Positions 1 to 64,000 of a stretch of DNA of 64,000 nucleotides are shown here, piece by piece. The notes below the pieces were generated by a model that was not told the origin of the DNA, made no database searches, and saw nothing but the letters and a program-made list of their open reading frames with translations. Numbering within the stretch: position 1 is the stretch's first letter; each line of letters starts with the position of its first letter. Location: NCBI RefSeq assembly GCF_900156875.1, contig NZ_LT707409.1, positions 2,641,057 to 2,705,056 on the forward strand, read 5' to 3'. Made by a program: the position numbers and the translations under genes. This stretch comes from Robertmurraya dakarensis (GTDB taxonomy: Bacteria > Bacillota > Bacilli > Bacillales > Cytobacillaceae).

Positions 1-265
1 CCAATCCAGGTCCTTCTGTGACCGCGATAGCATCGATATCAGAAAAGTGGAGGTTTGCTTTTTCCATTGCTTCTTCAAGAACCACTGTCAACTGTTCTAC
101 ATGGTGCCGGGAAGCAATTTCAGGGACAACTCCACCAAAGCGTTTATGACTTTCTATTTGTGAAGCAACAACATTCGCAACTATTTCACGGCCATTTTTT
201 ACAATAGCGACAGCTGTTTCATCACAGCTTGTTTCGATTCCCATAATATATTGATCTTTTTTCAT
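1..265 (-). CDS. tsaD: tRNA t6A threonylcarbamoyltransferase TsaD, N-terminal fragment
   Basis: TsaD transfers the threonylcarbamoyl group onto A37 of ANN-decoding tRNAs, working with TsaB and TsaE in the cytoplasm. Only the first ~88 residues are in the window; the rest lies beyond the left edge. The fragment starts [18 protein letters not shown], the ASKHA nucleotide-binding start typical of the family, and carries the metal-site helix [17 protein letters not shown] (the HxxxH histidines). It reaches the EGPGL segment at the edge. The ATG overlaps the stop of rimI by 4 bases (ATGA), so translation is probably coupled. Last visible gene of the tsaE-tsaB-rimI-tsaD operon. Truncation is by the window, not by mutation. 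Confidence 0.95.
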
Positions 266-711
266 AAATTCACCCACATTACTAAAGCATCTTCGTGATT
301 ATCTGTATAATAGCCTTTTCGTATTGCACCATCTTGAAACCCTAGCTTCCGATAAAGGGACTGAGCAATATAGTTAGTTACTCGAACTTCCAATGTCATT
401 GATTTCGCTCCCTTTTCTCTTGCAACCTCGATCACTTTTCTCAATAAGGCTTCCCCTAGTTTTTTCCCTCTATACTGCGGAAGCAGGGCAATATTGGTTA
501 TATGCGCTTCATCTGCTATGAGCCACATTCCACAATACCCAAATACCTCTTTTTCTTCTTCAAATACGATATACACAGCAAACTGATTTTTCGTTAACTC
601 ATTTTCGAATGATTCTCTGCTCCAAGGAGTTGTAAAGGATTCATGCTCAACCTTTAATATTTGATCAATATCCTTTTCTTCCATGTATCTGAAAGTTAAT
701 TGTTTATTCAT
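262..711 (-). CDS. rimI: Ribosomal-protein alanine N-acetyltransferase RimI
   Basis: A 149-residue GNAT protein of normal RimI length. It would acetylate the N-terminal alanine of ribosomal protein S18 from acetyl-CoA. Visible features are the [13 protein letters not shown] segment typical of RimI near residues 27-39, the acetyl-CoA loop [14 protein letters not shown] near 77-90, and the C-terminal [13 protein letters not shown] motif. A ribosome site (AGGAAG) lies about 8 bases before the ATG. It sits 11 bases after tsaB and overlaps tsaD by 4 bases, the standard Bacillus order. In other genomes RimI homologues also acetylate further proteins, so substrate range is uncertain. Confidence 0.93.
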
Positions 712-722
712 ATTCTTTCTTC

Positions 723-1424
723 CTAGTCCTTTAATTTATTGGCCTCCAGCCATTTCGATTCCGCCTCTGCCAAACGAATATAATTCGGAACAAAGGAATG
801 AATCTCTTCCCCTTCCATATCCGTTCCTAATAGCGCTAACTCCGCTGGACGTGGATTATGTTCCGTTATCTCTGCAAAAAGCGCCTGACTACCCAGAATA
901 TCAGTTAAAGTAGACTTATGTAATGGCAGATCATTCCCGACAAAAAGAATAGGCTCTGACGATTCTTTCAGTTGTGCTGCCCAATCCTTCGCTAAAAGAA
1001 TTTGATCCTCTACACTTGTCGTAAATTTCGCATCCTCATAACGATATAGACCAGTATAAATTTGTCCTCTTCTTGCATCAAATAAAGGAGAGACACTTCC
1101 TTGGTAATAACGCCCTACTGATGAAGCTAAAATCGCTAAACTTGAAACTCCGACAAGAGGAATGTTTAAGGTCCATGCCAATGTCTTTGCAATGGTTACC
1201 CCTATTCTAACACCTGTATAAGATCCTGGTCCCTTTGCTACAACAATTTTTGTTAAATCCGCGGGCTTTAAATCACAATCCAGTAACAACCTTTCAATAG
1301 AGGGCATGACACGGATGGAATGATTCTTCTTTACGTTAGTGATATATTCCCCTATCACCTTTTCCCCGTCAATGACGGCAATCCCCAAAGCATAATTAGA
1401 AGTATCGATGGCTAAAATTTTCAT
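723..1424 (-). CDS. tsaB: tRNA t6A complex scaffold TsaB
   Basis: A 233-residue member of the inactive ASKHA paralogue family that dimerises with TsaD for t6A37 synthesis. The N-terminus MKILAIDTSNYALGIAV and the VAKGPGSYTGVRIGV motif near residues 62-76 are family signatures. There is a clear AAGGAG site before the ATG, and the ATG overlaps the tsaE stop by 4 bases, showing tight operon structure. Length and residues look intact. TsaB itself is not expected to be catalytic. Confidence 0.95.
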   Translation of the reverse strand: MKILAIDTSNYALGIAVIDGEKVIGEYITNVKKNHSIRVMPSIERLLLDCDLKPADLTKIVVAKGPGSYTGVRIGVTIAKTLAWTLNIPLVGVSSLAILASSVGRYYQGSVSPLFDARRGQIYTGLYRYEDAKFTTSVEDQILLAKDWAAQLKESSEPILFVGNDLPLHKSTLTDILGSQALFAEITEHNPRPAELALLGTDMEGEEIHSFVPNYIRLAEAESKWLEANKLKD

Positions 1425-1876
1425 GAAAATAACTCCTTACATAATTGCTCATACCTCGGACCCTTTGGTTGTAACACGATTTTTCTCGTATCATCCCCAG
1501 TATGTCTTAATTGAATGGTCAAAATCTCTTCCGGAAGCTGTTCTTCAATTAAATGAGCCCATTCAACAACGGTTACTCCACTGCCTTCGAAGTACTCATC
1601 AAACCCCAGATCTTCACTGGAATCACTCAAACGATACACGTCCATATGGTATAATGGCATCTTTCCGTTATACTCTTTAATAATAGTAAAAGTAGGACTA
1701 TTAACAGTTCTTGTTATATCCAGGCCTAAGGCTAGTCCCTTAGTAAATGTAGTTTTTCCTGCACCTAAGTCTCCTTCTAATGCAATGACGTCACTCGGCT
1801 GTAAAAGTGCAGCAAGCCTTTTCGCAAAATCTAGTGTATCCTGTGTCTGAGTCGAAATAAACTCATATTCACTCAT
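1421..1876 (-). CDS. tsaE: tRNA t6A biosynthesis ATPase TsaE
   Basis: P-loop ATPase of the t6A pathway that binds the TsaB-TsaD interface. The Walker A motif GDLGAGKTTFTKG is intact, followed by the NSPTFTIIKEY motif and the MDVYRL segment. An upstream in-frame start at 1936 exists, but the ATG at 1876 (MSEYEF) is preceded by AAAGGTGA at good spacing and gives the usual ~151-residue length, so I use it. First gene of the visible operon. In Bacillus subtilis thiL normally precedes this gene; here the tRNA cluster does. Confidence 0.95.
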   Translation of the reverse strand: MSEYEFISTQTQDTLDFAKRLAALLQPSDVIALEGDLGAGKTTFTKGLALGLDITRTVNSPTFTIIKEYNGKMPLYHMDVYRLSDSSEDLGFDEYFEGSGVTVVEWAHLIEEQLPEEILTIQLRHTGDDTRKIVLQPKGPRYEQLCKELFS

Positions 1877-1941
1877 ATCTTTATCACCTTTTATTCTTAG
1901 CATTTTATCTATATGGTTAATATCTCGTTCGCACACCTATT

Positions 1942-1969
1942 AAAAAACCTTAGGATGCGTGTCCTAAGG
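1942..1969 (-). terminator. Hairpin with U-tract ahead of tsaE
   Basis: Read on the minus strand, CCTTAGGA pairs with TCCTAAGG around a 6-base loop (1948-1969) and is followed by six T. It lies 66 bases before the tsaE start. It may be a second, back-up terminator for the tRNA operon, or a leader hairpin of the tsaE operon, because a TTGACA box sits just upstream (2003-2008). The sequence alone does not decide. Confidence 0.6.
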
Positions 1970-2050
1970 ATTCATGATCACATATGTAGTTTACCTTAAT
2001 TTTGTCAATTGAGCAAAAATGCCACTTTCCAAATTAAGGATTTAATGCAT

Positions 2051-2075
2051 AAAAAAAACGAAACTTAGTTTCGTT
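2051..2075 (-). terminator. Terminator of the tRNA operon
   Basis: On the minus strand AACGAAAC pairs with GTTTCGTT around a 3-base loop and runs into a stretch of T residues. It lies directly 3' of tRNA-Asp, the last gene of the 14-tRNA array. Confidence 0.8.
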
Positions 2076-2093
2076 GTTAATTTATTATTTAAA

Positions 2094-2170
2094 TGGCGGT
2101 CCGGACGGGACTCGAACCCGCGACCTCCTGCGTGACAGGCAGGCATTCTAACCAACTGAACTACCGGACC
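2094..2170 (-). tRNA. tRNA-Asp (GTC)
   Basis: Full cloverleaf: acceptor GGTCCGG/CCGGACC, anticodon loop CTGTCAC, T-loop GTTCGAGTC, with CCA encoded. Last gene of the array. Confidence 0.97.
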
Positions 2171-2227
2171 AGAGATTTTTCGAGGTACGAGAAAATATCT
2201 TTCCTTCTCTTCCTTGAAAAAACTTGA

Positions 2228-2311
<84 letters not shown>

Positions 2312-2430
2312 TAACATAGTATTTCCTATGCTTATAGTGAACATAATGACTGTCCCGATCTCTAGAAGCTTACTCAAGCAGCAATTTCGATCGGTACAAC
2401 TCGCAGTATTTCAATGAAGCATATGCTCGT

Positions 2431-2454
2431 TGCTCCACCCCGCGATAATATTAT
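2431..2454 (-). pseudogene. tRNA-fMet 5' remnant (repeat copy 2)
   Basis: An exact 24-base copy of the tRNA-fMet 5' end and its flank, followed on the minus strand by unrelated sequence, so no cloverleaf can form. The segment between the copies (2312-2430) resembles no tRNA and holds no convincing gene. Probably left by a duplication or recombination inside the tRNA array. Confidence 0.7.
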
Positions 2455-2462
2455 AATTTTAA

Positions 2463-2555
2463 TGGCGGAGGAAGAGGGATTCGAACCCCCGCGCGGTTTA
2501 ACCCGCCTGTCGGTTTTCAAGACCGATCCCTTCAGCCGGACTTGGGTATTCCTCC
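2463..2555 (-). tRNA. tRNA-Ser (TGA)
   Basis: Class II tRNA with a long variable arm; acceptor GGAGGAA/TTCCTCC, anticodon loop CTTGAAA, discriminator G and encoded CCA. Confidence 0.96.
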
Positions 2556-2567
2556 GCAAAATATAAC

Positions 2568-2644
2568 TGGTGGACCTTGTAGGACTCGAACCTACGACCG
2601 GACGGTTATGAGCCGTCTGCTCTAACCAGCTGAGCTAAAGGTCC
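2568..2644 (-). tRNA. tRNA with CAT anticodon, probably tRNA-Ile2
   Basis: Cloverleaf GGACCTT/AAGGTCC with loop CTCATAA and encoded CCA. A separate elongator tRNA-Met follows at 2654 and the initiator at 2228. From its close resemblance to the Bacillus form, this third CAT tRNA is most likely the isoleucine tRNA whose C34 is changed to lysidine by TilS. Methionine identity cannot be excluded from sequence alone. Confidence 0.75.
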
Positions 2645-2653
2645 TAATTTAAA

Positions 2654-2730
2654 TGGTAGCGGCGGAGGGGATCGAACCCCCGACCTTACGGGTATGAACC
2701 GTACGCTCTAGCCAGCTGAGCTACACCGCC
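2654..2730 (-). tRNA. tRNA-Met (CAT), elongator
   Basis: GGCGGTG acceptor, loop TTCATAC, encoded CCA; near-identical to the typical Bacillus elongator tRNA-Met. Confidence 0.9.
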
Positions 2731-2754
2731 ATGAATTATTATAATGATATTTAT

Positions 2755-2830
2755 TGGTGGAGCCTAGCGGGATCGAACCGCTGACCTCCTGCGTGCAAGG
2801 CAGGCGCTCTCCCAGCTGAGCTAAGGCCCC
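2755..2830 (-). tRNA. tRNA-Ala (TGC)
   Basis: Acceptor GGGGCCT with a G-T pair to AGGCTCC, including the G3-T70 alanine identity pair; loop CTTGCAC; CCA encoded. Confidence 0.96.
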
Positions 2831-2846
2831 AATATATTCTACATAA

Positions 2847-2923
2847 TGGTCGGGAAGACAGGATTCGAACCTGCGACCCCTTGGTCCCAAACCAAGTGCT
2901 CTACCAAGCTGAGCTACTTCCCG
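2847..2923 (-). tRNA. tRNA-Pro (TGG)
   Basis: Acceptor CGGGAAG/CTTCCCG, loop TTTGGGA, CCA encoded. Confidence 0.96.
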
Positions 2924-2937
2924 TATTACTTAAATAA

Positions 2938-3011
<74 letters not shown>

Positions 3012-3048
3012 ATAGAAGGTAAGTATTTTACACTTTCAAGAAAAACAA

Positions 3049-3137
3049 TGGTGCCGAGGACCGGAATCGAACCGGTACGGTAGTCACCTACCGCAGGATT
3101 TTAAGTCCTGTGCGTCTGCCAGTTCCGCCACCCCGGC
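3049..3137 (-). tRNA. tRNA-Leu (TAA)
   Basis: Class II tRNA; acceptor GCCGGGG, loop CTTAAAA, long variable arm, CCA encoded. Confidence 0.96.
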
Positions 3138-3142
3138 TTACT

Positions 3143-3217
3143 TGGAGCGGAAGACGGGATTCGAACCCGCGACCCCCACCTTGGCAAGGTGGTGTTCTAC
3201 CACTGAACTACTTCCGC
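3143..3217 (-). tRNA. tRNA-Gly (GCC)
   Basis: Acceptor GCGGAAG/CTTCCGC, loop TTGCCAA, discriminator T, CCA encoded. Confidence 0.96.
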
Positions 3218-3245
3218 AAATAATAAAGGTCAATACACAAAACTA

Positions 3246-3330
3246 TGGTGCGGGTGAAGGGAGTCGAACCCCCACGCCTTGCGGCGCTAGATCCTAAGTC
3301 TAGTGCGTCTGCCAATTCCGCCACACCCGC
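3246..3330 (-). tRNA. tRNA-Leu (TAG)
   Basis: Class II tRNA; acceptor GCGGGTG, loop CTTAGGA, long variable arm, CCA encoded. Confidence 0.96.
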
Positions 3331-3363
3331 ATAATGAAAGCTATTTGCTATTGCAAAAAACTA

Positions 3364-3439
3364 TGGTGAGCCATGAAGGACTCGAACCTTCGACCCTCTG
3401 ATTAAAAGTCAGATGCTCTACCGACTGAGCTAATGGCTC
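3364..3439 (-). tRNA. tRNA-Lys (TTT)
   Basis: Acceptor GAGCCAT/ATGGCTC, loop CTTTTAA, CCA encoded. Confidence 0.96.
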
Positions 3440-3520
3440 ATAAAAATAACCAATTACTACATTTGAAACAAATACATCAACGATGTTCCCATTATTTATT
3501 TCACGCTTAAGAACATGTTT

Positions 3521-3600
3521 CAAAGTCCTTAGGACTTTGTCGCAGATTTTAAAAGATGCCATTCGGAGAAGAAATGCTTCGATGTAGCATTTTTAAAATC

Positions 3601-3602
<2 letters not shown>
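3521..3602. repeat. Inverted repeats in the Lys-Thr tRNA spacer
   Basis: The 161-base spacer between tRNA-Lys and tRNA-Thr is by far the longest in the array apart from the fMet-Ser gap. It holds a 19-base palindrome CAAAGTCCTTAGGACTTTG (3521-3539). It also holds a perfect 12-base inverted repeat, CAGATTTTAAAA (3543-3554) with TTTTAAAATCTG (3591-3602), enclosing 36 bases. The right arm ends inside the tRNA-Thr CCA. There is no coding sequence. Confidence 0.7.
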
Positions 3603-3676
<74 letters not shown>

Positions 3677-3686
3677 ATAATGTATA

Positions 3687-3762
3687 TGGTGGAGGATGAC
3701 GGGATCGAACCGCCGACCCCCTGCTTGTAAGGCAGGTGCTCTCCCAGCTGAGCTAATCCTCC
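3687..3762 (-). tRNA. tRNA-Val (TAC)
   Basis: Acceptor GGAGGAT with ATCCTCC, loop CTTACAA, CCA encoded. First gene of the array, 16 bases after the predicted transcription start. Confidence 0.96.
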
Positions 3763-3784
3763 ATTTATATTAGCGACAAAATTT

Positions 3785-3812
3785 ATTATACTATTTTTTA
3801 TAGAATTTTCAA
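3785..3812 (-). promoter_or_regulatory. Promoter of the 14-tRNA operon
   Basis: On the minus strand TTGAAA (3807-3812), 16 bases, then a perfect TATAAT (3785-3790), placing transcription start near 3778, just ahead of tRNA-Val. No 5S or other rRNA lies upstream, so the array is transcribed independently of an rrn operon. Confidence 0.75.
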
Positions 3813-4008
3813 GAGAAATTTTAAAATTTCTTCTCTCAAAACTTGTCACATTATGGAACTAAAAAACGACTTAATTAATATATCACATATTGTGAAACAT
3901 AGTCAACATCGCCTAAGTTCACAAATACTTCTAAACCTATAAGTCATAGATAAGAAAGCTTGTACATATATTTTAACTAAGATTATTCTTTATGAAAGGA
4001 ATGAAATC

Positions 4009-4182
4009 ATGTTAGAATCCGCAGCTTTATATCTATCATTTATCATGGCCGTTTATTTATTTGCTTTTTCCTTTTTTGAAGGAATAAAAATTGCTGATTC
4101 AGATGAAAAGGTGAATGGAGGGACATTTATTTTCTCCTTTACTTCTGCGTTTATCTTTTCTGGTTTAACATACATGCTTTAA
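4009..4182 (+). CDS. Small membrane protein, unknown function
   Basis: A 57-residue open frame starting MLESAALYLSFIMAVYLFAF. An AAAGGA site lies 8 bases before the ATG; a second ATG at 4001 runs into a stop after four codons and is discarded. It has two hydrophobic stretches (about residues 4-22 and 40-56) separated by a short polar loop containing EGIKIADSDEK, so a two-pass small membrane protein is likely. I do not recognise the family. It stands alone between the tRNA promoter and a strong hairpin. The good ribosome site and membrane-like composition make a real gene probable. Confidence 0.6.
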   Translation: MLESAALYLSFIMAVYLFAFSFFEGIKIADSDEKVNGGTFIFSFTSAFIFSGLTYML

Positions 4183-4255
4183 TCGCTATCTTAAGTAATG
4201 AAAAAAGAAATCTAGCCTAGATAAAAAGGGTTTCTTTTACTATAGTAACTAACAC

Positions 4256-4286
4256 AATGGCATGCGAAGTTGTTTCGCATGCCATT
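4256..4286. terminator. Strong 13-bp hairpin between convergent genes
   Basis: AATGGCATGCGAA pairs perfectly with TTCGCATGCCATT around a 5-base loop. No real T-tract follows on either strand, so it may act as a bidirectional transcript end or a 3' stabiliser between the small membrane protein and the repeat array. Confidence 0.5.
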
Positions 4287-4370
4287 CATTAAATAGGTCC
4301 AGAAATATGTAATAGAAATAGTAGCCTTATGCTGTTATTTTATAGAAACTATAAAAACTTTATTTTATAT

Positions 4371-5003
4371 GGTCATCATTACTTGATGTGATACTTCTGC
4401 TTCTCTTCCTATCAGGTTTTAGTCTTCATTCACTTGATGAAAACCTTTTTCCTTCTGTTTCCTACCAGGTCTCGGTCTTCATTCTCTTGATGAAGACCGC
4501 TTTCCCTTCTCTTCCTACCTGGTTTCGGTCTTCATCCTCTTGATGAAGACCGCTTTCCCTTCTCTTCCTACCTGGTTTCAGTCTTCATTCTCTTGATGAA
4601 GACCGCTTTCCCTTCTCTTCCTACCTGGTTTCGGTCTTCATTCTCTTCATGAAGACCGCTTTCCCTTCTTTTCCTACCAGGATTCGGTCTTCATTCACTT
4701 AATGAAGACCGCTTTCCCTTCTCTTCCTACCTGGTTTCGGTCTTCATTCTCTTGATGAAAACCGCTTTCCTTCTCTTCCTACCAGGTTTCGGTCTTCATC
4801 CTCTTCATGAAGACCGCTTTCCCTTCTCTTCCTACCTGGTTTCGGTCTTCATTCACTTATTGAAGACCGCTTTCCTTCTCTTCCTACCTGGATTCGGTCT
4901 TCATTAACTTAATGAAGACCGCTTTCCCTTCTCGACTAACCGATCTTTGGTCTTCATCCACTTAATGAAAACCGCTTTCCCTTCTCGCCATACTAAGCTT
5001 TGC
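4371..5003. repeat. Tandem array of ~53-bp hairpin repeats
   Basis: About eleven direct repeats, with core starts at 4421, 4474, 4527, 4580, 4633, 4686, 4739, 4791, 4844, 4896 and 4949 (period 53, twice 52). A degenerate copy begins near 4371 and a decayed tail runs to about 5003. Each unit has a 25-base core in which GGTCTTCAT pairs with ATGAAGACC around a 7-base loop, then a pyrimidine-rich linker (CTTTCCCTTCTCTTCC and CTACCTGGTTTC). The linkers are conserved, so this is not a CRISPR array. The period is not a multiple of three and stops occur, so it is not coding. It starts 28 bases past the stop of the minus-strand acetyltransferase gene. Confidence 0.95.
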
Positions 5004-5030
5004 TTCAAATACGTTTTCATAACATTTTAG

Positions 5031-5600
5031 TCAAAATTGATTAAAAAACTCTTCTCTTAAAACTGCTGCAATGGCTGCATCAACAAATTTTCCCTTTTCT
5101 AAGAACCGTTTCTTTAAGATCCCTTCTATTTTGAAACCATTTTTTTCTAAAACCTTTTGCGAACCATGGTTTAGCGGTTCATAAAAAGCTTCTACACGAT
5201 TTAGTTCAAGATTTGTAAAACCATACTCTACGACCCTTTGGATTACTTCCGTCATAATGCCCTTGTTCCAATAATCTGGATGAAGCTCATAACCGATTTC
5301 TGCTTTAAAATGTTCTAATTCCAGCGCATGAAAACCACAGCTGCCTATGATCCCTAAACGATCTTTCGGTTGTATCCCCCACCTAATTTGCTTTTTCGCC
5401 TTATATCGATATAAAAGACTGTGAATTAACTCAATCGCTTCCTGTTCCGAAGAAAATGTCTCCAGGTCATAAAATTTTGTGACCTCATTTTTTGAGAAAT
5501 AATTAAAAATACTCTTCGCATCTGTAAGCTCAATTTTCCTTAGATAAAATCTTTCCGTCTCTAACACCGGAAAATCTTCAAACGCATCATCCCAGCCCAT
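5031..5600 (-). CDS. RimJ/RimL-family GNAT N-acetyltransferase
   Basis: A 189-residue acetyltransferase of the Acetyltransf_3 type. Visible features are the ETERFYLRKIELTDA start, the GSCGFHALELEHFKAEIGYEL strand pair, the HPDYWNKGIMTEVIQRVVEYGF acetyl-CoA loop and helix, and the NHGSQKVLEKNGFKIEG C-terminal motif. It probably acetylates an amino-terminus or small molecule; no substrate can be assigned. A GGGAGGAA site precedes the ATG. Its 3' end faces the 53-bp hairpin array, which its transcript would enter because no terminator separates them. Confidence 0.85.
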   Translation of the reverse strand: MGWDDAFEDFPVLETERFYLRKIELTDAKSIFNYFSKNEVTKFYDLETFSSEQEAIELIHSLLYRYKAKKQIRWGIQPKDRLGIIGSCGFHALELEHFKAEIGYELHPDYWNKGIMTEVIQRVVEYGFTNLELNRVEAFYEPLNHGSQKVLEKNGFKIEGILKKRFLEKGKFVDAAIAAVLREEFFNQF

Positions 5601-5650
5601 CTACTCGTTCCTCCCTATGGTCATAAAGATTAATGATAATGCCCACATCA

Positions 5651-6568
5651 TCAATCATTGTTTAGCCCTAGCGATGCTTGCTTCTTCCTTTTTTCTTGCC
5701 TTTTTCCATCAATTAAAAAAATCGCTAATGATCCAATTATGATAGAACCACCCAAAACTTGAGTCCAGAGAATATTTTCACCCAGCAAATAATAAGCCAA
5801 AATCGCTGCTCCTACTGGTTCCAACAAAATTGCCATCGAAATAACTGACGTACTCACCCATTTAACTGACCAATTAAAAAGTGAATGTCCTAATAATGTT
5901 GGAACAATCGCCATAAGAATAAAGTATATCCAATCACTTGCCGGATAGGGAAATAAGGGTTCCTGAACAACAAGAACGTACACAAATAACGAAATGGCGC
6001 TAACGCTATACACGACAAAAGTGTAGGTGACAAGGGAGACTCTTTGCCGTACAGCTTGTCCAAACATCAAATAAGCAGTTATTAACGCACATGCCGCTAA
6101 AGCAAGAAAATCACCGAACAATGCAGTACCGCTTATTCGAAAATCACCCCAGCTGATGATCACACTTCCCATCACAGCAAAAATACCGCATATAACTGAT
6201 TTTAAACTGAATTTTTCTTTAAAAATAACATATGTTCCAATGAAAGCGAAAAGCGGCTGCAGCGTAACTAAAACAGTCGAACTTGCAACAGATGTGTAAT
6301 TAAGAGACTCAAACCAAAGAATAAAGTGGAACGCTAAAAACATCCCGGCAATACTCGAAAATACCCAATCTCGCTTCGTTATAAATTTTATTTCAGAAAC
6401 ATACCTTAAAATAAAAAACGGAAACATAATCATTACAGTAAAAAATAACCGGTAAAATGCGATAATCCCAGCTGGTGCTGAGGAGAGTTTTACCAATATC
6501 GCGGATGTGGAAACTGAAATAACACCTATCAACAAGACAACATACGGATTAAAAGTAGGTCTTTTCAT
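5651..6568 (-). CDS. EamA-family (DMT superfamily) transporter
   Basis: A 305-residue membrane protein with about ten hydrophobic helices and two EamA repeats (roughly residues 10-145 and 155-285). The motifs LILWFESLNYTSVASSTVLVTLQPLFAF and VKWVSTSVISMAILLEPVGAAILAYYLLGE are typical of the family. Members export amino acids, purines or other metabolites; the substrate cannot be read from sequence. It is 50 bases upstream of the acetyltransferase gene and may be cotranscribed with it. Confidence 0.88.
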   Translation of the reverse strand: MKRPTFNPYVVLLIGVISVSTSAILVKLSSAPAGIIAFYRLFFTVMIMFPFFILRYVSEIKFITKRDWVFSSIAGMFLAFHFILWFESLNYTSVASSTVLVTLQPLFAFIGTYVIFKEKFSLKSVICGIFAVMGSVIISWGDFRISGTALFGDFLALAACALITAYLMFGQAVRQRVSLVTYTFVVYSVSAISLFVYVLVVQEPLFPYPASDWIYFILMAIVPTLLGHSLFNWSVKWVSTSVISMAILLEPVGAAILAYYLLGENILWTQVLGGSIIIGSLAIFLIDGKRQEKRKKQASLGLNND

Positions 6569-6675
6569 AACAAACTCCTTAAGTCATAATGAAAATATCT
6601 ATCCTATTTTACATTGTTATGCTTGCTTCTACTAACATATCGTTTCTTTATTATTCATAGAAAAGAGAGATTTTT

Positions 6676-7374
6676 ATGATGCCCATTGGTATTGATGTGG
6701 AGATTTTAATGAAATTAGGAATCACTGCGTTTCTAGGACTTATTATTGGATTGGAAAGAGAATTAAAGAGAAAACCAGTTGGTCTAAAAACAAGCTTGGT
6801 CATTTCAATTGTCAGCTGTTTGCTGACCATTGTATCCATTGAATCTGCCTACATGTTTCCACATAACGATAATATCAATATCACCATGGATCCGCTTCGA
6901 TTAGCAGCGCAAATTGTTTCAGGGATTGGATTTTTAGGTGCTGGCGTCATTTTACGAAGAGGAAATGACAGCATATCGGGATTAACTACCGCTGCATTAA
7001 TTTGGGGAGCAGCAGGAGTAGGAATTGCTGTAGGTGCAGGATTTTATTGGGAAGCTGCGACAGGAGTTGCTCTTTTAATTATCAGTGTGGAGATTATTCC
7101 TATTATTATGGCATTAATTGGACCAAGACAATTACGTGAAAAAGAAATTAAACTTCAGCTTAACATCCAAAATAAGGAGAAAATTGTCGAGGTGATCACA
7201 GCCATGCGAGAAGAAAAGCTCTCCATCAAACATTTACGAATCAAGGATTTGGATAATGGCGACCATCTCGTCCAACTTAAAGTTACCGTGAACTATAAAA
7301 GACAGACTACAGATGTTTATTACACGATCTCAAAAATTAATGGAGTAAGAGGGGTAGAAATAGAAAGCTTATAA
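6676..7374 (+). CDS. MgtC/SapB-family membrane protein
   Basis: A 232-residue protein with the MgtC signature: LGLIIGLERELKRKPVGLKTSLVI near residues 17-40 and SGIGFLGAGVILRRG near 78-92, followed by further hydrophobic helices to about 145. A soluble C-terminal ACT-like domain of about 80 residues follows (IKLQLNIQNKEKIVEVITAM onward). Members affect survival in low magnesium and inhibit F-type ATPase in some bacteria; the role in Bacillus is unclear. It stands alone with its own terminator at 7404. A weak GAGAGA site lies before the ATG; a second ATG follows at once. Confidence 0.85.
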   Translation: MMPIGIDVEILMKLGITAFLGLIIGLERELKRKPVGLKTSLVISIVSCLLTIVSIESAYMFPHNDNINITMDPLRLAAQIVSGIGFLGAGVILRRGNDSISGLTTAALIWGAAGVGIAVGAGFYWEAATGVALLIISVEIIPIIMALIGPRQLREKEIKLQLNIQNKEKIVEVITAMREEKLSIKHLRIKDLDNGDHLVQLKVTVNYKRQTTDVYYTISKINGVRGVEIESL

Positions 7375-7403
7375 CTAAACACTAAAATTTTCACACCAAA
7401 GTT

Positions 7404-7450
7404 AAGCGAGAGAAGGGATAAACTCAATCCCCTTCTCTCGCTTTATTTTT
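7404..7450 (+). terminator. Terminator of the mgtC-like gene
   Basis: AAGCGAGAGAAGGG (7404-7417) pairs with CCCTTCTCTCGCTT (7430-7443), followed by TATTTTTAT. Confidence 0.85.
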
Positions 7451-7619
7451 ATGTTATGCAGCATACAACTCAAAAATTTCCATTTTCATTCATTTTGCTA
7501 AAATTCGACAATATCAGCGTTTTTCATATAGTAAAATCAAACTAGTACTATTGACACCTTAGAGGACCACTAGAAATCATTTTTTTGGTCAAAGTAGTAA
7601 TTAGGGGGAATCGAAGAAT

Positions 7620-8858
7620 ATGAAAGGATTTGTTGGCAGACAACCAATCTTTAATAAAGATGAAGATATTTTCGCTTATGAACTTCTATATCGAAGCAAT
7701 GATGAAAATATTTTTCCTAATATAGATGGAGATCAAGCGACAGCAGATGTGATCATTAACAGCTTTGTAAATATCGGAATCGAGGAGCTATCTAACGGCA
7801 AACCTTGCTTTATCAATTTTACAGAAAACTTGCTGCAGTTAAGAGTACCCACTTATTTTCAGCCAAATGATATTGTAGTAGAAATATTAGAAGATGTGCT
7901 TCCCGGTCCGGAAATTATTAAGATTTGTAAAGAATTAAAGCAGCTGGGGTACAAAATTGCTTTAGATGACTTTATCTATCATGACAATAATCCTTATTTT
8001 AGTGAATACCTGAAATATGCTGACATCATTAAAGTAGATGTCCTTAAAACACCACTTAAAATACGAGAAAAAATTGAATTTACGGCAAGAATGATGAATA
8101 TAGAACTTCTCGCTGAGAAGGTTGAGACACGCAGTGATTACGAACTGTTAAAGAAAGAAGGATATGACTATTTTCAAGGATATTTTTTCTCAAAGCCTGT
8201 TATCGTTTCGACTCATGATATCCCAACCTACTTTCTATCTTATATAGATCTCATTAAAAACCTTTCCATGACCGAACCAAATGTAGATGTGATTACTGAA
8301 TTAATTGAAAGAGATTTATCACTCTCTTATAAACTATTAAAACTCATTAACTCACCTGCTTTACGTCCGAGAAATAAAATAAGCTCAATTAGACAAGCAA
8401 TTGTTTTATTAGGTTTCACTGAATTACAGAAATGGGTGTATGTTCTTTCTATACGTGGATCGCTAATCGGGAAAAGTGAAATGTCTGATGAGGTTATTCG
8501 CACGAGCCTAACTAGAGCAAGATTATGTGAATCTATCAGCCGCTTGAAGAAAAACCCTTCGTCAGAAGCTGGCTATTTCATGACTGGAATGTTTTCTTTA
8601 ATGGATTCCATCATAGGTACACCGATGGACAAAATAGTAAACAGCCTGCCTCTTAAAGAGGAAATTTGTCAGGCCCTTATTGGACATGACAACCAGTACA
8701 AACAGGTACTAGACTTGGCAATTGCCGTTGAACAAGGAAAGTGGGAAATCATATCTGAAAGATGCAGGACTTTTATGATTGATGAGAGTGAACTATTCAC
8801 AGAGTATTTTAATGCTCTTAATTGGTCCAATGAGTTAATTCTTTTAGAAAAACATTAA
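7620..8858 (+). CDS. EAL-HDOD signalling protein (YuxH-like), degenerate EAL
   Basis: 412 residues with an N-terminal EAL-type domain (about 1-205) and a C-terminal HDOD domain (about 210-400). The EAL motif reads ELLYR. The catalytic loop, DDFGTG in active phosphodiesterases, reads DDFIYHD here, so c-di-GMP hydrolysis is unlikely and binding or a scaffolding role is more plausible. The CFINFTEN, IKVDVLK and FQGYFFSKP landmarks of the fold remain. HDOD domains occur in signalling proteins without the HD metal residues. AGGGGG lies 12 bases before the ATG. TCGACA and TATAGT boxes about 80-110 bases upstream may be a weak promoter. Resembles B. subtilis YuxH in architecture and length. Confidence 0.85.
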   Translation: MKGFVGRQPIFNKDEDIFAYELLYRSNDENIFPNIDGDQATADVIINSFVNIGIEELSNGKPCFINFTENLLQLRVPTYFQPNDIVVEILEDVLPGPEIIKICKELKQLGYKIALDDFIYHDNNPYFSEYLKYADIIKVDVLKTPLKIREKIEFTARMMNIELLAEKVETRSDYELLKKEGYDYFQGYFFSKPVIVSTHDIPTYFLSYIDLIKNLSMTEPNVDVITELIERDLSLSYKLLKLINSPALRPRNKISSIRQAIVLLGFTELQKWVYVLSIRGSLIGKSEMSDEVIRTSLTRARLCESISRLKKNPSSEAGYFMTGMFSLMDSIIGTPMDKIVNSLPLKEEICQALIGHDNQYKQVLDLAIAVEQGKWEIISERCRTFMIDESELFTEYFNALNWSNELILLEKH

Positions 8859-8900
8859 AAATAAAAAGAGCCAATCCTGACTACATCAAGATTGACTCTT
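8855..8900 (-). terminator. Terminator of tRNA-Ala(GGC)
   Basis: On the minus strand AAGAGTCAATC (8890-8900) pairs with GATTGGCTCTT (8866-8876), one mismatch, followed by TTTTTATTTTT. It overlaps the last bases of the EAL-HDOD gene. Confidence 0.8.
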
Positions 8901-8918
8901 AATCACACTATCAAGTTA

Positions 8919-8991
8919 TGGAGAATAGGGGGCTCGAACCCCTGACCTCAACGCTGCCAGCGTTGCGCTCTCCCAGCTGAGCTAATCCCCC
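8919..8991 (-). tRNA. tRNA-Ala (GGC)
   Basis: Isolated tRNA; acceptor GGGGGAT with ATTCTCC containing a G-T pair at 3-70 (the alanine identity pair), loop CTGGCAG, T-loop GTTCGAGCC. CCA is not encoded. Complements tRNA-Ala(TGC) in the main array. Confidence 0.95.
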
Positions 8992-9009
8992 GTATCTATT
9001 ATAAAAATT

Positions 9010-9039
9010 ATTATACAATTGAAGCACGAGGTAAATCAA
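9010..9039 (-). promoter_or_regulatory. Promoter of tRNA-Ala(GGC)
   Basis: Minus-strand TTGATT (9034-9039), 18 bases, perfect TATAAT (9010-9015); start near 9003, about 12 bases before the tRNA. Confidence 0.7.
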
Positions 9040-9046
9040 GTGAAAA

Positions 9047-9094
9047 ATTTTAAAAAATACAGCCCAATCTATTCGACCTGAAAATAGATTGAGC
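9047..9094 (-). terminator. Terminator of the soluble chemoreceptor gene
   Basis: On the minus strand a 12-base stem, 9083-9094 with 9062-9073 (GCTCAATCTATT / AATAGATTGGGC, one G-T pair), followed by TGTATTTTTT. Confidence 0.8.
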
Positions 9095-9101
9095 AGGTAT
9101 A

Positions 9102-10103
9102 TTATTTCACAAGAGTGCTTGCAGCCCTGGATAAGGCTTGTTTATTTTGTTCATCGAGAACCGCCACTTGTTTACTAGTTTCCTCCAGCTTAATATCAAC
9201 CTTTTTTGCTTCCTCAATATGTTGCTGTATTAGTTCATTAACTTCTTCAAAAAGCGACTTTGTGCTAGTGATTTCACTCATCACTTTCGTTGAATAGTCC
9301 GTTTGCTCCTCAATTTTCACGATTACATCACCAACCTCTGATTCCACTTGATGAATAACCGATGAAATAAACTCAATACTATTCGAAGTATTTTTGCTTA
9401 AGTCAATACCTTCCTTAATTAATCCTGCACTTGTCGTAGTCGATTGCATCGTATCTTTAATGTCTTTCTGAATATTCTTTGTAAGGATGCTTATATTGTT
9501 TGTACTATCCGCTGTATTTTCAGCCAGTTTTCGTACCTCTTCTGCAACAACCGCAAAGCCTTTTCCGTGTTCACCAGCTCTGGCAGCCTCAATGGAAGCA
9601 TTTAACGCAAGAAGATTCGTCTGATCTGCAATCTCCTTAATTACCTTCACGATCATCTCAATTTCCTTTGATCTGTCGTTTAATTGATTCATTTTCTGGT
9701 AAGTTTCACCGAGCTTGTCTCCCAATTGGGTAATAAGCTGTTCCACCTTATTTACTAAATCTTTTCCTTCATCCGATTTAGTAACCATTTCCCCAGCAGA
9801 CTGTAATAGATTGCCGCCCTTTTGTGAAAGCTCTCTGCTATTAACCACTGAAAGCTGACTAATATGATTCACTTGATCAAAATGCTCTTTTATTTTAGCC
9901 ACCATGTCCCCCATTACATAATGCTGACGATTGACAAGCTCATGTTGTTTAATGGTTTCGCTGAGCTCATCGTTGAAGCTTTCCAGAAACACTTCGAAAA
10001 AGGATTCTTTTTCTTGACACTCCGAATAAATTTTATCAAATTTCTCCTGTAACTCCCTTTTTTCTTCTTCAATTAACAATAAACGCTTCTTTGTAATTAG
10101 CAT
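9102..10103 (-). CDS. Soluble methyl-accepting chemotaxis protein (YfmS-like)
   Basis: A 333-residue receptor with no membrane segment. The N-terminal ~75 residues are charged coiled coil; the rest is the MCP signalling domain, with the conserved hairpin tip [39 protein letters not shown] near residues 161-200. Such receptors couple to CheW and CheA and modulate flagellar rotation from the cytoplasm. Length and absence of a ligand domain resemble B. subtilis YfmS. What it senses is unknown. No chemotaxis genes are adjacent; it is a single-gene unit with its own terminator. Confidence 0.88.
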
Positions 10104-10499
10104 ATTTATTCCCCTATCAATTTGAAGATAAATCCTTCCTTTGATCCAATATAGTAATTAGTATAACAAGTTGAATACACTTGAAAATTGATTAATATCA
10201 ATATTTTTCAATTACATAATCAGTTATAAATATTATATAGTACTTTTGGTATATAAGAACGAGCATCAGTTTATATATATTGAACATTTCGTGAATAGAT
10301 GGATTTTTAAAACTTAATAATAAAATTCATAAATAATATTATTATCGGTAAAATATTTTCGTCGTTACTTTTGTTAAGAAACTTTGAATTTATGACAATT
10401 TTGTTAAAATTCCTTAATTTATTTGCCTATTTCTGAAAATTTTGATATGTTTAGTGTGTAGTATATTTCGACAAATTTTTTAGTAAAGGGATATGACAT
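10104..10499. other. AT-rich intergenic region
   Basis: About 400 bases of very AT-rich sequence between two divergent genes. I see no open frame, tRNA or stable hairpin. TTTGTCGAAA on the minus strand at 10458-10467 matches a Spo0A-box but this heptamer recurs in the window by chance. No clear Fur box (inverted GATAAT) precedes the small gene to the right. Confidence 0.5.
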
Positions 10500-10649
10500 A
10501 TGAGAAAACAAATCATTAATATGCAAGCGTTAATTAATAATAATAAGAAGGAAATTCTATCGAATAAGAAAGAAATGGCTAAGATTGAAAAAAGAATCGA
10601 TGATAAGCATTATAAGCAATTAAAGATGACAACTAACCTTTCCAACTAA
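10500..10649 (+). CDS. FbpB-like small basic protein
   Basis: A 49-residue lysine-rich protein, MRKQIINMQALINNNKKEIL at the start and MAKIEKRIDDKHYKQ further on. The pattern of an NK-KEIL helix, a charged linker, and IEKRID-KH is what I expect of the Fur-regulated basic protein B family. In B. subtilis FbpB is thought to help the small RNA FsrA during iron sparing. AAAGGGA lies 8 bases before the ATG, and a hairpin terminator follows 26 bases after the stop, both supporting a real gene. The family assignment is from memory of a short pattern and is moderate. Confidence 0.6.
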   Translation: MRKQIINMQALINNNKKEILSNKKEMAKIEKRIDDKHYKQLKMTTNLSN

Positions 10650-10674
10650 AGTTTCATCAAATTTCGACAAAAAC

Positions 10675-10706
10675 GAAAGCGGCCTCTTCTTTAGAGAGCC
10701 GCTTTC
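10675..10706. terminator. Bidirectional terminator
   Basis: GAAAGCGGC pairs with GCCGCTTTC. T-rich tails on both strands (TTCTTTT on plus, GTTTTTG on minus) serve the FbpB-like gene and glxK. Confidence 0.85.
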
Positions 10707-10724
10707 TTCTTTTAAAAAATTATC

Positions 10725-11861
10725 TTAAATACTATTCATTTTTAAAACAGATGCTATATTGAAAGCTGTATTTTCCACATTTTCTTCTGCATTTTGAAGT
10801 GCATCTTCCAAGTCTGTAACACCAGGAACAACACTAAAAAGAGCATCAATGCCATGCTGATAAACAATGCTGCTGTCTCTTGACACATTGCCGGCTACTC
10901 CAATAACTGGCACACCAAACGTCTTTGCGGTTTTTGCAACACCGATTGGGGTCTTCCCATAAATCGTCTGACTATCAATTTTACCTTCTCCTGTAATCAC
11001 TAAATCTGCATCTTTAACTAGTTGAAGAAGATTTGTTGCACTAATTACAATGTCCACTCCTCGCTTCAATTCAGCAGGTAAAAATGCCAGCAAACCTCCC
11101 CCAAGCCCGCCTGCAGCACCTGATCCAGGAACAATCATAATATCTCTACCTAAATCTCTTTTAATAATGCCAGCATAATGCTCAAGATTCTGATCTAGCT
11201 GCACGACCATTTCGGGAGTCGCTCCTTTCTGAGGCCCAAAGATGGCTGATGCTCCTTTCTCACCTGTCAGTGGGTTATCGACGTCACATGCGACTTCGAT
11301 TTTAGTATCTTTTAAACGAGAATCGATGGAAGAGATATCAATAGAATGCAAATCTGCGAGTGAACCGCCGCCTTCTCCTATTTCCTTCCCTTCCTTATTC
11401 AAAAAGCGCACACCTAAAGCCTTGGCCATCCCTGCACCGCCGTCATTCGTTGCACTGCCGCCAATTCCGATAATAATATGATTAACCCCATAATCAAGAC
11501 AAGCGGCAATCAACTCACCTGTCCCTCTCGTGGTTGTTTTTAATGGATTTCGTTTATCTTTAGGAACAAGGTGTAAACCTGATGCAGCAGCCATCTCAAT
11601 AACCGCTGTTTTTCCATCACCGAGAAGCCCGAAAAAGGCGTTCACAGGCTCCCCAAGAGGACCTTTTACTATTTTATTAATAATTTTCCCATCTGTTGCG
11701 TCAACAAGTGACTGAACCGTTCCTTCACCGCCATCTGCCATCGGTACTTTAATGTACTCACTATCTGGGAACACTCTTTTAAATCCATTTTCAATCGAAA
11801 CAGCCACTTCAAGTGCTGTTAAGCTTTCTTTAAATGAATCAGGTGCGATAACGATTTTCAT
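10725..11861 (-). CDS. glxK: Glycerate kinase
   Basis: A 378-residue member of glycerate kinase type-1 (GarK/GlxK) family, ATP-dependent phosphorylation of glycerate, classically to 2-phosphoglycerate. Diagnostic segments are MKIVIAPDSFKESLTA at the start, MADGGEGTVQSLVDATDG near 42-59, GIGGSATNDGGAGMAKALG near 132-150 and ITGEGKIDSQT near 290-300. The gene starts 12 bases after the GntP permease stop, so the two form an operon for uptake and phosphorylation of glycerate. A cre site upstream of the permease suggests CcpA control, and the neighbouring CdaR suggests induction by a sugar acid. Confidence 0.93.
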   Translation of the reverse strand: MKIVIAPDSFKESLTALEVAVSIENGFKRVFPDSEYIKVPMADGGEGTVQSLVDATDGKIINKIVKGPLGEPVNAFFGLLGDGKTAVIEMAAASGLHLVPKDKRNPLKTTTRGTGELIAACLDYGVNHIIIGIGGSATNDGGAGMAKALGVRFLNKEGKEIGEGGGSLADLHSIDISSIDSRLKDTKIEVACDVDNPLTGEKGASAIFGPQKGATPEMVVQLDQNLEHYAGIIKRDLGRDIMIVPGSGAAGGLGGGLLAFLPAELKRGVDIVISATNLLQLVKDADLVITGEGKIDSQTIYGKTPIGVAKTAKTFGVPVIGVAGNVSRDSSIVYQHGIDALFSVVPGVTDLEDALQNAEENVENTAFNIASVLKMNSI

Positions 11862-11873
11862 GCCTGCGTCCTC

Positions 11874-13142
11874 CTACACAAATAATTTAAATACACCAAA
11901 AACCAAAGTAGAAATAATAGCAATGGTCAATCCAACTAACGATTCGTATGGGATTAACTTCAATCGTTCATTAATTTCCATATTGACACTTCCTCCAGTT
12001 GCATGGAAAAAGCTTCCGTGAGGCAAATGGTCTAAAACTGTAGCACCAGCATGAATCATAGCTGCACCTGCTAATGAGGCTACGCCCATTTCTAAAATCG
12101 TAGTGCTAAACACCTGACTTGCAACCGCTGTACCAGCAGTAGTAGATGCTGTTGCTGCAGACATGAAGATACCTGAGATTGGTGCAAGTGCAAATGCAGG
12201 AAGTCCAAGTGTATTCAAGCTATCAATTAAGACATCCTTCAAACCAGAGTTTGAAATAATTCCTGCTAGTGTACCTGTTCCAAGAAGCATGATCGCAACA
12301 CCCGTCATTTTCCCAAGACCTGATACTGCATACTCATTAATTTTTCTGCCTCTCCCCATTATAATTGCTCCGACAATTCCTCCTGCCGGCAGGGCAACCA
12401 TTGGATCAATATTAATATCAAACAACGGTCTTAATGCTAAAAGAATGATTGTCACTAATGGTGCTGCAATCGCAGGCAAAAACAATGGCAGCTTTTCCCC
12501 TTCACGACTTTCAATTTCATCTACTTTAACAAAAGTTCCTTTATTTACGAGCTTTTTCGCAATTAAATAAGTAACGATTAGTCCGAAAATACCTGGGATT
12601 ATTCCAGCAGCCATAATCGATGTTAAAGGAACGTTAAATGCATCTGATGCCGCAATCGCATTAGGATTTGGTGACATGATGTTTCCCGCTTTTCCTCCAC
12701 CGATCATAGCAAGCAGGATAGCCATTTTAGAAATTCCAGCTCTGCTTGCCAGAGCTAATGCAATTGGAGCGACCGTGATGACAGCCACATCGACAAATAC
12801 CCCTACAGCCGTTAGGATCATCGTCGCAATTGCTAAAGCCAGCAACGCCTTCGTCTCACCAAGTTTTCTTACAATCGTTTCCGCAATGACAGCTGCAGCA
12901 CCCGATTCGATTAGTACACCTGCCAAAATACCAGCAGCTAAAATCCTTAAAACAGCGGGGATAATACCTTTAGCTCCCTCCATCATTAAGGTTACCGTAT
13001 TCGTTATATCAACTCCGCCTACTAGGCCGCCGATTAAAGCACCGGCTATCATACCATAGGCTGGAGACACCTTTTTCAAAATCAAAACAATCGCAATCAC
13101 TAGTGCAACAAGAGCACCTAAAGCGCTTACTTGAATATCCAT
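11874..13142 (-). CDS. GntP-family permease, probable glycerate transporter
   Basis: A 422-residue integral membrane protein of the gluconate:H+ symporter family. About twelve hydrophobic helices are visible. The conserved MSPNPNAIAASDAFN segment lies near residue 162 and the C-terminal HGSFFHATGGSVNM near 380. An in-frame start lies nine codons upstream, but the ATG at 13142 (MDIQVSALGALVALV) has GGGAGG at ideal spacing. GntP members carry gluconate, glycerate and similar acids. The partner gene glxK and the CdaR regulator next door argue for glycerate. Confidence 0.85.
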   Translation of the reverse strand: MDIQVSALGALVALVIAIVLILKKVSPAYGMIAGALIGGLVGGVDITNTVTLMMEGAKGIIPAVLRILAAGILAGVLIESGAAAVIAETIVRKLGETKALLALAIATMILTAVGVFVDVAVITVAPIALALASRAGISKMAILLAMIGGGKAGNIMSPNPNAIAASDAFNVPLTSIMAAGIIPGIFGLIVTYLIAKKLVNKGTFVKVDEIESREGEKLPLFLPAIAAPLVTIILLALRPLFDINIDPMVALPAGGIVGAIIMGRGRKINEYAVSGLGKMTGVAIMLLGTGTLAGIISNSGLKDVLIDSLNTLGLPAFALAPISGIFMSAATASTTAGTAVASQVFSTTILEMGVASLAGAAMIHAGATVLDHLPHGSFFHATGGSVNMEINERLKLIPYESLVGLTIAIISTLVFGVFKLFV

Positions 13143-13172
13143 GCTGATTCCTCCCTTCAACTTATACACCCA

Positions 13173-13187
13173 TTGTAAGCGGTATCA
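13173..13187 (-). promoter_or_regulatory. cre site upstream of the glycerate operon
   Basis: TTGTAAGCGGTATCA matches the Bacillus cre consensus WTGNAANCGNWNNCW at every position. It lies 31 bases before the permease ATG, where bound CcpA would block transcription or the first steps of it. Confidence 0.65.
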
Positions 13188-13239
13188 AACATGAATACAT
13201 TGGCTAAATCATTAAAAATAAAACGAGGAATACAATTAT

Positions 13240-13259
13240 TTTTGTGCAAATGCACAAAA
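13240..13259. promoter_or_regulatory. Palindrome, candidate CdaR operator
   Basis: TTTTGTGCAAATGCACAAAA: two perfect 9-base arms around AA, in the gap between the cdaR stop and the permease gene, about 98 bases before the permease ATG. Position and symmetry suit an activator site upstream of the glycerate operon promoter. A 2-base loop and no T-run make a terminator unlikely. Confidence 0.5.
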
Positions 13260-13262
13260 GTG

Positions 13263-14393
13263 TTAGGATGAAGATTTTATTCGTCCCTTTGTGACCGACA
13301 AATAAAGATATATTAAATCCTTTACCCTCCTAGGGTCCTTTCCTGTTAATTCCACTATTTTGTCTAGACGATAGCGAAGTGTATTGCGATGTATGTATAA
13401 TTTACTGGTAATGGCGTTGATATCTCCATTCTCTTCAAGATAAGCTAAAAGAGTTTGGATCAGCTCTCCTTTTTTGTCATGTTTTTGCAATTGTTCATAA
13501 TAAGGTCCAATCCATTCTCCTAACCCTAGAGATTCTGCTTGAGCAAGGAATACCGGAAGCTTATAATCATCATAAAAATAAACCTTTTTGTCTGGATCAA
13601 GTCTAGAACCGACTTCCAACGTTAATTCCGCTTGTCTATAAGCTTTTGAAACACCTTCAACAGAAGGATAATATTGACCTGCGCTTATTCTGCATAAGAT
13701 CCCTTTATCTTTTTTAAGAAAAGATGCCCATTGATCCATTTTTTTCAATAGAGCTCCATGATCCCATTTTTGATCCTTCAATGTAATTGTTTTCAGGATA
13801 ATTACATGCCCTGACATCATAACAATTAAATCCTGTTCATCAAGCTTCACCTTCATGGCTTTATACAATTTCGGTCTATTTTCTGTAGTAAAAATAATAG
13901 GCACACGCGGAATAGTTAAATCAATTTTGAGCCGGTGAATTCTATCAAAATAAAGTGAATCCAGTTCTTCCTTCCCATTTAGAAGCTGGATGATCAACTC
14001 TTCCTTCAGTCTTTCATCCCATTGAATTTCTTCTGTTAGTTCTGCCTGCTGCAAGATCATTTCGGCCGCCATTTTCACCAGTTCTCCAAAACTTCGAATT
14101 TCATCAGGATGACCTGTTATTCCAATAACACCAATAATATTTCCTCTAAACTTAATCGGTAGATTTACCCCTTCTTTTACACCTTGGAGATTTTCTGAAT
14201 CATCCCGATTAATCTCGTATTCACACTGTTTTTCAATCACCCTTAAGGCCCCTTCGTGAACGGAGTCTATCCTGCTTTGATCACCAGAACCAATAATGAT
14301 TCCTTTGTCATTCATAACATTAATATTTCGGTTGATGATTTTCATCGTTCGATTCACAATTTCCTGGGCCAATGATTTATTTAAATAGATCAT
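13263..14393 (-). CDS. cdaR: CdaR-type sugar diacid/glycerate regulator
   Basis: A 376-residue transcription activator of the CdaR/PucR group. The N-terminal sugar-diacid recognition domain (about 1-130) includes LAQEIVNRTMKIINRNINVMND and VNLPIKFRGNIIGVIGITGHP. A middle GGDEF-like region follows. The C-terminal helix-turn-helix, INAITSKLYIHRNTLRYRLDKIVELTGKDP, lies near 325-354. E. coli CdaR activates uptake and catabolism of glucarate, galactarate and glycerate. The permease and glycerate kinase directly downstream fit that role. It may be transcribed through into them or act at the palindrome at 13240. Confidence 0.88.
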   Translation of the reverse strand: MIYLNKSLAQEIVNRTMKIINRNINVMNDKGIIIGSGDQSRIDSVHEGALRVIEKQCEYEINRDDSENLQGVKEGVNLPIKFRGNIIGVIGITGHPDEIRSFGELVKMAAEMILQQAELTEEIQWDERLKEELIIQLLNGKEELDSLYFDRIHRLKIDLTIPRVPIIFTTENRPKLYKAMKVKLDEQDLIVMMSGHVIILKTITLKDQKWDHGALLKKMDQWASFLKKDKGILCRISAGQYYPSVEGVSKAYRQAELTLEVGSRLDPDKKVYFYDDYKLPVFLAQAESLGLGEWIGPYYEQLQKHDKKGELIQTLLAYLEENGDINAITSKLYIHRNTLRYRLDKIVELTGKDPRRVKDLIYLYLSVTKGRIKSSS

Positions 14394-14461
14394 CCTAAAT
14401 CTCCCCTTTTAATCTGATAACCATCTTTCACTATACACCAATTTTTGATGAGAGAAGATAA

Positions 14462-14498
14462 GCAAAAAGACATCTCACCTTTGTGGATGTCTTTTTGC
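14462..14498 (-). terminator. Terminator of the BCCT transporter gene
   Basis: GCAAAAAGACATC and GATGTCTTTTTGC form a 13-base stem around an 11-base loop, 11 bases past the stop. The T-run lies inside the 3' arm. Confidence 0.65.
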
Positions 14499-14508
14499 GG
14501 GTAAAGCA

Positions 14509-16044
14509 TTATGGTGTTTTGGGATTCTGTTTAGTACTTTTAGGTTTTTTCGGTTTAAGATACAAGCCAAGCTCTTTCTTTTCCCTCGTCAATGACTTAT
14601 AGAGTGAAAGCATCATCAAAATCATAATAAAGGAAAATGGAAAAGCTGCGGCTATCAGTGCATTTTGTAAAGCTTGCAGCCCTCCGCTATATAAAAGAAT
14701 TAAAGCTACGGTTGATTGAGCTATCCCCCATGTGAATTTAACACGGTTTGGAGGGGTAAGCGAACCATACGTAGTTTGCATCCCCAGTACGAATGTAGCT
14801 GAGTCCGCTGACGTAATAAAGAAAGTACTCACAAGTAAAATCGCAATAATTGATAAAATCGCAGACCACGGTAATTCACCAAAAACAGCGAACAATACTT
14901 CCTCTGTAGCAAATTGAGATAAATCGATATTCCCCGCCTTTTGAATTTCAATAGCTGAAGTTCCAAAGACTGAGAACCAGAAAAAGCTAACAAGCGCAGG
15001 AAGCAATAAAACACCAATGATAAATTCGCGAATTGTTCTTCCTCTTGAAACACGCGCAATGAAAATACCAACAAATGGAGACCAAGAAATCCACCACGCC
15101 CAATAGAAAATCGTCCATCCATTGATCCACTCCCGGTGATCTTCGTTGAGTGGAGCAATTCGGAAACTCATGCGAACAATATTCTGTATGTATCCGCCAA
15201 TTGAATCAGTGAACATATCCAGAATGAGCACAGTAGGTCCGACGATGAAGAGTAACAAAAGCAAAGCAACTGCTAAAACCATATTTGCATTACTTAAAAT
15301 CTTAATTCCCTTTCCTAAGCCAGTAGAAGCTGAAATCATAAAAAGAACCGTAACAACAGCGACAATGATAAATTGAACAAAGAAACTCACAGGAATCCCG
15401 AATAAGTACGATAATCCACCATTAATTTGAGCTGCACCAAATCCTAATGTTGTCGCAACACCAATAACAGTTGCAAACACCGCTAAAACATCGACAACCG
15501 TTCCCCATACTCCGTCCATACTTTTTCCTAAAACAGGTTTTAACGTGGCTGAAATCAATCCTGGTTCATCATGACGGAATTGAAAGTAGGCCAGCGCAAG
15601 CGCAACAATGGCATATATCCCCCAAGCATGTATCCCCCAATGGAAAAATGTGTAGCGCAAGGCTTCTTTGTATGCCTCATTTGTTCCTGGCTCCGCAAGA
15701 GGAGGTGCCATAAAGTGAGAAAGCGGTTCAGCTGCTCCCCAAAAAACTAATCCAATTCCCATACCTGCACTAAAGAGCATCGCAAACCAACTCATTCTAG
15801 TGAATTCAGGTTTCTCATCAGGTTTTCCCAGTCTAATGGCCCCAACAGGACTAAAAATTAGAAATAAGCAAAAAAGGACAATAATCGTAACTAAAATTAA
15901 ATAATACCAACCAAAGGATGACGTTAAGAATGTCTGTATGTTTCCGGTTGCCTCTTCAAAACCTTCTGGAGCTGCCACCCCAAAAATAACTGAAGCAAGT
16001 ACAAGTGCAACCGTTATCCAGAATACGTTCGAAATCTTTTTCAT
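14509..16044 (-). CDS. BCCT-family betaine/choline transporter (OpuD-like)
   Basis: A 511-residue sodium- or proton-coupled transporter for glycine betaine, choline or carnitine. Twelve hydrophobic helices are expected. Signatures are [22 protein letters not shown] near residues 93-114, the tryptophan-rich substrate segment [29 protein letters not shown] near 312-340, and [17 protein letters not shown] near 400. The C-terminal tail is lysine-rich. GGAAAGGAA precedes the ATG. Likely used in osmoprotection. It is a single-gene unit. Confidence 0.9.
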
Positions 16045-16238
16045 TGTACGTTCCTTTCCATAAAACTTAATAATTTTTTTGAACTGATAAATTTGTTTTT
16101 ATTTAGCTCTGATTCATATGTCCCCCTTATTTTGTAAAAGAAAGGTGGAAATTATGTTAGTGATTTCAAGGTTTTACTTTAATGAATGAAAAGAGCGGGC
16201 ATTTAATAGGTATGTACGCATACATTCGCTTTGTTACA

Positions 16239-17078
16239 TCACAACCGCGGCGAGTTAAAACTTGTAATATCAGCTTGCTGATCATTTATTTTTAAAAGAA
16301 CCATCGTTATATCGTCCTTTTGAGGAAGTCCTTCTGTAAACTCAATGATGGAATCCATTACACATTTCTCTAATTCTCCAACATCTTTTTCTATATGCCT
16401 TATAAGTGTTTGAATCAGGCGTTTCAATTGATATTGTTCACCTTCTTGATTCATTGCTTCGATGATTCCATCAGTGTAAAAGAAAATAGTATCCAGACTA
16501 TCTAATTTTACAGATTCTTCTTCATATTCTTGATTCGGCAGGCCACCTACCATAATCCCTTTTACCTTAGGAAGTTCATTGATTTCATGGCTCTTTCCTC
16601 TAATAAAAAGAGGAAGGTGATGCCCAGCATTAGCATAGCTAAATATCCCTGTTTGCGGGTCCCAATCTGCACAAAATAAGGTAACAAAGGAACGCAATGT
16701 TCTTAGATCTTCATAAATAGCCTGATTCATCGCTGTTAATGTTTCACCAGGTCCTTGCGTACTTTCTGCCGCACTGCGAAACGCTCCTCTAGTTAAAATC
16801 ATCAGCATGGCAGCTGGAATCCCCTTGCCCATTACATCGCCGATCACAATCCGAATTTTTCCATTCACTAATGGATAAAAGTCATAATAATCTCCGCCAA
16901 TTAACCTTGCGGGAAGAGTATTCCCAGATACTTCGCCCCCCTCGAATGTCGGTGTTTTTCCATTTAAAAGCTTCGTTTGGATATTCCTAGCGATGTTAAT
17001 TTCCCGTTGCAATGTTTTATCAATTAATTGCTGCTCATCTTGTGTGTTTCTAACTGTAAGATTGTCTAAAATCATCAC
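16239..17078 (-). CDS. SpoIIE/RsbU-type PP2C phosphatase of the partner-switching operon
   Basis: A 279-residue protein: short N-terminal coiled coil (about 10-40, QREINIARNIQTKLL) and a PP2C phosphatase domain. Metal-binding residues are present: GGDYYDF (61-67), GDVMGKGIPAAM (80-91), YTDG (201-204) and KDDITMVLL (254-262). RsbU-like enzymes dephosphorylate the serine of STAS anti-anti-sigma proteins. The ATG overlaps the stop of the STAS gene by 4 bases, so that STAS protein is its likely substrate. Last gene of a six-gene operon. It lacks a sensory input domain of its own; input probably comes from the HAMP protein two genes upstream. Confidence 0.9.
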   Translation of the reverse strand: MMILDNLTVRNTQDEQQLIDKTLQREINIARNIQTKLLNGKTPTFEGGEVSGNTLPARLIGGDYYDFYPLVNGKIRIVIGDVMGKGIPAAMLMILTRGAFRSAAESTQGPGETLTAMNQAIYEDLRTLRSFVTLFCADWDPQTGIFSYANAGHHLPLFIRGKSHEINELPKVKGIMVGGLPNQEYEEESVKLDSLDTIFFYTDGIIEAMNQEGEQYQLKRLIQTLIRHIEKDVGELEKCVMDSIIEFTEGLPQKDDITMVLLKINDQQADITSFNSPRL

Positions 17079-17392
17079 ACACCCTCCAATTGGAGGGTAT
17101 TCAAAATCTGATAAAGTCCGACTGTTTCAAACACTTCATTTGTCAGTTCATCAACACCCTGAAGTTCAAGCCTAAACTGTTTCTCTTGAGACAGATAGAT
17201 CGCATTCATGATGGAACCAATGCCGGTAGAATCAATAAATTCTAATTTACTAAAATCAATCACAAGTGTTTTAACCGTTCCTATGTTTTCTAAATAATCA
17301 TCTATTACACCACTTGTTGAAATATCCAATACCCCTTGAAGCGTAAAGATAGTAGTCAAACCTTGTATTTCTTTTTTAACTTTTAGACTCAA
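17075..17392 (-). CDS. STAS-domain anti-anti-sigma-type protein (second of two)
   Basis: A 105-residue STAS domain. The phospho-acceptor motif EFIDSTGIGS places the switch serine at residue 55. Family members (RsbV, SpoIIAA) bind a GHKL kinase when unphosphorylated and release its partner. Here both the kinase (18607-19584) and phosphatase (16239-17078) are in the same operon. The gene is 16 bases after the HAMP sensor and overlaps the phosphatase gene. It is the one coupled to the phosphatase, so I infer it is the dephosphorylated form that carries the signal. Confidence 0.9.
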   Translation of the reverse strand: MSLKVKKEIQGLTTIFTLQGVLDISTSGVIDDYLENIGTVKTLVIDFSKLEFIDSTGIGSIMNAIYLSQEKQFRLELQGVDELTNEVFETVGLYQILNTLQLEGV

Positions 17393-17408
17393 CTAATTTC
17401 CCTCCCCT

Positions 17409-18518
17409 TTATAGCTTAAAATTACTCATTCTCTCGAGCATTGTATTTGAAATAAAAGATAATTCTCTCGATTGTTCATACAAAGATTGCAGTAAATCTG
17501 ATAGTGTAATCGTAATATTTGTTGTAGCAGCGGTATATTGATTAGCCCTTTCTCGCATCTTACCCATGCTCTCTAAAATATCCTGAACATTTTCATCATG
17601 ATTATATGGAATCAATGTCATTTCAACTTTTTTTAAATAATCATTTATTTCATCTAATTGTTCTCTGGCATCTATCGTTATTTCTGTTGATAGTTCGTAA
17701 ATTCTTTCTAAGGAGTCGGATGCCTCAGACTCTAATTCCTCTGAAAGGACTTGCGTTTTTACTGCTTGCTCCTGAGTATCCTTTATAAACTTGTTTATAT
17801 TATCTACCATGATATTCGTAGTAACAGAAAGCGAAGAAAGTTCACCCGCATTAAGGACTTGACTCTTTACCGTTAAATCTCCCGTTTCCAGTATTCTTAT
17901 CTGTTTTATAATTTTCTTGATATTTTCATAGATTTTATCAAAAAATTTAATCGTCATTATAGAAAGAACAATTAGTGACACAAAACTTGAAATTACCAAA
18001 ATAATTGAGTGACGGTAAATTTGGCCTGTCACTTGGTTGTAATCCATGGAAATATATATCACTTGTCCATTCTCCACTTGTAAATATAACTTCAGTACTT
18101 TTTCACCATTTATTTTTTGTATACTTTTCTCTTTCCCTTTTTCACCAAGCTTTTTGATCATTTCTATATCCTCCTCTGATAAAAACCCTAAAGGAGGAGC
18201 GTTTTGCTTCTCTAAATCGGTATTCTGAAATTCTTTTAAATCAATGACAGTGATATCATGAATAAACGTATGATCTCTTTCCATTTTTTGAATCCAAAAA
18301 TTCAAGCCAACTTCATCGGTAAATCCATATGATTCCTGTGCTTCAAAATACGCGTTGATACCATGTACAATAATCGTTGACCATGTTTCCAGTTCATGCT
18401 TCACTTGCATATTAATAAAATATAATTGCAGACTCCCTGAAATGATTGTGATGATCATTAGAACCGTTAACATTCTAATGATAAATTTCGTTCTCAAAGA
18501 TGAGATTCTTAATTTCAA
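17409..18518 (-). CDS. Two-pass HAMP sensor with chemoreceptor-like coiled coil
   Basis: 369 residues. TM1 at about 12-34, extracytoplasmic domain 35-169, TM2 about 170-192, HAMP-like region about 192-245 (ETGDLTVKSQVLNAGELSSL), then helical coiled coil to the end. The C-terminal part looks like a receptor stalk but lacks the conserved MCP tip ([17 protein letters not shown]), so it is not a CheA-coupling receptor. No kinase, GGDEF or other enzyme domain follows. In this operon it most likely passes an external signal to the phosphatase or the GHKL protein by direct contact. I do not recognise a named family for the extracellular domain. Confidence 0.8.
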   Translation of the reverse strand: MKLRISSLRTKFIIRMLTVLMIITIISGSLQLYFINMQVKHELETWSTIIVHGINAYFEAQESYGFTDEVGLNFWIQKMERDHTFIHDITVIDLKEFQNTDLEKQNAPPLGFLSEEDIEMIKKLGEKGKEKSIQKINGEKVLKLYLQVENGQVIYISMDYNQVTGQIYRHSIILVISSFVSLIVLSIMTIKFFDKIYENIKKIIKQIRILETGDLTVKSQVLNAGELSSLSVTTNIMVDNINKFIKDTQEQAVKTQVLSEELESEASDSLERIYELSTEITIDAREQLDEINDYLKKVEMTLIPYNHDENVQDILESMGKMRERANQYTAATTNITITLSDLLQSLYEQSRELSFISNTMLERMSNFKL

Positions 18519-18606
18519 AGTAAAATCCCCTTTCCCCCATATATCATTTTGCTCATTGGTGAAGAGTTACTTTGTGATCCTTCCTCGGTCCATTCGGCGG
18601 TGTTTA

Positions 18607-19584
18607 TCATTTCTTTAAAATACTGACAGAACTCAGTATTTCTTCACTTTTCCGCGTCCCAAGATCGAATATTAGAATGAGAGTGGATCCTTTTGGAGAA
18701 GTGTATAACAAGATTTGTTTTGCCATTTTCCTCATGATCGTAAACCCTTGCCCCATCGATCTTTTCGTTGAATACCCTGATAAAAGAATTTTCTTAGGTA
18801 AATCTTCAAGAGGAAATCCCGGTCCTTTATCTTGAATAACAAAAAGCAGTTCATTTTGTTCGTCATTTTCTATCAGTATCAATTGGCCTTCTTCAGCATG
18901 CTTGATCGTATTCGTAATCGCTTCAGAAAGTGCTAATAACCAGCTCATCATCTTAGCATTGGCGAGCCCCTTCTTTTCCAGTACTTTTTGAACAGAATTT
19001 CGAGTTTTGGGAATATCTGATCTCTCCTTTATCGTGCCGTTGCAGAGAATATTTCCTGTTAAATATGCTGTTGCTTCTCTTTCTGAAATGAGCATAAACT
19101 GACCTTGAGTAGCAGCGAACATAACATCGCGATAAATTCTCCACTCATTTTGTTTTTCTTCCGATAAATGAATTTTTTCGTGTTCCATTGCCAAAGTAGA
19201 TTGTAAAAAAAGATCTCTCCTATGTACCTCATAAACCTTCATCATTGCATTTTGTATTTTGATATGAATATCCAGGTCCATGATTTTCTTTTGAATATCT
19301 TCATTTCGTTTATTCCATTCCAACATTTGTTGTGACAGATAAAGGATAAGTTCATTTTCATTTTCAAAATTAACTTGAGAAAATGATACGTTCTTTAATG
19401 AAGAATAAAATAATTTATCCCATTCTAACGATTCCAACCCAAGATATTGGCCTATTTTCTTAGCGAGATATCCTCGATTAGTTTTATAGATCAATTCTTT
19501 GTAGGAAACATCTAACGGCGGAGACGGTAGCTCAATATATTTTGTCTCAGTGGATTTCTTATACTTACTAAAAAGCCGTCTCAA
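18607..19584 (-). CDS. GHKL ATPase (RsbW/anti-sigma kinase-like) with unknown N-domain
   Basis: 325 residues. The C-terminal third is a HATPase domain: N-box SEAITNTIKHAEEG (E221, N225), G1 box DKGPGF (252-257), G2 box GYSTKRSMGQGF (270-281). Residues 1 to about 190 contain an alpha-helical region (MLEWNKRNEDIQKKIMDLDIHIKIQNAMM) that I do not recognise. There is no histidine phospho-acceptor H-box, so this is the serine-kinase type that phosphorylates STAS partners, as RsbW, SpoIIAB and RsbT do. Unlike RsbW it is more than twice the usual size. It lies between two STAS genes; no sigma factor is nearby, so its target is open. Confidence 0.85.
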   Translation of the reverse strand: MRRLFSKYKKSTETKYIELPSPPLDVSYKELIYKTNRGYLAKKIGQYLGLESLEWDKLFYSSLKNVSFSQVNFENENELILYLSQQMLEWNKRNEDIQKKIMDLDIHIKIQNAMMKVYEVHRRDLFLQSTLAMEHEKIHLSEEKQNEWRIYRDVMFAATQGQFMLISEREATAYLTGNILCNGTIKERSDIPKTRNSVQKVLEKKGLANAKMMSWLLALSEAITNTIKHAEEGQLILIENDEQNELLFVIQDKGPGFPLEDLPKKILLSGYSTKRSMGQGFTIMRKMAKQILLYTSPKGSTLILIFDLGTRKSEEILSSVSILKK

Positions 19585-19677
19585 CGGTCCTAAGCCTCCT
19601 TAAAAACCTTTTTGTAATAAGAGGAAAAACTCACCAATAATTTTTGGAGAGTTTTCCCTAAAAGTTATCACCTTAAA

Positions 19678-20004
19678 TTAATTTAACGATAAATAAACTT
19701 TTTCTCTCAAGATTTCATCAAGTTGAAGGATTTCAAAAACCTCTCTTACCATAGGTTGTATTTTCTTTATTTTGATCTGAACATCCTCTTGGTTGTTTTT
19801 TAGTGAATCAATCAGATTCAGCAATAGACCAATACCAGTCGAATCCACAAACGGAACTCCATCAAAATCTAACTCAACACAAGCAAAATTCATTAATGCT
19901 GGGATAATTTCATCTTCAATTAATTCTGAGACCTCTATATCAAAATCCCCATTAAATTGAACTGAAACAGATTGATCTATTTTGTCTAATTTGTATGTAA
20001 ACAT
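19678..20004 (-). CDS. STAS-domain protein (first of two)
   Basis: A 108-residue STAS domain with the phospho-acceptor motif PFVDSTGIGL, serine 55. The N-terminal strand FTYKLDKIDQSVSVQFNGDFDIEVS is typical. It lies 23 bases after the FapA-like gene and 93 before the GHKL gene. The pair of divergent STAS proteins in one operon recalls RsbS plus RsbV, one being a scaffold and one the antagonist, but assignment of roles is inference. Confidence 0.88.
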   Translation of the reverse strand: MFTYKLDKIDQSVSVQFNGDFDIEVSELIEDEIIPALMNFACVELDFDGVPFVDSTGIGLLLNLIDSLKNNQEDVQIKIKKIQPMVREVFEILQLDEILREKVYLSLN

Positions 20005-20027
20005 TCCTATAGCTCCTCTTCCTAAGG

Positions 20028-22100
20028 TTAAAAGACTAATCTTGCATTTTCGTCTAACCTAGCATTGATGTTCCTGCACTCCTCCTGAAATGTATGCTTT
20101 ACTTTTCCTATTTGAATTACCGTGCCTTCTCTAGCCAGGTCCATTCTAATCTTCCCATCACTAGGCACAATAATTTTATTCATAACACCACCTTCTGAGC
20201 CGGATTCCCTAATGTTCACTCCCTGTGCAGAATAGATTTCTCCCCCTCGAAAGACACCGTTAATATCGACAACTCCGCCAGCGTGAATTTTGGAATTATA
20301 GCACCCTTGTCCACTAATACGGACATCTCCGCCAGAATAGATATGGCTATTTAGTGCATAGCTTAGGTGTATAAAGCAGTCCTTGTCTTGATCCTCAGCA
20401 TATTGTCCTATCATTTCTGCTAAATTCTTCTCCAAAGCGATCATACTGTCAAAAGAATGATATTCATTCATGACTGTAGAAAAAAAGCACGATTTCAATT
20501 GTCCTGCTAGGGCTAGCCATTGATGATCTAAAAGATGATTTCCTTTTTGGCTCAAAGAGATAAACTGTTTCACACTTGTACCTAATAATTTAAACTTCTT
20601 TTCTATCAAGATTTTTATGAGAGGAAGCAGTCCTTTCTTGCCATGATCTGTCATTTTTAGAGCTGGCAAGTTCATTAACTGTTCTATCGTTAAGATCATC
20701 TTTTTCATCTCTTCTTGAATATTTCTTAGTAGATAAACCATTTGTGAGGCAAAAATATTTTGTTTTCCAGCTGAAATCATACTGCCAATTGCATTTCCGC
20801 GAATGACAACATTCGTATTAGACGAGACCGATGCAGAATAGACATTTTTAAAAATCTCAACATTTCCTTCTGCTTCTACCATCATTCCATCCTCTACATT
20901 TCCAAGCACATCAATGTCACCTTTAAAACGGATATTTCCAGATGAAATATTCACTTCACCGCGATGAACTAATTTTTCAATAATCGAGACCTTTGCCATT
21001 AACCCATTTTGTTCAAAAAAGGGACGCCCCTTTTCTGTTGCAACCAGCTTGTTTTGACTTTCTAAAAAGGTAATCCCTTTTCCACACTGAACAACAAGAG
21101 GATAGGTCTGTTTCGGAGGAATCGGTTCGTTTGTAACTGTATACCCTGGTATCCCTGGAACAGGCTGATGGATCTTAGCGACTACTTGGCCCTTTTGTAC
21201 AGTAGGGATCACTTGAATATCTCGGAAATCCACTGTACCGTTTGCACGTTCTTTTAAACCCATTTTCTTTTCGGTTTCTACAATGAGCTCAATTCTGCCA
21301 TTTTTACCTTCTTTAGGACTTACCCCGCTGGCAATTGTAAATGTCCCTGGTGTATCCGTATTAACAGCTTTCATAATTTCACTGTGATTAAAACCGTGGA
21401 TCACCCTTAATTCATTTAGTGCTTGCAGTATTTCTTTATACTCTAAGTCATTTATAATCTCGACAGTCTCTTCAGCTTCCAAAACAATATGATAATCCGG
21501 TTCAATGTCCTTTATTTTGCTTGTCTTTTTCATCCCAGGTTCGATATGCAAGTAGACATTTAACTTCTCGGAATCCATCGTTATATTCCATATGGTATCT
21601 TTACTATCATCCTGTGTTTGAATTTCAAATCTGTCTTCTTTTGTAGCAATGGTTGAAAGCGCAATTTGTTCATTATTCTTTAAAAGCTTGATTCCATTGC
21701 CAACAGAAATTGTCGGATAGTGAAGCTCTGACGGCTGACAGTAAATCTGACCTTCCTTAACCCATACCTTCCCACCAAGCTGTTCATCAGGGCGATGTTC
21801 ATCGGCCTTGGCGTTCATTGAGACAAGTTCGACCTTTTTATCTGCCAATCCCAAATTGTCGACAACCTTCTCAATCACAGCGAGATCCACTGACATCGAA
21901 GCACTTTCACGATGGGTACTATTTGCTTTGATTTTCGTTAATTTTACTACTGCCTGTCTTGACCTTAACTGCAAAAATCCTTTAGTTTCTTTCTGAATGA
22001 TTTCGATGGCGGCTTCCTCTTTACCGATCCCTAACAAATCCAGTCCGAGTTCTATTGCTTCCCTAACATTTTTTCCTTTTGAAAGAATCGTTTGTTCCAT
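20028..22100 (-). CDS. FapA family (DUF342) protein with Jag-N-like start
   Basis: 690 residues. The first ~55 (ILSKGKNVREAIELGLDLLG, then the basic RSRQAVVKLTKI) resemble the Jag N-terminal domain, found with RNA-associated proteins. The FapA/DUF342 region follows, including the GVSPKEGKNGRIEL and AKIHQPVPGIPGYTV segments. Beta-helix-like repeats come next (NIRFKGDIDVLGNVEDGMMVEAEGNVEI, and again near 610-650 with SGGDVRISG), interrupted by a helical insert. FapA was named for an effect on polar flagella in Vibrio; the function in Bacillus is unknown. First gene of the operon, so it may be the output or scaffold of the partner switch. ATTTCCC-rich leader gives GGGAAATGG before the ATG. Confidence 0.82.
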   Translation of the reverse strand: MEQTILSKGKNVREAIELGLDLLGIGKEEAAIEIIQKETKGFLQLRSRQAVVKLTKIKANSTHRESASMSVDLAVIEKVVDNLGLADKKVELVSMNAKADEHRPDEQLGGKVWVKEGQIYCQPSELHYPTISVGNGIKLLKNNEQIALSTIATKEDRFEIQTQDDSKDTIWNITMDSEKLNVYLHIEPGMKKTSKIKDIEPDYHIVLEAEETVEIINDLEYKEILQALNELRVIHGFNHSEIMKAVNTDTPGTFTIASGVSPKEGKNGRIELIVETEKKMGLKERANGTVDFRDIQVIPTVQKGQVVAKIHQPVPGIPGYTVTNEPIPPKQTYPLVVQCGKGITFLESQNKLVATEKGRPFFEQNGLMAKVSIIEKLVHRGEVNISSGNIRFKGDIDVLGNVEDGMMVEAEGNVEIFKNVYSASVSSNTNVVIRGNAIGSMISAGKQNIFASQMVYLLRNIQEEMKKMILTIEQLMNLPALKMTDHGKKGLLPLIKILIEKKFKLLGTSVKQFISLSQKGNHLLDHQWLALAGQLKSCFFSTVMNEYHSFDSMIALEKNLAEMIGQYAEDQDKDCFIHLSYALNSHIYSGGDVRISGQGCYNSKIHAGGVVDINGVFRGGEIYSAQGVNIRESGSEGGVMNKIIVPSDGKIRMDLAREGTVIQIGKVKHTFQEECRNINARLDENARLVF

Positions 22101-22395
22101 TTCCCTTCACCATTCCTTGTAATATAGAAACTCACGTTAATATTTATAATCGTTATAAAAGATAGATCAGATTATTTAAAACTCCATTTTCCAAGTTAGC
22201 TTGTCTGTAAACACATTATCCTTTAACTTCCATATCCAGGGTATCACCTAGTATTCCCATTCTCACAATTAGGACAGATTAGGAGTCTATTCCCATTGTA
22301 TTCCTAGTCCACTTTTTACTAGAATTTAAGCAAGCCTAATGAACATCATTATGATAAAATAAGAATCCCTAAAGAAATTTAAGGCTTAGTACAAT

Positions 22396-23595
22396 TTGGG
22401 ATGTGAAAAAGTGAATAATAATAAAATTTGGCTCCTCAGCATTAGCATGACCATTTTTATCGAAGTAATCATATTCTTTAATATTGATAGTTGGAAGGTA
22501 CCGTTCGTCTTTTACCTGCTGCCGTTATTATCATTGATTCCTATTTTTACGGCAGATAGTAAACTAAAAAGACTAGTAGATAATCGTAATAAAGATGTTC
22601 AGGCATTAACCGGCAGAATCAATTTATTAGAAGAGAAACTAGAGGATTATCAATATTTCGAAAAAGAATATCGGAACATTTTGGATCAAAATCAAGGTTA
22701 TATATTCTCATACAATACGGATGATCAAAGAGGGTTTATATCCAGCGAATTTAAGCAGGAAACTGAAATGACGATAGAAGATTTCGCTCTCTCCTTAAAA
22801 GCGATCGAAGAAAATATTCATGAAGAAGATAGAGCCCGATACTTAAAAAAGAAACAACAATGGATGGCAGGTGTACCTGTAAACATTGAATTTAGAATGA
22901 TACTAGGAGAAGAACAAATTCACTGGAAAGAGCTGCGAGCCTCTTCCAAGATGACAGAATCCGGGGAAGGCAAAAATATTACTGGGATGATAATTGATAT
23001 CACAGATAGAAAAGTGAAGGAAGAAAGATTGTCACAAATGGCATTCTATGACAGTCTGACCGACCTCCCAAATCGATCGATGCTGAAAAGTCATTTAAAG
23101 AAAGCACTATCTCGTGCAAGGCGTAAAGAACATGAAGTAGACATCATGTTCATTGATTTGGATGGCTTTAAAAGTATTAACGACACTTTAGGTCATGATG
23201 TAGGGGATTCCCTGCTGAAACAAGTCGCTGAACGCTTAATCGAAACTGTTCGTGAGGAAGATTTAATTTCGAGACTGGGCGGCGACGAATTTATCGTCGT
23301 ATTTGAAGAAACAAATAAGGAAGAAATAAGCGGCATTGCTGAACGAATCCTGCAAAGTATCTCGACTCCCTTCCTTATTGACGATAACAATGTTACTGTT
23401 ACGCCAAGTATTGGAATCGCTATCTATCCAGATAATGGATCAGATATCGAAGCATTAGTTAGAAATGCAGACAAAGCCATGTATTATGTTAAATCAAAAG
23501 GAAAAGGCCACTATGAATTCTACAGCACTGATTTGGATGATATCGTTCCAAAGAAGTCACTTTTCGACAAGGTTTTAAGTTTATTTCAAAAATAA
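22396..23595 (+). CDS. Membrane PAS-GGDEF diguanylate cyclase
   Basis: 399 residues: two N-terminal membrane helices (about 9-26 and 31-48), coiled coil (about 55-80), a PAS domain with PAC segment ending GMIIDITDRKVKEERLSQMAFYD, and a GGDEF domain. The active site GGDEF is intact, and RxxD (REED) lies five residues before it, the inhibitory I-site spacing. It should therefore make c-di-GMP from two GTP and be product-inhibited. An alternative start is the GTG at 22411 (V-NNNKIWLLS); neither start has a strong ribosome site. The gene ends at a shared terminator. Confidence 0.9.
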   Translation: MGCEKVNNNKIWLLSISMTIFIEVIIFFNIDSWKVPFVFYLLPLLSLIPIFTADSKLKRLVDNRNKDVQALTGRINLLEEKLEDYQYFEKEYRNILDQNQGYIFSYNTDDQRGFISSEFKQETEMTIEDFALSLKAIEENIHEEDRARYLKKKQQWMAGVPVNIEFRMILGEEQIHWKELRASSKMTESGEGKNITGMIIDITDRKVKEERLSQMAFYDSLTDLPNRSMLKSHLKKALSRARRKEHEVDIMFIDLDGFKSINDTLGHDVGDSLLKQVAERLIETVREEDLISRLGGDEFIVVFEETNKEEISGIAERILQSISTPFLIDDNNVTVTPSIGIAIYPDNGSDIEALVRNADKAMYYVKSKGKGHYEFYSTDLDDIVPKKSLFDKVLSLFQK

Positions 23596-23599
23596 TACA

Positions 23600-23640
23600 A
23601 AAAAAGCTTACTCTCTTTCCATCCGAGAGTAAGCTTTTTT
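23600..23640. terminator. Bidirectional terminator
   Basis: A 15-base stem (AAAAAGCTTACTCTC with GAGAGTAAGCTTTTT) between convergent genes; T-tract on both strands. Confidence 0.9.
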
Positions 23641-23643
23641 ATA

Positions 23644-24807
23644 TTAATCTATAATACGGTTGACTCGCCCATTAAATTTTTGTTTCCAGTATCCTGATGA
23701 CATATCTGCAATCGCAACACCCGTTGAACTTTGAGAGCCAATGAACTTGCCACCGCCTACATAAATCCCAACATGTCCATCTCTTTTATACGTATCAAAG
23801 AATACAAGATCTCCTGGTCGCATTTCACCAACAGAAACGCGCTTCCCTTGACCTTTCAATGCATCTGTACTTGCACCAACTTTAATTCCTGCTTGTGAAA
23901 ATGCATAATGCACAAAACCAGAACAATCAAAACGGCCATTGGCAATGTCATATGAATTTCTTCCACCGCCAAATACATATACGGAATTTCCGATGTATTT
24001 ATAGCCTGCTTTGATAACATCATTCACATTTCCGCTGTAAGTTGCAGCTGTATATGTATAATTTGCTCCGCTAGTACTTTTAGCACCAGATACAGAAGAT
24101 ACGGAAGATACAGAAGCTTGAGCTGCAATTAATTGTCTTAACTTTTCTGCTTCTAAATCACTTTTCTCAGCTGTTAATGCTTGAATCTTCTCTTCTAACT
24201 CTACTTTTAGCGCATCATTTTGCTCTTTTTGCTCCGTCATTAGAGCCTTCATACCTTCAAGTTCTTCCATCATGCTGTTAAGATTGGCCAGCTTATCCTT
24301 TACAGCATTTTGCTTCTGCTCAACTTCCGCTTTGTCTGCTTCATGCTTATTAATTAACTCTTTATCTGCATTTGCAATTTGCGCAACGGCGAACGCACGA
24401 TCAATAAAATCACTGAAATCCTCAGATCCAAGTAAAACCTCGATGTAGCTTACGGTTCCACCAGTTTCCTGATAGGATTGAGCTCTCAATTTTAGGACAT
24501 CCGTTCTTTTCGCAATGGTTTCTTTTAATACACTAATTTCTGCTTCTAATACTTTTACTTCATTTTGTGTCGCTTCTATATCTTTTTCAGTCTTTGCTAT
24601 TAAATTATTATTATCTTCTAAAGCTTTTTCAACACGTTGGATTTGCTGTGCCAACTCCGTTAGTTCACTTTGAGCTTTAGTAATATCTTGTGTTAATTCT
24701 TGAATTTGGGTATTTACATCCTCCGCACTTGCTGTTGGAATCCCTACTAAACTACCTACCCCAAGTAGAATTGTTGTGTTAAGCACTAATAATTTCTTCT
24801 TAATCAT
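23644..24807 (-). CDS. cwlO: Secreted DL-endopeptidase, CwlO-type (coiled coil + NlpC/P60)
   Basis: 387 residues. Signal peptide about 1-28 (KKKLLVLNTTILLGVGSLVG, cut after TASA). A long coiled coil follows (about 30-220), then a serine-rich linker and a C-terminal NlpC/P60 peptidase. The catalytic Cys is in RFDCSGFVHYAF and the His in DGHVGIYVGGGKF. CwlO cleaves the D-Glu-DAP bond of peptidoglycan stem peptides during elongation and is controlled by FtsEX in B. subtilis. The start is the ATG with GGAGGAT upstream; an upstream in-frame ATG at 24828 lacks such a site. A weak WalR-like pair (TGTAAT, 5 bases, TATAAT on minus at 24981-24997) lies far upstream. Gene symbol is by architecture. Confidence 0.85.
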   Translation of the reverse strand: MIKKKLLVLNTTILLGVGSLVGIPTASAEDVNTQIQELTQDITKAQSELTELAQQIQRVEKALEDNNNLIAKTEKDIEATQNEVKVLEAEISVLKETIAKRTDVLKLRAQSYQETGGTVSYIEVLLGSEDFSDFIDRAFAVAQIANADKELINKHEADKAEVEQKQNAVKDKLANLNSMMEELEGMKALMTEQKEQNDALKVELEEKIQALTAEKSDLEAEKLRQLIAAQASVSSVSSVSGAKSTSGANYTYTAATYSGNVNDVIKAGYKYIGNSVYVFGGGRNSYDIANGRFDCSGFVHYAFSQAGIKVGASTDALKGQGKRVSVGEMRPGDLVFFDTYKRDGHVGIYVGGGKFIGSQSSTGVAIADMSSGYWKQKFNGRVNRIID

Positions 24808-25419
24808 TCTTAATCCTCCGACTGCCATATGTACTTATATGAAATAAGTATGAGATTATTACACTTTCAAGAATATATTATTCATCTACTTGAATCTGAC
24901 AAAATCTAATCTAAAAATACAAATTTCTTAATTTCTTTTTTCTCTACTCTAGTACTATAGCAGGCAATGATAACAAAAAGATTATAATAATATTACATTT
25001 ATATTTCAATTTCGGTACCAGGTACCGCTCGTGGACAGATAACTTGATTTTGTCTTTGTGGGGAGGACAGTTTTTAGGTATATTTTCACTTTATTTTTAA
25101 TATTTGTTAATTTGCCACGAATTCGACTTATTTCGTGCTATTTGACAATATTTTTTCTAATTGCGATTGACAATTTTTGAAATATTTTATAATTTATGTA
25201 GGTATTTAGATGCGTATTCTTCAAAGTGTATTTTTATGCAATTAGTACTACATTCATAGTGTTAACCAGATTCATTAGCTAGCATGATACATCGCATTAC
25301 ATGATCTTTATCCACTACTAGTTTTTTTACCAAATCCATCATCCATCATGATTCTTTATCAGACCATCCTTACCATTCCAAAAGAAGCAACAAAAATTAG
25401 CTGAAGGGAAGAGAGTACA
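24808..25419. other. Divergent intergenic region with REP-like palindrome
   Basis: About 610 bases between cwlO and the chemoreceptor gene, very AT-rich, with no plausible open frame. A perfect 15-base palindrome CGGTACCAGGTACCG lies at 25013-25027 in otherwise AT-rich sequence. GGACAG occurs shortly after it, twice within 40 bases. No SigD promoter (TAAA then GCCGATAT) is visible before the chemoreceptor gene. Confidence 0.6.
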
Positions 25420-27558
25420 ATGAAAAGCATCCAAACAAAATTAATGATTCTTGTTACGTCCCTCATTATATTAGTGTCGCTAGGTGAAGGTATCGTTAAT
25501 ATGTTTCTTACTAGAACTGCATTGGAAAACCAAGCGATGCAAAGTTTACAACTTCAAACAGAAGAATTAAACAATCTGCTGAGTGAATCAGAAAAGTCAG
25601 TAGATTTATTAAGAGAACAAGCACTTGATTCTTATGACAACAACATCCGAAATCAAGTTGAAAATGCGATTAGCTTAGTGAACTCCTTTTATCAACAAAC
25701 TCAGGATGGAATTCTTACGGAAACAAAAGCCAAGTCAGAGGCGCTGCGCAGCCTTAGAAACATTGTCTATGGTGAAAACGGTTACTTCTGGATTGATGAT
25801 ACAGAGTATAACCTTGTCCTTCTTCCTCCTTCTCCTCAACAAGAGGGCATATACCGCGGGAACGCAACCGATCAAAATGGTACGCAGTATGCAAAGCTAT
25901 TTGTTGATGGAGCCTTACAGGGCAATGATAATTTTGTTGATTACTATTTTCCAAAACCAGGGGATGACACAATAGCCTATCAAAAACGCGGATATACGAA
26001 ATTATTCGAACCATGGGGATGGGTCATCGGAACAGGGAACTATGTGGATGATATTGAAGCCGCTATTAGCCAATACGAGGAGGAAATGAAAGAGAATATT
26101 AATGCCAGCGTAACCAAACTAGGAGAACACGGAGGAGCAGGAGTCCTTTCTGCCGATGGTATTCTGCAATACTTTAATGACCCTAAAGCAATCGGAACGA
26201 AAATTGAAGTAGTTGACCTTCAAAATGGTGAAGATGTTGTTAAAAAAATAGTTGAAACAAAAAATGATTTTCTAACTTACGAGATTCAAAATCCAATCAC
26301 GGGTCAAACGCAAAAAGAAATTTCATATGTCCATTATGATGAGGACCAAAACCGTTTTGTCTTTATTTCAAAAGCAGAGGAGCATATCTATCAAGGTGCT
26401 TCTAAATCTGTTTTTAATACCATTATCGTCATTGTAATCGGGGTTATCCTTGCATTCGCAGCTACCTACTATGCCGCTAGGGGGTTCGCACGTCCCATCT
26501 TACAAATACAAAGAGTCAGCGAAGAAATTAGCAGCGGCAACCTAAGCGTTCCAAAATTAACATTAAAATCAAAAGATGAAATAGGCAGACTGGCCCAAAG
26601 TACCAACATTATGATTGAAAAAGTGAAAGAAATGATCATGCAAGCTGCAGATATCTCCAGGAAAGTCTCTTCCTCCAGTGAAGAACTTACTGCTTCTGCA
26701 AACGAAATGAGAGATAGCATCGAACAAGTATCTGCTACTAGTGAGGAAATTGCCAGCGGGGCCACTTCTCAGGCTAGTGATGCGACAGAGACGTTAGAAA
26801 AAGTAAGATCGGCAGCAGAACAAATGGAGATGATGACAAGTTTTACTTTTGAAATGAAACAGAATTCAGATAAAGCAAACCTTGCCTCTCAGCATGGTCT
26901 GAAAAGTGTTGATCAGTCGATGCAGCAAATTCAAATGATTGAAGAAAGAGTTTCCGAGACTGCTCGCGTCATACAATCCTTAAGTGAAAAATCAAAGGAT
27001 ATTAACCACATTTTATCTGTGATTCATGACATTTCAAACCAAACGAACTTACTTGCCCTTAATGCTGCGATTGAGGCAGCACGTGCTGGTGAACACGGGA
27101 AAGGATTTGCGGTTGTAGCTGATGAAGTTCGAAAGCTTGCTGAGGAAACATCCTCTTCTACAAAGCAAATTTTTGAAATCATAACTGCAGTTGAAAACGA
27201 GTCTGAACAGGCGGGACAGTCTATGGCAGCGATGGTTAGCGAAGTAAATGTCGGAATGACAGTCATAGAGGGAAATAAAGACGCTTTTCATGAAATTAGA
27301 GAAGCAATCAGTCAGTTAACAGAACGCATTATGGAAGTGACTATTTTAACAGAAAAGAACGCTGATAACATGACGGATATATTAAAGCTTGTTGAAAACA
27401 TTGCAGCCGTCACAGAGGAGTCTTCTGCAGGCACAGAACAATTATCGGCAACTATGGAAGAGCAGAATGCTTCCGTTCAACAAATCAGCTCAATGGCGTC
27501 AGAACTCTCTAGTCTAGTCGATGAATTAAACAAGACGATTTCCAAATTCAACTATTAA
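25420..27558 (+). CDS. Methyl-accepting chemotaxis protein with Cache sensor
   Basis: 712 residues. TM1 about 7-29. Extracytoplasmic Cache region about 80-320, including [17 protein letters not shown] and [17 protein letters not shown], a tandem or double Cache arrangement. TM2 about 332-352, HAMP about 352-405, then a full MCP domain with the tip [38 protein letters not shown]. It should signal to CheA/CheW. Cache domains of this group often bind small organic acids, but the ligand is unknown. GAAGGGAAGAGAG precedes the ATG. Stands alone. Confidence 0.92.
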
Positions 27559-27572
27559 TAGGGATGAAAGTC

Positions 27573-27605
27573 TAAAAAGAAAGGCTGCCACACGGCAGCC
27601 TTTCT
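27573..27605 (-). terminator. Terminator of the methionine-salvage operon
   Basis: AGAAAGGCTGCC (27578-27589) pairs with GGCAGCCTTTCT (27594-27605); on the minus strand TTTTTAGAC follows. May also stop the convergent chemoreceptor transcript. Confidence 0.85.
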
Positions 27606-27616
27606 CATATAGTAGA

Positions 27617-28861
27617 TTAATTACTTTTTATACTTTCACTATAAGCACTGACACTTTCAAGTAATACTTTTACAAAATCATTCCCTGTCCTGATATCAGA
27701 ACGATTGAGAATAAATGTTTTTGCAGCTGTCAGACAGATTTTCTCTGCTAAAACGCGGTCGTTATCATCCGTAATTGAAGTAATGTCCTTCACCTTCGCA
27801 AGCCCAATGATTCTGCGCGATAACTCAAGTCCCGTTACTGCAGCAGTATCTTCAAGAATTGAATTCAAGTAAACTTCTTTAAAGCCTGGATATTTTGCAG
27901 TTCTCTCTGTTGCCTTCTCATCCCATAGTTTTAAGAATTTATCCGTAAACAACTGTACTACATCTGAAATTGTATTTTTCAAGTATAGCAGATAATCCTC
28001 TTTCTTCTCTTGATCCTCAATCACAAAGTTTGAACTCACATAAGCAAAGATCAAGTTGGCAATTACGTTGCCAATATCATAGCCCGCAGGTCCATAAAAG
28101 GCGAACTCAGGGTCGATAATTTTAGTAGAATCCTTCTTGATAAAAATCGATCCAGTATGAAGATCGCCATGTATCAAGCTTTGCGCCTTTGTCATGAACT
28201 CAAACTTAAGCTTAGCTGTTTCCAATGCTAATTTTTGATCATTCCAGAACTCTTCAACAACGAATTCTTTCGTCCCAGGAAACACTTCATTTTGTTCACA
28301 ATCATAAAACGGTTCTGTGTACACTAAATCTTCAGATATCTCACAAAGCTCAGGATTGATAAATTGCTTTACCAAATCCTTTTTATCCTTATGCTCTAAC
28401 ACCACATCTGAAGTTAGCAGCAATGTATTCGCAAGGAAAGTAGAAATATGATCAGCGAACAACGGAAACTTTTGATGCTTCAACAGTGCTGAACGCATAA
28501 TTTCATGGTCCGATAAATCATCCATCACACAGCAATTCATAATAGGATCATAGGAATATACTTCAGGAACAAATCCTGGAGCCAGTTCCCCTTTCAGCTT
28601 TAAGATGTCACTTTCAATTCGGTTACGATCGGGTGACAGCTTAAATGCATCCGAAATCCGCGCTACCGGCCCTGCCTGCTTAATAATAATTGATTTACCG
28701 CTCTTCTCATCCACGACTCTAAACACATAGTTTAGATTTCCATCCCCGATCTCCCGGCATGTCAGTTCAGCATTTTTATCGAAAAAATCCAGCTTTGTTC
28801 TGATATAATCCACTGCATCTTGTTCACTCATTGTAAAGTAAGCCGAAGTAAAGTCCTTCAT
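27617..28861 (-). CDS. mtnK: S-methyl-5-thioribose kinase
   Basis: A 414-residue kinase of the APH/ChoK fold that phosphorylates methylthioribose at O1 in methionine salvage. Family features are the start TMSEQDAVDYIRTKLDFF, GDGNLNYVFRVVD near residues 39-51, the catalytic LIHGDLHTGSIFI (HGD) and the metal site IDPEFAFYGPAGYDIGN. Length is normal. A strong GGAGGGG site precedes the ATG, 16 bases after the ABC permease gene. Unusually mtnA, which normally accompanies mtnK, is absent here; instead the gene closes a transporter operon. Confidence 0.93.
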   Translation of the reverse strand: MKDFTSAYFTMSEQDAVDYIRTKLDFFDKNAELTCREIGDGNLNYVFRVVDEKSGKSIIIKQAGPVARISDAFKLSPDRNRIESDILKLKGELAPGFVPEVYSYDPIMNCCVMDDLSDHEIMRSALLKHQKFPLFADHISTFLANTLLLTSDVVLEHKDKKDLVKQFINPELCEISEDLVYTEPFYDCEQNEVFPGTKEFVVEEFWNDQKLALETAKLKFEFMTKAQSLIHGDLHTGSIFIKKDSTKIIDPEFAFYGPAGYDIGNVIANLIFAYVSSNFVIEDQEKKEDYLLYLKNTISDVVQLFTDKFLKLWDEKATERTAKYPGFKEVYLNSILEDTAAVTGLELSRRIIGLAKVKDITSITDDNDRVLAEKICLTAAKTFILNRSDIRTGNDFVKVLLESVSAYSESIKSN

Positions 28862-28877
28862 CCTGTATCCCCTCCAC

Positions 28878-29882
28878 TTATTTCTGTTTATAATACGTAA
28901 GCCCTAATGCAAATGCCAATACGGCCCCTTTTACAATATCCATGGCATAATAGGGAACGGACATCATCACAAGTCCATTTGATAGTATCCCTATAAGAAT
29001 AGCACCGACAAATGTTCCAAACGCATTTGGCTTTCCAGCTCCAAGCACAGAAAACCCAATGAAAGCAGCCGCTACTGCGTCCATCAAATAAGGAGAACCA
29101 GCGTTGATTTCTGCTGTCATGACCCTTGACGCCAGCACCATTCCGCCGATTGCTGCAAGAACCGCTGACAATAAATAAGCGATTGTTTTATATTTATTTA
29201 CCGGAATTCCTGATAGTCGTGCAGCTTCCTTATTTCCGCCAATGATATACATATAACGGCCATGTTTTGTGTAAGTAAGAAAAATATGAACCACAATGAC
29301 AACCACTAGCATGACGACAATAATCCACGGAACCTGTCCCATTTTTACAAACAGAGGACTAATCACACCTGTCGCATATGACCCATCTGGCATGACCATA
29401 TTTTCAGAAACGGTTGCCCCCTTTGTGTAGGTCAAAGCAATTCCTTGGATGATAAACATCGTAGCTAATGTAGTTAACATGTCTGGAATTCTTAACTTCA
29501 CAATTAACAGTGAATTAATTAAGCCAATCAGTATGGCAGCCGCAAGTACGACAAGTATCGCCACAAACATATTTTGCGAATACCAGACGAACATAGAAAT
29601 CACCACAGCATTTGCTACCGAGGCTGTGGAACCAACGGATAAATCGAATCCATTCACAGATAAAGAAATCGTCACTCCAATTGCGATGATCGTTACAATT
29701 GAAATGGATCGTAAAATATTAATTAAGTTATTGCCATCTATAAAAGCTGGGTTAGCCCAAGTAAAAATCAAAATTAGCAGTGCAATCGTTAAAATCGTGC
29801 CGTATTTATAAAAAAAGTCAAATAGTTTAAAAGGTTTCTTTACTAATTGTTTTTCTACTGTGGAGGCTTCTGGTTTTGTCAT
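28878..29882 (-). CDS. ABC transporter permease, RbsC-type (probable methylthioribose importer)
   Basis: A 334-residue permease of the ribose/galactoside branch (BPD_transp_2), with about ten hydrophobic helices. Characteristic is SLSVNGFDLSVGSTASVANAVV near residues 72-93 and AAIGGMVLASRVMTAEINAGSPYLMDAVAAAFIGFSVLGAGKPNAFGTF near 240-290. It starts two bases after the ATPase stop and is followed by mtnK. The substrate is not visible in sequence; flanking by mtnB upstream and mtnK downstream points to methylthioribose. Confidence 0.88.
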   Translation of the reverse strand: MTKPEASTVEKQLVKKPFKLFDFFYKYGTILTIALLILIFTWANPAFIDGNNLINILRSISIVTIIAIGVTISLSVNGFDLSVGSTASVANAVVISMFVWYSQNMFVAILVVLAAAILIGLINSLLIVKLRIPDMLTTLATMFIIQGIALTYTKGATVSENMVMPDGSYATGVISPLFVKMGQVPWIIVVMLVVVIVVHIFLTYTKHGRYMYIIGGNKEAARLSGIPVNKYKTIAYLLSAVLAAIGGMVLASRVMTAEINAGSPYLMDAVAAAFIGFSVLGAGKPNAFGTFVGAILIGILSNGLVMMSVPYYAMDIVKGAVLAFALGLTYYKQK

Positions 29883-29884
29883 GT

Positions 29885-31378
29885 CTATTTTCCTCCTGTT
29901 GAATAAAATAAAATTTCTGCTTCATTGGTTGTTTTTGTTTCCATCTCTTTTACAATTTCTCCGTCATAAATAACACATAATCTGTCTGTCATTCCAAGAA
30001 TATCTGTTAATTCGCTAGAGGCGTAAATGACCCCTTTTCCTTGGTCCGCTAATGCTGTGATCAGATCGAAAATCTCTCTCTTCGCCCCCACATCAACGCC
30101 CTTTGTCGGTTCATCAAAAATATAAATATCTGCATCAGTTTCGATACACTTTCCAATTACTACTTTTTGCTGATTTCCACCAGATAAATTCGCCACTTTA
30201 GTCTCAGACGAAGGAGTTTTTATGGCGAGCTGTTCAATCATTCTTTCGGCTTCCCTCTTCTCATGCTTGAAGTTTAAAAAGCCGCCCATTTGAGAGAATT
30301 TCTTTAAATTCGACATGCTTAAATTAGATGAAACAGATTCAGTTACCACCAAACCCTCTTTTCGTCTTTCTTCGGGAATAAGAACGATTCCTTGTCTAAC
30401 CGCGTCATAAGGTGAAGATATTTTCACTTTCTTTCCGTTGATAAAAATTTCGCCGGAAACTGTGTCTGCTTCTCCGAATAGAGCTTTACATATTTCCGTT
30501 TTACCCGCACCTACAAGGCCGGCCAGTCCTAAAATTTCGCCCCTTTTTACATGTAAATCGAGATGATCGATCATGTTTCCATCAGATAATCCTTTTACTT
30601 CAAGGATATGTTCTCCATGTGAAGAAGACCTTTCAGGATATTGATCCGCCAGCGGTTTTCCCAGCATTTTTTCGACAACTTGGTTTGGTGAAGTTTCTGA
30701 CACTTTTTCACTCATGACAGACTCACCATTTCTCATCACCATAATTTCCTCACAGATTTCAAACAGTTCTGGCAATCGATGGGAAATGAATATTATGGCC
30801 ACACCTTGTTTTTTGAGCAACCCTATCAGCCGAAATAACTCTTCTGTTTCAGTTTGACTAAGAGGCGCAGTTGGTTCATCCAATATCAGACACTTACAAG
30901 AATCCGAAACAGCCCGTGCTATCAGAACCATTTGCTTTTGTGCGAGTGTCAATTCGCTGATCGATTTTGTTGTAGGGATATTCACATGAAGGCTGGCGAG
31001 GATTTCTGCAGCCTTTTCATGGATACTCTTCCAATGAATAAACTGTTTTTTACCCATCCCGTGAACCATGCTTTCAAGCATGATGTTTTCTCCAACAGAT
31101 AAAGAAGGAATAAGGGCAGTGTCAACTTCCTGATATACCATTTGAATGCCGAGCTGCTTTGCGTCCTTCGGTGTCCGTATGGTTACCTTCTCCCCATGCA
31201 GATAAATTTCACCGCTATAATGATCATAGGCCCCTGAAAGAACCTTCATTAGCGTTGATTTTCCTGCTCCGTTTGCTCCAATTAAAGCATGAGCTTTCCC
31301 TTCTTCAACTAGGAAACTAACATTTTTTAATGCGGCCACGCCGGGGAAGTGGATGGATATATTGTTCATTTGAATCAT
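29885..31378 (-). CDS. Sugar ABC transporter ATPase, two nucleotide-binding domains (RbsA-type)
   Basis: 497 residues with two ABC modules. First: Walker A GANGAGKSTL near 33-42, signature LTLAQKQMVLIARA near 143-156, Walker B CLILDEPTAPLS. Second: GLVGAGKTEICKALFG (variant P-loop, as usual for this family), signature LSGGNQQKVVIGK, and IYIFDEPTKGVD. This arrangement is that of RbsA and MglA, which pair with a permease dimer and a binding protein. Located between the binding protein and the permease. Confidence 0.9.
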   Translation of the reverse strand: MIQMNNISIHFPGVAALKNVSFLVEEGKAHALIGANGAGKSTLMKVLSGAYDHYSGEIYLHGEKVTIRTPKDAKQLGIQMVYQEVDTALIPSLSVGENIMLESMVHGMGKKQFIHWKSIHEKAAEILASLHVNIPTTKSISELTLAQKQMVLIARAVSDSCKCLILDEPTAPLSQTETEELFRLIGLLKKQGVAIIFISHRLPELFEICEEIMVMRNGESVMSEKVSETSPNQVVEKMLGKPLADQYPERSSSHGEHILEVKGLSDGNMIDHLDLHVKRGEILGLAGLVGAGKTEICKALFGEADTVSGEIFINGKKVKISSPYDAVRQGIVLIPEERRKEGLVVTESVSSNLSMSNLKKFSQMGGFLNFKHEKREAERMIEQLAIKTPSSETKVANLSGGNQQKVVIGKCIETDADIYIFDEPTKGVDVGAKREIFDLITALADQGKGVIYASSELTDILGMTDRLCVIYDGEIVKEMETKTTNEAEILFYSTGGK

Positions 31379-31575
31379 GTATTTGCCTTCCTTCCTAGTG
31401 GCTTTTTGCAGCCTTGCTTTCTAATTGGCTCTTTTTATTTCTATTGTTCACGAATCCGCGCCGTGATGACCCTTTCCACATGCTGTTATTCATCTCAGAA
31501 AAAAGGCACGTTCTAAGGACCCATCACTCTGCTAGTATTTAATTAATACATTATTTGTTTTTCATAGACATTTCA

Positions 31576-31607
31576 TTAAAGAAGAAATCGGTACGCTGAC
31601 CGATTTC
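31576..31607 (-). terminator. Hairpin after the binding-protein gene
   Basis: GAAATCGGT pairs with ACCGATTTC, followed by TTCTTTAA on the minus strand. It lies 19 bases past the stop and may only partly terminate, giving more binding protein than ATPase and permease. Confidence 0.6.
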
Positions 31608-31625
31608 TCTTAACAAAGAACTTTT

Positions 31626-32735
31626 TTATTTTTGATAATGTTCTTTCAACGTCTTCATCCAGTCTTCTTCAAAATCTGTTGATTCTCCCCAGCCTGCTAC
31701 AACTTTTGATAAGTTGACCATGTTGATTGGTTCTTCAGAAGAAGCTAGTTCTTCCTGTGAAATTAAGCTTGCGTCAAGTGCGTATTCCTGCGGCGTTTCT
31801 TCACCAGCTAATTTCTTAGCCAAAATTCTCATATTTACTTTACCAATCAAAGCAGGGTCAACCGCTGCTGTATACTTCCAAGTGCTTCCTTCTTCTTGCA
31901 TCAATTGTAAATCTGCATTCGAAACATCAATTCCATAGATTTTAATTTCATCACGACCTGCTTCTTTTAACGCACGAACTGCCCCTGTAGCAAAAGCATC
32001 CCAGGTTGCGAAAATCGCATCCAGTTCACCTTCTGGGTACTTTTTTAGCATTGCTGCGACAGCATTCTGTGTATCAACAGACGTATTAGCAGATGCTACA
32101 CCAAAACGGTCAATTTCTTTAATTCCTGGGTTGTTCTTCAATGCTTCTTCATACACAGCATTACGGCGAACCATCGGCGGAAATCCATCTACCCAAAGGT
32201 AAGCAATTTTTGCTTCACCATTAAAATCATTAATAAGCTGATCCAATGCTAATTTCGCAAGCGCTTGGTCATCTTGAGCAGTCAACGTAACCCCTTCAAC
32301 TTCTTTTAAACCATCAATCGAATCAAACGTCACAACTTTCTTATCTTTTTCTACAAGATCCTTAACAGCATCAACTGTCGCCGCATCGTCACCGTGTGAA
32401 ATGATGACACCATCATAATCTTGAGTGGAAGCTTGAGCAATCGCATCGTGGAACTTAGCGGTATCCCCATTTGCAGTAAAAGTATCTACTGTAAATCCTA
32501 GTTCCTCGCCCTCTTTTTTAGCTCCTGCCAAATACTGAGCTGTATGATCGTCACCGCCAATTTTACGAATGACCATTATTTTTACTTCTTCTCCATTAGC
32601 AAATCTCTCTGGAACATTTTCAATCGGTGTTTTTGTTTCTTCTGTTGAAGAGGTCTTCTCTCCTGAAGAACATCCAGTCAAAAGAAGGGATAAAGCCAAA
32701 CCAGTTACAGCAAACTTTTTAAATAATCCTTTCAT
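31626..32735 (-). CDS. Sugar-type ABC substrate-binding lipoprotein (probable methylthioribose binding)
   Basis: A 369-residue lipoprotein: lipobox LLTGC with cysteine 22, then a serine/threonine-rich linker and a Peripla_BP_4 fold. Hinge-region features are EVKIMVIRKIGGDDHTAQYLAGAKKEGEELGF near 52-83 and DAIFATWDAFATGAVRALKEAG near 238-260. It resembles the RbsB class by pattern only. AAAAGGGGAA precedes the ATG. The gene follows mtnB by 126 AT-rich bases without a second riboswitch, so it may be read from the S-box promoter or from an unrecognised promoter there. Confidence 0.87.
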   Translation of the reverse strand: MKGLFKKFAVTGLALSLLLTGCSSGEKTSSTEETKTPIENVPERFANGEEVKIMVIRKIGGDDHTAQYLAGAKKEGEELGFTVDTFTANGDTAKFHDAIAQASTQDYDGVIISHGDDAATVDAVKDLVEKDKKVVTFDSIDGLKEVEGVTLTAQDDQALAKLALDQLINDFNGEAKIAYLWVDGFPPMVRRNAVYEEALKNNPGIKEIDRFGVASANTSVDTQNAVAAMLKKYPEGELDAIFATWDAFATGAVRALKEAGRDEIKIYGIDVSNADLQLMQEEGSTWKYTAAVDPALIGKVNMRILAKKLAGEETPQEYALDASLISQEELASSEEPINMVNLSKVVAGWGESTDFEEDWMKTLKEHYQK

Positions 32736-32861
32736 GTGAAATTCCCCTTTTTATTTATATTTTTTTTAAAAATAACACTTTATTAAATCTCATTTAACCA
32801 ATTTGTTAAATCAGAATTAAACTTGTACATAGGCAATGCGTTTTCTATTAAGGTAAAATGA

Positions 32862-33500
32862 TTAGATCTGTCCTACCCGCATTAGACTTGCTTTTGCCTG
32901 CATTAATTTAAGCTGGTACTGAAATAAAAACTCGCATGCTTCAAGAACTTTCTTTGCTTCAAAACTATCTTTTCCCCAAACCGTTATGCCGTGATTGCGA
33001 ATCAGCACAGCTCCACGATCTTCATTTACATACGGAGCCATTGTCGCTGCGAGTGTAGGAATATGGGCAAAGTTATGAATAATCGGGATCTTCCATTCCG
33101 CATCTTCTTCCCAAAGTCCATATGCTTTGATCAGTTCCTGTCCTCTAAATACGACTTCCCCTTCATCACCATACAGTTCAGAAATGACATTATTTGCCAC
33201 TGTATGAACATGAAGACTGCAGCCAGCATTGCTTCTACTGTAGATCTCACAATGCAGAAGGGTTTCAGCTGACGGCTTCAAATTCGTCTCGCCAACTGGG
33301 TTTCCTTCTCCATCAACAAGTAAAAAATCCTCATGTGTTCTTTTCCGCTTGTCCTTCCCGCTTGCTGTTACAAAAAATTGAACAGGGTCATCTTGAACCT
33401 TAATCGCTAAGTTTCCGCTCGTTCCCATGAACCAGTCACGCTCTGCCAGCTCTGCCTTAATATCGGCAAGCTCGTTTACTCTTGATACCACTACACTCAT
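32862..33500 (-). CDS. mtnB: Methylthioribulose-1-phosphate dehydratase
   Basis: A 212-residue class II aldolase-fold zinc enzyme of methionine salvage, dehydrating methylthioribulose-1-phosphate to diketomethylthiopentyl phosphate. Zinc ligands are visible as H97 and H99 (SLHVHT) and H170 (IRNHGI); [12 protein letters not shown] near 24-35 and TASGKDKRK near 45-53 bind phosphate. The ATG overlaps the mtnX stop by 4 bases. Confidence 0.94.
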
Positions 33501-34171
33501 CTTTCTTCACCTGCTTTAGTCTTTAAACTTTCTAATATATTAATACAATCGTAAAAAGTTTCAAATGGTTGAAAGGGAATCGAAAGCTCTTCACATTTTG
33601 ATGTTAAATAATCTCTTGAAATCACTGTATGAGCCATTTTTGCAGCCTCTACATCCGTAACTGAATCACCAATCATAATGGTATGGGCATCAGAATGGGC
33701 TAGACTCCTGATGACAGCCGGCTTACAGCAGCCGCAATTTTGATTGGTGCAGCGTTCATCACAGGAATGCGGCCATTCTATGCGGATGGTGTCACCGCTG
33801 AAATCAGCTTGATTGCAATACAATCCAGTAATGTCACCGAACTGCTTTAACATCGGTTCTACAAAAAAGTCAATTCCCCCGCTGACAATATAAAGCGGAA
33901 TGTCATGCTGCTTTGTATATTGAACAAACTCACCAAAGCCATCTCTAATTTGGGCTGTCTCTAGTACGTATTGAATAATTTCTTCTTTTTTAGCAGAGGG
34001 AAGGAGTGCAAACATATTGCCTACCCCCTCCTGAATGCTGATTTCTTGAGACAGGACCCCGTCCTTCCATTTCTCCCAGCCTGGCGGGTTAAAGTGTTTC
34101 ATAATGCTGACAATATTATCCTTCTTGGTTACCGTTCCATCGAAGTCACAGAAGATAACTGGTTTTTTCAT
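33497..34171 (-). CDS. mtnX: HK-MTPenyl-1-P phosphatase (HAD family)
   Basis: A 224-residue HAD phosphatase that dephosphorylates 2-hydroxy-3-keto-5-methylthiopentenyl-1-phosphate. The nucleophile motif is [12 protein letters not shown] near residue 7, with IVSGG and [12 protein letters not shown] further on. Nine codons upstream is another in-frame start, but the ATG at 34171 has AGAGGT ahead of it and overlaps mtnW by ATGA, so I use it. Confidence 0.94.
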
Positions 34172-35391
34172 GATGTACTGACCTCTTTCCAACCCCAAAG
34201 TTTAATCGCCTCTTGTAATTCTGCTGCCTCATCTGCCTCTGGCAGCTGTTTTCCGTTCAACACAGCTTCAATCGCCTGACGAAAAGCCTTTCCTCCGCCT
34301 TGTGCACCTTGCGGATGGCCGTGAACCCCGCCTCCTGCATTAATCACGCAATCATTTCCAAAATCATGCATAAGCTGCGGTACTAGTCCAGGATGAATAC
34401 CAGCTGATGGTACAGGTAAAGTCCGTTTCAGCGCTGTTTCTTTAACCAATTCTTCCTTCAACGCCATTACCTTTTCTTTCTCTAGTGCCACACTTCCATA
34501 AGGAGATGGGAACAGTGAAAGGTCAGCTCCTGCTAATCTTGTCAGCGTTCCTAATAGCAGTGCATGAGTGACGCCATATTTCTCAGACGATGTAAACGCA
34601 CCGCTGAATGCCGGATGTGCCATGATTGGCAAACTAATCTCATCATCTTCCCGCAATGCTTGAAGGACGTCTAATCCGTATGTATGAACATTAAACAGAA
34701 GAATGTCCGCACCTAATTCTTTCGCTTTCCTTGCTTTATCTCTTAATTCAAACGTTCTGCCAGACAAGTTAACGGCATAAAGTGTGCGATGTCCCGTTTC
34801 TTCGAAAACCTGCTGAAGGACCTTTTTTCCTTCTGTAATTCTTTGCTCGAAAGGAGTAAGCTCATTATCAAAAAGAATTTCGTCATCCTTGACGAGGTCG
34901 ACACCGCCTAATGCTTGTTCCCGCAATTGGCCTAGCAGATAATCCATATCTCTTCCAATTACACCTTTAAAAATACTCATAACTAAAGGTCTGTCATATA
35001 CGCCAAGCTTCTCGCGTATCCCTTCGATACCAAATCTTGGACCGGGAAAGCTTTTTAGAAGATCTTCATCAACCTTCAAATCTACTAATTTAACTTCTCC
35101 ATCCAGTGATAACTTTCCAAACGTTGTCGTGAGGATCGCTGGGATATCATTTGAAAAGTTTGCGCTTGGGAAGTCAATTTCGTATCTGGCGATGGTTTTC
35201 CCTGTCTCTTTGTCCTCGCCCAGTTCAGTTATACTGACAACCTGCCCTTTATGCTTTTTTAATTGTTCCTGTTCTAAAAGAGGAAGATTCGTCCATGAAC
35301 CAATCGTAAGTCCCAATGCGATTTCTTCACCTTTTTTTTCTAATTTGGCCTTATCTAAAATGATTTGATAAGCTGCTGTAACTTTACTCAT
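34168..35391 (-). CDS. mtnW: 2,3-diketo-5-methylthiopentyl-1-P enolase (RuBisCO-like)
   Basis: A 407-residue type IV RuBisCO-like protein acting before MtnX in salvage. The metal and carbamate motif [10 protein letters not shown] gives K168, D170 and E171. The C-terminal [23 protein letters not shown] phosphate-binding loop is also present. First gene after the S-box riboswitch. MtnW plus MtnX replaces the fused MtnC enzyme of enteric bacteria, the Bacillus version of the pathway. Confidence 0.95.
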
Positions 35392-35430
35392 GTTAGGTAC
35401 CCTCTTATCTCTAGTTTTTATTCATTCTAT

Positions 35431-35463
35431 TAAAAAAACCTCTTCCAAAATAAGAAGAGGTTT
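35431..35463 (-). terminator. Riboswitch terminator
   Basis: AACCTCTTC pairs with GAAGAGGTT, followed on the minus strand by seven T. It forms when SAM is bound, 40 bases before the mtnW ATG. Confidence 0.9.
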
Positions 35464-35475
35464 CCGTAAAAACAA

Positions 35476-35583
35476 CTTCTTATCTTTCAGCTTTCGCTGT
35501 GAGAATTAGCACCGTGCTCATACAAAATAAGTCGGTTGCCGGGCTTCATAGGGCTCTTCCCTCCACCTGCTCTTGATAAGAGA
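35476..35583 (-). ncRNA. SAM-I (S-box) riboswitch aptamer
   Basis: On the minus strand the conserved S-box blocks occur in order. P1 starts with TCTTATCAAGAG and GTGGAGGGA, then GCCCTATGAAGCCCGGCAAC, GGTGCTAATTC, and GATAAGA closes P1. Followed by a terminator and mtnW. It should shut off the salvage operon when SAM is plentiful. Confidence 0.95.
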
Positions 35584-35629
35584 TTATTTATTAAATTTAT
35601 ATATTCAAATAACTTTACTGCTGTAATGA

Positions 35630-35658
35630 ATTATCGCATTCCATTTTAACACTGTCAA
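35630..35658 (-). promoter_or_regulatory. Promoter of the S-box/mtn operon
   Basis: Perfect TTGACA (35653-35658), 17 bases, GATAAT (35630-35635), start near 35622, so the aptamer begins about 40 bases into the transcript. Confidence 0.85.
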
Positions 35659-35680
35659 CATGTTATTTATGATTTTTTTA

Positions 35681-35695
35681 GTGTAAACGCTTTTA
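35681..35695. promoter_or_regulatory. Imperfect cre-like site
   Basis: GTGTAAACGCTTTTA matches the cre consensus at 13 of 15 positions. It lies just past the glcF stop and about 25 bases upstream of the -35 box of the mtn operon. Weak evidence. Confidence 0.3.
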
Positions 35696-35698
35696 TTT

Positions 35699-36988
35699 TT
35701 ATTCATCTGTCAGTGTTAATCCACAGGATGCCGCAATTAATTCTACTAGGTGAACAACTTCTATTTTTTCTTCAAGTTTTTCTCGATGAACTCCTAGACG
35801 CATTTGAAGAAGACATCCTGGATTGGTTGTGACAATCATCTCCACGTCTTGCTCTACTCCCTTCATTTTCTCATCAAGGATCTTCATGGATTCATGGAAG
35901 TGTACAAGATTATATATCCCTGCAGATCCACAGCACATCTCCGCCTTGCTCAACGGTTTGAAGATCACACCAGGAATGCTTTCTAACAATTGCAGTGGTT
36001 CATCCACCACCCCTTGGACATTCGTCATATGACAAGAAGGCTGATAGGTGACCTTTCTATCCATCTCAACATTCCCTAACGGCAGCTCGCATTGTACGAG
36101 GATCTGACTAATATCTCTTGTCTTCTGAACAAACGCATGAGCCCGTTCTGCCCACTCTTCATCATTCTCAAGCAATTTATCATATTCGGCTAACATCGCA
36201 CCGCAGCCGCCTGCATTATTCACGATATAATCAATATCCATTTCTTCAAATGCCGCAATATTTTTCTTTGCTAATTGGATTGCATCCTGCTTGCGTCCAG
36301 AATGGGCATGGAGAGCACCACAGCATGTCTGTTCTGGAATTACGTGTACTTCACAGCCCGCTAACTTCAGTAATTCAAGAGAAAGGCTGTTCACCTTCTC
36401 AAACAAACCATCCATAATACACCCTGTAAAAAAGGCTATTTTCCACTTAGGACTAGTACTTGGCTTCAACACTGCTGCACGTTTTTTCCGTTTGGCAGGT
36501 GATGCTGCCTCAGGTAAAATCTTCTCAAATGAAGACAGTGAACCTGGCAATACATCAGTGAGTTTTGTTTTTCGAGCTAGCTTTTGCAGCCCGCTAGACT
36601 GATAGAACCAAAGCAGGTTCGCTCCTCGAGTTATTTGCTTTGAGCTCGGAATTACCTTTCGAAACAAAAGATCCTGCGTTCTTTGAAAAGGAAGTGAAGA
36701 ATTCTCCCGGTGGTTGTGATAGAGTGCTTCCCGAGTTTCTTCAAGAATTTTTCCATATTTCACACCTGATGGACAAGCTGTTTCACAGGCGCGGCAGCCT
36801 AGGCACAGATCAATGGGTTCTTTTAACTCATCATAAGAAATAACCCCCTCTGCAGCCAGCTTCACCAAGTTTATCCTCCCTCGCGGCGAATGAGTCTCGG
36901 TCCTTTTACTAAGGTAGGTCGGACAAGCCGGCAGGCAGTAACCGCATTGAACACATTGAATCGTTTCATCATATGGCAGACTGTTCAC
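35699..36988 (-). CDS. glcF: Glycolate oxidase iron-sulfur subunit GlcF (locus 1)
   Basis: A 429-residue protein with two ferredoxin-type 4Fe-4S motifs, CVQCGYCLPACP (14-25) and CLGCRACETACP (62-73), and two C-terminal CCG domains (TCCGALHAHSG and CCGSAGIYN). It passes electrons from the flavin subunit to the respiratory chain. Resembles B. subtilis YsfD. It follows the GlcD-type gene by 4 bases. No GlcE-type gene accompanies this locus, unlike locus 2, so the pair may act as a two-subunit enzyme or on a related 2-hydroxy acid such as lactate. Confidence 0.88.
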   Translation of the reverse strand: MNSLPYDETIQCVQCGYCLPACPTYLSKRTETHSPRGRINLVKLAAEGVISYDELKEPIDLCLGCRACETACPSGVKYGKILEETREALYHNHRENSSLPFQRTQDLLFRKVIPSSKQITRGANLLWFYQSSGLQKLARKTKLTDVLPGSLSSFEKILPEAASPAKRKKRAAVLKPSTSPKWKIAFFTGCIMDGLFEKVNSLSLELLKLAGCEVHVIPEQTCCGALHAHSGRKQDAIQLAKKNIAAFEEMDIDYIVNNAGGCGAMLAEYDKLLENDEEWAERAHAFVQKTRDISQILVQCELPLGNVEMDRKVTYQPSCHMTNVQGVVDEPLQLLESIPGVIFKPLSKAEMCCGSAGIYNLVHFHESMKILDEKMKGVEQDVEMIVTTNPGCLLQMRLGVHREKLEEKIEVVHLVELIAASCGLTLTDE

Positions 36989-36992
36989 AGGA

Positions 36993-38420
36993 CTACTCCC
37001 CTTCCATTAACGAGAAAACTTGGTCTTTTCCCGGAAAAATTTTACCAGGATTCATGATTCCATTCGGATCCCAGCTTTCCTTAATTCTTTTCATCATGTC
37101 CAATCCGACAGGCCCCAGTTCCATTTCCAAAAACGACGACTTCATCGTGCCAATGCCATGTTCTCCTGAAAGAGTGCCTCCCAATTGCAACGCTGCTTCA
37201 AAGATCTCTTTCACAGCCTGCTCCACTCGTTTCATCTCATCACTGTCCCGTTTATCAGCCAAAATATTAGGATGAAGATTGCCATCTCCCGCATGTCCAA
37301 AAATGACGAGATCAAGCTGATACTTCTCTTTTATATTCTTCAGTTTTTCAAACATATCAGGAATTTTACTGATAGGTATCGTAGCATCTTCTGATATTTT
37401 CGTCGGCTTTATTCTCGTAATCGCCGGTGACACCATTTTTCGTGCCTTCCAGAGATTTGCTTGTTGAGATAATTCCGTCGCCATTACGACGTTTCTTGCC
37501 CCTGAGCTGCGGCAAATTTCACCGACCTCCTGAATTTCTTCTGCCACCGATAACGGTTTCCCATCCACCTCGATAAGCAAAATCGCCTCAGCATCTAAAG
37601 GCAGGCCAGAAGGGGAATAGTCTTCTACTGCTGCAATGCACGCTTGATCAATCATTTCGATTTTTGACGGGAGGATACCTGATGTGAGGATCGTGGAGAT
37701 TGCTTTCCCTGAAGTTACCACGTCATCAAATATCGCCATAGCTGTTGCTGTACTCGGTGGTTTTGGAATCACTTGCAGCGTCGCTTCTGTGATGATACCA
37801 AGCGTACCTTCAGAGCCGATAATCAACTTGGTTAGGTCGTAGCCTGTCACATTCTTGACCGTTTTCCCGCCCGTTCGAATAATATCCCCTTGTGGAGTCA
37901 CGACTTCAAGACCGAGGACATAATCCTTCGTCACTCCATATTTCAGCCCCCTTGGTCCCCCAGAGTTCTCAGCAAGGTTCCCGCCGATCGTTGAAATGGC
38001 AGAACTGCTTGGATCAGGCGGATAAAAAAGACCATATTTTTCTGCTGCCTCATGAATAGCACCTGTTAATACTCCTGGTGACACAATCACAATAAGATCC
38101 TCTGGAATAACATCTAATTTCTGGTCCATTCTCGATAGATCTAAAACGATTCCCCCTTCAACCGGCAGCGGGCCGCCTGAAAGTGAAGTCGATTGCCCGC
38201 GTGGATAGATCGGTATGGACTTTTCGTTAGCCAGCTTCACAATGTCTGCCGCCTCTTGAGTTGTTAACGGTTGAATGACCACTTCTGGAAAATAAGTACC
38301 GAAAGAGGCATCAAACGAATAGCCGGCAAGATCATTTTTGTCTGTCAACACACGACTATGTTCGGGGATTATATCTTTTATCAACTCTATAATTTGACGA
38401 TCAATTTTCTGAAATACCAA
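36993..38420 (-). CDS. glcD: FAD-linked glycolate oxidase subunit GlcD (locus 1)
   Basis: 475 residues: FAD-binding PCMH domain (about 40-220) with PRGQSTSLSGGPLPVEGGIVLDLSRM and GGNLAENSGGPRGLKYGVTKDYVLGLEVV, then the C-terminal FAD-oxidase domain with FGHAGDGNLHPNIL and LSGEHGIGTMKSSFL. It oxidises glycolate or a similar 2-hydroxy acid. The start codon is TTG with GAGGAGG seven bases ahead. Similar to B. subtilis YsfC. Confidence 0.88.
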   Translation of the reverse strand: MVFQKIDRQIIELIKDIIPEHSRVLTDKNDLAGYSFDASFGTYFPEVVIQPLTTQEAADIVKLANEKSIPIYPRGQSTSLSGGPLPVEGGIVLDLSRMDQKLDVIPEDLIVIVSPGVLTGAIHEAAEKYGLFYPPDPSSSAISTIGGNLAENSGGPRGLKYGVTKDYVLGLEVVTPQGDIIRTGGKTVKNVTGYDLTKLIIGSEGTLGIITEATLQVIPKPPSTATAMAIFDDVVTSGKAISTILTSGILPSKIEMIDQACIAAVEDYSPSGLPLDAEAILLIEVDGKPLSVAEEIQEVGEICRSSGARNVVMATELSQQANLWKARKMVSPAITRIKPTKISEDATIPISKIPDMFEKLKNIKEKYQLDLVIFGHAGDGNLHPNILADKRDSDEMKRVEQAVKEIFEAALQLGGTLSGEHGIGTMKSSFLEMELGPVGLDMMKRIKESWDPNGIMNPGKIFPGKDQVFSLMEGE

Positions 38421-38535
38421 ATGATTTCCTCCTCAATAATGGTGCTTCTTTACGTATTTTCCATGTATAGGCCGAATTCCTCTAAAAGAGCGGCATAAAG
38501 TGTTCTACATAATCCCGCTGTCCTGTTTTTTCAAT

Positions 38536-38563
38536 AACAAAAAGACACCTTCACATAGGTGCC
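38536..38563 (-). terminator. Terminator of the 38.6-kb GNAT gene
   Basis: GGCACCT pairs with AGGTGTC on the minus strand, followed by TTTTTG. Confidence 0.75.
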
Positions 38564-38585
38564 TCACAGTCATATCAATATTTCC

Positions 38586-39053
38586 TTACACTAGCTGCTT
38601 CGTATAATAAACCATTGCGATTTCATCACAATTATGCAGCTTTGGACAATGGATACAATCAATCCATACCTTTTGCGGCATCGTGTCTTTTACCGTCACC
38701 TCAAAACCGCATTTTGAAAAGAATTCCACTTGGTAGGTTAAAGATATAAGTTTATCAATCTCTAAATTTTTTGTTTCATCAACGACTTTTTCAACTAAAC
38801 GCTTTCCGATCCCTAGCTTCCCTTGATCCTCAGCAACAACCAACGAACGAATTTCCGCTAATTGCTTATCTAAAATATGCAAACTTGCGGAGCCCACCAC
38901 TTTATTATCCTTAACAGCTACAAAGATTGCTTGGAGGTTTTGATATAAAGACTCTCTTGTCCGTGCTAAAAGGAGCCCCTGTTCTGCATAAAGTTGAATT
39001 AAATCAAAAATCGCCTCAACATCAGACACCTTTGCTTTTCTAATCTGTATCAT
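38586..39053 (-). CDS. ArgA-like N-acetyltransferase
   Basis: 155-residue GNAT protein similar in plan to the short N-acetylglutamate-synthase-like proteins. It opens IQIRKAKVSDVEAIFDLI and has an EIRSLVVAEDQGKLGIGKRLVEKVV acetyl-CoA motif near residues 67-91 and a YQVEFFSKCGFEVTVKD motif. The tail CIHCPKLHNCDE holds three cysteines and may bind metal. It could acetylate glutamate or another amino acid; no arginine genes are nearby. Monocistronic. Confidence 0.75.
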   Translation of the reverse strand: MIQIRKAKVSDVEAIFDLIQLYAEQGLLLARTRESLYQNLQAIFVAVKDNKVVGSASLHILDKQLAEIRSLVVAEDQGKLGIGKRLVEKVVDETKNLEIDKLISLTYQVEFFSKCGFEVTVKDTMPQKVWIDCIHCPKLHNCDEIAMVYYTKQLV

Positions 39054-39187
39054 GTTTTCTCACCTTTTTATATGTCCTTTAGTTCATTCTAAAGAATTGA
39101 AGTTTATATTAATATTTAATCATAAACCTGTATAAATATAAACCATTATTTTTTATATTTGTTAAAAAACTCCCCCTTCCTACAGAT

Positions 39188-39214
39188 AAAAAAAAGCAGG
39201 AGCACTTCCTGCTT
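39188..39214 (-). terminator. Terminator of the binding-protein gene
   Basis: On the minus strand AAGCAGGA, 5-base loop, TCCTGCTT, then TTTTTT. Confidence 0.9.
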
Positions 39215-39248
39215 ATAAAAACACTGCTTTCAATTATTGAACATCCTT

Positions 39249-40511
39249 TTATTCATAAATAATTTCATCCGTTACTGGATCGTAGGTAACATTGCTTGTA
39301 ATTGGAACGAGCTTTCCATCTTTTGCTTGAGTCAAGAATAGGGTTGTTGTTCCATAGCGGTGTTCCGGTGTATAAGTAACACCATTATAGAAAGAACCAT
39401 CCCAGTTATCGAATGTTTCCATTTGTTTAATGAAATTATCCCATGTTAAATCATCACCAGAACGCTTTAATCCTTCAACAAAAACCTGTGCGGTTGACCA
39501 TGCCCCTTGAGAAAGAGCTCCGAGTGTTTCCTCGCCGAATTCCTCTGTTACGTATTCAACATATTTTTGAACATCTGGATCATCCATACTGTCTTCATAG
39601 CCAATATTTGTTATAGAGCTAATGGTACCTTCCCAGACATCCTCACCCGCTAAGTTAAATTGGTTCTTGTCTCCACCTGCAGTGGTTGTCACAATGAACG
39701 GTGTATCCATTAAACCAATTTTGTGCATTTCCTTACGAAGTGCTGCAGAAGGCGCTGGTGTCGAGTTCATGATAAATACATCAGCACCCGTTTTCTTCAT
39801 CTGCTGCGCCTGTGAGCTGAATTCTTTATCCGTCGCTAAGAATGGAATTTCCGCTACAATTTCTACCCCTTCATACTTTTCAAGATTATCTTTAACTGCT
39901 TGAAGCCCCTGCTTACCAAAATCATCATTTTGATATATAATAGCAATCTTCTTAGCATTCAATTGTGTTGCTGCATAATCCAAGAACAATTTTGCCTCAA
40001 TAACATAATTAAATGTTCCTCCAAAAATATTCTTCTTTGGCGGGTTTACAAACTTATCTGCTCCTGTTCCTAATCCAGTTACCGGAATTCCTGTTTCATC
40101 TAGAAGCTGCATGGCAGCTGCGATATTTGCTGTTCCGATTGGATAAAGAATAGAGAATACTTTATCTTCTTCAATTAATCTTTGCATACCTTGAAGAGTC
40201 TTCGCTGGCTGGTACTGATCATCATATGCGATCAGCTTAAGCTTTCTTCCGTTCACACCGCCATTATCATTTACATATTTGAAATGCGCCTCTAAGCCTT
40301 TGCGAACTTTATCATATTCAGCTACCGGGCCTGTCTGCGGTCCTAAATGTCCAACTAGTATCTCTGTATCCGTTACCCCTTGGGCCAGCTGTTTGCCATC
40401 ACTAGAACCATCATTCCCGTTTGACTGGTTCCCAGCATCTTCACTGCTGCACGCCACTAGTAACATAAACGCTATAAAGATCGTTAAAAAAACATGGAGC
40501 TTCTTTTTCAT
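39249..40511 (-). CDS. Branched-chain-amino-acid-type ABC binding lipoprotein, orphan
   Basis: A 420-residue type I binding protein (Peripla_BP_6). Lipobox LLVAC at residues 17-21. The fold signature VTDTEILVGHLGPQTGPVAEYDKVRKGLEAHFKYVNDNGGVNGRKLKLIAYDDQYQPAKT lies near 47-106. Such proteins bind leucine, amides, urea or aromatic acids. No permease or ATPase genes are adjacent, and a terminator follows directly, so it must use membrane parts encoded elsewhere or act as a sensor. Confidence 0.85.
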   Translation of the reverse strand: MKKKLHVFLTIFIAFMLLVACSSEDAGNQSNGNDGSSDGKQLAQGVTDTEILVGHLGPQTGPVAEYDKVRKGLEAHFKYVNDNGGVNGRKLKLIAYDDQYQPAKTLQGMQRLIEEDKVFSILYPIGTANIAAAMQLLDETGIPVTGLGTGADKFVNPPKKNIFGGTFNYVIEAKLFLDYAATQLNAKKIAIIYQNDDFGKQGLQAVKDNLEKYEGVEIVAEIPFLATDKEFSSQAQQMKKTGADVFIMNSTPAPSAALRKEMHKIGLMDTPFIVTTTAGGDKNQFNLAGEDVWEGTISSITNIGYEDSMDDPDVQKYVEYVTEEFGEETLGALSQGAWSTAQVFVEGLKRSGDDLTWDNFIKQMETFDNWDGSFYNGVTYTPEHRYGTTTLFLTQAKDGKLVPITSNVTYDPVTDEIIYE

Positions 40512-40800
40512 TCAACAATTCCCCCTTCGAAAATTTCTATTAAATTTTTATAAATGAATGCACGATAATAAAAGATTTACAGCTGATGTTTCTACCTCCC
40601 TCCTCTATCACCGCAATCTACGAGGAAAACACCCCCATTGTAAGCCTTTTCATCTCAACCGGTTGCGGAGTATAGAATTAAGTGTAATAACATTTTTACT
40701 ATTTTTCAATATATTTTTTAGAAATTTTAAACTATTCTGAATAAAGTTATTTCAGAATTATATCTAGTAAATAGAATTAGGTTGTTTTCATTTTAAAAGT
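40512..40800. other. Intergenic region without gene
   Basis: AT-rich leader region of the binding-protein gene. The only feature noted is a near-match to cre (TTGTAAGCCTTTTCA at 40638-40652) that lacks the central CG, so I do not call it a site. Confidence 0.5.
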
Positions 40801-40837
40801 ATTGAAAAAAGCTGCCCATTGGACAGCTTTTTTCAAT
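40801..40837. terminator. Terminator of ltaS
   Basis: TTGAAAAAAGCTG pairs with CAGCTTTTTTCAA around a 9-base loop; T residues lie in the stem on both strands. 15 bases past the ltaS stop. Confidence 0.75.
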
Positions 40838-40851
40838 ACTTATCATTATCA

Positions 40852-42807
40852 TTATTCAGCAGTTTCTTCTACTAGAGATAGTTGATAATTATATTGCGAA
40901 CGATCAACCGGCTCAAAATTTTCCGGTGCATAGAATCGTAATAAATCTCCATTTACCACTCTATCAGAGAGAGCTAATTTTTGCTCTGCAATTTCCTGAT
41001 ATTTTTTCGCTTCCTCAATTTGTTCTTCTGGCAATTCTTGACCTGTTCTTGAATCAAAGAATTTTCCATCCACAAATGTAATCGTTGGACTTACAAAATC
41101 ACCGTTACGGAACGGAATCACTTCATCATGGTCCTCTGATAATAAATCTGTCCCAAACTGAACATATTCTTTCGTATCAATACCCAGCAAGTGAAGAAGT
41201 GTTGGCAGAAGATCAATTTGACCTCCATATTCATGATTTACCCCGCCTTCTAGGCCTGGAACACGAATAAATAATGGCACACGTTGTAATTCTGCTTTAC
41301 TTACAAACGGCGTCACTTCTTTTCCAAGAACCGTATTCATCGCTTTATTGTGGTTTTGCGAGATACCATAGTGGTCTCCGTACATTATAATAATAGAATT
41401 ATCATATAACCCTGATTCTTTAAGAGAAGCGAAGAACTGCTCTAAAGCTTCATCTGCATAACGCGCAGTTTGGAAATAGTTATCTACTGATTTATCACCT
41501 GTTGTATGTGGTGCAATCGTTGTTTTTTCCTGGTCCATTTTATACGGATAGTGGTGCGTAACCGTAATAAACTTTGAATAAAATGGCTGCGGCAGTGTTT
41601 GCAGCATTGGTATTGATTGCTCAAAGAATGGTTTGTCCATTAAACCGTATTCTGCAAGATCTTCCGGCAGCATATTGTAGGCACTAGAGTCAAAAAAGTG
41701 ATCATAACCGAATGATTTGTAAATTTCGTCGCGGTTCCAGAAGCTTCCTGAATTTCCATGGAATACTGCTGATGTGTAACCACGTTGTCCTAAAATCGCC
41801 GGTGCAGCTTGATATGTGTTAAGACCCTTCGTTGTAAAAGCTGAACCTTGCGGCAAGCCGTACAATGAATTTTCTAAAATAAATTCTGCGTCGGCCGTTT
41901 TCCCTTGCGCTGTTTGATGGAAGAAGTTATCAAAATAAATCGTATTTTCATCTCTGATTAAAGAGTTCAAGAACGGTGTTACTTCTTCCCCATGAAGCTG
42001 ATAATCCATTAAGAATGATTGTATTGATTCGAGGTGAAGATAAATCACGTTCATTCCTTCACCAACACCAAAGTATTCTGGATTTGGTTCTGCATAATTA
42101 GATCTCGTGAAGTTAATGACTTCTGTAATATCATTACTGTCCGCCATAACTCGTTGTGCAGAAGCCTTTGTACTTTGAACAGCATCGTAAATAGTGTAAT
42201 TATACATACCTAAATATTTCACAATATAATTGCGGTCAAAGCCTCTTGTTAATAATTGCGGGCGATCAGTTTCTGCCATAGCAAGGTTTAAGCTTGAAAT
42301 ACCTAAAGCCATTAACAGTAGTGCAGCAACCTTACGGCGTCCAAAATTCTTCATATCAATCTTCACAGTTTTAAATGAAAGCAATCCAATCAATAGAAGA
42401 ATATCAACAAAGAAAAGAACATCATATGGTCTAACTAAAGTGATGACACTCCCGCTTACATCGCCAAAGTTCTCTGTTTGGAAAAGCGTTGGCAGCGTGA
42501 TAAAGTCATTGAAAAAACGGTAATATAATACATTGGCATATAAAAGAAAAGTTAAGACAAAATCTAAAATAATCAGCCAAATATATTTTTTTCTGCCTTT
42601 AAAAATGGCTGCCAAACCTAAAAATAATATGGAAGATCCTAAAGGATTTAAAAACAATAAGAATTTTTGCAGTGAGTTATCTATTCCTAAGTCAAACTGC
42701 GTTAATTGTATCACGTATGTTTTTAGCCAAAGTAAGACTACTGCCAAAAAGAAAAAGCCAATATATTTGTTAAAAATACTTTGACCTTTCTGTAATGTGT
42801 TATTCAT
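40852..42807 (-). CDS. ltaS: Lipoteichoic acid synthase (LtaS family)
   Basis: 651 residues: five N-terminal membrane helices (about 15-205) and an extracellular sulfatase-fold domain. The catalytic threonine is in QGKTADAEF; other active-site segments are YLHLESIQ, AVFHGNSGSFWNRD, MYGDHYGIS and THHYPY. It polymerises glycerol phosphate from phosphatidylglycerol onto the glycolipid anchor. B. subtilis has four paralogues (LtaS, YfnI, YqgS, YvgJ) and I cannot say which this matches. Monocistronic with a terminator. Confidence 0.92.
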   Translation of the reverse strand: MNNTLQKGQSIFNKYIGFFFLAVVLLWLKTYVIQLTQFDLGIDNSLQKFLLFLNPLGSSILFLGLAAIFKGRKKYIWLIILDFVLTFLLYANVLYYRFFNDFITLPTLFQTENFGDVSGSVITLVRPYDVLFFVDILLLIGLLSFKTVKIDMKNFGRRKVAALLLMALGISSLNLAMAETDRPQLLTRGFDRNYIVKYLGMYNYTIYDAVQSTKASAQRVMADSNDITEVINFTRSNYAEPNPEYFGVGEGMNVIYLHLESIQSFLMDYQLHGEEVTPFLNSLIRDENTIYFDNFFHQTAQGKTADAEFILENSLYGLPQGSAFTTKGLNTYQAAPAILGQRGYTSAVFHGNSGSFWNRDEIYKSFGYDHFFDSSAYNMLPEDLAEYGLMDKPFFEQSIPMLQTLPQPFYSKFITVTHHYPYKMDQEKTTIAPHTTGDKSVDNYFQTARYADEALEQFFASLKESGLYDNSIIIMYGDHYGISQNHNKAMNTVLGKEVTPFVSKAELQRVPLFIRVPGLEGGVNHEYGGQIDLLPTLLHLLGIDTKEYVQFGTDLLSEDHDEVIPFRNGDFVSPTITFVDGKFFDSRTGQELPEEQIEEAKKYQEIAEQKLALSDRVVNGDLLRFYAPENFEPVDRSQYNYQLSLVEETAE

Positions 42808-43100
42808 TTTGTTACACCTACCTCTACCAAACTAGTATACCTAATATGGTTAATTTATATGACTATGAATGTCCACCAGTAATACCAATAATTATCATAC
42901 CTGCAAAATATGAACAAATTATTAACAAACAAAAAATAAATCATTAATAAAAACTTAACACAATACAAGAATCATACTTCTTTTTTAAAATTTGTCAAGA
43001 CTTACTTTTGTCATATAAGAGAATAATCCTATCTTTAAAGAATGCCGTCATATAGCGGTTAAGATCACTTTTTATTGAATCATCATCAACCATTATATGT
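42808..43100. other. Intergenic region upstream of ltaS
   Basis: About 290 AT-rich bases; no open frame or clear promoter found. Confidence 0.4.
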
Positions 43101-43139
43101 AAAAAGAAAATGAGTATGTCCATAAAAATGAACATACTC
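43101..43139 (-). terminator. Terminator of tatA
   Basis: Minus strand GAGTATGT (43132-43139) pairs with ACATACTC (43112-43119), followed by ATTTTCTTTTT. Confidence 0.8.
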
Positions 43140-43155
43140 TTCATAATCTTTTTAC

Positions 43156-43341
43156 TTATATACCCTTTTTCTTTTCGTCTTCTGGCTTATCATCATCCAT
43201 TAATCCTTTTGTCGAATTTTTAAATTCTCTTAAGGATTGACCAACAGCTCGTCCCATTTCAGGCAGCTTCTTTGGCCCAAAAATAACAAGTGCAATAATT
43301 AAAATTAATATTAAACCGGGGACTCCAATGTTTGATAACAT
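43156..43341 (-). CDS. tatA: Twin-arginine translocase subunit TatA, orphan
   Basis: A 61-residue TatA: membrane helix about 5-22 ([22 protein letters not shown]), the FGPKKLPE hinge, amphipathic helix, and charged tail. It forms the pore for folded proteins with TatC. An in-frame GTG lies three codons upstream, but the ATG at 43341 has GAGGAG at proper distance. No tatC is in the window, as for B. subtilis TatAc. Confidence 0.92.
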
Positions 43342-43892
43342 GTAACCCACTCCTCTTAAAATGTCTATCTCACAGACAGGATTTGTAACCGATTTTACGC
43401 CGTCACAAACTAAAAATCAACCCATTGTCCTAAAATACATCGACAACATCTTTTACATGCAGCACATAAAATCCTCTAAATTCCTTGTAACAGTACTTTT
43501 TTGTTATCTCTATTATACGACATAACCATGACCTTAACAATATTCGCGCTTTCTCGACAAGCACTCTCCTATTATTGAAAATCTCCATTATCCTTGTCGA
43601 AAATAATAGAAAAAAGCAGGATTATGATCGCCAATGTAAGGCCTTCCATTTTCTTAGAATCCGGCTTTATCATCTCAAAATTCGACATGTTTTTGTCAGA
43701 TTAAAGGAGTATTTGATCGTAACTTACATAAAGGACTTTATATCATAAGTTGTACTTTTTTATCCTAGTTTCTTCATATTATATTATCTGACTGTTCAAC
43801 CAAATGTTTTTTATAATTGTGTCAAAAATCACAGCCTTTCTTTTCGTCCTATATTAAGATTGGAATAAATGACTAAAAAGGGGGTTTTTCCC
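43342..43892. other. Intergenic region with Spo0A-box-like heptamers
   Basis: About 550 bases between tatA and the Spo0E-like gene, with no convincing frame. TGTCGAA (the Spo0A box core) occurs at 43595-43601 on plus and 43681-43687 on minus, with a 6/7 match at 43553-43559. The same heptamer also occurs elsewhere in the window, so this is only suggestive. Confidence 0.35.
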
Positions 43893-44081
43893 ATGTTTCA
43901 AATTTTTGAAAAAGACGATTTAATCAAAATGATCGAAGCACTTCGATTGGATATGATTAAAATTGGACTTGTTCATGGATTAAGCAGCAAGAAAGTAATT
44001 CAGCTTAGCGAACAGCTTGATTATTATATTGTACAGTACCAAACGCTGCACATAAAAAACGATAACAAGACATTCCACTAA
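43893..44081 (+). CDS. Spo0E-like aspartyl-phosphate phosphatase
   Basis: A 62-residue protein with the Spo0E family pattern: a first helix (LIKMIEALRLDMIKIG) and a second beginning HGLSSKKVIQLSEQLDYYIVQYQ, where S-x-x-LD marks the active helix. Such small proteins remove phosphate from Spo0A~P or other response regulators. Eight codons upstream an alternative start exists; the ATG at 43893 has AAAGGGGG before it. Which regulator it acts on cannot be told. Confidence 0.8.
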   Translation: MFQIFEKDDLIKMIEALRLDMIKIGLVHGLSSKKVIQLSEQLDYYIVQYQTLHIKNDNKTFH

Positions 44082-44410
44082 CCACTTCAACATCCTGGAA
44101 TCACCATAATTGCGTAAAACCAAAGCTTTACAACTTCTAGTCTTTAACACATATAATGGGTTTCCTACACAGATCATATCAATCTACTACAACATCAACT
44201 TTCTAATCTTCTACATATTTATGATACTCCTACATAGAATTATTAATGGTACTGCAGTACTATTCCCATTATCAATTAGAATGTATAATTCTTAATTCTA
44301 AACCATTTCATCACTATATTTTCAACGATAGATATCATTCTTCTATACGCGACAGCACTCTATAATTAAGGTAAAGTAATTAGCATTGATATTTTAGTAA
44401 TATTTTTTAT
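44082..44410. other. Intergenic region upstream of katA
   Basis: AT-rich; a 61-codon frame at 44110-44295 has no ribosome site and is not called. No stable hairpin seen. Confidence 0.4.
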
Positions 44411-44425
44411 TAATAATTATTATAA
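44411..44425 (+). promoter_or_regulatory. Per box upstream of katA
   Basis: TAATAATTATTATAA matches the PerR operator TTATAATNATTATAA at 13 of 14 defined positions. It lies 7 bases ahead of the -35 box, fitting peroxide-induced derepression of catalase. Confidence 0.7.
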
Positions 44426-44432
44426 TTTAGTA

Positions 44433-44460
44433 TTGATTTTTTACTGAGAAGTGTTATCAT
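44433..44460 (+). promoter_or_regulatory. Promoter of katA
   Basis: TTGATT (44433-44438), 16 bases, TATCAT (44455-44460); start about 38 bases before the TTG codon. Confidence 0.55.
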
Positions 44461-44504
44461 TGTAATCAAGAGTTATCAAACAATAAATTTATGAGGTGAT
44501 TGTT

Positions 44505-45962
44505 TTGACTAATAATAACAAGAAACTTACTACTAGCTGGGGTGCACCTGTCGGTGATAATCAAAACTCTATGACGGCTGGTCAAAGAGGTCCAACTTTA
44601 CTTCAAGATGTACATCTTCTTGAGAAACTTGCCCATTTTAATAGAGAACGCGTACCTGAGCGTGTTGTACATGCTAAAGGCGGCGGTGCACACGGATACT
44701 TTGAAGTGACAAACGACATGTCTAAATATACTAAAGCAAAAGTGTTTAATGGAGTTGGCAAACGCACACGAATGTTCATCCGTTTCTCTACTGTTGCTGG
44801 CGAATTAGGTTCTGCAGATACAGTGCGTGACCCACGTGGTTTTGCTGTAAAATTCTATACGGAAGAAGGAAATTACGACCTAGTTGGAAACAACACACCA
44901 ATTTTCTTCATTCGTGATGCGATTAAATTCCCTGACTTTATCCATACACAAAAAAGAGATCCAAAGACACATTTGAAAAACCCTACGGCTGTTTGGGACT
45001 TCTGGTCTCATTCTCCAGAATCGCTGCACCAAGTTACGTATTTAATGGGTGACCGCGGCCTGCCAGCTACTTGGCGCCATATGAACGGTTACGGAAGCCA
45101 TACATTCAAATGGGTAAATGAAGATGGTGAAGGCGTATGGGTTAAGTACCACTTCATTACTGATCAAGGTGTTAAAAATATTTCAAATGAAGTTGCTGGA
45201 AAGCTTGCTGGTGAAAATCCTGATTATCATACAGAAGATTTATTTAATGCGATCGAAAAAGGCGACTACCCGTCATGGACATTAAAGGTACAAATCATGC
45301 CGCTTGAAGATGCAGATACTTACCGTTTCGATCCATTTGATGTGACAAAGGTGTGGTCTCATAAAGACTATCCACTTATTGAAGTAGGCCGTATGGTTTT
45401 AGATAGAAACCCTGAAAACTATTTTGCTGAAGTAGAGCAAGCAACATTCTCTCCAGGAACATTAGTACCAGGTATTGAGCCTTCTCCAGATAAAATGTTA
45501 CAAGGTCGTCTGTTTGCTTATGCTGATGCACATCGCTATCGTGTCGGAGCGAACCATAATTCACTTCCAATTAACCGTCCAAAATCAGAAGTGAACAGCT
45601 ATCAACGCGACGGCCAAATGCGTCCAGATAATAACGGCGGCGGTTCAGTATACTACGAACCAAATAGCTTTGGCGGTCCAAAGGAAACACCTGAAAACAA
45701 AACAACCGCTTACCCTGTAACAGGTGTAGCTGAAAACGTGGCATATGATCATGATGATCACTACACTCAAGCTGGTGATTTATATCGTCTGATGAGTGAA
45801 GAAGAACGCACAAGACTTGTCAATACCATTGTAGAAGCAATGAAGCCTGTCTCATTAGAAGAAATCAAACTTCGTCAAATCTCGCATTTCTACAAAGCTG
45901 ACGCAGAGTACGGTACTCGCATCGCAAAAGGTCTAGGACTAAGCGTACCGCAGGAAGTGTAA
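44505..45962 (+). CDS. katA: Vegetative catalase (clade 3 heme catalase)
   Basis: A 485-residue small-subunit catalase very like B. subtilis KatA from [19 protein letters not shown] onward. Active-site His is in [16 protein letters not shown] (about residue 56), Asn in [15 protein letters not shown], and the proximal heme tyrosine in [14 protein letters not shown]. It dismutates hydrogen peroxide. The start is TTG at 44505 with GAGGTGA seven bases ahead; a GTG three codons earlier would overlap that site. A Per box in the promoter points to PerR control. Confidence 0.96.
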
Positions 45963-46053
45963 GAGATTTTTATATAAAGTAATATTTTTTGAAACTCTTT
46001 CTCTAGTATTCTCAAACTTTATTCTCAAAAATTCACAACAACTTCTCATCATA

Positions 46054-46082
46054 AAAAGCCTAAGGGACCCCCTTAGGCTTTT
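46054..46082. terminator. Bidirectional terminator between katA and the permease gene
   Basis: AAAAGCCTAAGGG pairs with CCCTTAGGCTTTT around a 3-base loop; T-tails on both strands. Confidence 0.9.
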
Positions 46083-46095
46083 CTAATTATCGTAA

Positions 46096-47886
46096 TTATT
46101 TTGATGAATTCATTCCATTAGAAGTGTTAATTGTAAGTTGGTTTGCGCGTTTCTTGTTTGTTGCAATAATATAGATAGCTGCAATTGCGATAAGCGCAAC
46201 AATAATCGATCCGAGATTAAAAAGTCCCTTTTCTGCATACCAAACAATGGAAAAGCCTAATGCTCCTGAAAATAATGCATAGTATACGAACGGTAAAAGT
46301 GTTTTCCTGATAACCGATCCTTCTTTCCCTACCATGCCTACAACAGCAGAGGCAGCAACAACGTTATGCACACAAATCATATTTCCAGCAGCTCCGCCGA
46401 CAGCCTGTAAAGCCACGATCCACGCCGGGTTCACTCCAATTTGCGCACCCACATCGTATTGGAATAGTGAGAACATCATATTACTTACCGTATTACTTCC
46501 AGCAATAAAGGCCCCAAGCCCGCCAATGAAAGTAGCAAAAAATGGCCAAAACTCTCCCGTCAATGATGCGACTGCATCCGCCAGTACAATTGGCATTCTT
46601 TCAAAGCCAGCAGCACCGTCCGTTGTATTTAAAAATACTTGTACCATTGGCACCGTGAACACTAAAGCAGTCGAAGCAGAAAGCATTGTTTTTCCAGATG
46701 CTGACCATGCACGCCCATAAGCTTTTCCATTCATACCATGAATAAAGTACGTAATGATCGATACTAAAATAAAAATAGCTCCTGGTGAATATAACGGCTG
46801 GAAACTTGTCGTAATTCCTGAACCAAAAATATTTTCCCATTTTAACGTCCAAGCCTGAGACCATTCTAGTAGTGGAAGTGATTTCAATCTAGTTAAAACT
46901 AAGAATAAACCAATAAGTACATACGGTGCCCATGCTCGAACGCCGCTCATCGTGCCGCTTTTATGTGCAATGTCCTTAATTTCCAGCTTTCCATTCCACT
47001 CAGGATCCCATTTTGATTTCTCCTCAAAATCCCAAACTTCCTCTTTTGGAGGCATAAGAAAACCTTTTTTAGCTGCCGTAATAACAATTGCTAATCCAAC
47101 TAATCCCCCGATCATAGATGGGAATTCAGGTCCAAGTGTATTGGCAACAATCACATATGGTATGGTCATAGCAAAGGCCGAGAAGATAGCAAACTTCCAA
47201 ACTTTCAATCCTTCTGTAAATGATTTGTTTTTGCCAAAAAATCTGGTCATAAATGCCACAACGATAAGCGGGACAAGGGTTCCTGCGATTGTATGAAGAA
47301 TCGCCACTTTCCCTCCGATATCTACAGTCAAAGCCAGAAAGTCATTTGTAATGCTAGTATCAGCAGCTAAACCAGTTTGAACTCCGACCAACATTGGTGT
47401 CCCTACTGCACCGAATGATACAGGTGTACTTTGGATAATCATCCCAGCGACAACTGCTGCCATAGCCGGAAACCCTAAACCAACCATTAAAGGTACAGCT
47501 ACTGCAGCAGGTGTCCCAAAGCCCGCAGATCCTTCAATGAAGGAACCAAATAACCAAGCAACAATTATTACTTGAATCCGTCTATCCGGAGAAATATCAA
47601 TAAATCCTTGACGTATCGTCTTCATTCCTCCACTTTCTTGGAGTGTGTTTAATAGAAGAATCGCTCCAAAAATGATATACAACAATGTTAATGCGGTAAA
47701 GAAGCCATGTAAAGAAGCAGCAGCAACCTTTGCTCCAGGCACCTGCCATACAAACAAAGCAAGTGCAATCGCTACCAAATAAGAAATTGGCATTGCTTTA
47801 CTAGCTGGCCATCTAAGACCAACGAGGAAGACTCCAACTGCAATAATTGGCAGCAGCGATAATAAAGCTAACAACCCAGTACTCAT
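46096..47886 (-). CDS. LldP-family permease, probable glycolate/lactate transporter
   Basis: A 596-residue proton symporter of the L-lactate permease family, with about 13-14 hydrophobic helices. Signatures are [49 protein letters not shown] near residues 117-165 and [22 protein letters not shown] with [19 protein letters not shown] near 460-515. In E. coli both LldP and GlcA carry lactate and glycolate. Position downstream of the IclR gene in a glycolate cluster favours glycolate. It has its own promoter and a leader rich in palindromes. Confidence 0.85.
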
Positions 47887-47947
47887 AAAACTTTTCCCCT
47901 TCCCTTTTCATAATAAGAAACAATAAGTTCACTTTGTTGCGGTTTAC

Positions 47948-47960
47948 GAAACATTGTTAT
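47948..47960. promoter_or_regulatory. GAAAC-N3-GTTTC-like site in the permease leader
   Basis: GAAACATTGTTAT with preceding TTAC resembles the two sites upstream of malate synthase (52169, 52259), with one arm mismatch. It lies about 45 bases downstream of the permease transcription start. Candidate IclR-family operator. Nearby are TGTTATATAACA (47976-47987) and the inverted pair GGTTTAC/GTAAACC (47941-47947, 47992-47998). Confidence 0.35.
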
Positions 47961-48005
47961 ATAAAAATAGAATAATGTTATATAACAGTTAGTAAACCTA
48001 AATCT

Positions 48006-48033
48006 ATTATACAAATTTCTGTAAGAATAGCAA
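48006..48033 (-). promoter_or_regulatory. Promoter of the LldP-family permease gene
   Basis: Minus-strand TTGCTA (48028-48033), 16 bases, perfect TATAAT (48006-48011). Confidence 0.65.
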
Positions 48034-48075
48034 TAATTTTTTGAAAATTCAGTACTGAAAATAACAAAAAAAAAA

Positions 48076-48114
48076 TTTGTACAAAATATCTTTATTTCAA
48101 AGAGTTTGTACAAA
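48076..48114 (-). terminator. AT-rich hairpin after iclR with twin palindromes
   Basis: TTTGTACAAA occurs twice (48076-48085 and 48105-48114), each self-complementary. Together with flanking A and T they can form a long stem followed on the minus strand by a run of T. Works as a terminator for the IclR gene; an operator role of the twin palindromes is also possible. Confidence 0.5.
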
Positions 48115-48125
48115 TTTTATTATGC

Positions 48126-48896
48126 TTATTTTGTAATGTATCCTAATCTTGCTGAAATCTCTTTGCTTGCATGAAGCATTTTCTCTTTCAAACTTTCTAA
48201 CCGTTCCTCTGTCATCCTCATTGTCGGCCCCGAGATACTTACCGATGCCACAACCCGGCCTAAATGATCAAAGATTGGTGCTGCAATACAGGTGATTCCA
48301 TACTCATTCTCTTCTAGGTCGAGAGCGTACCCCTTTTGCTTAATTCCGTTAAGCTCTTTCAAGAATGACTCTTTTTCCGTAATCGTATTTTCTGTATGCA
48401 TCGGCAGGCCTTTACGATCGATAATATCCATTACAGTAGTTGATGGCAAATGGGCAAGAATGGCTTTTCCAACAGACGTACAGTGCATAGGAGCCCTTTT
48501 TCCGACTCTTGAATGGGTTCTCAGTGTTTCTGTGCCCTCAAGCTTTTCGATGTAAACTACCTCGCCTTGATCATAGACAACGAGGTGAATCACTTCATTT
48601 GTTTCTCTCTCTAATTCTTGCAGAAACGGTTTCGCTTCCATGCGCAGGTCAATCGAATCTAACAACTTCGAGCTGACTTCCAAAAATTTATAGCCCAACT
48701 TATATTTGCCGGTATCCGCATCCTGCTCAATATAACCATACTGTGCAAGTGTAGAAAGAATGCGGTAAACGGAACTTTTATTTATATCAATTTGGTTGGC
48801 AATTTCTGTAACGCCTAATCCACCCTTTTTAGCGCTGACCAGGTCAATGATATCCAATGCCCGGCCGACAGATTTAACCATATTATCTCTTTCCAA
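48126..48896 (-). CDS. IclR-family transcriptional regulator
   Basis: 256 residues: N-terminal winged helix (about 8-65, SVGRALDIIDLVSAKKGGLGVTEIANQIDINKSSVYRILSTLAQYGYIEQD) and C-terminal IclR effector domain (about 80-250) with THSRVGKRAPMHCTSVGKAILAHL and LEENEYGITCIAAPIFDHLGRVVASVSISGP. Start is TTG at 48896 with AGAGGTGA upstream; an ATG five codons in is possible. Placed among malate synthase, the FAH hydrolase and the permease, it probably senses glyoxylate or a related acid, as AllR and GlcR-like members do. That is inference. Confidence 0.88.
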   Translation of the reverse strand: MERDNMVKSVGRALDIIDLVSAKKGGLGVTEIANQIDINKSSVYRILSTLAQYGYIEQDADTGKYKLGYKFLEVSSKLLDSIDLRMEAKPFLQELERETNEVIHLVVYDQGEVVYIEKLEGTETLRTHSRVGKRAPMHCTSVGKAILAHLPSTTVMDIIDRKGLPMHTENTITEKESFLKELNGIKQKGYALDLEENEYGITCIAAPIFDHLGRVVASVSISGPTMRMTEERLESLKEKMLHASKEISARLGYITK

Positions 48897-48913
48897 CCTC
48901 TCTCACCTCTCAA

Positions 48914-48933
48914 ATAATGAGCTCATTATATCA
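48914..48933 (-). promoter_or_regulatory. Extended -10 promoter and palindrome of the IclR gene
   Basis: Minus strand TGATATAAT is an extended -10 box (48925-48933). It overlaps a perfect 16-base palindrome ATAATGAGCTCATTAT (48914-48929) placed over the likely start of transcription, suggesting an operator, possibly autoregulatory. Confidence 0.45.
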
Positions 48934-48953
48934 TACCGGGCATTTCATTGTGA

Positions 48954-49733
48954 TTAACGATTCAATTGACTTTCCCGTACAGCTGCAAAGGTATTCTTTA
49001 GTGTACCAATGCCTTTAATTTCACATTCAATGATACTGCCTGCTCCGACAAATTCCGCACCAACTGGGCTCCCTGTTAAAATAACATCTCCTTGCTTGAG
49101 CGTCATCACTTTAGATAGATAAGAAATCATCTTGCGAATAGGAACAATCATTAACTCTGTGCTGCTGTTTTGTTTCTCCACCCCATCCAGTCTTGCTTCT
49201 ACTATAACCTCAGATGGGTCGAGCTCTGTTTCAATCACTGGCCCTAAAGGTGTGAACGTGTCAAAGGATTTTCCGATCGTCCAATGACCTGCTTCATGAA
49301 AGAACTGCGGTGCTGTCACATCATTGCCCACTGTATAACCAAAGACATAATCCAACACATCATTCTCAGAGATATTCTTCGCTTCTTTCCCAATAATGAC
49401 CGCTAATTCTGACTCGAATTTAATCTCTTTTATCCCGCCTGGAATGATAATGTCTTCTTCAGGACCAATAACAGAGGAAGTTGGTTTAAAAAAGAAAACA
49501 GGGATTTCAGGTAATTCTTTTGGAAGTTCCTCTACTTTCGATACAAAATTCGCACCAATGCCAATAATTTGGTTTGGTTCTAGCGGCGCAAGAAGCTTTA
49601 CATCATTTTTATCGAACGTCTTTCCCGTATATTCCCAAACACCAAATATATCTCCAATGATCTCCTTAATTTCTCTTCCTTCAATTGTGCCCTTATATGT
49701 AGTCGAATTGGCTGTAAACCGAATAAATTTCAT
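48954..49733 (-). CDS. Fumarylacetoacetate hydrolase (FAH) family protein
   Basis: A 259-residue FAH-fold protein. Metal and substrate segments are visible: IGIGANFVSKVEE near 56-68, PGGIKEIKFESELAVIIGK near 98-116, GYTVGNDVTAPQFFHEAGHWTIGKSFDTFTPLGP and LTGSPVGAEFVGAGSIIECEIKGIGTL. Family members hydrolyse C-C bonds of 3-oxo or 2-oxo acids or decarboxylate oxaloacetate. The gene lies between malate synthase and the IclR gene; an oxaloacetate- or pyruvate-like substrate would fit, but nothing proves it. Confidence 0.82.
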   Translation of the reverse strand: MKFIRFTANSTTYKGTIEGREIKEIIGDIFGVWEYTGKTFDKNDVKLLAPLEPNQIIGIGANFVSKVEELPKELPEIPVFFFKPTSSVIGPEEDIIIPGGIKEIKFESELAVIIGKEAKNISENDVLDYVFGYTVGNDVTAPQFFHEAGHWTIGKSFDTFTPLGPVIETELDPSEVIVEARLDGVEKQNSSTELMIVPIRKMISYLSKVMTLKQGDVILTGSPVGAEFVGAGSIIECEIKGIGTLKNTFAAVRESQLNR

Positions 49734-49827
49734 TTAGCTTTTCTCCTCTCTAATTGTAGAGTCATTCTCTTTTCTTTAGCAGTCTAAAAAGTTAATTTAA
49801 CAGATTATCCGATAACTGATCTTATGA

Positions 49828-49861
49828 AGAGAGCATTCTAAAAAGTATTTAGAATGCCCTC
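49828..49861. other. Stable hairpin after the malate synthase gene
   Basis: A 15-base stem with one mismatch (AGAGNGCATTCTAAA and its partner) around a 5-base loop. No T-tract follows on the minus strand, so it may stabilise or process mRNA rather than terminate. Confidence 0.45.
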
Positions 49862-49918
49862 TAGTTCAATTATAATGTTCATCTGTGTATCCACGATACT
49901 CGAACATCAGTATTTAGT

Positions 49919-52102
49919 TTATTGGCCGACTTTCACTTTCGCTTTGAATTCAGCACGGCGGCGATGAAGGATTGGTTCAGTATATCCGCTTGGCTGCTCA
50001 TAGCCTTTGAAGACCAGTTCCAATGCAGCTTGGAATGCAGTTGAATTGTCATAATCTGCTGCCATTGGACGGTACGCATCGTCCCCTGCATTTTGTTCGT
50101 CTACAACCTTCGCCATGCGCTTAAATGTTTCAAGCACTTGCTCCTTCGTTACAATTCCATGGTGTAGCCAGTTAGCGATATGCTGGCTGGAAATACGCAA
50201 TGTTGCACGATCTTCCATTAAACCGATGTTGTTAATATCCAATACCTTTGAACAGCCAATGCCCTGCTCAACCCAGCGGACAACATAACCAAGAATTCCT
50301 TGTGCATTGTTATCAATCTCAGCTTGAATTTCATCAGAACTCCAATTAGGATTTTCAGAAACCGGAATTTGAAGGATATCATCCTGTAAATCTGCCTTTC
50401 CCGCATCCTTTAGCAATTCATCCTGGATAGCTTTTACATTCACCTCATGATAGTGAAGCGCATGCAGTGTTGCTGCAGTTGGAGAAGGCACCCACGCCGT
50501 ATTTGCACCTGTCTTAGGGTGACCAATCTTTTGTTTAATCATCTCTGCCATCAGATCAGGCATAGCCCACATACCTTTACCAATTTGTGCATGCCCTTGG
50601 AAACCTACTGATAAGCCAACATTTACGTTGGATTTTTCATACCCTTGCAGCCAGCTTGTATTTTTCATATCGTTCTTGCGGATCATTGGACCAGCTTCCA
50701 TGGACGTATGCATTTCATCACCCGTACGATCAAGAAAACCAGTATTGATAAATACGATTCTTTCTTTAACTTGACTGATGGCATTCTTCAAGTTTAATGT
50801 TGTACGGCGTTCTTCATCCATAACCCCGATTTTGATCGTATTGCGCTTAAGTCCCAGCAAGTCTTCAGCACGATTAAAGAGCTGATTTGCAAATGCTACT
50901 TCCTCAGAACCATGCATTTTCGGCTTAACAATGTAAATCGAACCTTTTGAGGAGTTCTGGAATTTTCCGTTTCCAAGGATTGTATGCTTACCAACTAAGC
51001 TCGTTACAACCGTATCCATGATTCCCTCTGGAATTTCTTGTCCGTCAGCATCGAGGATCACATTTGTTGTCATTAAATGCCCCACATTTCGTGTGAACAT
51101 TAAAGAACGACCTTTTAATGTTACTTCTCCTCCGTTTGGAGCATTGTAAATACGATCAGGATTCATCGCACGAGTCATCGTTTTACCATCTTTGCCAAAC
51201 GTCGCTGTTAAGTCGCCTTTCATTAGGCCTAACCAGTTGCGGTACACATGAACTTTATCTTCAGCGTCTACAGCAGCAACGGAGTCTTCACAATCCATAA
51301 TGGTTGAAACAGCTGCTTCCATTAAAATATCTTTTACTCCAGCTTTATCGGTTTTACCTATCGGTGAATTGCGATCAACCTGTATTTCGAAGTGAAGCCC
51401 ATTGTTTTTGATTAAAACAGCAGAAGGCTCTCCTGCCTCTCCTTGATAACCTGCAAGCTTTGATTCATCTGCAAGCCCTGTTGTTTGGCCGTTTTCAAGT
51501 GTCACTGTTAATTTTCCGTCCTGGATGGCATAGTTAACAGCATCCTTGTGTGAACCGTCTGTTAAAGACGCTGATTTGTCTAGGAAGTCACGGCCAAACC
51601 TAATGACTTTTTCTCCGCGAACAGGATTATAAGCTCCGCCGCGATGTGCCCCATCTTCTTCACTGATTGCGTCTGTTCCATAAAGTGCATCGTATAGACT
51701 TCCCCAGCGTGCATTCGCAGCATTGAGGGCGTAGCGGGCATTGTCGACTGGTACAACGAGCTGCGGCCCTGCCTGAAGGGCAACTTCCTCATCAACGTTC
51801 TCTGTAGTTACCTTGTAATCTTCAACCTCTGGCTCTAAGTAGCCGATCTCTTTTAAAAATGCTTTATATTGATTGAAATCAAATTCCTTATTTTCCTTAT
51901 GCCATGTATGAATCTTTTCTTGAATAACCTCTCGATGAGCGAGTAACGCCTTATTAACTGGCGCCAAGTCATTTATAAGTGCTTCAAAGCCCGCCCAGAA
52001 GCTTTCGCGGTCAATACCGCTTTCAGGAAGTGCTTCATTGTTAATAAAGTCTGCAAAAATATCCGCTACTTGAAGATTTCCGATTTTAACATATTGAGTC
52101 AT
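49919..52102 (-). CDS. glcB: Malate synthase G
   Basis: A 727-residue monomeric malate synthase, which condenses glyoxylate with acetyl-CoA to give malate. Landmarks are [17 protein letters not shown] near 130-146, [32 protein letters not shown] near 260-290, [17 protein letters not shown] (catalytic Arg/Glu region) near 427-443, and the late [19 protein letters not shown]. Length is typical of isoform G, the one coupled to glycolate use, rather than isoform A of the acetate glyoxylate bypass. Two GAAAC-N3-GTTTC sites upstream suggest its own regulation apart from glcEFD. Confidence 0.95.
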
Positions 52103-52168
52103 GATAAAATTCCTCCTTAAATTTCAACTAGATGTTTTCCTACTCACGATACACCTGTTTCCTATTGC

Positions 52169-52181
52169 AAAACACCGTTTC
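52169..52181. promoter_or_regulatory. Candidate operator A upstream of glcB
   Basis: AAAACACCGTTTC, preceded by TATTGC. It shares TATT-C-AAACA-CGTTTC with the site at 52259, 90 bases away. The GAAAC-N3-GTTTC form is typical of several IclR-family operators, and an IclR gene is two genes downstream. Confidence 0.45.
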
Positions 52182-52258
52182 TGTTTTTATCAAAAAAGAG
52201 ATATTAGCAAATTACTAATCTATCAATGATATCCATGTCTCTTTTTGTTTGTTATTAC

Positions 52259-52271
52259 GAAACAGCGTTTC
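52259..52271. promoter_or_regulatory. Candidate operator B upstream of glcB
   Basis: GAAACAGCGTTTC with perfect 5-base arms, preceded by TATTAC. Second copy of the direct repeat found at 52169. Confidence 0.5.
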
Positions 52272-52389
52272 ATAAATAATCCTTAATAGGATAATAACAT
52301 GCTGTTTAAGATATTTTCAACAATTTTCTAAAAATAATCTATATTTTTTGGAAGAGGGAACGCGTTCAATTTACATCCCCCCTATTGGT

Positions 52390-53853
52390 TTAATTTGCAG
52401 CGGTGGAAGCGGCCTTCATTTCCTTTTTAATCTCCACACAGCGTCCTGGAGTCGGAAATAACTTACCAGCATTCAAGAGATTCTTAGGGTTAAAAACTTC
52501 CCGTATATCAGTTTGAGCAATAATCTCCTCATCCTTGAATACAAAGCGCATTTCTTCCCTTTTTTCAATCCCAACTCCATGCTCTCCTGTAATCGTACCG
52601 CCAACATCCGCACATACTTGTAGACATGCACTTCCAGCTGCTAGTGCTTTTTCTGTTTCCCCAGGTATTCTTGCATCAAAAAGAACAAGCGGATGGAGAT
52701 TCCCATCTCCTGCGTGGAAAATATTAGAGATTCTTAAGCCGTATTCTTCACTAATTTGATTAATTCGTTCCAATACGATAGGAAGCTTGCTTCTAGGGAT
52801 CACCCCATCTTGAACAAGATAGTCAGGGGAAATCGCTCCCATTGCACCAAAGCCTGTTTTCCGGTTCGCCCACCATCTGCCTCTTTCAGCTTCATCTTGG
52901 GCGACCTTGACCTCGCGAACATTGCGCTTTTTACAAACATCGAGAATCTCGTTAATCTGTTCATCAATCCCCGCTGAGATGCCGTCTACTTCAATCAGAA
53001 GAACGGCTTCAATATCTTTCGGGTGACCTACCGGAAAAGCAGCTGCTTCTACCCCTTCAATAGCCGTCTTATCCATCATTTCTAGAGCAGCAGGGACGAT
53101 TCCCGCTGAAATAATATCAGAAACCGCCTGACTGCCATCCGCAACTTTATCAAAATAGGCCAATACGGTTTGTTTTGCTTCTGGATTCTTTAAGATACGG
53201 ACAGTTATTTTCGTCACGATCCCCAAAGTACCCTCCGAACCTGTCAATAATCCCAATAAGTCATATCCTGGCGCATCTGGTATGCCGTTTGCCCCGATTT
53301 CGATGATTTCCCCATTCGGCATAACCACTTCTAATCCCAAAATATGGTTCGTTGTTACACCGTATTTCAAGCAGTGGGCACCACCTGCATTTTCAGCAAC
53401 ATTTCCGCCAATCGTACAACAGTATTGACTCGATGGGTCCGGTGCATAGTAATAGCCTTTATCAGAGATCGAGTTTGTTAGTTTTAAGTTAACAAAGCCC
53501 GGTTCTACCACCGCTCTTCTATTTTCAAGGTCAACACTTAATAGCTTCTTCATTCTAACCAAGCTGATAATAACCTCCCCATTTAAAGGGATGGCACCTC
53601 CGCTTAACCCCGTTCCCGCACCCCGCGCAAGGAAAGGAAGATCATGTTCATGACAGTACTTTACGAGACGCGCGACTTCCTCGGTGTTTTTTGGAAAAAC
53701 AACAGCTCTAGGTAAATGCTTGTGAATCGTAAAGCCATCGCAATCATAAGCAAGCAAATCCTCTTTTTGATAAAGAATCGAACGAGGGCTGTTAACGATA
53801 TTTGCGAGATTGATAATATGCTGGTCCTTTGTTTTCAAGCCTTTTACCGCCAT
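52390..53853 (-). CDS. glcD: Glycolate oxidase subunit GlcD (locus 2)
   Basis: 487 residues. FAD-binding PCMH domain with FLARGAGTGLSGGAIPLNGEVIISLVRM and GGNVAENAGGAHCLKYGVTTNHILGLEVV, then the oxidase C-domain with FHAGDGNLHPLVLFDARIPGE and ITGEHGVGIEKREEM. The GAGTGLSGGA form is the classical GlcD sequence, unlike the GQSTSLSGGP of locus 1, so this is the more orthodox glycolate oxidase. It overlaps the glcF stop by one base (TAATG). Confidence 0.92.
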   Translation of the reverse strand: MAVKGLKTKDQHIINLANIVNSPRSILYQKEDLLAYDCDGFTIHKHLPRAVVFPKNTEEVARLVKYCHEHDLPFLARGAGTGLSGGAIPLNGEVIISLVRMKKLLSVDLENRRAVVEPGFVNLKLTNSISDKGYYYAPDPSSQYCCTIGGNVAENAGGAHCLKYGVTTNHILGLEVVMPNGEIIEIGANGIPDAPGYDLLGLLTGSEGTLGIVTKITVRILKNPEAKQTVLAYFDKVADGSQAVSDIISAGIVPAALEMMDKTAIEGVEAAAFPVGHPKDIEAVLLIEVDGISAGIDEQINEILDVCKKRNVREVKVAQDEAERGRWWANRKTGFGAMGAISPDYLVQDGVIPRSKLPIVLERINQISEEYGLRISNIFHAGDGNLHPLVLFDARIPGETEKALAAGSACLQVCADVGGTITGEHGVGIEKREEMRFVFKDEEIIAQTDIREVFNPKNLLNAGKLFPTPGRCVEIKKEMKAASTAAN

Positions 53854-55211
53854 TATTTCCCCTCCTTCCCTTCATCTTCTTTTTGATAAGCCCAATCTAA
53901 TAGCTGTACCGTATGCACAACTTGTTGGTTTCTTCCATATTTTTGCACGCCAATGGCCATTTGCAGCATACAACCTGGATTGCCCATCGAAATCATTTCC
54001 ACATCATCAGGGACGTTTTCCATCTTGCTTTCCAGCACCGCACCAGCCATTTCTGGATTGGTAATATTATAAACGCCAGCACTTCCACAGCAGCGGTCAG
54101 AGTTTGGCATATGAACCATTTCAACCCCTGGAATATTAAGGAGCAGATCGCGCGGCTCCTGCCGGATACCCTGGCCATGTGCAAGGTGACACGCATCGTG
54201 ATACGTAATCCGCTTGTTAATCTCTGCCTTTGGCTTTTCATAACCTGTATCATAAAGATATTTTGAGATATCCTCTACTTTTTTAGAAAACTCTTCCGCT
54301 TTCTCATGCCATTCTGGCTCCTCACGGAATAATTCCGGATACTCCTTTAACATACAGCCGCAGCCAGCCGCATTAACAATGATTTTTTCAGAGTCCTGAA
54401 ACGCTTCAATGTTTTGCTTCGCAAGCTTTCGCCCTGTCTCTCGGTCACCAGCATGAACATGGAGGGCACCGCAGCATGTTTGGTTTTTCGGTATTTTCAC
54501 GTCATTCCCATTCCGTGTCAGTACGTTAATCGTTGCTTCATTAATATCACCGAACATCACATCCATGACACAGCCCGTTAAGAAAGAGACCTCATGCTTT
54601 GACTCACCCTTCGCCTTGATGACGTTTTCATTTTTATATTTTTTACGTACAGATTCCTTGATTTCCGGCATGATCGATTCCATCTCTACCAGATGCTTCG
54701 GCATGATGTTTATCAGCCCTGTTTTCCTTACCGCCTTTTGCAGACCGCTTTTTTGGTAAAATTTTAAGAGTCCTCCCAAAGAATCTAAGCGGTTAGGGTG
54801 CGGGAATAACCCCTCTAGTATGGCTTTGCTGACCGTGCCCTTCCATCCTGTTAGCGGCATCGCTTGACGAACCTGCCCTCTCGCTTCTTCAATTAAACCT
54901 CCGACATCAACATCCGCCGGACACGCCGTTGTACAAGCGCGGCAATCCAAACACTGAAAGACTGGATCTGCAAACATCTCATTTACTTTCAGCTTTCCTT
55001 CAGCAACCGACTTGATTAAATGAACACGTCCGCGCGGAGAATGCTGCTCCTGTCCGGTATGTTCGTAGGTAGGACAAGATTCCAAACACATACCGCAGTG
55101 TACACAATCCGCCCATTTATTTTCATCTGGCGGGTCACTCCATAAATAATTGCTCAAACTGTTAGTTGTACAAGATGGATCTGCTTTAATATCCATTTCT
55201 CTTACGCTCAC
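53853..55211 (-). CDS. glcF: Glycolate oxidase iron-sulfur subunit GlcF (locus 2)
   Basis: About 452 residues, with two 4Fe-4S motifs (CVHCGMCLESCP and CLDCRACTTACP) and two CCG domains (TCCGALHVHAG, RCCGSAGVYN). Possible starts are TTG at 55229, GTG at 55211 and ATG at 55196. I choose the GTG because GGGGGGAT lies six bases ahead and it begins just after the glcE stop. Works with GlcD and GlcE to oxidise glycolate at the membrane. Confidence 0.9.
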   Translation of the reverse strand: MSVREMDIKADPSCTTNSLSNYLWSDPPDENKWADCVHCGMCLESCPTYEHTGQEQHSPRGRVHLIKSVAEGKLKVNEMFADPVFQCLDCRACTTACPADVDVGGLIEEARGQVRQAMPLTGWKGTVSKAILEGLFPHPNRLDSLGGLLKFYQKSGLQKAVRKTGLINIMPKHLVEMESIMPEIKESVRKKYKNENVIKAKGESKHEVSFLTGCVMDVMFGDINEATINVLTRNGNDVKIPKNQTCCGALHVHAGDRETGRKLAKQNIEAFQDSEKIIVNAAGCGCMLKEYPELFREEPEWHEKAEEFSKKVEDISKYLYDTGYEKPKAEINKRITYHDACHLAHGQGIRQEPRDLLLNIPGVEMVHMPNSDRCCGSAGVYNITNPEMAGAVLESKMENVPDDVEMISMGNPGCMLQMAIGVQKYGRNQQVVHTVQLLDWAYQKEDEGKEGK

Positions 55212-55212
55212 C

Positions 55213-56553
55213 TTATATCCCCCCAACAAACCTTCTAGGATTCATAATTCCATTGCTATCGATTTTCGATTTAATTCCTTGCAGAAGGAAGAAATAGGAT
55301 GGGTTATCTCCCCATACATTGACCTTCTGTCTTAAGGAGTATGGAAGATGCTTCACAATCGCATAGCCGTTATTCTTTTCGGCAGATTCTCTAAGGTGTT
55401 TTATGGCTGATTCAACATCACCGATCGCACCGCGCACATGGATTTGACACAGACCATGACCAAGCCCGCCGTGCGCCTCAACGACTAAATTATGGCTGTC
55501 ACGAAGGAGTTCGCTTTCTCTTACAATCTCAAGTACATCAAGATTCACCACGCCGACTTTTAAGGAAGCTTCCGTTTCATTTGTTGAACTGCTTCTTGCT
55601 CCATTAGGGCCATTTTTATAAAAAGCATTCCAAAATTCTTGTGCCTTTTCTCTTTTGTAAATCTCCAACTTCGCCTCAAACGGCTTCATTTTCTTAACCA
55701 TATCTTCCTGATAATGAACCGAGCTCTCAACATCCTCGAAAGCGATTACCAATGTATAAAGCTTTTCTCCCGTTAATTTTTCTGATAAAGAAGGGCTTAA
55801 GAGCTCCAACGAAACCGGTTCTAGCATGGAATCTAAAAGCTTTACTGCGAACGATTTCATTTCGTCTGATTTACCTTCAGGAAAAGATAAAAGAATAAGA
55901 CTTTCATATTTCGGCAGAGGGCGCAGCTTTAACGTTACTTCAGATAATACACCTAACGTCCCCATCGAACCGATGAATAATTTGTTCATATCGTATCCTG
56001 CTACATTTTTAACAACCTTGCCTCCAGCACGAATCACCTGGCCATCCGGATAGACCACTCTGAGGCCGATCACGGCATCCCGTGAAGACCCGTAGCCTAA
56101 GCGCTTCGGTCCGCTTTCATTCGCCGCAATGATTCCGCCTATAGTGGCATCTTCTGGCCATGCTGGGTCAAGTGCAATTTTTTGATTATGCTTAGCAAGA
56201 TAGTCCTGAAGTTCTTTAAAAGAGGTACCAGGCTTTACGGTTAATGTCATATCTCCAACGGTATGCTCAACAATTCCTTTATAGTTTTCAAGCGAGAGCA
56301 GTAAATCATTATTCTCAGAAAGACCGCCAAATCCTCTCTTTGTCCCGCCGCTAACGACAGATATGGTTTTTCCATTAAGATTTGCATAGTTTAAAAGCTT
56401 TGAAATTTCCTCTTCAGTTTCTGGACAAACCTTCACCTTGCCGCTGTTTCCCAGAGGATGATCTAACTCATGATTTTCCCCTATACGTTCTTCGGGTAAA
56501 ATCATTTTTAATTCATTGACTAAATCAGCTGTAACCACTCTGTACACCTCCAA
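55213..56553 (-). CDS. glcE: Glycolate oxidase FAD-binding subunit GlcE
   Basis: A 446-residue protein with a PCMH FAD domain: VSGGTKRGFGGLSENNDLLLSLENYKGI near 62-90 and ATIGGIIAANESGPKRLGYGSSRDAVIGLRVVYPDGQVIRAGGKVVKNVAGYDMNKLFIGSMGTLGVLSEVTLKLRP near 137-212. A shorter, divergent C-domain follows. GlcE is the second flavin subunit of the three-part glycolate oxidase. First structural gene, 14 bases after the GntR gene. Confidence 0.9.
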   Translation of the reverse strand: MEVYRVVTADLVNELKMILPEERIGENHELDHPLGNSGKVKVCPETEEEISKLLNYANLNGKTISVVSGGTKRGFGGLSENNDLLLSLENYKGIVEHTVGDMTLTVKPGTSFKELQDYLAKHNQKIALDPAWPEDATIGGIIAANESGPKRLGYGSSRDAVIGLRVVYPDGQVIRAGGKVVKNVAGYDMNKLFIGSMGTLGVLSEVTLKLRPLPKYESLILLSFPEGKSDEMKSFAVKLLDSMLEPVSLELLSPSLSEKLTGEKLYTLVIAFEDVESSVHYQEDMVKKMKPFEAKLEIYKREKAQEFWNAFYKNGPNGARSSSTNETEASLKVGVVNLDVLEIVRESELLRDSHNLVVEAHGGLGHGLCQIHVRGAIGDVESAIKHLRESAEKNNGYAIVKHLPYSLRQKVNVWGDNPSYFFLLQGIKSKIDSNGIMNPRRFVGGI

Positions 56554-56567
56554 TGTCTCTACTACTG

Positions 56568-57266
56568 TTATTGCGATATTTCATGCAAAATGCTGTTCTT
56601 TAAAATGTTCTCAACATAATCTAAATGCTCTATCATCGCTTGTCCTGCGTTCCCCTGTTTACTATTTTTAATAGCTTGATAGATAGATTCATGCTGTGCA
56701 TCTATTTTCATTACAATGGATTGATTTTCTTGGATGTATTGGTGAAAGTCATTCATGGCTTTTTTCGTGGTAGTTGAGATGAATTGCATAAGTTGAGTAA
56801 TAATATCATTTCCCGTTGCGTTTGCTATAGCCATGTGGAAGTTATAATCAGATTCCCAGCCTTGTGAGTTTTCGTTAAAAAGCGCATTCTCCATTGCTTC
56901 AAGGTCAATGTCATTTCGATTTAATGCTGCTGTCTCTGCAATGCCAGGTTCGAGAATTTTTCTTACTTGAAAAAGCTGACGAATGTCTTTAATGTCTGGA
57001 AGAATCAATTGACTGGTAAATAATTTCGTAGAATCAAATTTACGTATAAATGTCCCTTCTCCTTGTTTTACATCTACCGCCCCTTTCCCTTTTAGTGTAA
57101 TGATGGCATCTCGAACAGCAGACCTGCCGACACCAAACATTTCACAAAGTTCACGAACAGACGGAAGCTTTTCCCCTGGGAGAAAGGTACCCTCCTCAAT
57201 TAGCTTTTCAACTTGTTCTACAACAGACTCTGAAACCTTCTTAATTGAGATCTTTTTTACATTCAC
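56568..57266 (-). CDS. FadR/GntR-family regulator of the glycolate operon
   Basis: 232 residues: GntR winged helix (about 10-72, EQVEKLIEEGTFLPGEKLPSVRELCEMFGVGRSAVRDAIITLKGKGAVDVKQGEGTFIR) and FCD effector domain (about 90-220) with metal-type residues in NFHMAIANATGND and QHESIYQAIKNS. Members such as GlcC, LldR and LutR sense glycolate or lactate. It is the first gene of the glcEFD operon, so it probably regulates its own operon from the palindrome at 57302. Confidence 0.9.
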   Translation of the reverse strand: MNVKKISIKKVSESVVEQVEKLIEEGTFLPGEKLPSVRELCEMFGVGRSAVRDAIITLKGKGAVDVKQGEGTFIRKFDSTKLFTSQLILPDIKDIRQLFQVRKILEPGIAETAALNRNDIDLEAMENALFNENSQGWESDYNFHMAIANATGNDIITQLMQFISTTTKKAMNDFHQYIQENQSIVMKIDAQHESIYQAIKNSKQGNAGQAMIEHLDYVENILKNSILHEISQ

Positions 57267-57301
57267 GAATTCCCCTCCATCTTGGTTGTTCTATCTGGTT
57301 T

Positions 57302-57320
57302 TCAGATATCTGATATCTGA
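57302..57320. promoter_or_regulatory. 19-bp palindrome, candidate GntR operator
   Basis: TCAGATATCTGATATCTGA: perfect 9-base arms around a central T, 36 bases before the regulator's start codon. Position and symmetry fit autoregulation by the FadR-type protein. Confidence 0.55.
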
Positions 57321-57446
57321 TCTATAACAGCTAATTACTATTAAACCATCGACTTTATCATTTTTCAATAAGTTTTTTGAATTTAAATAAAAATCAGAAA
57401 TAATGAACTCGCTTCTCTTTCGCTGCATACAATAATAATAATATTA

Positions 57447-57461
57447 ATGTAAGCGCTATCA
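57447..57461. promoter_or_regulatory. cre site between the glycolate regulator and the small zinc-motif gene
   Basis: ATGTAAGCGCTATCA matches WTGNAANCGNWNNCW completely and differs by few bases from the cre upstream of the glycerate permease. It is about 180 bases upstream of the GntR gene and just ahead of a plus-strand TATAAT (57468-57473), so it could control either gene. Confidence 0.6.
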
Positions 57462-57552
57462 TTTCCTTATAATAATTGGTAATTATTTTGTGAATACATG
57501 TATAAATTCTGCTCATTTATTAAAAACTATAATAAAAATCGAGGTGAATTCC

Positions 57553-57762
57553 ATGGGGCTCCTAAATGCTTTTAATGAGTGGAGAACAGCACGTTACGAG
57601 AATCATGTGACGCAGATGAAAGATGAAAACAAATGTCCGGAATGCTACGGAAGAGGATTCTTGATCTATCCTGCCAACGAGTTCGTCTATCTTGCTAACC
57701 CGTTTGAATGCCCTGGCTGCAATGGGAGCGGGCTTTATAGCGAGTGGTCGGACCTAGTTTAA
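57553..57762 (+). CDS. Small protein with two DnaJ-like CxxCxGxG motifs
   Basis: A 69-residue protein, MGLLNAFNEWRTARYENHV at the start, with CPECYGRGF (about 28-36) and CPGCNGSGL (about 53-61). The paired CxxC-x-G-x-G knuckles should hold one zinc ion, as in the DnaJ cysteine-rich region. Start is the ATG with GAGGTGA upstream; a longer frame from 57490 lacks a ribosome site. Family known to me only as small conserved Bacillus proteins of no defined function. Own terminator at 57778. Confidence 0.75.
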   Translation: MGLLNAFNEWRTARYENHVTQMKDENKCPECYGRGFLIYPANEFVYLANPFECPGCNGSGLYSEWSDLV

Positions 57763-57777
57763 ACAAGCCTAATAAAA

Positions 57778-57816
57778 ATGCACAAGAGGTGTAAGTTGGC
57801 CTCTTGTGCATTTTTT
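57778..57816 (+). terminator. Terminator of the small zinc-motif gene
   Basis: ATGCACAAGAGG pairs with CCTCTTGTGCAT, then TTTTT. Confidence 0.92.
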
Positions 57817-57888
57817 ATGGGCATTTGACACGGACATTGATGCTGAGCGGGCGCTCATGGACCGGTTTTCTCCAAAAATAACAAACTA

Positions 57889-58016
57889 GGGTCTTTAGAG
57901 AGATTCTTATGACCTATTATCAGGTGATTTTTCACTTTTTGGGTCATTAGAAACTTCTCATGACCCTTTTATCAATTATTTTTCACTTTTTGGGCTATTA
58001 GAACTTCTCTTATAAC
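57889..58016. repeat. Degenerate tandem hairpin repeats, three copies
   Basis: Copies begin near 57889, 57941 and 57992 (spacing 52 and 51). The first two each have GGTC near the start and GACC about 25 bases later (for example GGTCAT pairing with ATGACC), then a shared linker containing TTTTTCACTTTTTG. The same layout, a 25-base hairpin core plus a linker of similar length, is seen at 4371-5003. No coding sequence in 57817-58163. Confidence 0.7.
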
Positions 58017-58163
58017 AGAGTAACTTCCAGTATATTACATATTTAAGTTTTAAAAATTTTATTTAAACAAGGTTTTTCCGAAAAATTACATATCTTCTTG
58101 CAAAAGTTCCTTTTTCAACAAACATCTTCCATATATCCCCTATTTCAAGCTTAATCAAGCCAG

Positions 58164-59087
58164 TCACGAGCGCCGGCTGCTCTTCGGGTCAAATGCATCC
58201 CGAAGCCCATCACCAATAAAGTTGATGCAAAGTACAGTCACCAAGATCGCCAGCCCCGGCGGCAGCCACGCCTCAGGGCTATTGCGCAGCACCCGGATGC
58301 TTTGTGCCTCGGAGATCATATTTCCCCATGTTGGCGTTGGCTGTGGGATTCCGAAGCCAATAAAGCTCAGCGCGGATTCGATAATGATGTAAGTCGCCAT
58401 CATCAACGTGGCGTTAACAACAATGGGCCCAATCGCGTTTGGCATGAAGTGTTTTAAAATTATTCGCAAATCACTTGCGCCAATTGCTTTTGCTCCTTGT
58501 ATAAATTCCTGTTCCCTAAGTTTTAAATAAGCACCTCGGATGATCCTCGTTAAATTAGGCCACGAAGTTAACGCAATAATCGCGACAAAAATGCCAATCG
58601 TTACTTTTTCTAAAATCGCGACGATCGTTAAGCACAGAACTAAAAACGGCAGCATAAGCATCAGATCGGTCAGCCGCATAATGATGGCATCGACTTTTCC
58701 GCCGTAATAACCTGCCAGCGAGCCTAGCGTGACCCCGATGATCAAGGTAAAAAACATTGCACTGAAGCCAACAATAAGCGAAACACGTCCTCCATATAAA
58801 AGACGGCTTAAATTATCCCGGCCAGAACTGTCTGTACCTAATGGATGATCATCACTTGGGGGACGTTCAATCAACATTAAGTTCGTTTTCGTTGGACTGT
58901 GATCCGTCAAAAATGGAGCGCAAATAACAGCTGAAATAATCACTATAAGGACAACGACACTGACAACGGCCAGTTTGTTTTTTAAGAACCTTCGCAGTGC
59001 AATTTGTGATGGACTTGTTCCGCGAACCCCTTTTTTTACTCCAACGGCAGAGTTTCCATCAATATTTCCTTGGGGTTTCAATTCCAT
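58164..59087 (-). CDS. Oligopeptide/dipeptide ABC permease, OppC/DppC type
   Basis: A 307-residue permease with an N-terminal OppC_N helix (about 35-55) and the BPD_transp_1 domain. The EAA loop is EQEFIQGAKAIGASDLRIILKHFMPNAIGPI near 190-220, and HPLGTDSSGRDNLSRLLYGGRVSL near 82-105 is typical of this class. The last gene of the operon, 12 bases after the OppB-type gene. Confidence 0.9.
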   Translation of the reverse strand: MELKPQGNIDGNSAVGVKKGVRGTSPSQIALRRFLKNKLAVVSVVVLIVIISAVICAPFLTDHSPTKTNLMLIERPPSDDHPLGTDSSGRDNLSRLLYGGRVSLIVGFSAMFFTLIIGVTLGSLAGYYGGKVDAIIMRLTDLMLMLPFLVLCLTIVAILEKVTIGIFVAIIALTSWPNLTRIIRGAYLKLREQEFIQGAKAIGASDLRIILKHFMPNAIGPIVVNATLMMATYIIIESALSFIGFGIPQPTPTWGNMISEAQSIRVLRNSPEAWLPPGLAILVTVLCINFIGDGLRDAFDPKSSRRS

Positions 59088-59098
59088 GATTTCTCACC

Positions 59099-60061
59099 TC
59101 AATCATAGCGGATTCGTGGATCAACGATACTGTAGAAAATATCAGCAAGTAAATTTCCAACCAGGACAAATAAACCGAGCATTAAGTTGATTGTCATAAT
59201 CACTGGATAGTCCCTGTTTCCAATAGAGCTGATGAATAATGTGCCAATTCCGGGATACTGAAAGACTGCTTCCGTGATGACAGCGCCGCTTAGCAATATT
59301 CCAATTTCGAGCCCAAGCAAGGTAATAATCGGAATCAATGCATTGCGGAGTGTGTGCTTGTACAAGATCACTGGTTCTGTCATTCCCTTCGCTCTTGCAG
59401 TCCGGATATAGTCGCTGCCGAGCACATCCAAAACCTCAGACCGCATGTACCTCATATAAGTAGCAGTTCCTGCTAAACCAAGAGTGATGCCAGGGAGAAT
59501 TAGATGCTGAAGTTTATTAAAAAATAACTCAAGCCCTTCTAATCCTGGTTTACTGACAGACCCTTGGGCGGGCAGCCATCCGAGTTGAATCGAAAAGACA
59601 TAGATCGCCACAAGACCGAAGAAGAAATTTGGGACAGCCAACCCGAAAAATCCGAAAGCCGTCGCCCCGTAATCTAACAGCGAATAAGGGTGCCGTGCCG
59701 AATAAATGCCGATCGGAATCGCAACGATTATTGTAATAAAAATCGTAAAAATACCAAGATAAACGGTGTTGCTTAACCTTTCAGCGATCAATTCTGATAC
59801 AGACCGTCCTTTATAAATGAGCGAATCACCAAAGTCACCTCTAACAGCACCTTTTAGCCAATTCCAATATTGAACATGAACAGGATCGTTCAGACCAAGT
59901 GCCTCTCTTTGTTTTTCATAAACTTCTCGATCAACATTCGGATCCATTTTTCCCGTAAAAGGATCTCCAGGGGCAGCTAGAATAAGAGCAAAAACCAAAA
60001 CGGTCAGGATAAACAGCATGGGAATAAACACCAAAATACGCCGGATGATGTATTTGTACAA
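59099..60061 (-). CDS. Oligopeptide/dipeptide ABC permease, OppB/DppB type
   Basis: A 320-residue permease of about six helices. The start MYKYIIRRILVFIPMLFILTVLVFALILAAPGDP and the EAA loop SDYIRTARAKGMTEPVILYKHTLRNALIPIITLLG are typical. It forms a heterodimer channel with the OppC-type protein. Confidence 0.9.
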   Translation of the reverse strand: MYKYIIRRILVFIPMLFILTVLVFALILAAPGDPFTGKMDPNVDREVYEKQREALGLNDPVHVQYWNWLKGAVRGDFGDSLIYKGRSVSELIAERLSNTVYLGIFTIFITIIVAIPIGIYSARHPYSLLDYGATAFGFFGLAVPNFFFGLVAIYVFSIQLGWLPAQGSVSKPGLEGLELFFNKLQHLILPGITLGLAGTATYMRYMRSEVLDVLGSDYIRTARAKGMTEPVILYKHTLRNALIPIITLLGLEIGILLSGAVITEAVFQYPGIGTLFISSIGNRDYPVIMTINLMLGLFVLVGNLLADIFYSIVDPRIRYD

Positions 60062-60141
60062 CGTGATCAGCCCTCCTTTTACAAGAAAAGAACGTTGCGC
60101 GGAGACCGAACGTCCTTTTCTTGACTGTCATTTCAATGTTT

Positions 60142-61902
60142 TCACTCTGTTACATACCAAAGATGTGTTTTATTAATAAAATTGTATGGCAGGACATCAA
60201 CATTTTTCAGACGGCTGTTATGTGCGTATAACTTGTTCTGAGCATATAGAATTAACGCAGGCAGATCCTCGCCAAATTCCACTTGCCATTCGCTATATTT
60301 TTGTTTGCGGAACTCTTCTTCAAATGCATCTGGTGCTGTTGAAGCTTCTTTTAAAAGTGCGTCAGCATCCGGGTTATGCCAGCGTGAATAATTGTAAGCT
60401 GCTGTCGAGGACCATAAACCACTTGGATCAGGATCCGTACTATCCAAGCTCCAGCCAAGCAAATAAAAATCCCAATCTTGGGCATTCTTTTCAAGATCCT
60501 CGAAATAGCTTTGCGCTTCCTTCGGCTGGCGAAGGTCAATGTTAATGCCTACCTCTTCTAAGAACTCTTCAATAATTGGAGCTGACCTTTCGCGAAGCTG
60601 ATTTCCAGTTGGATAGTTTAAATTTAATATCCACTCTTCTCCGTCTGGATTTTCACGGAAGCCATCACCATCAAGATCGACATACCCCGCTTCTTCAAGG
60701 AGTTCCTTAGCTTGTTCTGGATCATATTCGTATTGCGGTGGATTAGTATCATCATAGGCCCAGAATTGAGTAGCGATCGGTGAGTTTTGCACCGTGCCTT
60801 TTCCATATAACAAGCCATCAATGATACCTTGACGGTCAACTGCGTATGCAATCGCCTGACGGACCTTTTGATCTTTTAATTTTTCATTGACTGTCCACTT
60901 CGATGGATCAAGCGTCATATCTCCTTTTGCACGGTGATTGACCATCATTCCCATAATTTGATAGCCAAAATCAGCCTGCTCGATGATTTCGATATGTTCC
61001 ATATCCTCAACAATTTCATAGTCAGCAGCCTGGAAACCATTCGGCTCCGCGACAAAGTCAATTTCCCCATTTTCTAGTAATCCTAAAATAACGGCTTGAT
61101 CGACGACTCTCCAAATAACGCTGTCAAGATAGGGTTCACCTTGCCAGTAGTCTGCATGCTTTTCAAGAACATACTGCTCCCCTTGCACCATTTCCGTAAA
61201 TTTGAACGGACCTGTACCAATTACTTCCCCGGCATTGCGTGATGCACTTGCGGCAGGCATGTCAGCAATCGGGATATCTTTAAAAATATGTTCGGGAATG
61301 ATTTTGAAAGCTGCATCAGAAAGAGCTTTTACATTTGGCTCTGCAAACTTAAAGGTCACAGTCAAATCATCTTCAGCTACAACACCTTGAAATTCGGAGC
61401 TTTCACCTGAGCTGAACTCCTCATAACCAAGTAGTTTTTCGGCATAGTAGGAACGAATCCCGCCGGCCTCAATGTAACCAGGCGATGAAAGAATTTTATA
61501 CGTAAAGACCACATCATCTGCTGTAAAAGGTTCTCCGTCATGCCAAGTTACATTATCCTGTAAATGAAAGGTGACTTCAGTGTGATCTTCATTGAATGTC
61601 CAATCCTTAGCCAACTGCGGAATGAAACCAAGCGTCTTATCCTGACCTACCAACGCTTCATGTGTGATGTCTAGAATGTTCGCTTCATATGCTTCTTCAT
61701 AAAAGACAGGGTTAAACTGACCTGATGGAGCAGTGTCCATAGCACCGATAACGGTTCCACCCTTCTGCGGCCCTGCTTGTTCTGCATCCTTTTCATTCTC
61801 TTCATTTGTCGACGATGATTCGTTATTGCCTGAACATGCTGCCAGTACACCAAAGATTAAAACAAAGCTTAGCAGTAAAAACCATCTATTCTTTAAATTC
61901 AA
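60142..61902 (-). CDS. Peptide ABC substrate-binding lipoprotein (OppA/DppA type)
   Basis: A 586-residue SBP_bac_5 protein. Lipobox GVLAAC around residues 18-23, acidic linker, then AKDWTFNEDHTEVTFHLQDNVTWHDGEPFTADDVVFTYK near 103-141, the class signature. It binds peptides or, in some relatives, nickel or other ligands. TTG start with AAGGAGTG at good distance. Lies between the ATPase and permease genes of the operon. Confidence 0.9.
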   Translation of the reverse strand: MNLKNRWFLLLSFVLIFGVLAACSGNNESSSTNEENEKDAEQAGPQKGGTVIGAMDTAPSGQFNPVFYEEAYEANILDITHEALVGQDKTLGFIPQLAKDWTFNEDHTEVTFHLQDNVTWHDGEPFTADDVVFTYKILSSPGYIEAGGIRSYYAEKLLGYEEFSSGESSEFQGVVAEDDLTVTFKFAEPNVKALSDAAFKIIPEHIFKDIPIADMPAASASRNAGEVIGTGPFKFTEMVQGEQYVLEKHADYWQGEPYLDSVIWRVVDQAVILGLLENGEIDFVAEPNGFQAADYEIVEDMEHIEIIEQADFGYQIMGMMVNHRAKGDMTLDPSKWTVNEKLKDQKVRQAIAYAVDRQGIIDGLLYGKGTVQNSPIATQFWAYDDTNPPQYEYDPEQAKELLEEAGYVDLDGDGFRENPDGEEWILNLNYPTGNQLRERSAPIIEEFLEEVGINIDLRQPKEAQSYFEDLEKNAQDWDFYLLGWSLDSTDPDPSGLWSSTAAYNYSRWHNPDADALLKEASTAPDAFEEEFRKQKYSEWQVEFGEDLPALILYAQNKLYAHNSRLKNVDVLPYNFINKTHLWYVTE

Positions 61903-62005
61903 AAGCCTTCACTCCTTTTTCCGGAATATTCTTTATTTTAAAAAGTCCAAATTCCCCTATAAGACATTCCTAGCCCCATCACCCCCTTAACTGAACAACA
62001 TAACA

Positions 62006-62983
62006 CTACGCATAGAGATGGCAAGCAACCATATGGCCTTCTCCTGCATCCATTAACTCTGGACGTTCTACTGCACAGCGATCATGCGCCTTTGGGCAGC
62101 GCGTTCTGAATCCACAGCCAGATGGAGGATTCGCCGGACTCGGAAGATCACCTTTTAAAATAATTTTTTGACGGCGATTCAGGACATCGGTGGATGGCAC
62201 GGATGATAATAAGGCTTGTGTATAAGGATGAAGTGGATTTTCATAGAGGTTTTTCTTAGGAGCTATTTCTGCCAAACGTCCGAGATACATGACGGCTAGG
62301 CGATCGCTAATATGTTTCACCACGCTTAAATCATGTGCAATAAATAAATACGTTAAATTCAATTCTTCCTGCAAATCGGCCATTAAATTAAGGACCTGTG
62401 CTTGGATGGACACATCGAGAGAGGATACAGGCTCATCGCAAACAACAAATTTAGGATTTAAAGATAGAGCACGAGCAATACTGATGCGCTGACGCTGTCC
62501 TCCAGAAAATTCATGAGGATATTTCAATCTGTCGTCTGCACGCAGACCCACTTTCTCAAGCAGGCTGATTGCTTTTTCTTCCCTGATCCTTTTTTTGATA
62601 GATGTTTGCACAAGCAGCGGTTCTTCAATCAATTCCTGAACATTCATTTTTGGATTAAGCGAAGCATACGGGTCCTGAAACACGATTTGCATATCCCGCC
62701 GAAGCGGACGAAGCTGTCTATTTTTAAGCTTAGAGATATCCTCATTTTCAAAATAAATCCTGCCGTCTGTTGGTTCTAATAGGCGCAGGATTACCCGTCC
62801 AAGTGTGGATTTCCCCGATCCAGACTCCCCAACAATGCCCAGCGTCTCCCCCTTCACAATGCTGAGTGAAAGATCATCAACCGCCTTTATATGGCCGACA
62901 GTTCTCTTCATAATCCCGCCTTTAATAGGGAAGTATTTTTTGATATTCCTCGCTTCAAGTATATGATCTGTTTTTTGCGTCAT
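62006..62983 (-). CDS. Peptide ABC transporter ATPase, OppF/DppF type
   Basis: 325 residues with Walker [13 protein letters not shown], signature [14 protein letters not shown] and Walker [15 protein letters not shown]. The C-terminal oligo_HPY region has [23 protein letters not shown], the cysteine cluster common in this family. AAGGGGGC precedes the ATG; 12 bases after the OppD-type gene. Confidence 0.92.
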
Positions 62984-62995
62984 ATCATCGCCCCC

Positions 62996-63964
62996 TTACT
63001 CATACAAACAGCAGCGCACATTGTGCCCTGTTTGAATCGGTTTTAGATCAGGAATTTCTGTCCTGCATTTCTCCATCACATGCCGGCAGCGATCGGAGAA
63101 ACGACAGCCACTTGGAAAATCGTATGCAGGCGGAACCATACCTGAGATAGCGCCAAGTCTATCAACCTCTTTCTCCAAAGATGGCAAACTATCAAGCAGT
63201 CCTTGTGTATAGGGATGCTTTGGATGCAAAAAGAGATTCTTGACCGTTGTTTCTTCGACAATTTGACCGCCATACATGACCATCACCCGGTCTGCATACT
63301 CAGCAACGACCCCTAAATCATGGGTGATTAAGAGAACGCCCATATTCAATTTATCTTTCATTTCATTGAGTAACTCCAATATCTGTGCCTGAATTGTGAC
63401 ATCCAGCGCAGTGGTTGGTTCATCGGCTATTAATAGCTTCGGATCACATGAGATCGCAATCGCAATCATCGCGCGCTGCCTCATTCCGCCGGAAAGCTGG
63501 TGGGGGTATTCTTTCATCGTGTCTTCTGCCCGAGGAAATCCTACTAGCTTAAGGAGCTCGATTGCTTTGCGTTCCGCCTCAGCTTTTGAAACTCTTGTAT
63601 GCTTTCGTATGGTTTCCTTTAGTTGATTCCCAATTGTAAAAACAGGATTTAAGGCTGTCATGGGTTCTTGAAAAACCATCGATATTTCCTTGCCGCGAAT
63701 TTTGGCCATTTGTTTTTCGCTTAGCGGCGTAATGTCTGTTCCATTCAGAATAATCCTGCCATCTTCAATTTTTCCAGGCTTATTTATCAGTTTTAGGATC
63801 GACAATGATGTGACACTTTTCCCGCTTCCAGACTCGCCCACCAGCGCGACCGTTTCACCTGGATGAACGTGAATGTCAACGCCATCAACTGCTTTGGCGA
63901 CTTTCTTGCCTTCTAAGTAAAAATACGTTTTTAAATTCTTTACCTGTAACAAAGGCTCTGACAA
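62996..63964 (-). CDS. Peptide ABC transporter ATPase, OppD/DppD type
   Basis: About 322 residues: Walker [16 protein letters not shown], signature SGGMRQRAMIAIA, Walker B LLIADEPTTALDVT, and C-terminal DFPSGCRFSDRCRHVMEKC. The start is probably the TTG at 63964 (LSEPLLQVKNL), six bases after AAGAGGTG; a GTG at 63973 would lie within that site. First gene of the operon in this window; its promoter lies at or beyond the right edge. Confidence 0.9.
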   Translation of the reverse strand: MSEPLLQVKNLKTYFYLEGKKVAKAVDGVDIHVHPGETVALVGESGSGKSVTSLSILKLINKPGKIEDGRIILNGTDITPLSEKQMAKIRGKEISMVFQEPMTALNPVFTIGNQLKETIRKHTRVSKAEAERKAIELLKLVGFPRAEDTMKEYPHQLSGGMRQRAMIAIAISCDPKLLIADEPTTALDVTIQAQILELLNEMKDKLNMGVLLITHDLGVVAEYADRVMVMYGGQIVEETTVKNLFLHPKHPYTQGLLDSLPSLEKEVDRLGAISGMVPPAYDFPSGCRFSDRCRHVMEKCRTEIPDLKPIQTGHNVRCCLYE

Positions 63965-64000
63965 TGCTTGCACCTCTTTTCAAAAAAGAACTTCAAAGGT

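Follow-up and report, generated by a model that had tools for sequence, protein, structure and literature searches.

We propose that the six-gene operon in the 64-kb stretch of DNA analysed here (the window) is a reduced member of a partner-switch system of Bacillota, a c-di-GMP-linked one whose target is a FapA-type protein and not a sigma factor; we put the probability of this reading at about 0.5. In Bacillota, a partner switch is usually taken to control a sigma factor. The present cassette has the switch residues and no sigma factor, and it brings FapA together with c-di-GMP riboswitches and a pterin-type pathway. Its six minus-strand open reading frames (ORFs) encode, in transcription order, FapA, a first STAS protein (STAS1), a GHKL kinase, a membrane sensor, a second STAS protein (STAS2) and a PP2C phosphatase (Table 1), and the ORF coordinates give intergenic gaps of 23, 93, 88, 16 and -4 bases in the same order. 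The original prediction, which was made from this DNA alone, had the six genes, their order and their spacing right, as judged from the ORF coordinates and Pfam. Both FapA_N and the beta-solenoid FapA domain are present in the first protein, which places it in the FapA (DUF342) family.

Table 1. Features of the operon and its divergent neighbour, in window coordinates.
Feature	Position	Strand	Remarks
FapA-type protein	20028..22100	-	690 aa; Jag_N + FapA_N + beta-solenoid FapA; PF14804, PF20250 and PF03961 above cut-off; proposed output
STAS1, FapA-side STAS	19678..20004	-	108 aa; Pfam STAS; switch Ser55
Hairpin inside the 93-base STAS1-GHKL gap	19614..19671	-	fold and sequence; probable terminator remnant
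GHKL switch kinase	18607..19584	-	325 aa; Pfam HATPase_c_2; helical N-terminal domain (28-158) and SpoIIAB/RsbW-like ATPase
Membrane sensor	17409..18518	-	369 aa; sub-threshold HAMP; shortened relative to a 524-aa counterpart
STAS2, PP2C-side STAS	17075..17392	-	105 aa; Pfam STAS; switch Ser55
SpoIIE/RsbU-type PP2C phosphatase	16239..17078	-	279 aa; Pfam PF07228, 9.1e-50
PAS-GGDEF diguanylate cyclase	22396..23595	+	Pfam GGDEF 1.5e-52; divergent neighbour; possible c-di-GMP partner

Our alignments bear out the claim that the operon holds a complete set of partner-switch residues, with the STAS serines, the PP2C aspartates and the GHKL boxes all intact. The switch serine lies in a DSTG motif at residue 55 of both STAS proteins and is invariant in the 18 aligned rows of each, the window included; among relatives, DSxG is present in 71/71 STAS1 and 78/78 STAS2 proteins. 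The PP2C aspartates D63, D81, D203 and D255/D256 are likewise invariant (18/18 alignment rows), and the PP2C motifs are kept in 79-80 of 80 relatives. For the GHKL protein, E221, N225, D252, G254, G256, G278 and G280, which we take to be the N, G1 and G2 boxes, are invariant in 56/56 rows. Both a PDB profile search and a Foldseek search with the model found this kinase closest to SpoIIAB and RsbW; the low-rmsd Foldseek matches span the ATPase only, and full-length matches, with an rmsd near 20 Å, were disregarded. Ahead of the ATPase is an N-terminal domain that is modelled as helical. Some kinases of relatives are fused to an HD-GYP-like domain (HD-GHKL; n = 18, of which 17 are full-length). 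The motif in these 18 proteins reads GFP in 12, GYP in five and neither in one, and since GFP mostly replaces GYP, c-di-GMP hydrolysis by them is not assured. Judging from its sequence, the window kinase may be one that alternates between a STAS protein and an output protein.

The main sample for comparison consisted of the 80 closest PP2C loci found (PP2C-anchored loci). FapA, the most constant non-switch gene, is present in 74/80 of them, and in 17 of the 18 that carry an HD-GHKL fusion. The FapA-side STAS was found in 72/80, the PP2C-side STAS in 78/80 and a GHKL or HD-GHKL kinase in 76/80. STAS1 immediately follows FapA in 71 of the 73 measured cases, and STAS2 immediately precedes PP2C in 73 of 76. 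Named members of Bacillaceae, Paenibacillaceae and further Bacillota keep these two pairs, for which conservation of gene order is thus confirmed. The cassette occurs in many named genera, so it is not peculiar to this genome.

It is from this gene order that FapA suggests itself as the output. Our full-length FapA profile (A1), which gives E = 0 on the window protein, matched at E <= 1e-80 in 89 members of a 397-genome sample of the order, and the question is therefore not a marginal one. From the list of profile matches we picked 40 places (FapA-anchored loci), of which the first 20 are mostly higher-scoring and some coincide with PP2C-anchored loci. The switch is absent from the examined stretch in 25/40; where it is present, 13 cases fall among the 17 loci L170-L186 and one among the 22 loci L187-L208, with L209 in addition. 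In L185 and L209, GHKL, sensor, FapA and STAS1 are retained and STAS2 and PP2C are missing. FapA can thus do without the switch, which weighs against our reading, and the 25 switch-less loci rule it out as an exclusive switch partner. The original prediction had named FapA as the leading candidate for the partner held by the kinase; this agrees with its constancy beside the switch, but cannot be its only role. Five of these 25 switch-less FapA genes are directly preceded by a c-di-GMP-I riboswitch of their own. A flagellar link of FapA could not be judged from co-occurrence with FliG_C, since FliG is present in nearly every genome tested (43/43 FapA-positive genomes, taken from the 89, and 42/43 FapA-negative ones). 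As a separate observation, the genome of the window holds a further FapA gene, with a sigma factor gene at a distance of about 1 kb.

The tie to c-di-GMP comes mainly from relatives. In 55/80 PP2C-anchored loci, an operon gene has a c-di-GMP-I riboswitch (RF01051) no more than 700 bp upstream of it; the other 25 have none, and some of these end at contig or region edges. The HD-GYP-like domain of the fused kinases and the riboswitches before five switch-less FapA genes also speak for this tie. Five genomes of the genus carry 4-10 such riboswitches each. A search for an RF01051 aptamer upstream of the operon found none anywhere in the 64-kb window. The hairpin between STAS1 and GHKL resembles the riboswitch terminator of the nearest relatives (L046 and L047), with an alignment score reached by 1/500 and 0/500 shuffles, respectively. 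On this similarity, it is probably what is left of a terminator such as relatives have behind their c-di-GMP-I riboswitch, and its position before the GHKL gene could lower GHKL transcription. The 88-base gap between GHKL and sensor was no more similar to long-operon junctions than shuffles were.

The neighbouring diguanylate cyclase was predicted to face the operon; it is in fact divergent, head to head with FapA. With this enzyme so placed, the output could be a diguanylate cyclase, as in SiaABCD and HsbA-HsbD: a STAS protein would bind and switch the PAS-GGDEF protein, and FapA would be a co-expressed effector. A GGDEF-type match lies inside the examined flanks of 24/80 relatives, but the other 56 have no match above threshold in their examined flanks, some of which are cut. 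The 17 full-length fusions of the kinase to an HD-GYP-like domain and the precedents named in PMC8457831 are in favor of this alternative; we nevertheless regard it as unlikely, given that the window cyclase lies outside the operon and that L046 has an MHYT histidine kinase upstream of FapA, where the window has the cyclase.

Our reading that the switch acts on FapA also has to account for what the window operon lacks. A tandem PTPS plus reductase (SDR) is part of the operon in 44/80 loci, with FolE in 40 of those 44. An alpha/beta hydrolase is usual in these pterin-carrying operons, and an ACP and an acyl ligase are often present. FolE, the tandem PTPS and the reductase are absent from the window operon, and a 159-aa frame elsewhere holds the single, weak PTPS match of the whole genome. 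The operon had been described as self-contained, which fits the window, with neither riboswitch nor pterin set, and not the commoner form, which by the counts above (55/80 and 44/80) is not self-contained. The sensor departs from its relatives as well. It had been predicted to be a HAMP sensor, and a HAMP match is present, though only below threshold (12.5 bits vs the Pfam cut-off of 25; the full-length L046 counterpart reaches 23.5). In an alignment with the 524-aa sensor of L066, an in-frame gap of about 146 residues, with its junction near 18360, corresponds to the membrane-distal Cache lobe. The model of the L066 sensor (mean pLDDT 81.7, pTM 0.48), whose use is limited to the fold class, is double-Cache-like; its top two Foldseek matches are whole-chemoreceptor models and the next are mostly double-Cache ligand domains, with 6mab, the periplasmic domain of Chlamydia RsbU, among the matches.

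Among sensors of this first type, the lobe is absent in 2/5 pterin-less operons (the window and L128; it is present in L073, L101 and L111) vs 0/41 operons with PTPS and SDR (Fisher p 0.0097, in related loci and post hoc, because the window itself suggested the comparison). As a strict marker of pterin genes the lobe was rejected, because HAMP sensors of a second type, from operons without pterin genes, also have it in recognizable form, though they score lower. Clustering of the pterin genes on the GHKL tree was also rejected (11 label changes, a number as low in 137/500 shuffles), and the kinase tree alone therefore cannot date a loss. Taking these absences together, the window operon looks like a reduced form that retains the switch core and is without riboswitch, pterin genes and distal Cache lobe; we infer loss rather than gain. 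Since riboswitch and lobe are both missing, one cannot take it for granted that the window operon is controlled by c-di-GMP or senses a ligand. The same absences raise the alternative that the operon is a functionless, decaying remnant of a system that works in relatives, and such decay has parallels in L055, where the GHKL and sensor frames are broken, and in Oceanobacillus damuensis (L111), which has fragments of pterin genes. This is improbable for the window: the six ORFs are uninterrupted, the residues of the switch are preserved and the PP2C is 77-78% identical to those of the two Robertmurraya relatives.

The predicted absence of a sigma factor holds in that none of the 25 Sigma70_r2 matches of the genome falls in the window. 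A search for SigB and SigF among the ORFs of 100 loci and the window, with a positive control included, gave a single weak match that we judged spurious. In this the operon differs from an anti-sigma switch: no cognate sigma factor is encoded with it. Cross-talk is possible, since SigB-type and SigF-type switch sets are also present elsewhere in the same genome, but it is quite improbable that the switch feeds SigB or SigF through cross-reaction of its extra STAS proteins or SpoIIAB- and RsbW-like kinase with RsbW/SpoIIAB, with FapA as a passenger, because FapA and the switch remain together from genus to genus, the loci gave no credible SigB or SigF, the window has no Sigma70_r2 match and the cassette is equipped with a PP2C, a kinase and two STAS proteins of its own.

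Based on the genes, their residues and order, the riboswitches of relatives and the absences in the window, all read directly from sequence, we propose a mechanism in which we infer each interaction and the direction of signalling. The membrane Cache-HAMP sensor would set PP2C activity via a cytoplasmic coiled coil. PP2C would dephosphorylate the STAS proteins, STAS2 first because its gene is the partner of the PP2C gene, and the GHKL kinase would put the phosphate back on Ser55. The phosphorylation of STAS1 would then decide between its capture by the kinase and its action on FapA, a possibly scaffold-like beta-solenoid protein whose assembly or location STAS1 may alter. In relatives, c-di-GMP would set expression through the riboswitch, and the operon would make a compound of pterin type, perhaps the ligand of the sensor. 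A wider version of this scheme, which we offer tentatively and with some doubt, is an undescribed Bacillota cassette in which c-di-GMP, through the riboswitch, would govern the making of the cassette's own pterin-derived signal, modified by ACP and acyl ligase; a double-Cache HAMP receptor would sense this signal outside the cell, and the sigma-free switch would pass it on to FapA. The window would then be a natural loss-of-signal form, with no synthesis genes or distal receptor lobe and with the switch kept. The combined absences of riboswitch, pterin genes and sensor lobe in the window give testable predictions on what senses what.

The set of riboswitch, pterin pathway and FapA was not described in the papers found by the searches that we made. 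Searches on partner switching with tetrahydrobiopterin or pterin, and on PTPS, GTP cyclohydrolase and SpoIIE in an operon, returned none, and those on DUF342 and on the combined topic gave nothing relevant among the papers listed, by title and beginning of abstract. The words Bacillus, STAS and HAMP are absent from the available part of the review PMC13259868; pterin signalling, described there in Proteobacteria, would gain a candidate home in Bacillota.

Among known systems, the cassette is like RsbU-RsbV-RsbW and SpoIIE-SpoIIAA-SpoIIAB in having a SpoIIE-family PP2C, STAS proteins with a phosphorylatable serine and a GHKL serine kinase with intact ATP boxes. It is unlike them in having no nearby sigma factor, two STAS proteins, FapA in the operon and a kinase whose N-terminal domain is modelled as helical or which, in relatives, is fused to an HD-GYP-like domain. 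In SiaABCD, a HAMP sensor and PP2C are joined in one protein, and in Chlamydia RsbU, sensor and PP2C are also a single protein; in the window they are two proteins from separate genes. The Agrobacterium PruA-PruR-DcpA pathway links a pterin to c-di-GMP control, as described in PMC13259868, but it is Proteobacterial; its PruR is periplasmic, and its output is a dual c-di-GMP enzyme. Vibrio FapA, which according to PMC6877527 binds EIIA-Glc only when EIIA-Glc is dephosphorylated, offers a precedent for our reading; there the partner belongs to the phosphotransfer system of a gamma-proteobacterium, whereas the window FapA has Jag_N at its start and a STAS gene next in line. SiaABCD, HsbA-HsbD and BgrV-BgrR are presented in PMC8457831 as partner switches with a non-sigma partner and a connection to c-di-GMP. 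Their partner is a diguanylate cyclase; here, FapA is the constant neighbour and c-di-GMP enters mainly via the riboswitch in relatives.

An ORF check confirmed the coordinates and gaps originally predicted for the six minus-strand genes of the operon, and Pfam backs all six: Jag_N, FapA_N and FapA in the first, then STAS (STAS1), GHKL ATPase, sensor, STAS (STAS2) and SpoIIE-type PP2C. HAMP is under the Pfam cut-off in the window sensor (12.5 vs 25 bits) and slightly under it in that of the close-relative locus L046 (23.5 bits), and is above it in sensors of more distant operons (L050, L058, L060). The divergent gene beside the operon encodes GGDEF plus a weak PAS match. The host genome is 5.48 Mb, and the nearest operon-bearing relatives are the same-genus Robertmurraya kyonggiensis and R. 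yapensis (G002 and G004). The absence of a sigma factor also holds: 0 of 25 genomic Sigma70_r2 matches lie inside the window, and a SigB and SigF search over ORFs of at least 60 aa in the window and in 100 fetched loci, some of which cover one place twice, gave a single 17-bit match, to a GGDEF-type protein in L055, which we judged spurious; as a control, either sigma factor retrieves the other at about 1e-41. Elsewhere, the genome carries SpoIIAA-SpoIIAB-SigF and a SigB-type set that we take, from gene order, to be RsbR-S-T-U-V-W-SigB-RsbX. The second FapA gene of the genome is presumably a flagellar/chemotaxis copy.

The cassette recurs in relatives. With GHKL as query, 21 of 151 genomes gave matches at E<=1e-10, and a PP2C-alignment scan, with one genome per species, picked out from at least 568 relatives the best 80 loci, which are therefore the closest kin and not all. 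With genes labelled by phmmer best matches over fixed scores, and some loci cut, the best 80 contain PP2C (80), STAS2 (78), FapA (74), STAS1 (72), free GHKL (61), the sensor (57), SDR (45), PTPS (44), alpha/beta hydrolase (44), FolE (40) and acyl ligase (33). A second kinase form, HD-GHKL, which joins an HD-GYP-like domain to the GHKL domain in one protein, occurs in 18, 17 of them with FapA; 76 loci have either form. Gene order is conserved for two pairs: STAS1 directly follows FapA in 71 of 73 measured cases, as PP2C does STAS2 in 73 of 76. DSxG is kept in 71/71 STAS1 and 78/78 STAS2, and the four PP2C patterns in 79-80 of the 80 loci. By simple patterns, the N, G1 and G2 boxes are found in 54, 55 and 51 of 55 free GHKL kinases and in 12, 17 and 8 of 17 full-length HD-GHKL kinases; when 13 of the latter are aligned, however, every row shares the E, N, D and G residues of these boxes. 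DUF5317 occurs in 12 of the best 80 loci, none of those 12 with PTPS and SDR.

In 44 of the best 80 loci, a short-chain reductase and PTPS are also part of the operon region, and 40 of these 44 have FolE too. The order in L066 is FapA-STAS1-FolE-PTPS-SDR-GHKL-hydrolase-ACP-ligase-sensor-STAS2-PP2C; FolE...PP2C-FapA-STAS1 is common in other loci. In the tandem PTPS, the second half is closer to the solved PTPS 1b66 (8e-39) and 3i2b (2e-38), which we take to be the rat and human enzymes, than to chains named 6-carboxy-tetrahydropterin synthase (5e-7 to 1.4e-6), and this comparison favours a biopterin-like product; against it, the NCBI QueD model over both halves passes its cut-off (119.8 vs 89.25 bits). 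The reductase is a generic SDR with FabG-like top PDB matches, and sepiapterin reductase 2bd0 ranks lower (4e-27). Of the 33 ligase and hydrolase operons among the best 80, 32 have an ACP-like motif ahead of the ligase, and the 33rd (L083) has one about 0.5 kb upstream; the hydrolase is similar to 2,6-dihydroxy-pseudo-oxynicotine hydrolase and AntI, and the ligase is a generic acyl/aryl ligase. In L111 (Oceanobacillus damuensis), the pterin branch is apparently decaying.

Several observations link the cassette to c-di-GMP. Of 14 loci searched, 11 have an Rfam c-di-GMP-I riboswitch or its GGC variant upstream of FolE (L046, L047, L068, L070, L076, L079, L085, L098, L103, L115 and L121); neither was found there in L090, L092 and L105. 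A covariance model from nine riboswitch matches, two of them at other places in L070 and L079, gave 81 matches in the window plus the best 80 loci, none in the window. In 55 of the best 80, an aptamer on the same strand has its end no more than 700 bp upstream of an operon gene: 31 of 44 with PTPS and SDR, 24 of 36 without, and 14 of the 17 with full-length HD-GHKL; none was found in the other 25, some of which are cut by contig or fetch edges. Since five same-genus genomes each have 4-10 c-di-GMP-I riboswitches, the chance for one 700-bp stretch is well under 1 in 100. Three Domibacillus loci have tandem riboswitches before the pterin/partner-switch operon. The alignment of 13 HD-GHKL kinases shows no variation at HD and HHE, and the motif after HHE is GFP in 12, GYP in 5 and neither in 1 of the 18 among the best 80. 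Three results count against our reading, namely the QueD pass, the predominance of GFP and the loci lacking a riboswitch; its odds already took in a product of uncertain identity and stay as they were.

Of 397 genomes sampled from the order, 89 have FapA at E<=1e-80, representing 53 of 136 genera. Among 40 FapA-anchored regions that we picked, 15 combine a GHKL-type kinase with a STAS gene, PP2C being present in 13 of them, and 25 have no GHKL-type kinase, STAS or PP2C; L185 and L209 contain GHKL, the sensor, FapA and STAS1 but no STAS2 or PP2C. An aptamer lies upstream of the switch operon in 5 of the 15 (L170, L171, L174, L178, L200), several fetched stretches ending at the operon's first gene, and directly before FapA, or at an over-extended FapA start, in 5 of the 25. 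In five other switch-less regions (L172, L180, L189, L199, L201), FapA has an MHYT histidine kinase and a LytTR regulator as neighbours. We read FapA, from gene context, as a putative c-di-GMP-linked effector open to different regulators, the partner switch being one of them. This reading favours FapA, the leading candidate in the original prediction for the partner held by the kinase, as the output, but the 25 switch-less regions show that FapA can do without the switch.

The window operon itself may be read as a reduced form. Its sensor is without residues 54-199 of the 524-aa counterpart in L066, a single clean in-frame gap in the alignment. The counterpart was modelled as a double-Cache sensor, whose top two matches are whole-chemoreceptor models, followed by the ligand domains of Mlp24, McpH with uric acid, TlpC and Chlamydia RsbU; as modelled, the missing piece comprises the stalk plus almost the whole membrane-distal lobe. 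Among the best 80 loci, the only other lobe-less sensor of the window type, in L128, is likewise pterin-less. The host genome has no tandem PTPS; its single match is weak (E 6.8e-5) and lies in a frame of 159 aa. A hairpin retained in the STAS1-GHKL gap can be aligned to the terminators that follow the L046 and L047 riboswitches, at scores reached by 1/500 and 0/500 shuffles, respectively, though terminators can resemble each other by chance; riboswitch searches of the window found no aptamer with it. The window GHKL is closest to the two Robertmurraya kinases and falls in a supported trio with two pterin-carrying rows (SH-aLRT 97). A 27-row FapA tree groups the window with two Robertmurraya and three pterin-less rows (two identical), the branching order within the group being unsupported; a 71-row FapA tree, from which the Robertmurraya relatives were missing, requires 16 changes of the pterin label, 13 forced by well-supported branches. 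The trees do not separate loss from gain of the pterin genes.

Coordinates of features in the window, the host genome and related loci
Location	Feature	Coordinates	Strand
Host genome	Window	C11:2641057-2705056	forward
Window	14-tRNA-gene cluster	2097-3762	minus
Window	SAM riboswitch, no relation to switch operon	35477-35582	minus
Host genome (L001)	Second FapA gene	G000:C10:1335804-1336613	
Host genome	Sigma70_r2 match, ~1 kb upstream of second FapA	C10:1334555	
L055	GHKL and sensor frames broken; PP2C, STAS, FapA frames open	6568-10157	
L058	DUF5317 gene near HD-GHKL	11671-12237	
L061	DUF5317 gene near HD-GHKL	7043-7579	
L111	Riboswitch kept; PTPS, SDR, hydrolase frames short	6050-7751	
L076	Tandem c-di-GMP-I riboswitches (two)	1710-2008	
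L079	Tandem c-di-GMP-I riboswitches (two)	1833-2109	
L083	Tandem c-di-GMP-I riboswitches (three)	1181-1701	
L181	c-di-GMP-I riboswitch of switch-less FapA	10924-11009	
L195	c-di-GMP-I riboswitch of switch-less FapA	10596-10690	
L198	c-di-GMP-I riboswitch of switch-less FapA	10928-11012	
L203	c-di-GMP-I riboswitch of switch-less FapA	8261-8344	
L205	c-di-GMP-I riboswitch of switch-less FapA	10615-10704	

We propose a chain that would run from the sensor through PP2C, STAS and the kinase to FapA; the parts list and the residues are what is seen directly, and the chain itself is proposed. Among the matches listed from the open-licence literature, no published description of the gene set was found. 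The mechanism, as proposed, is a new form of partner switching, and if a pterin-derived signal is real, the cassette would represent a signalling system of a new kind. Its elements recall known systems: partner switches with outputs other than sigma factors (SiaC-SiaD, HsbA-HsbD and BgrV-BgrR; PMC8457831), a Vibrio FapA whose partner depends on phosphorylation (PMC6877527), another FapA in a flagellar context (PMC11607428), and PruA-PruR-DcpA, in which pterin is tied to c-di-GMP (PMC13259868).
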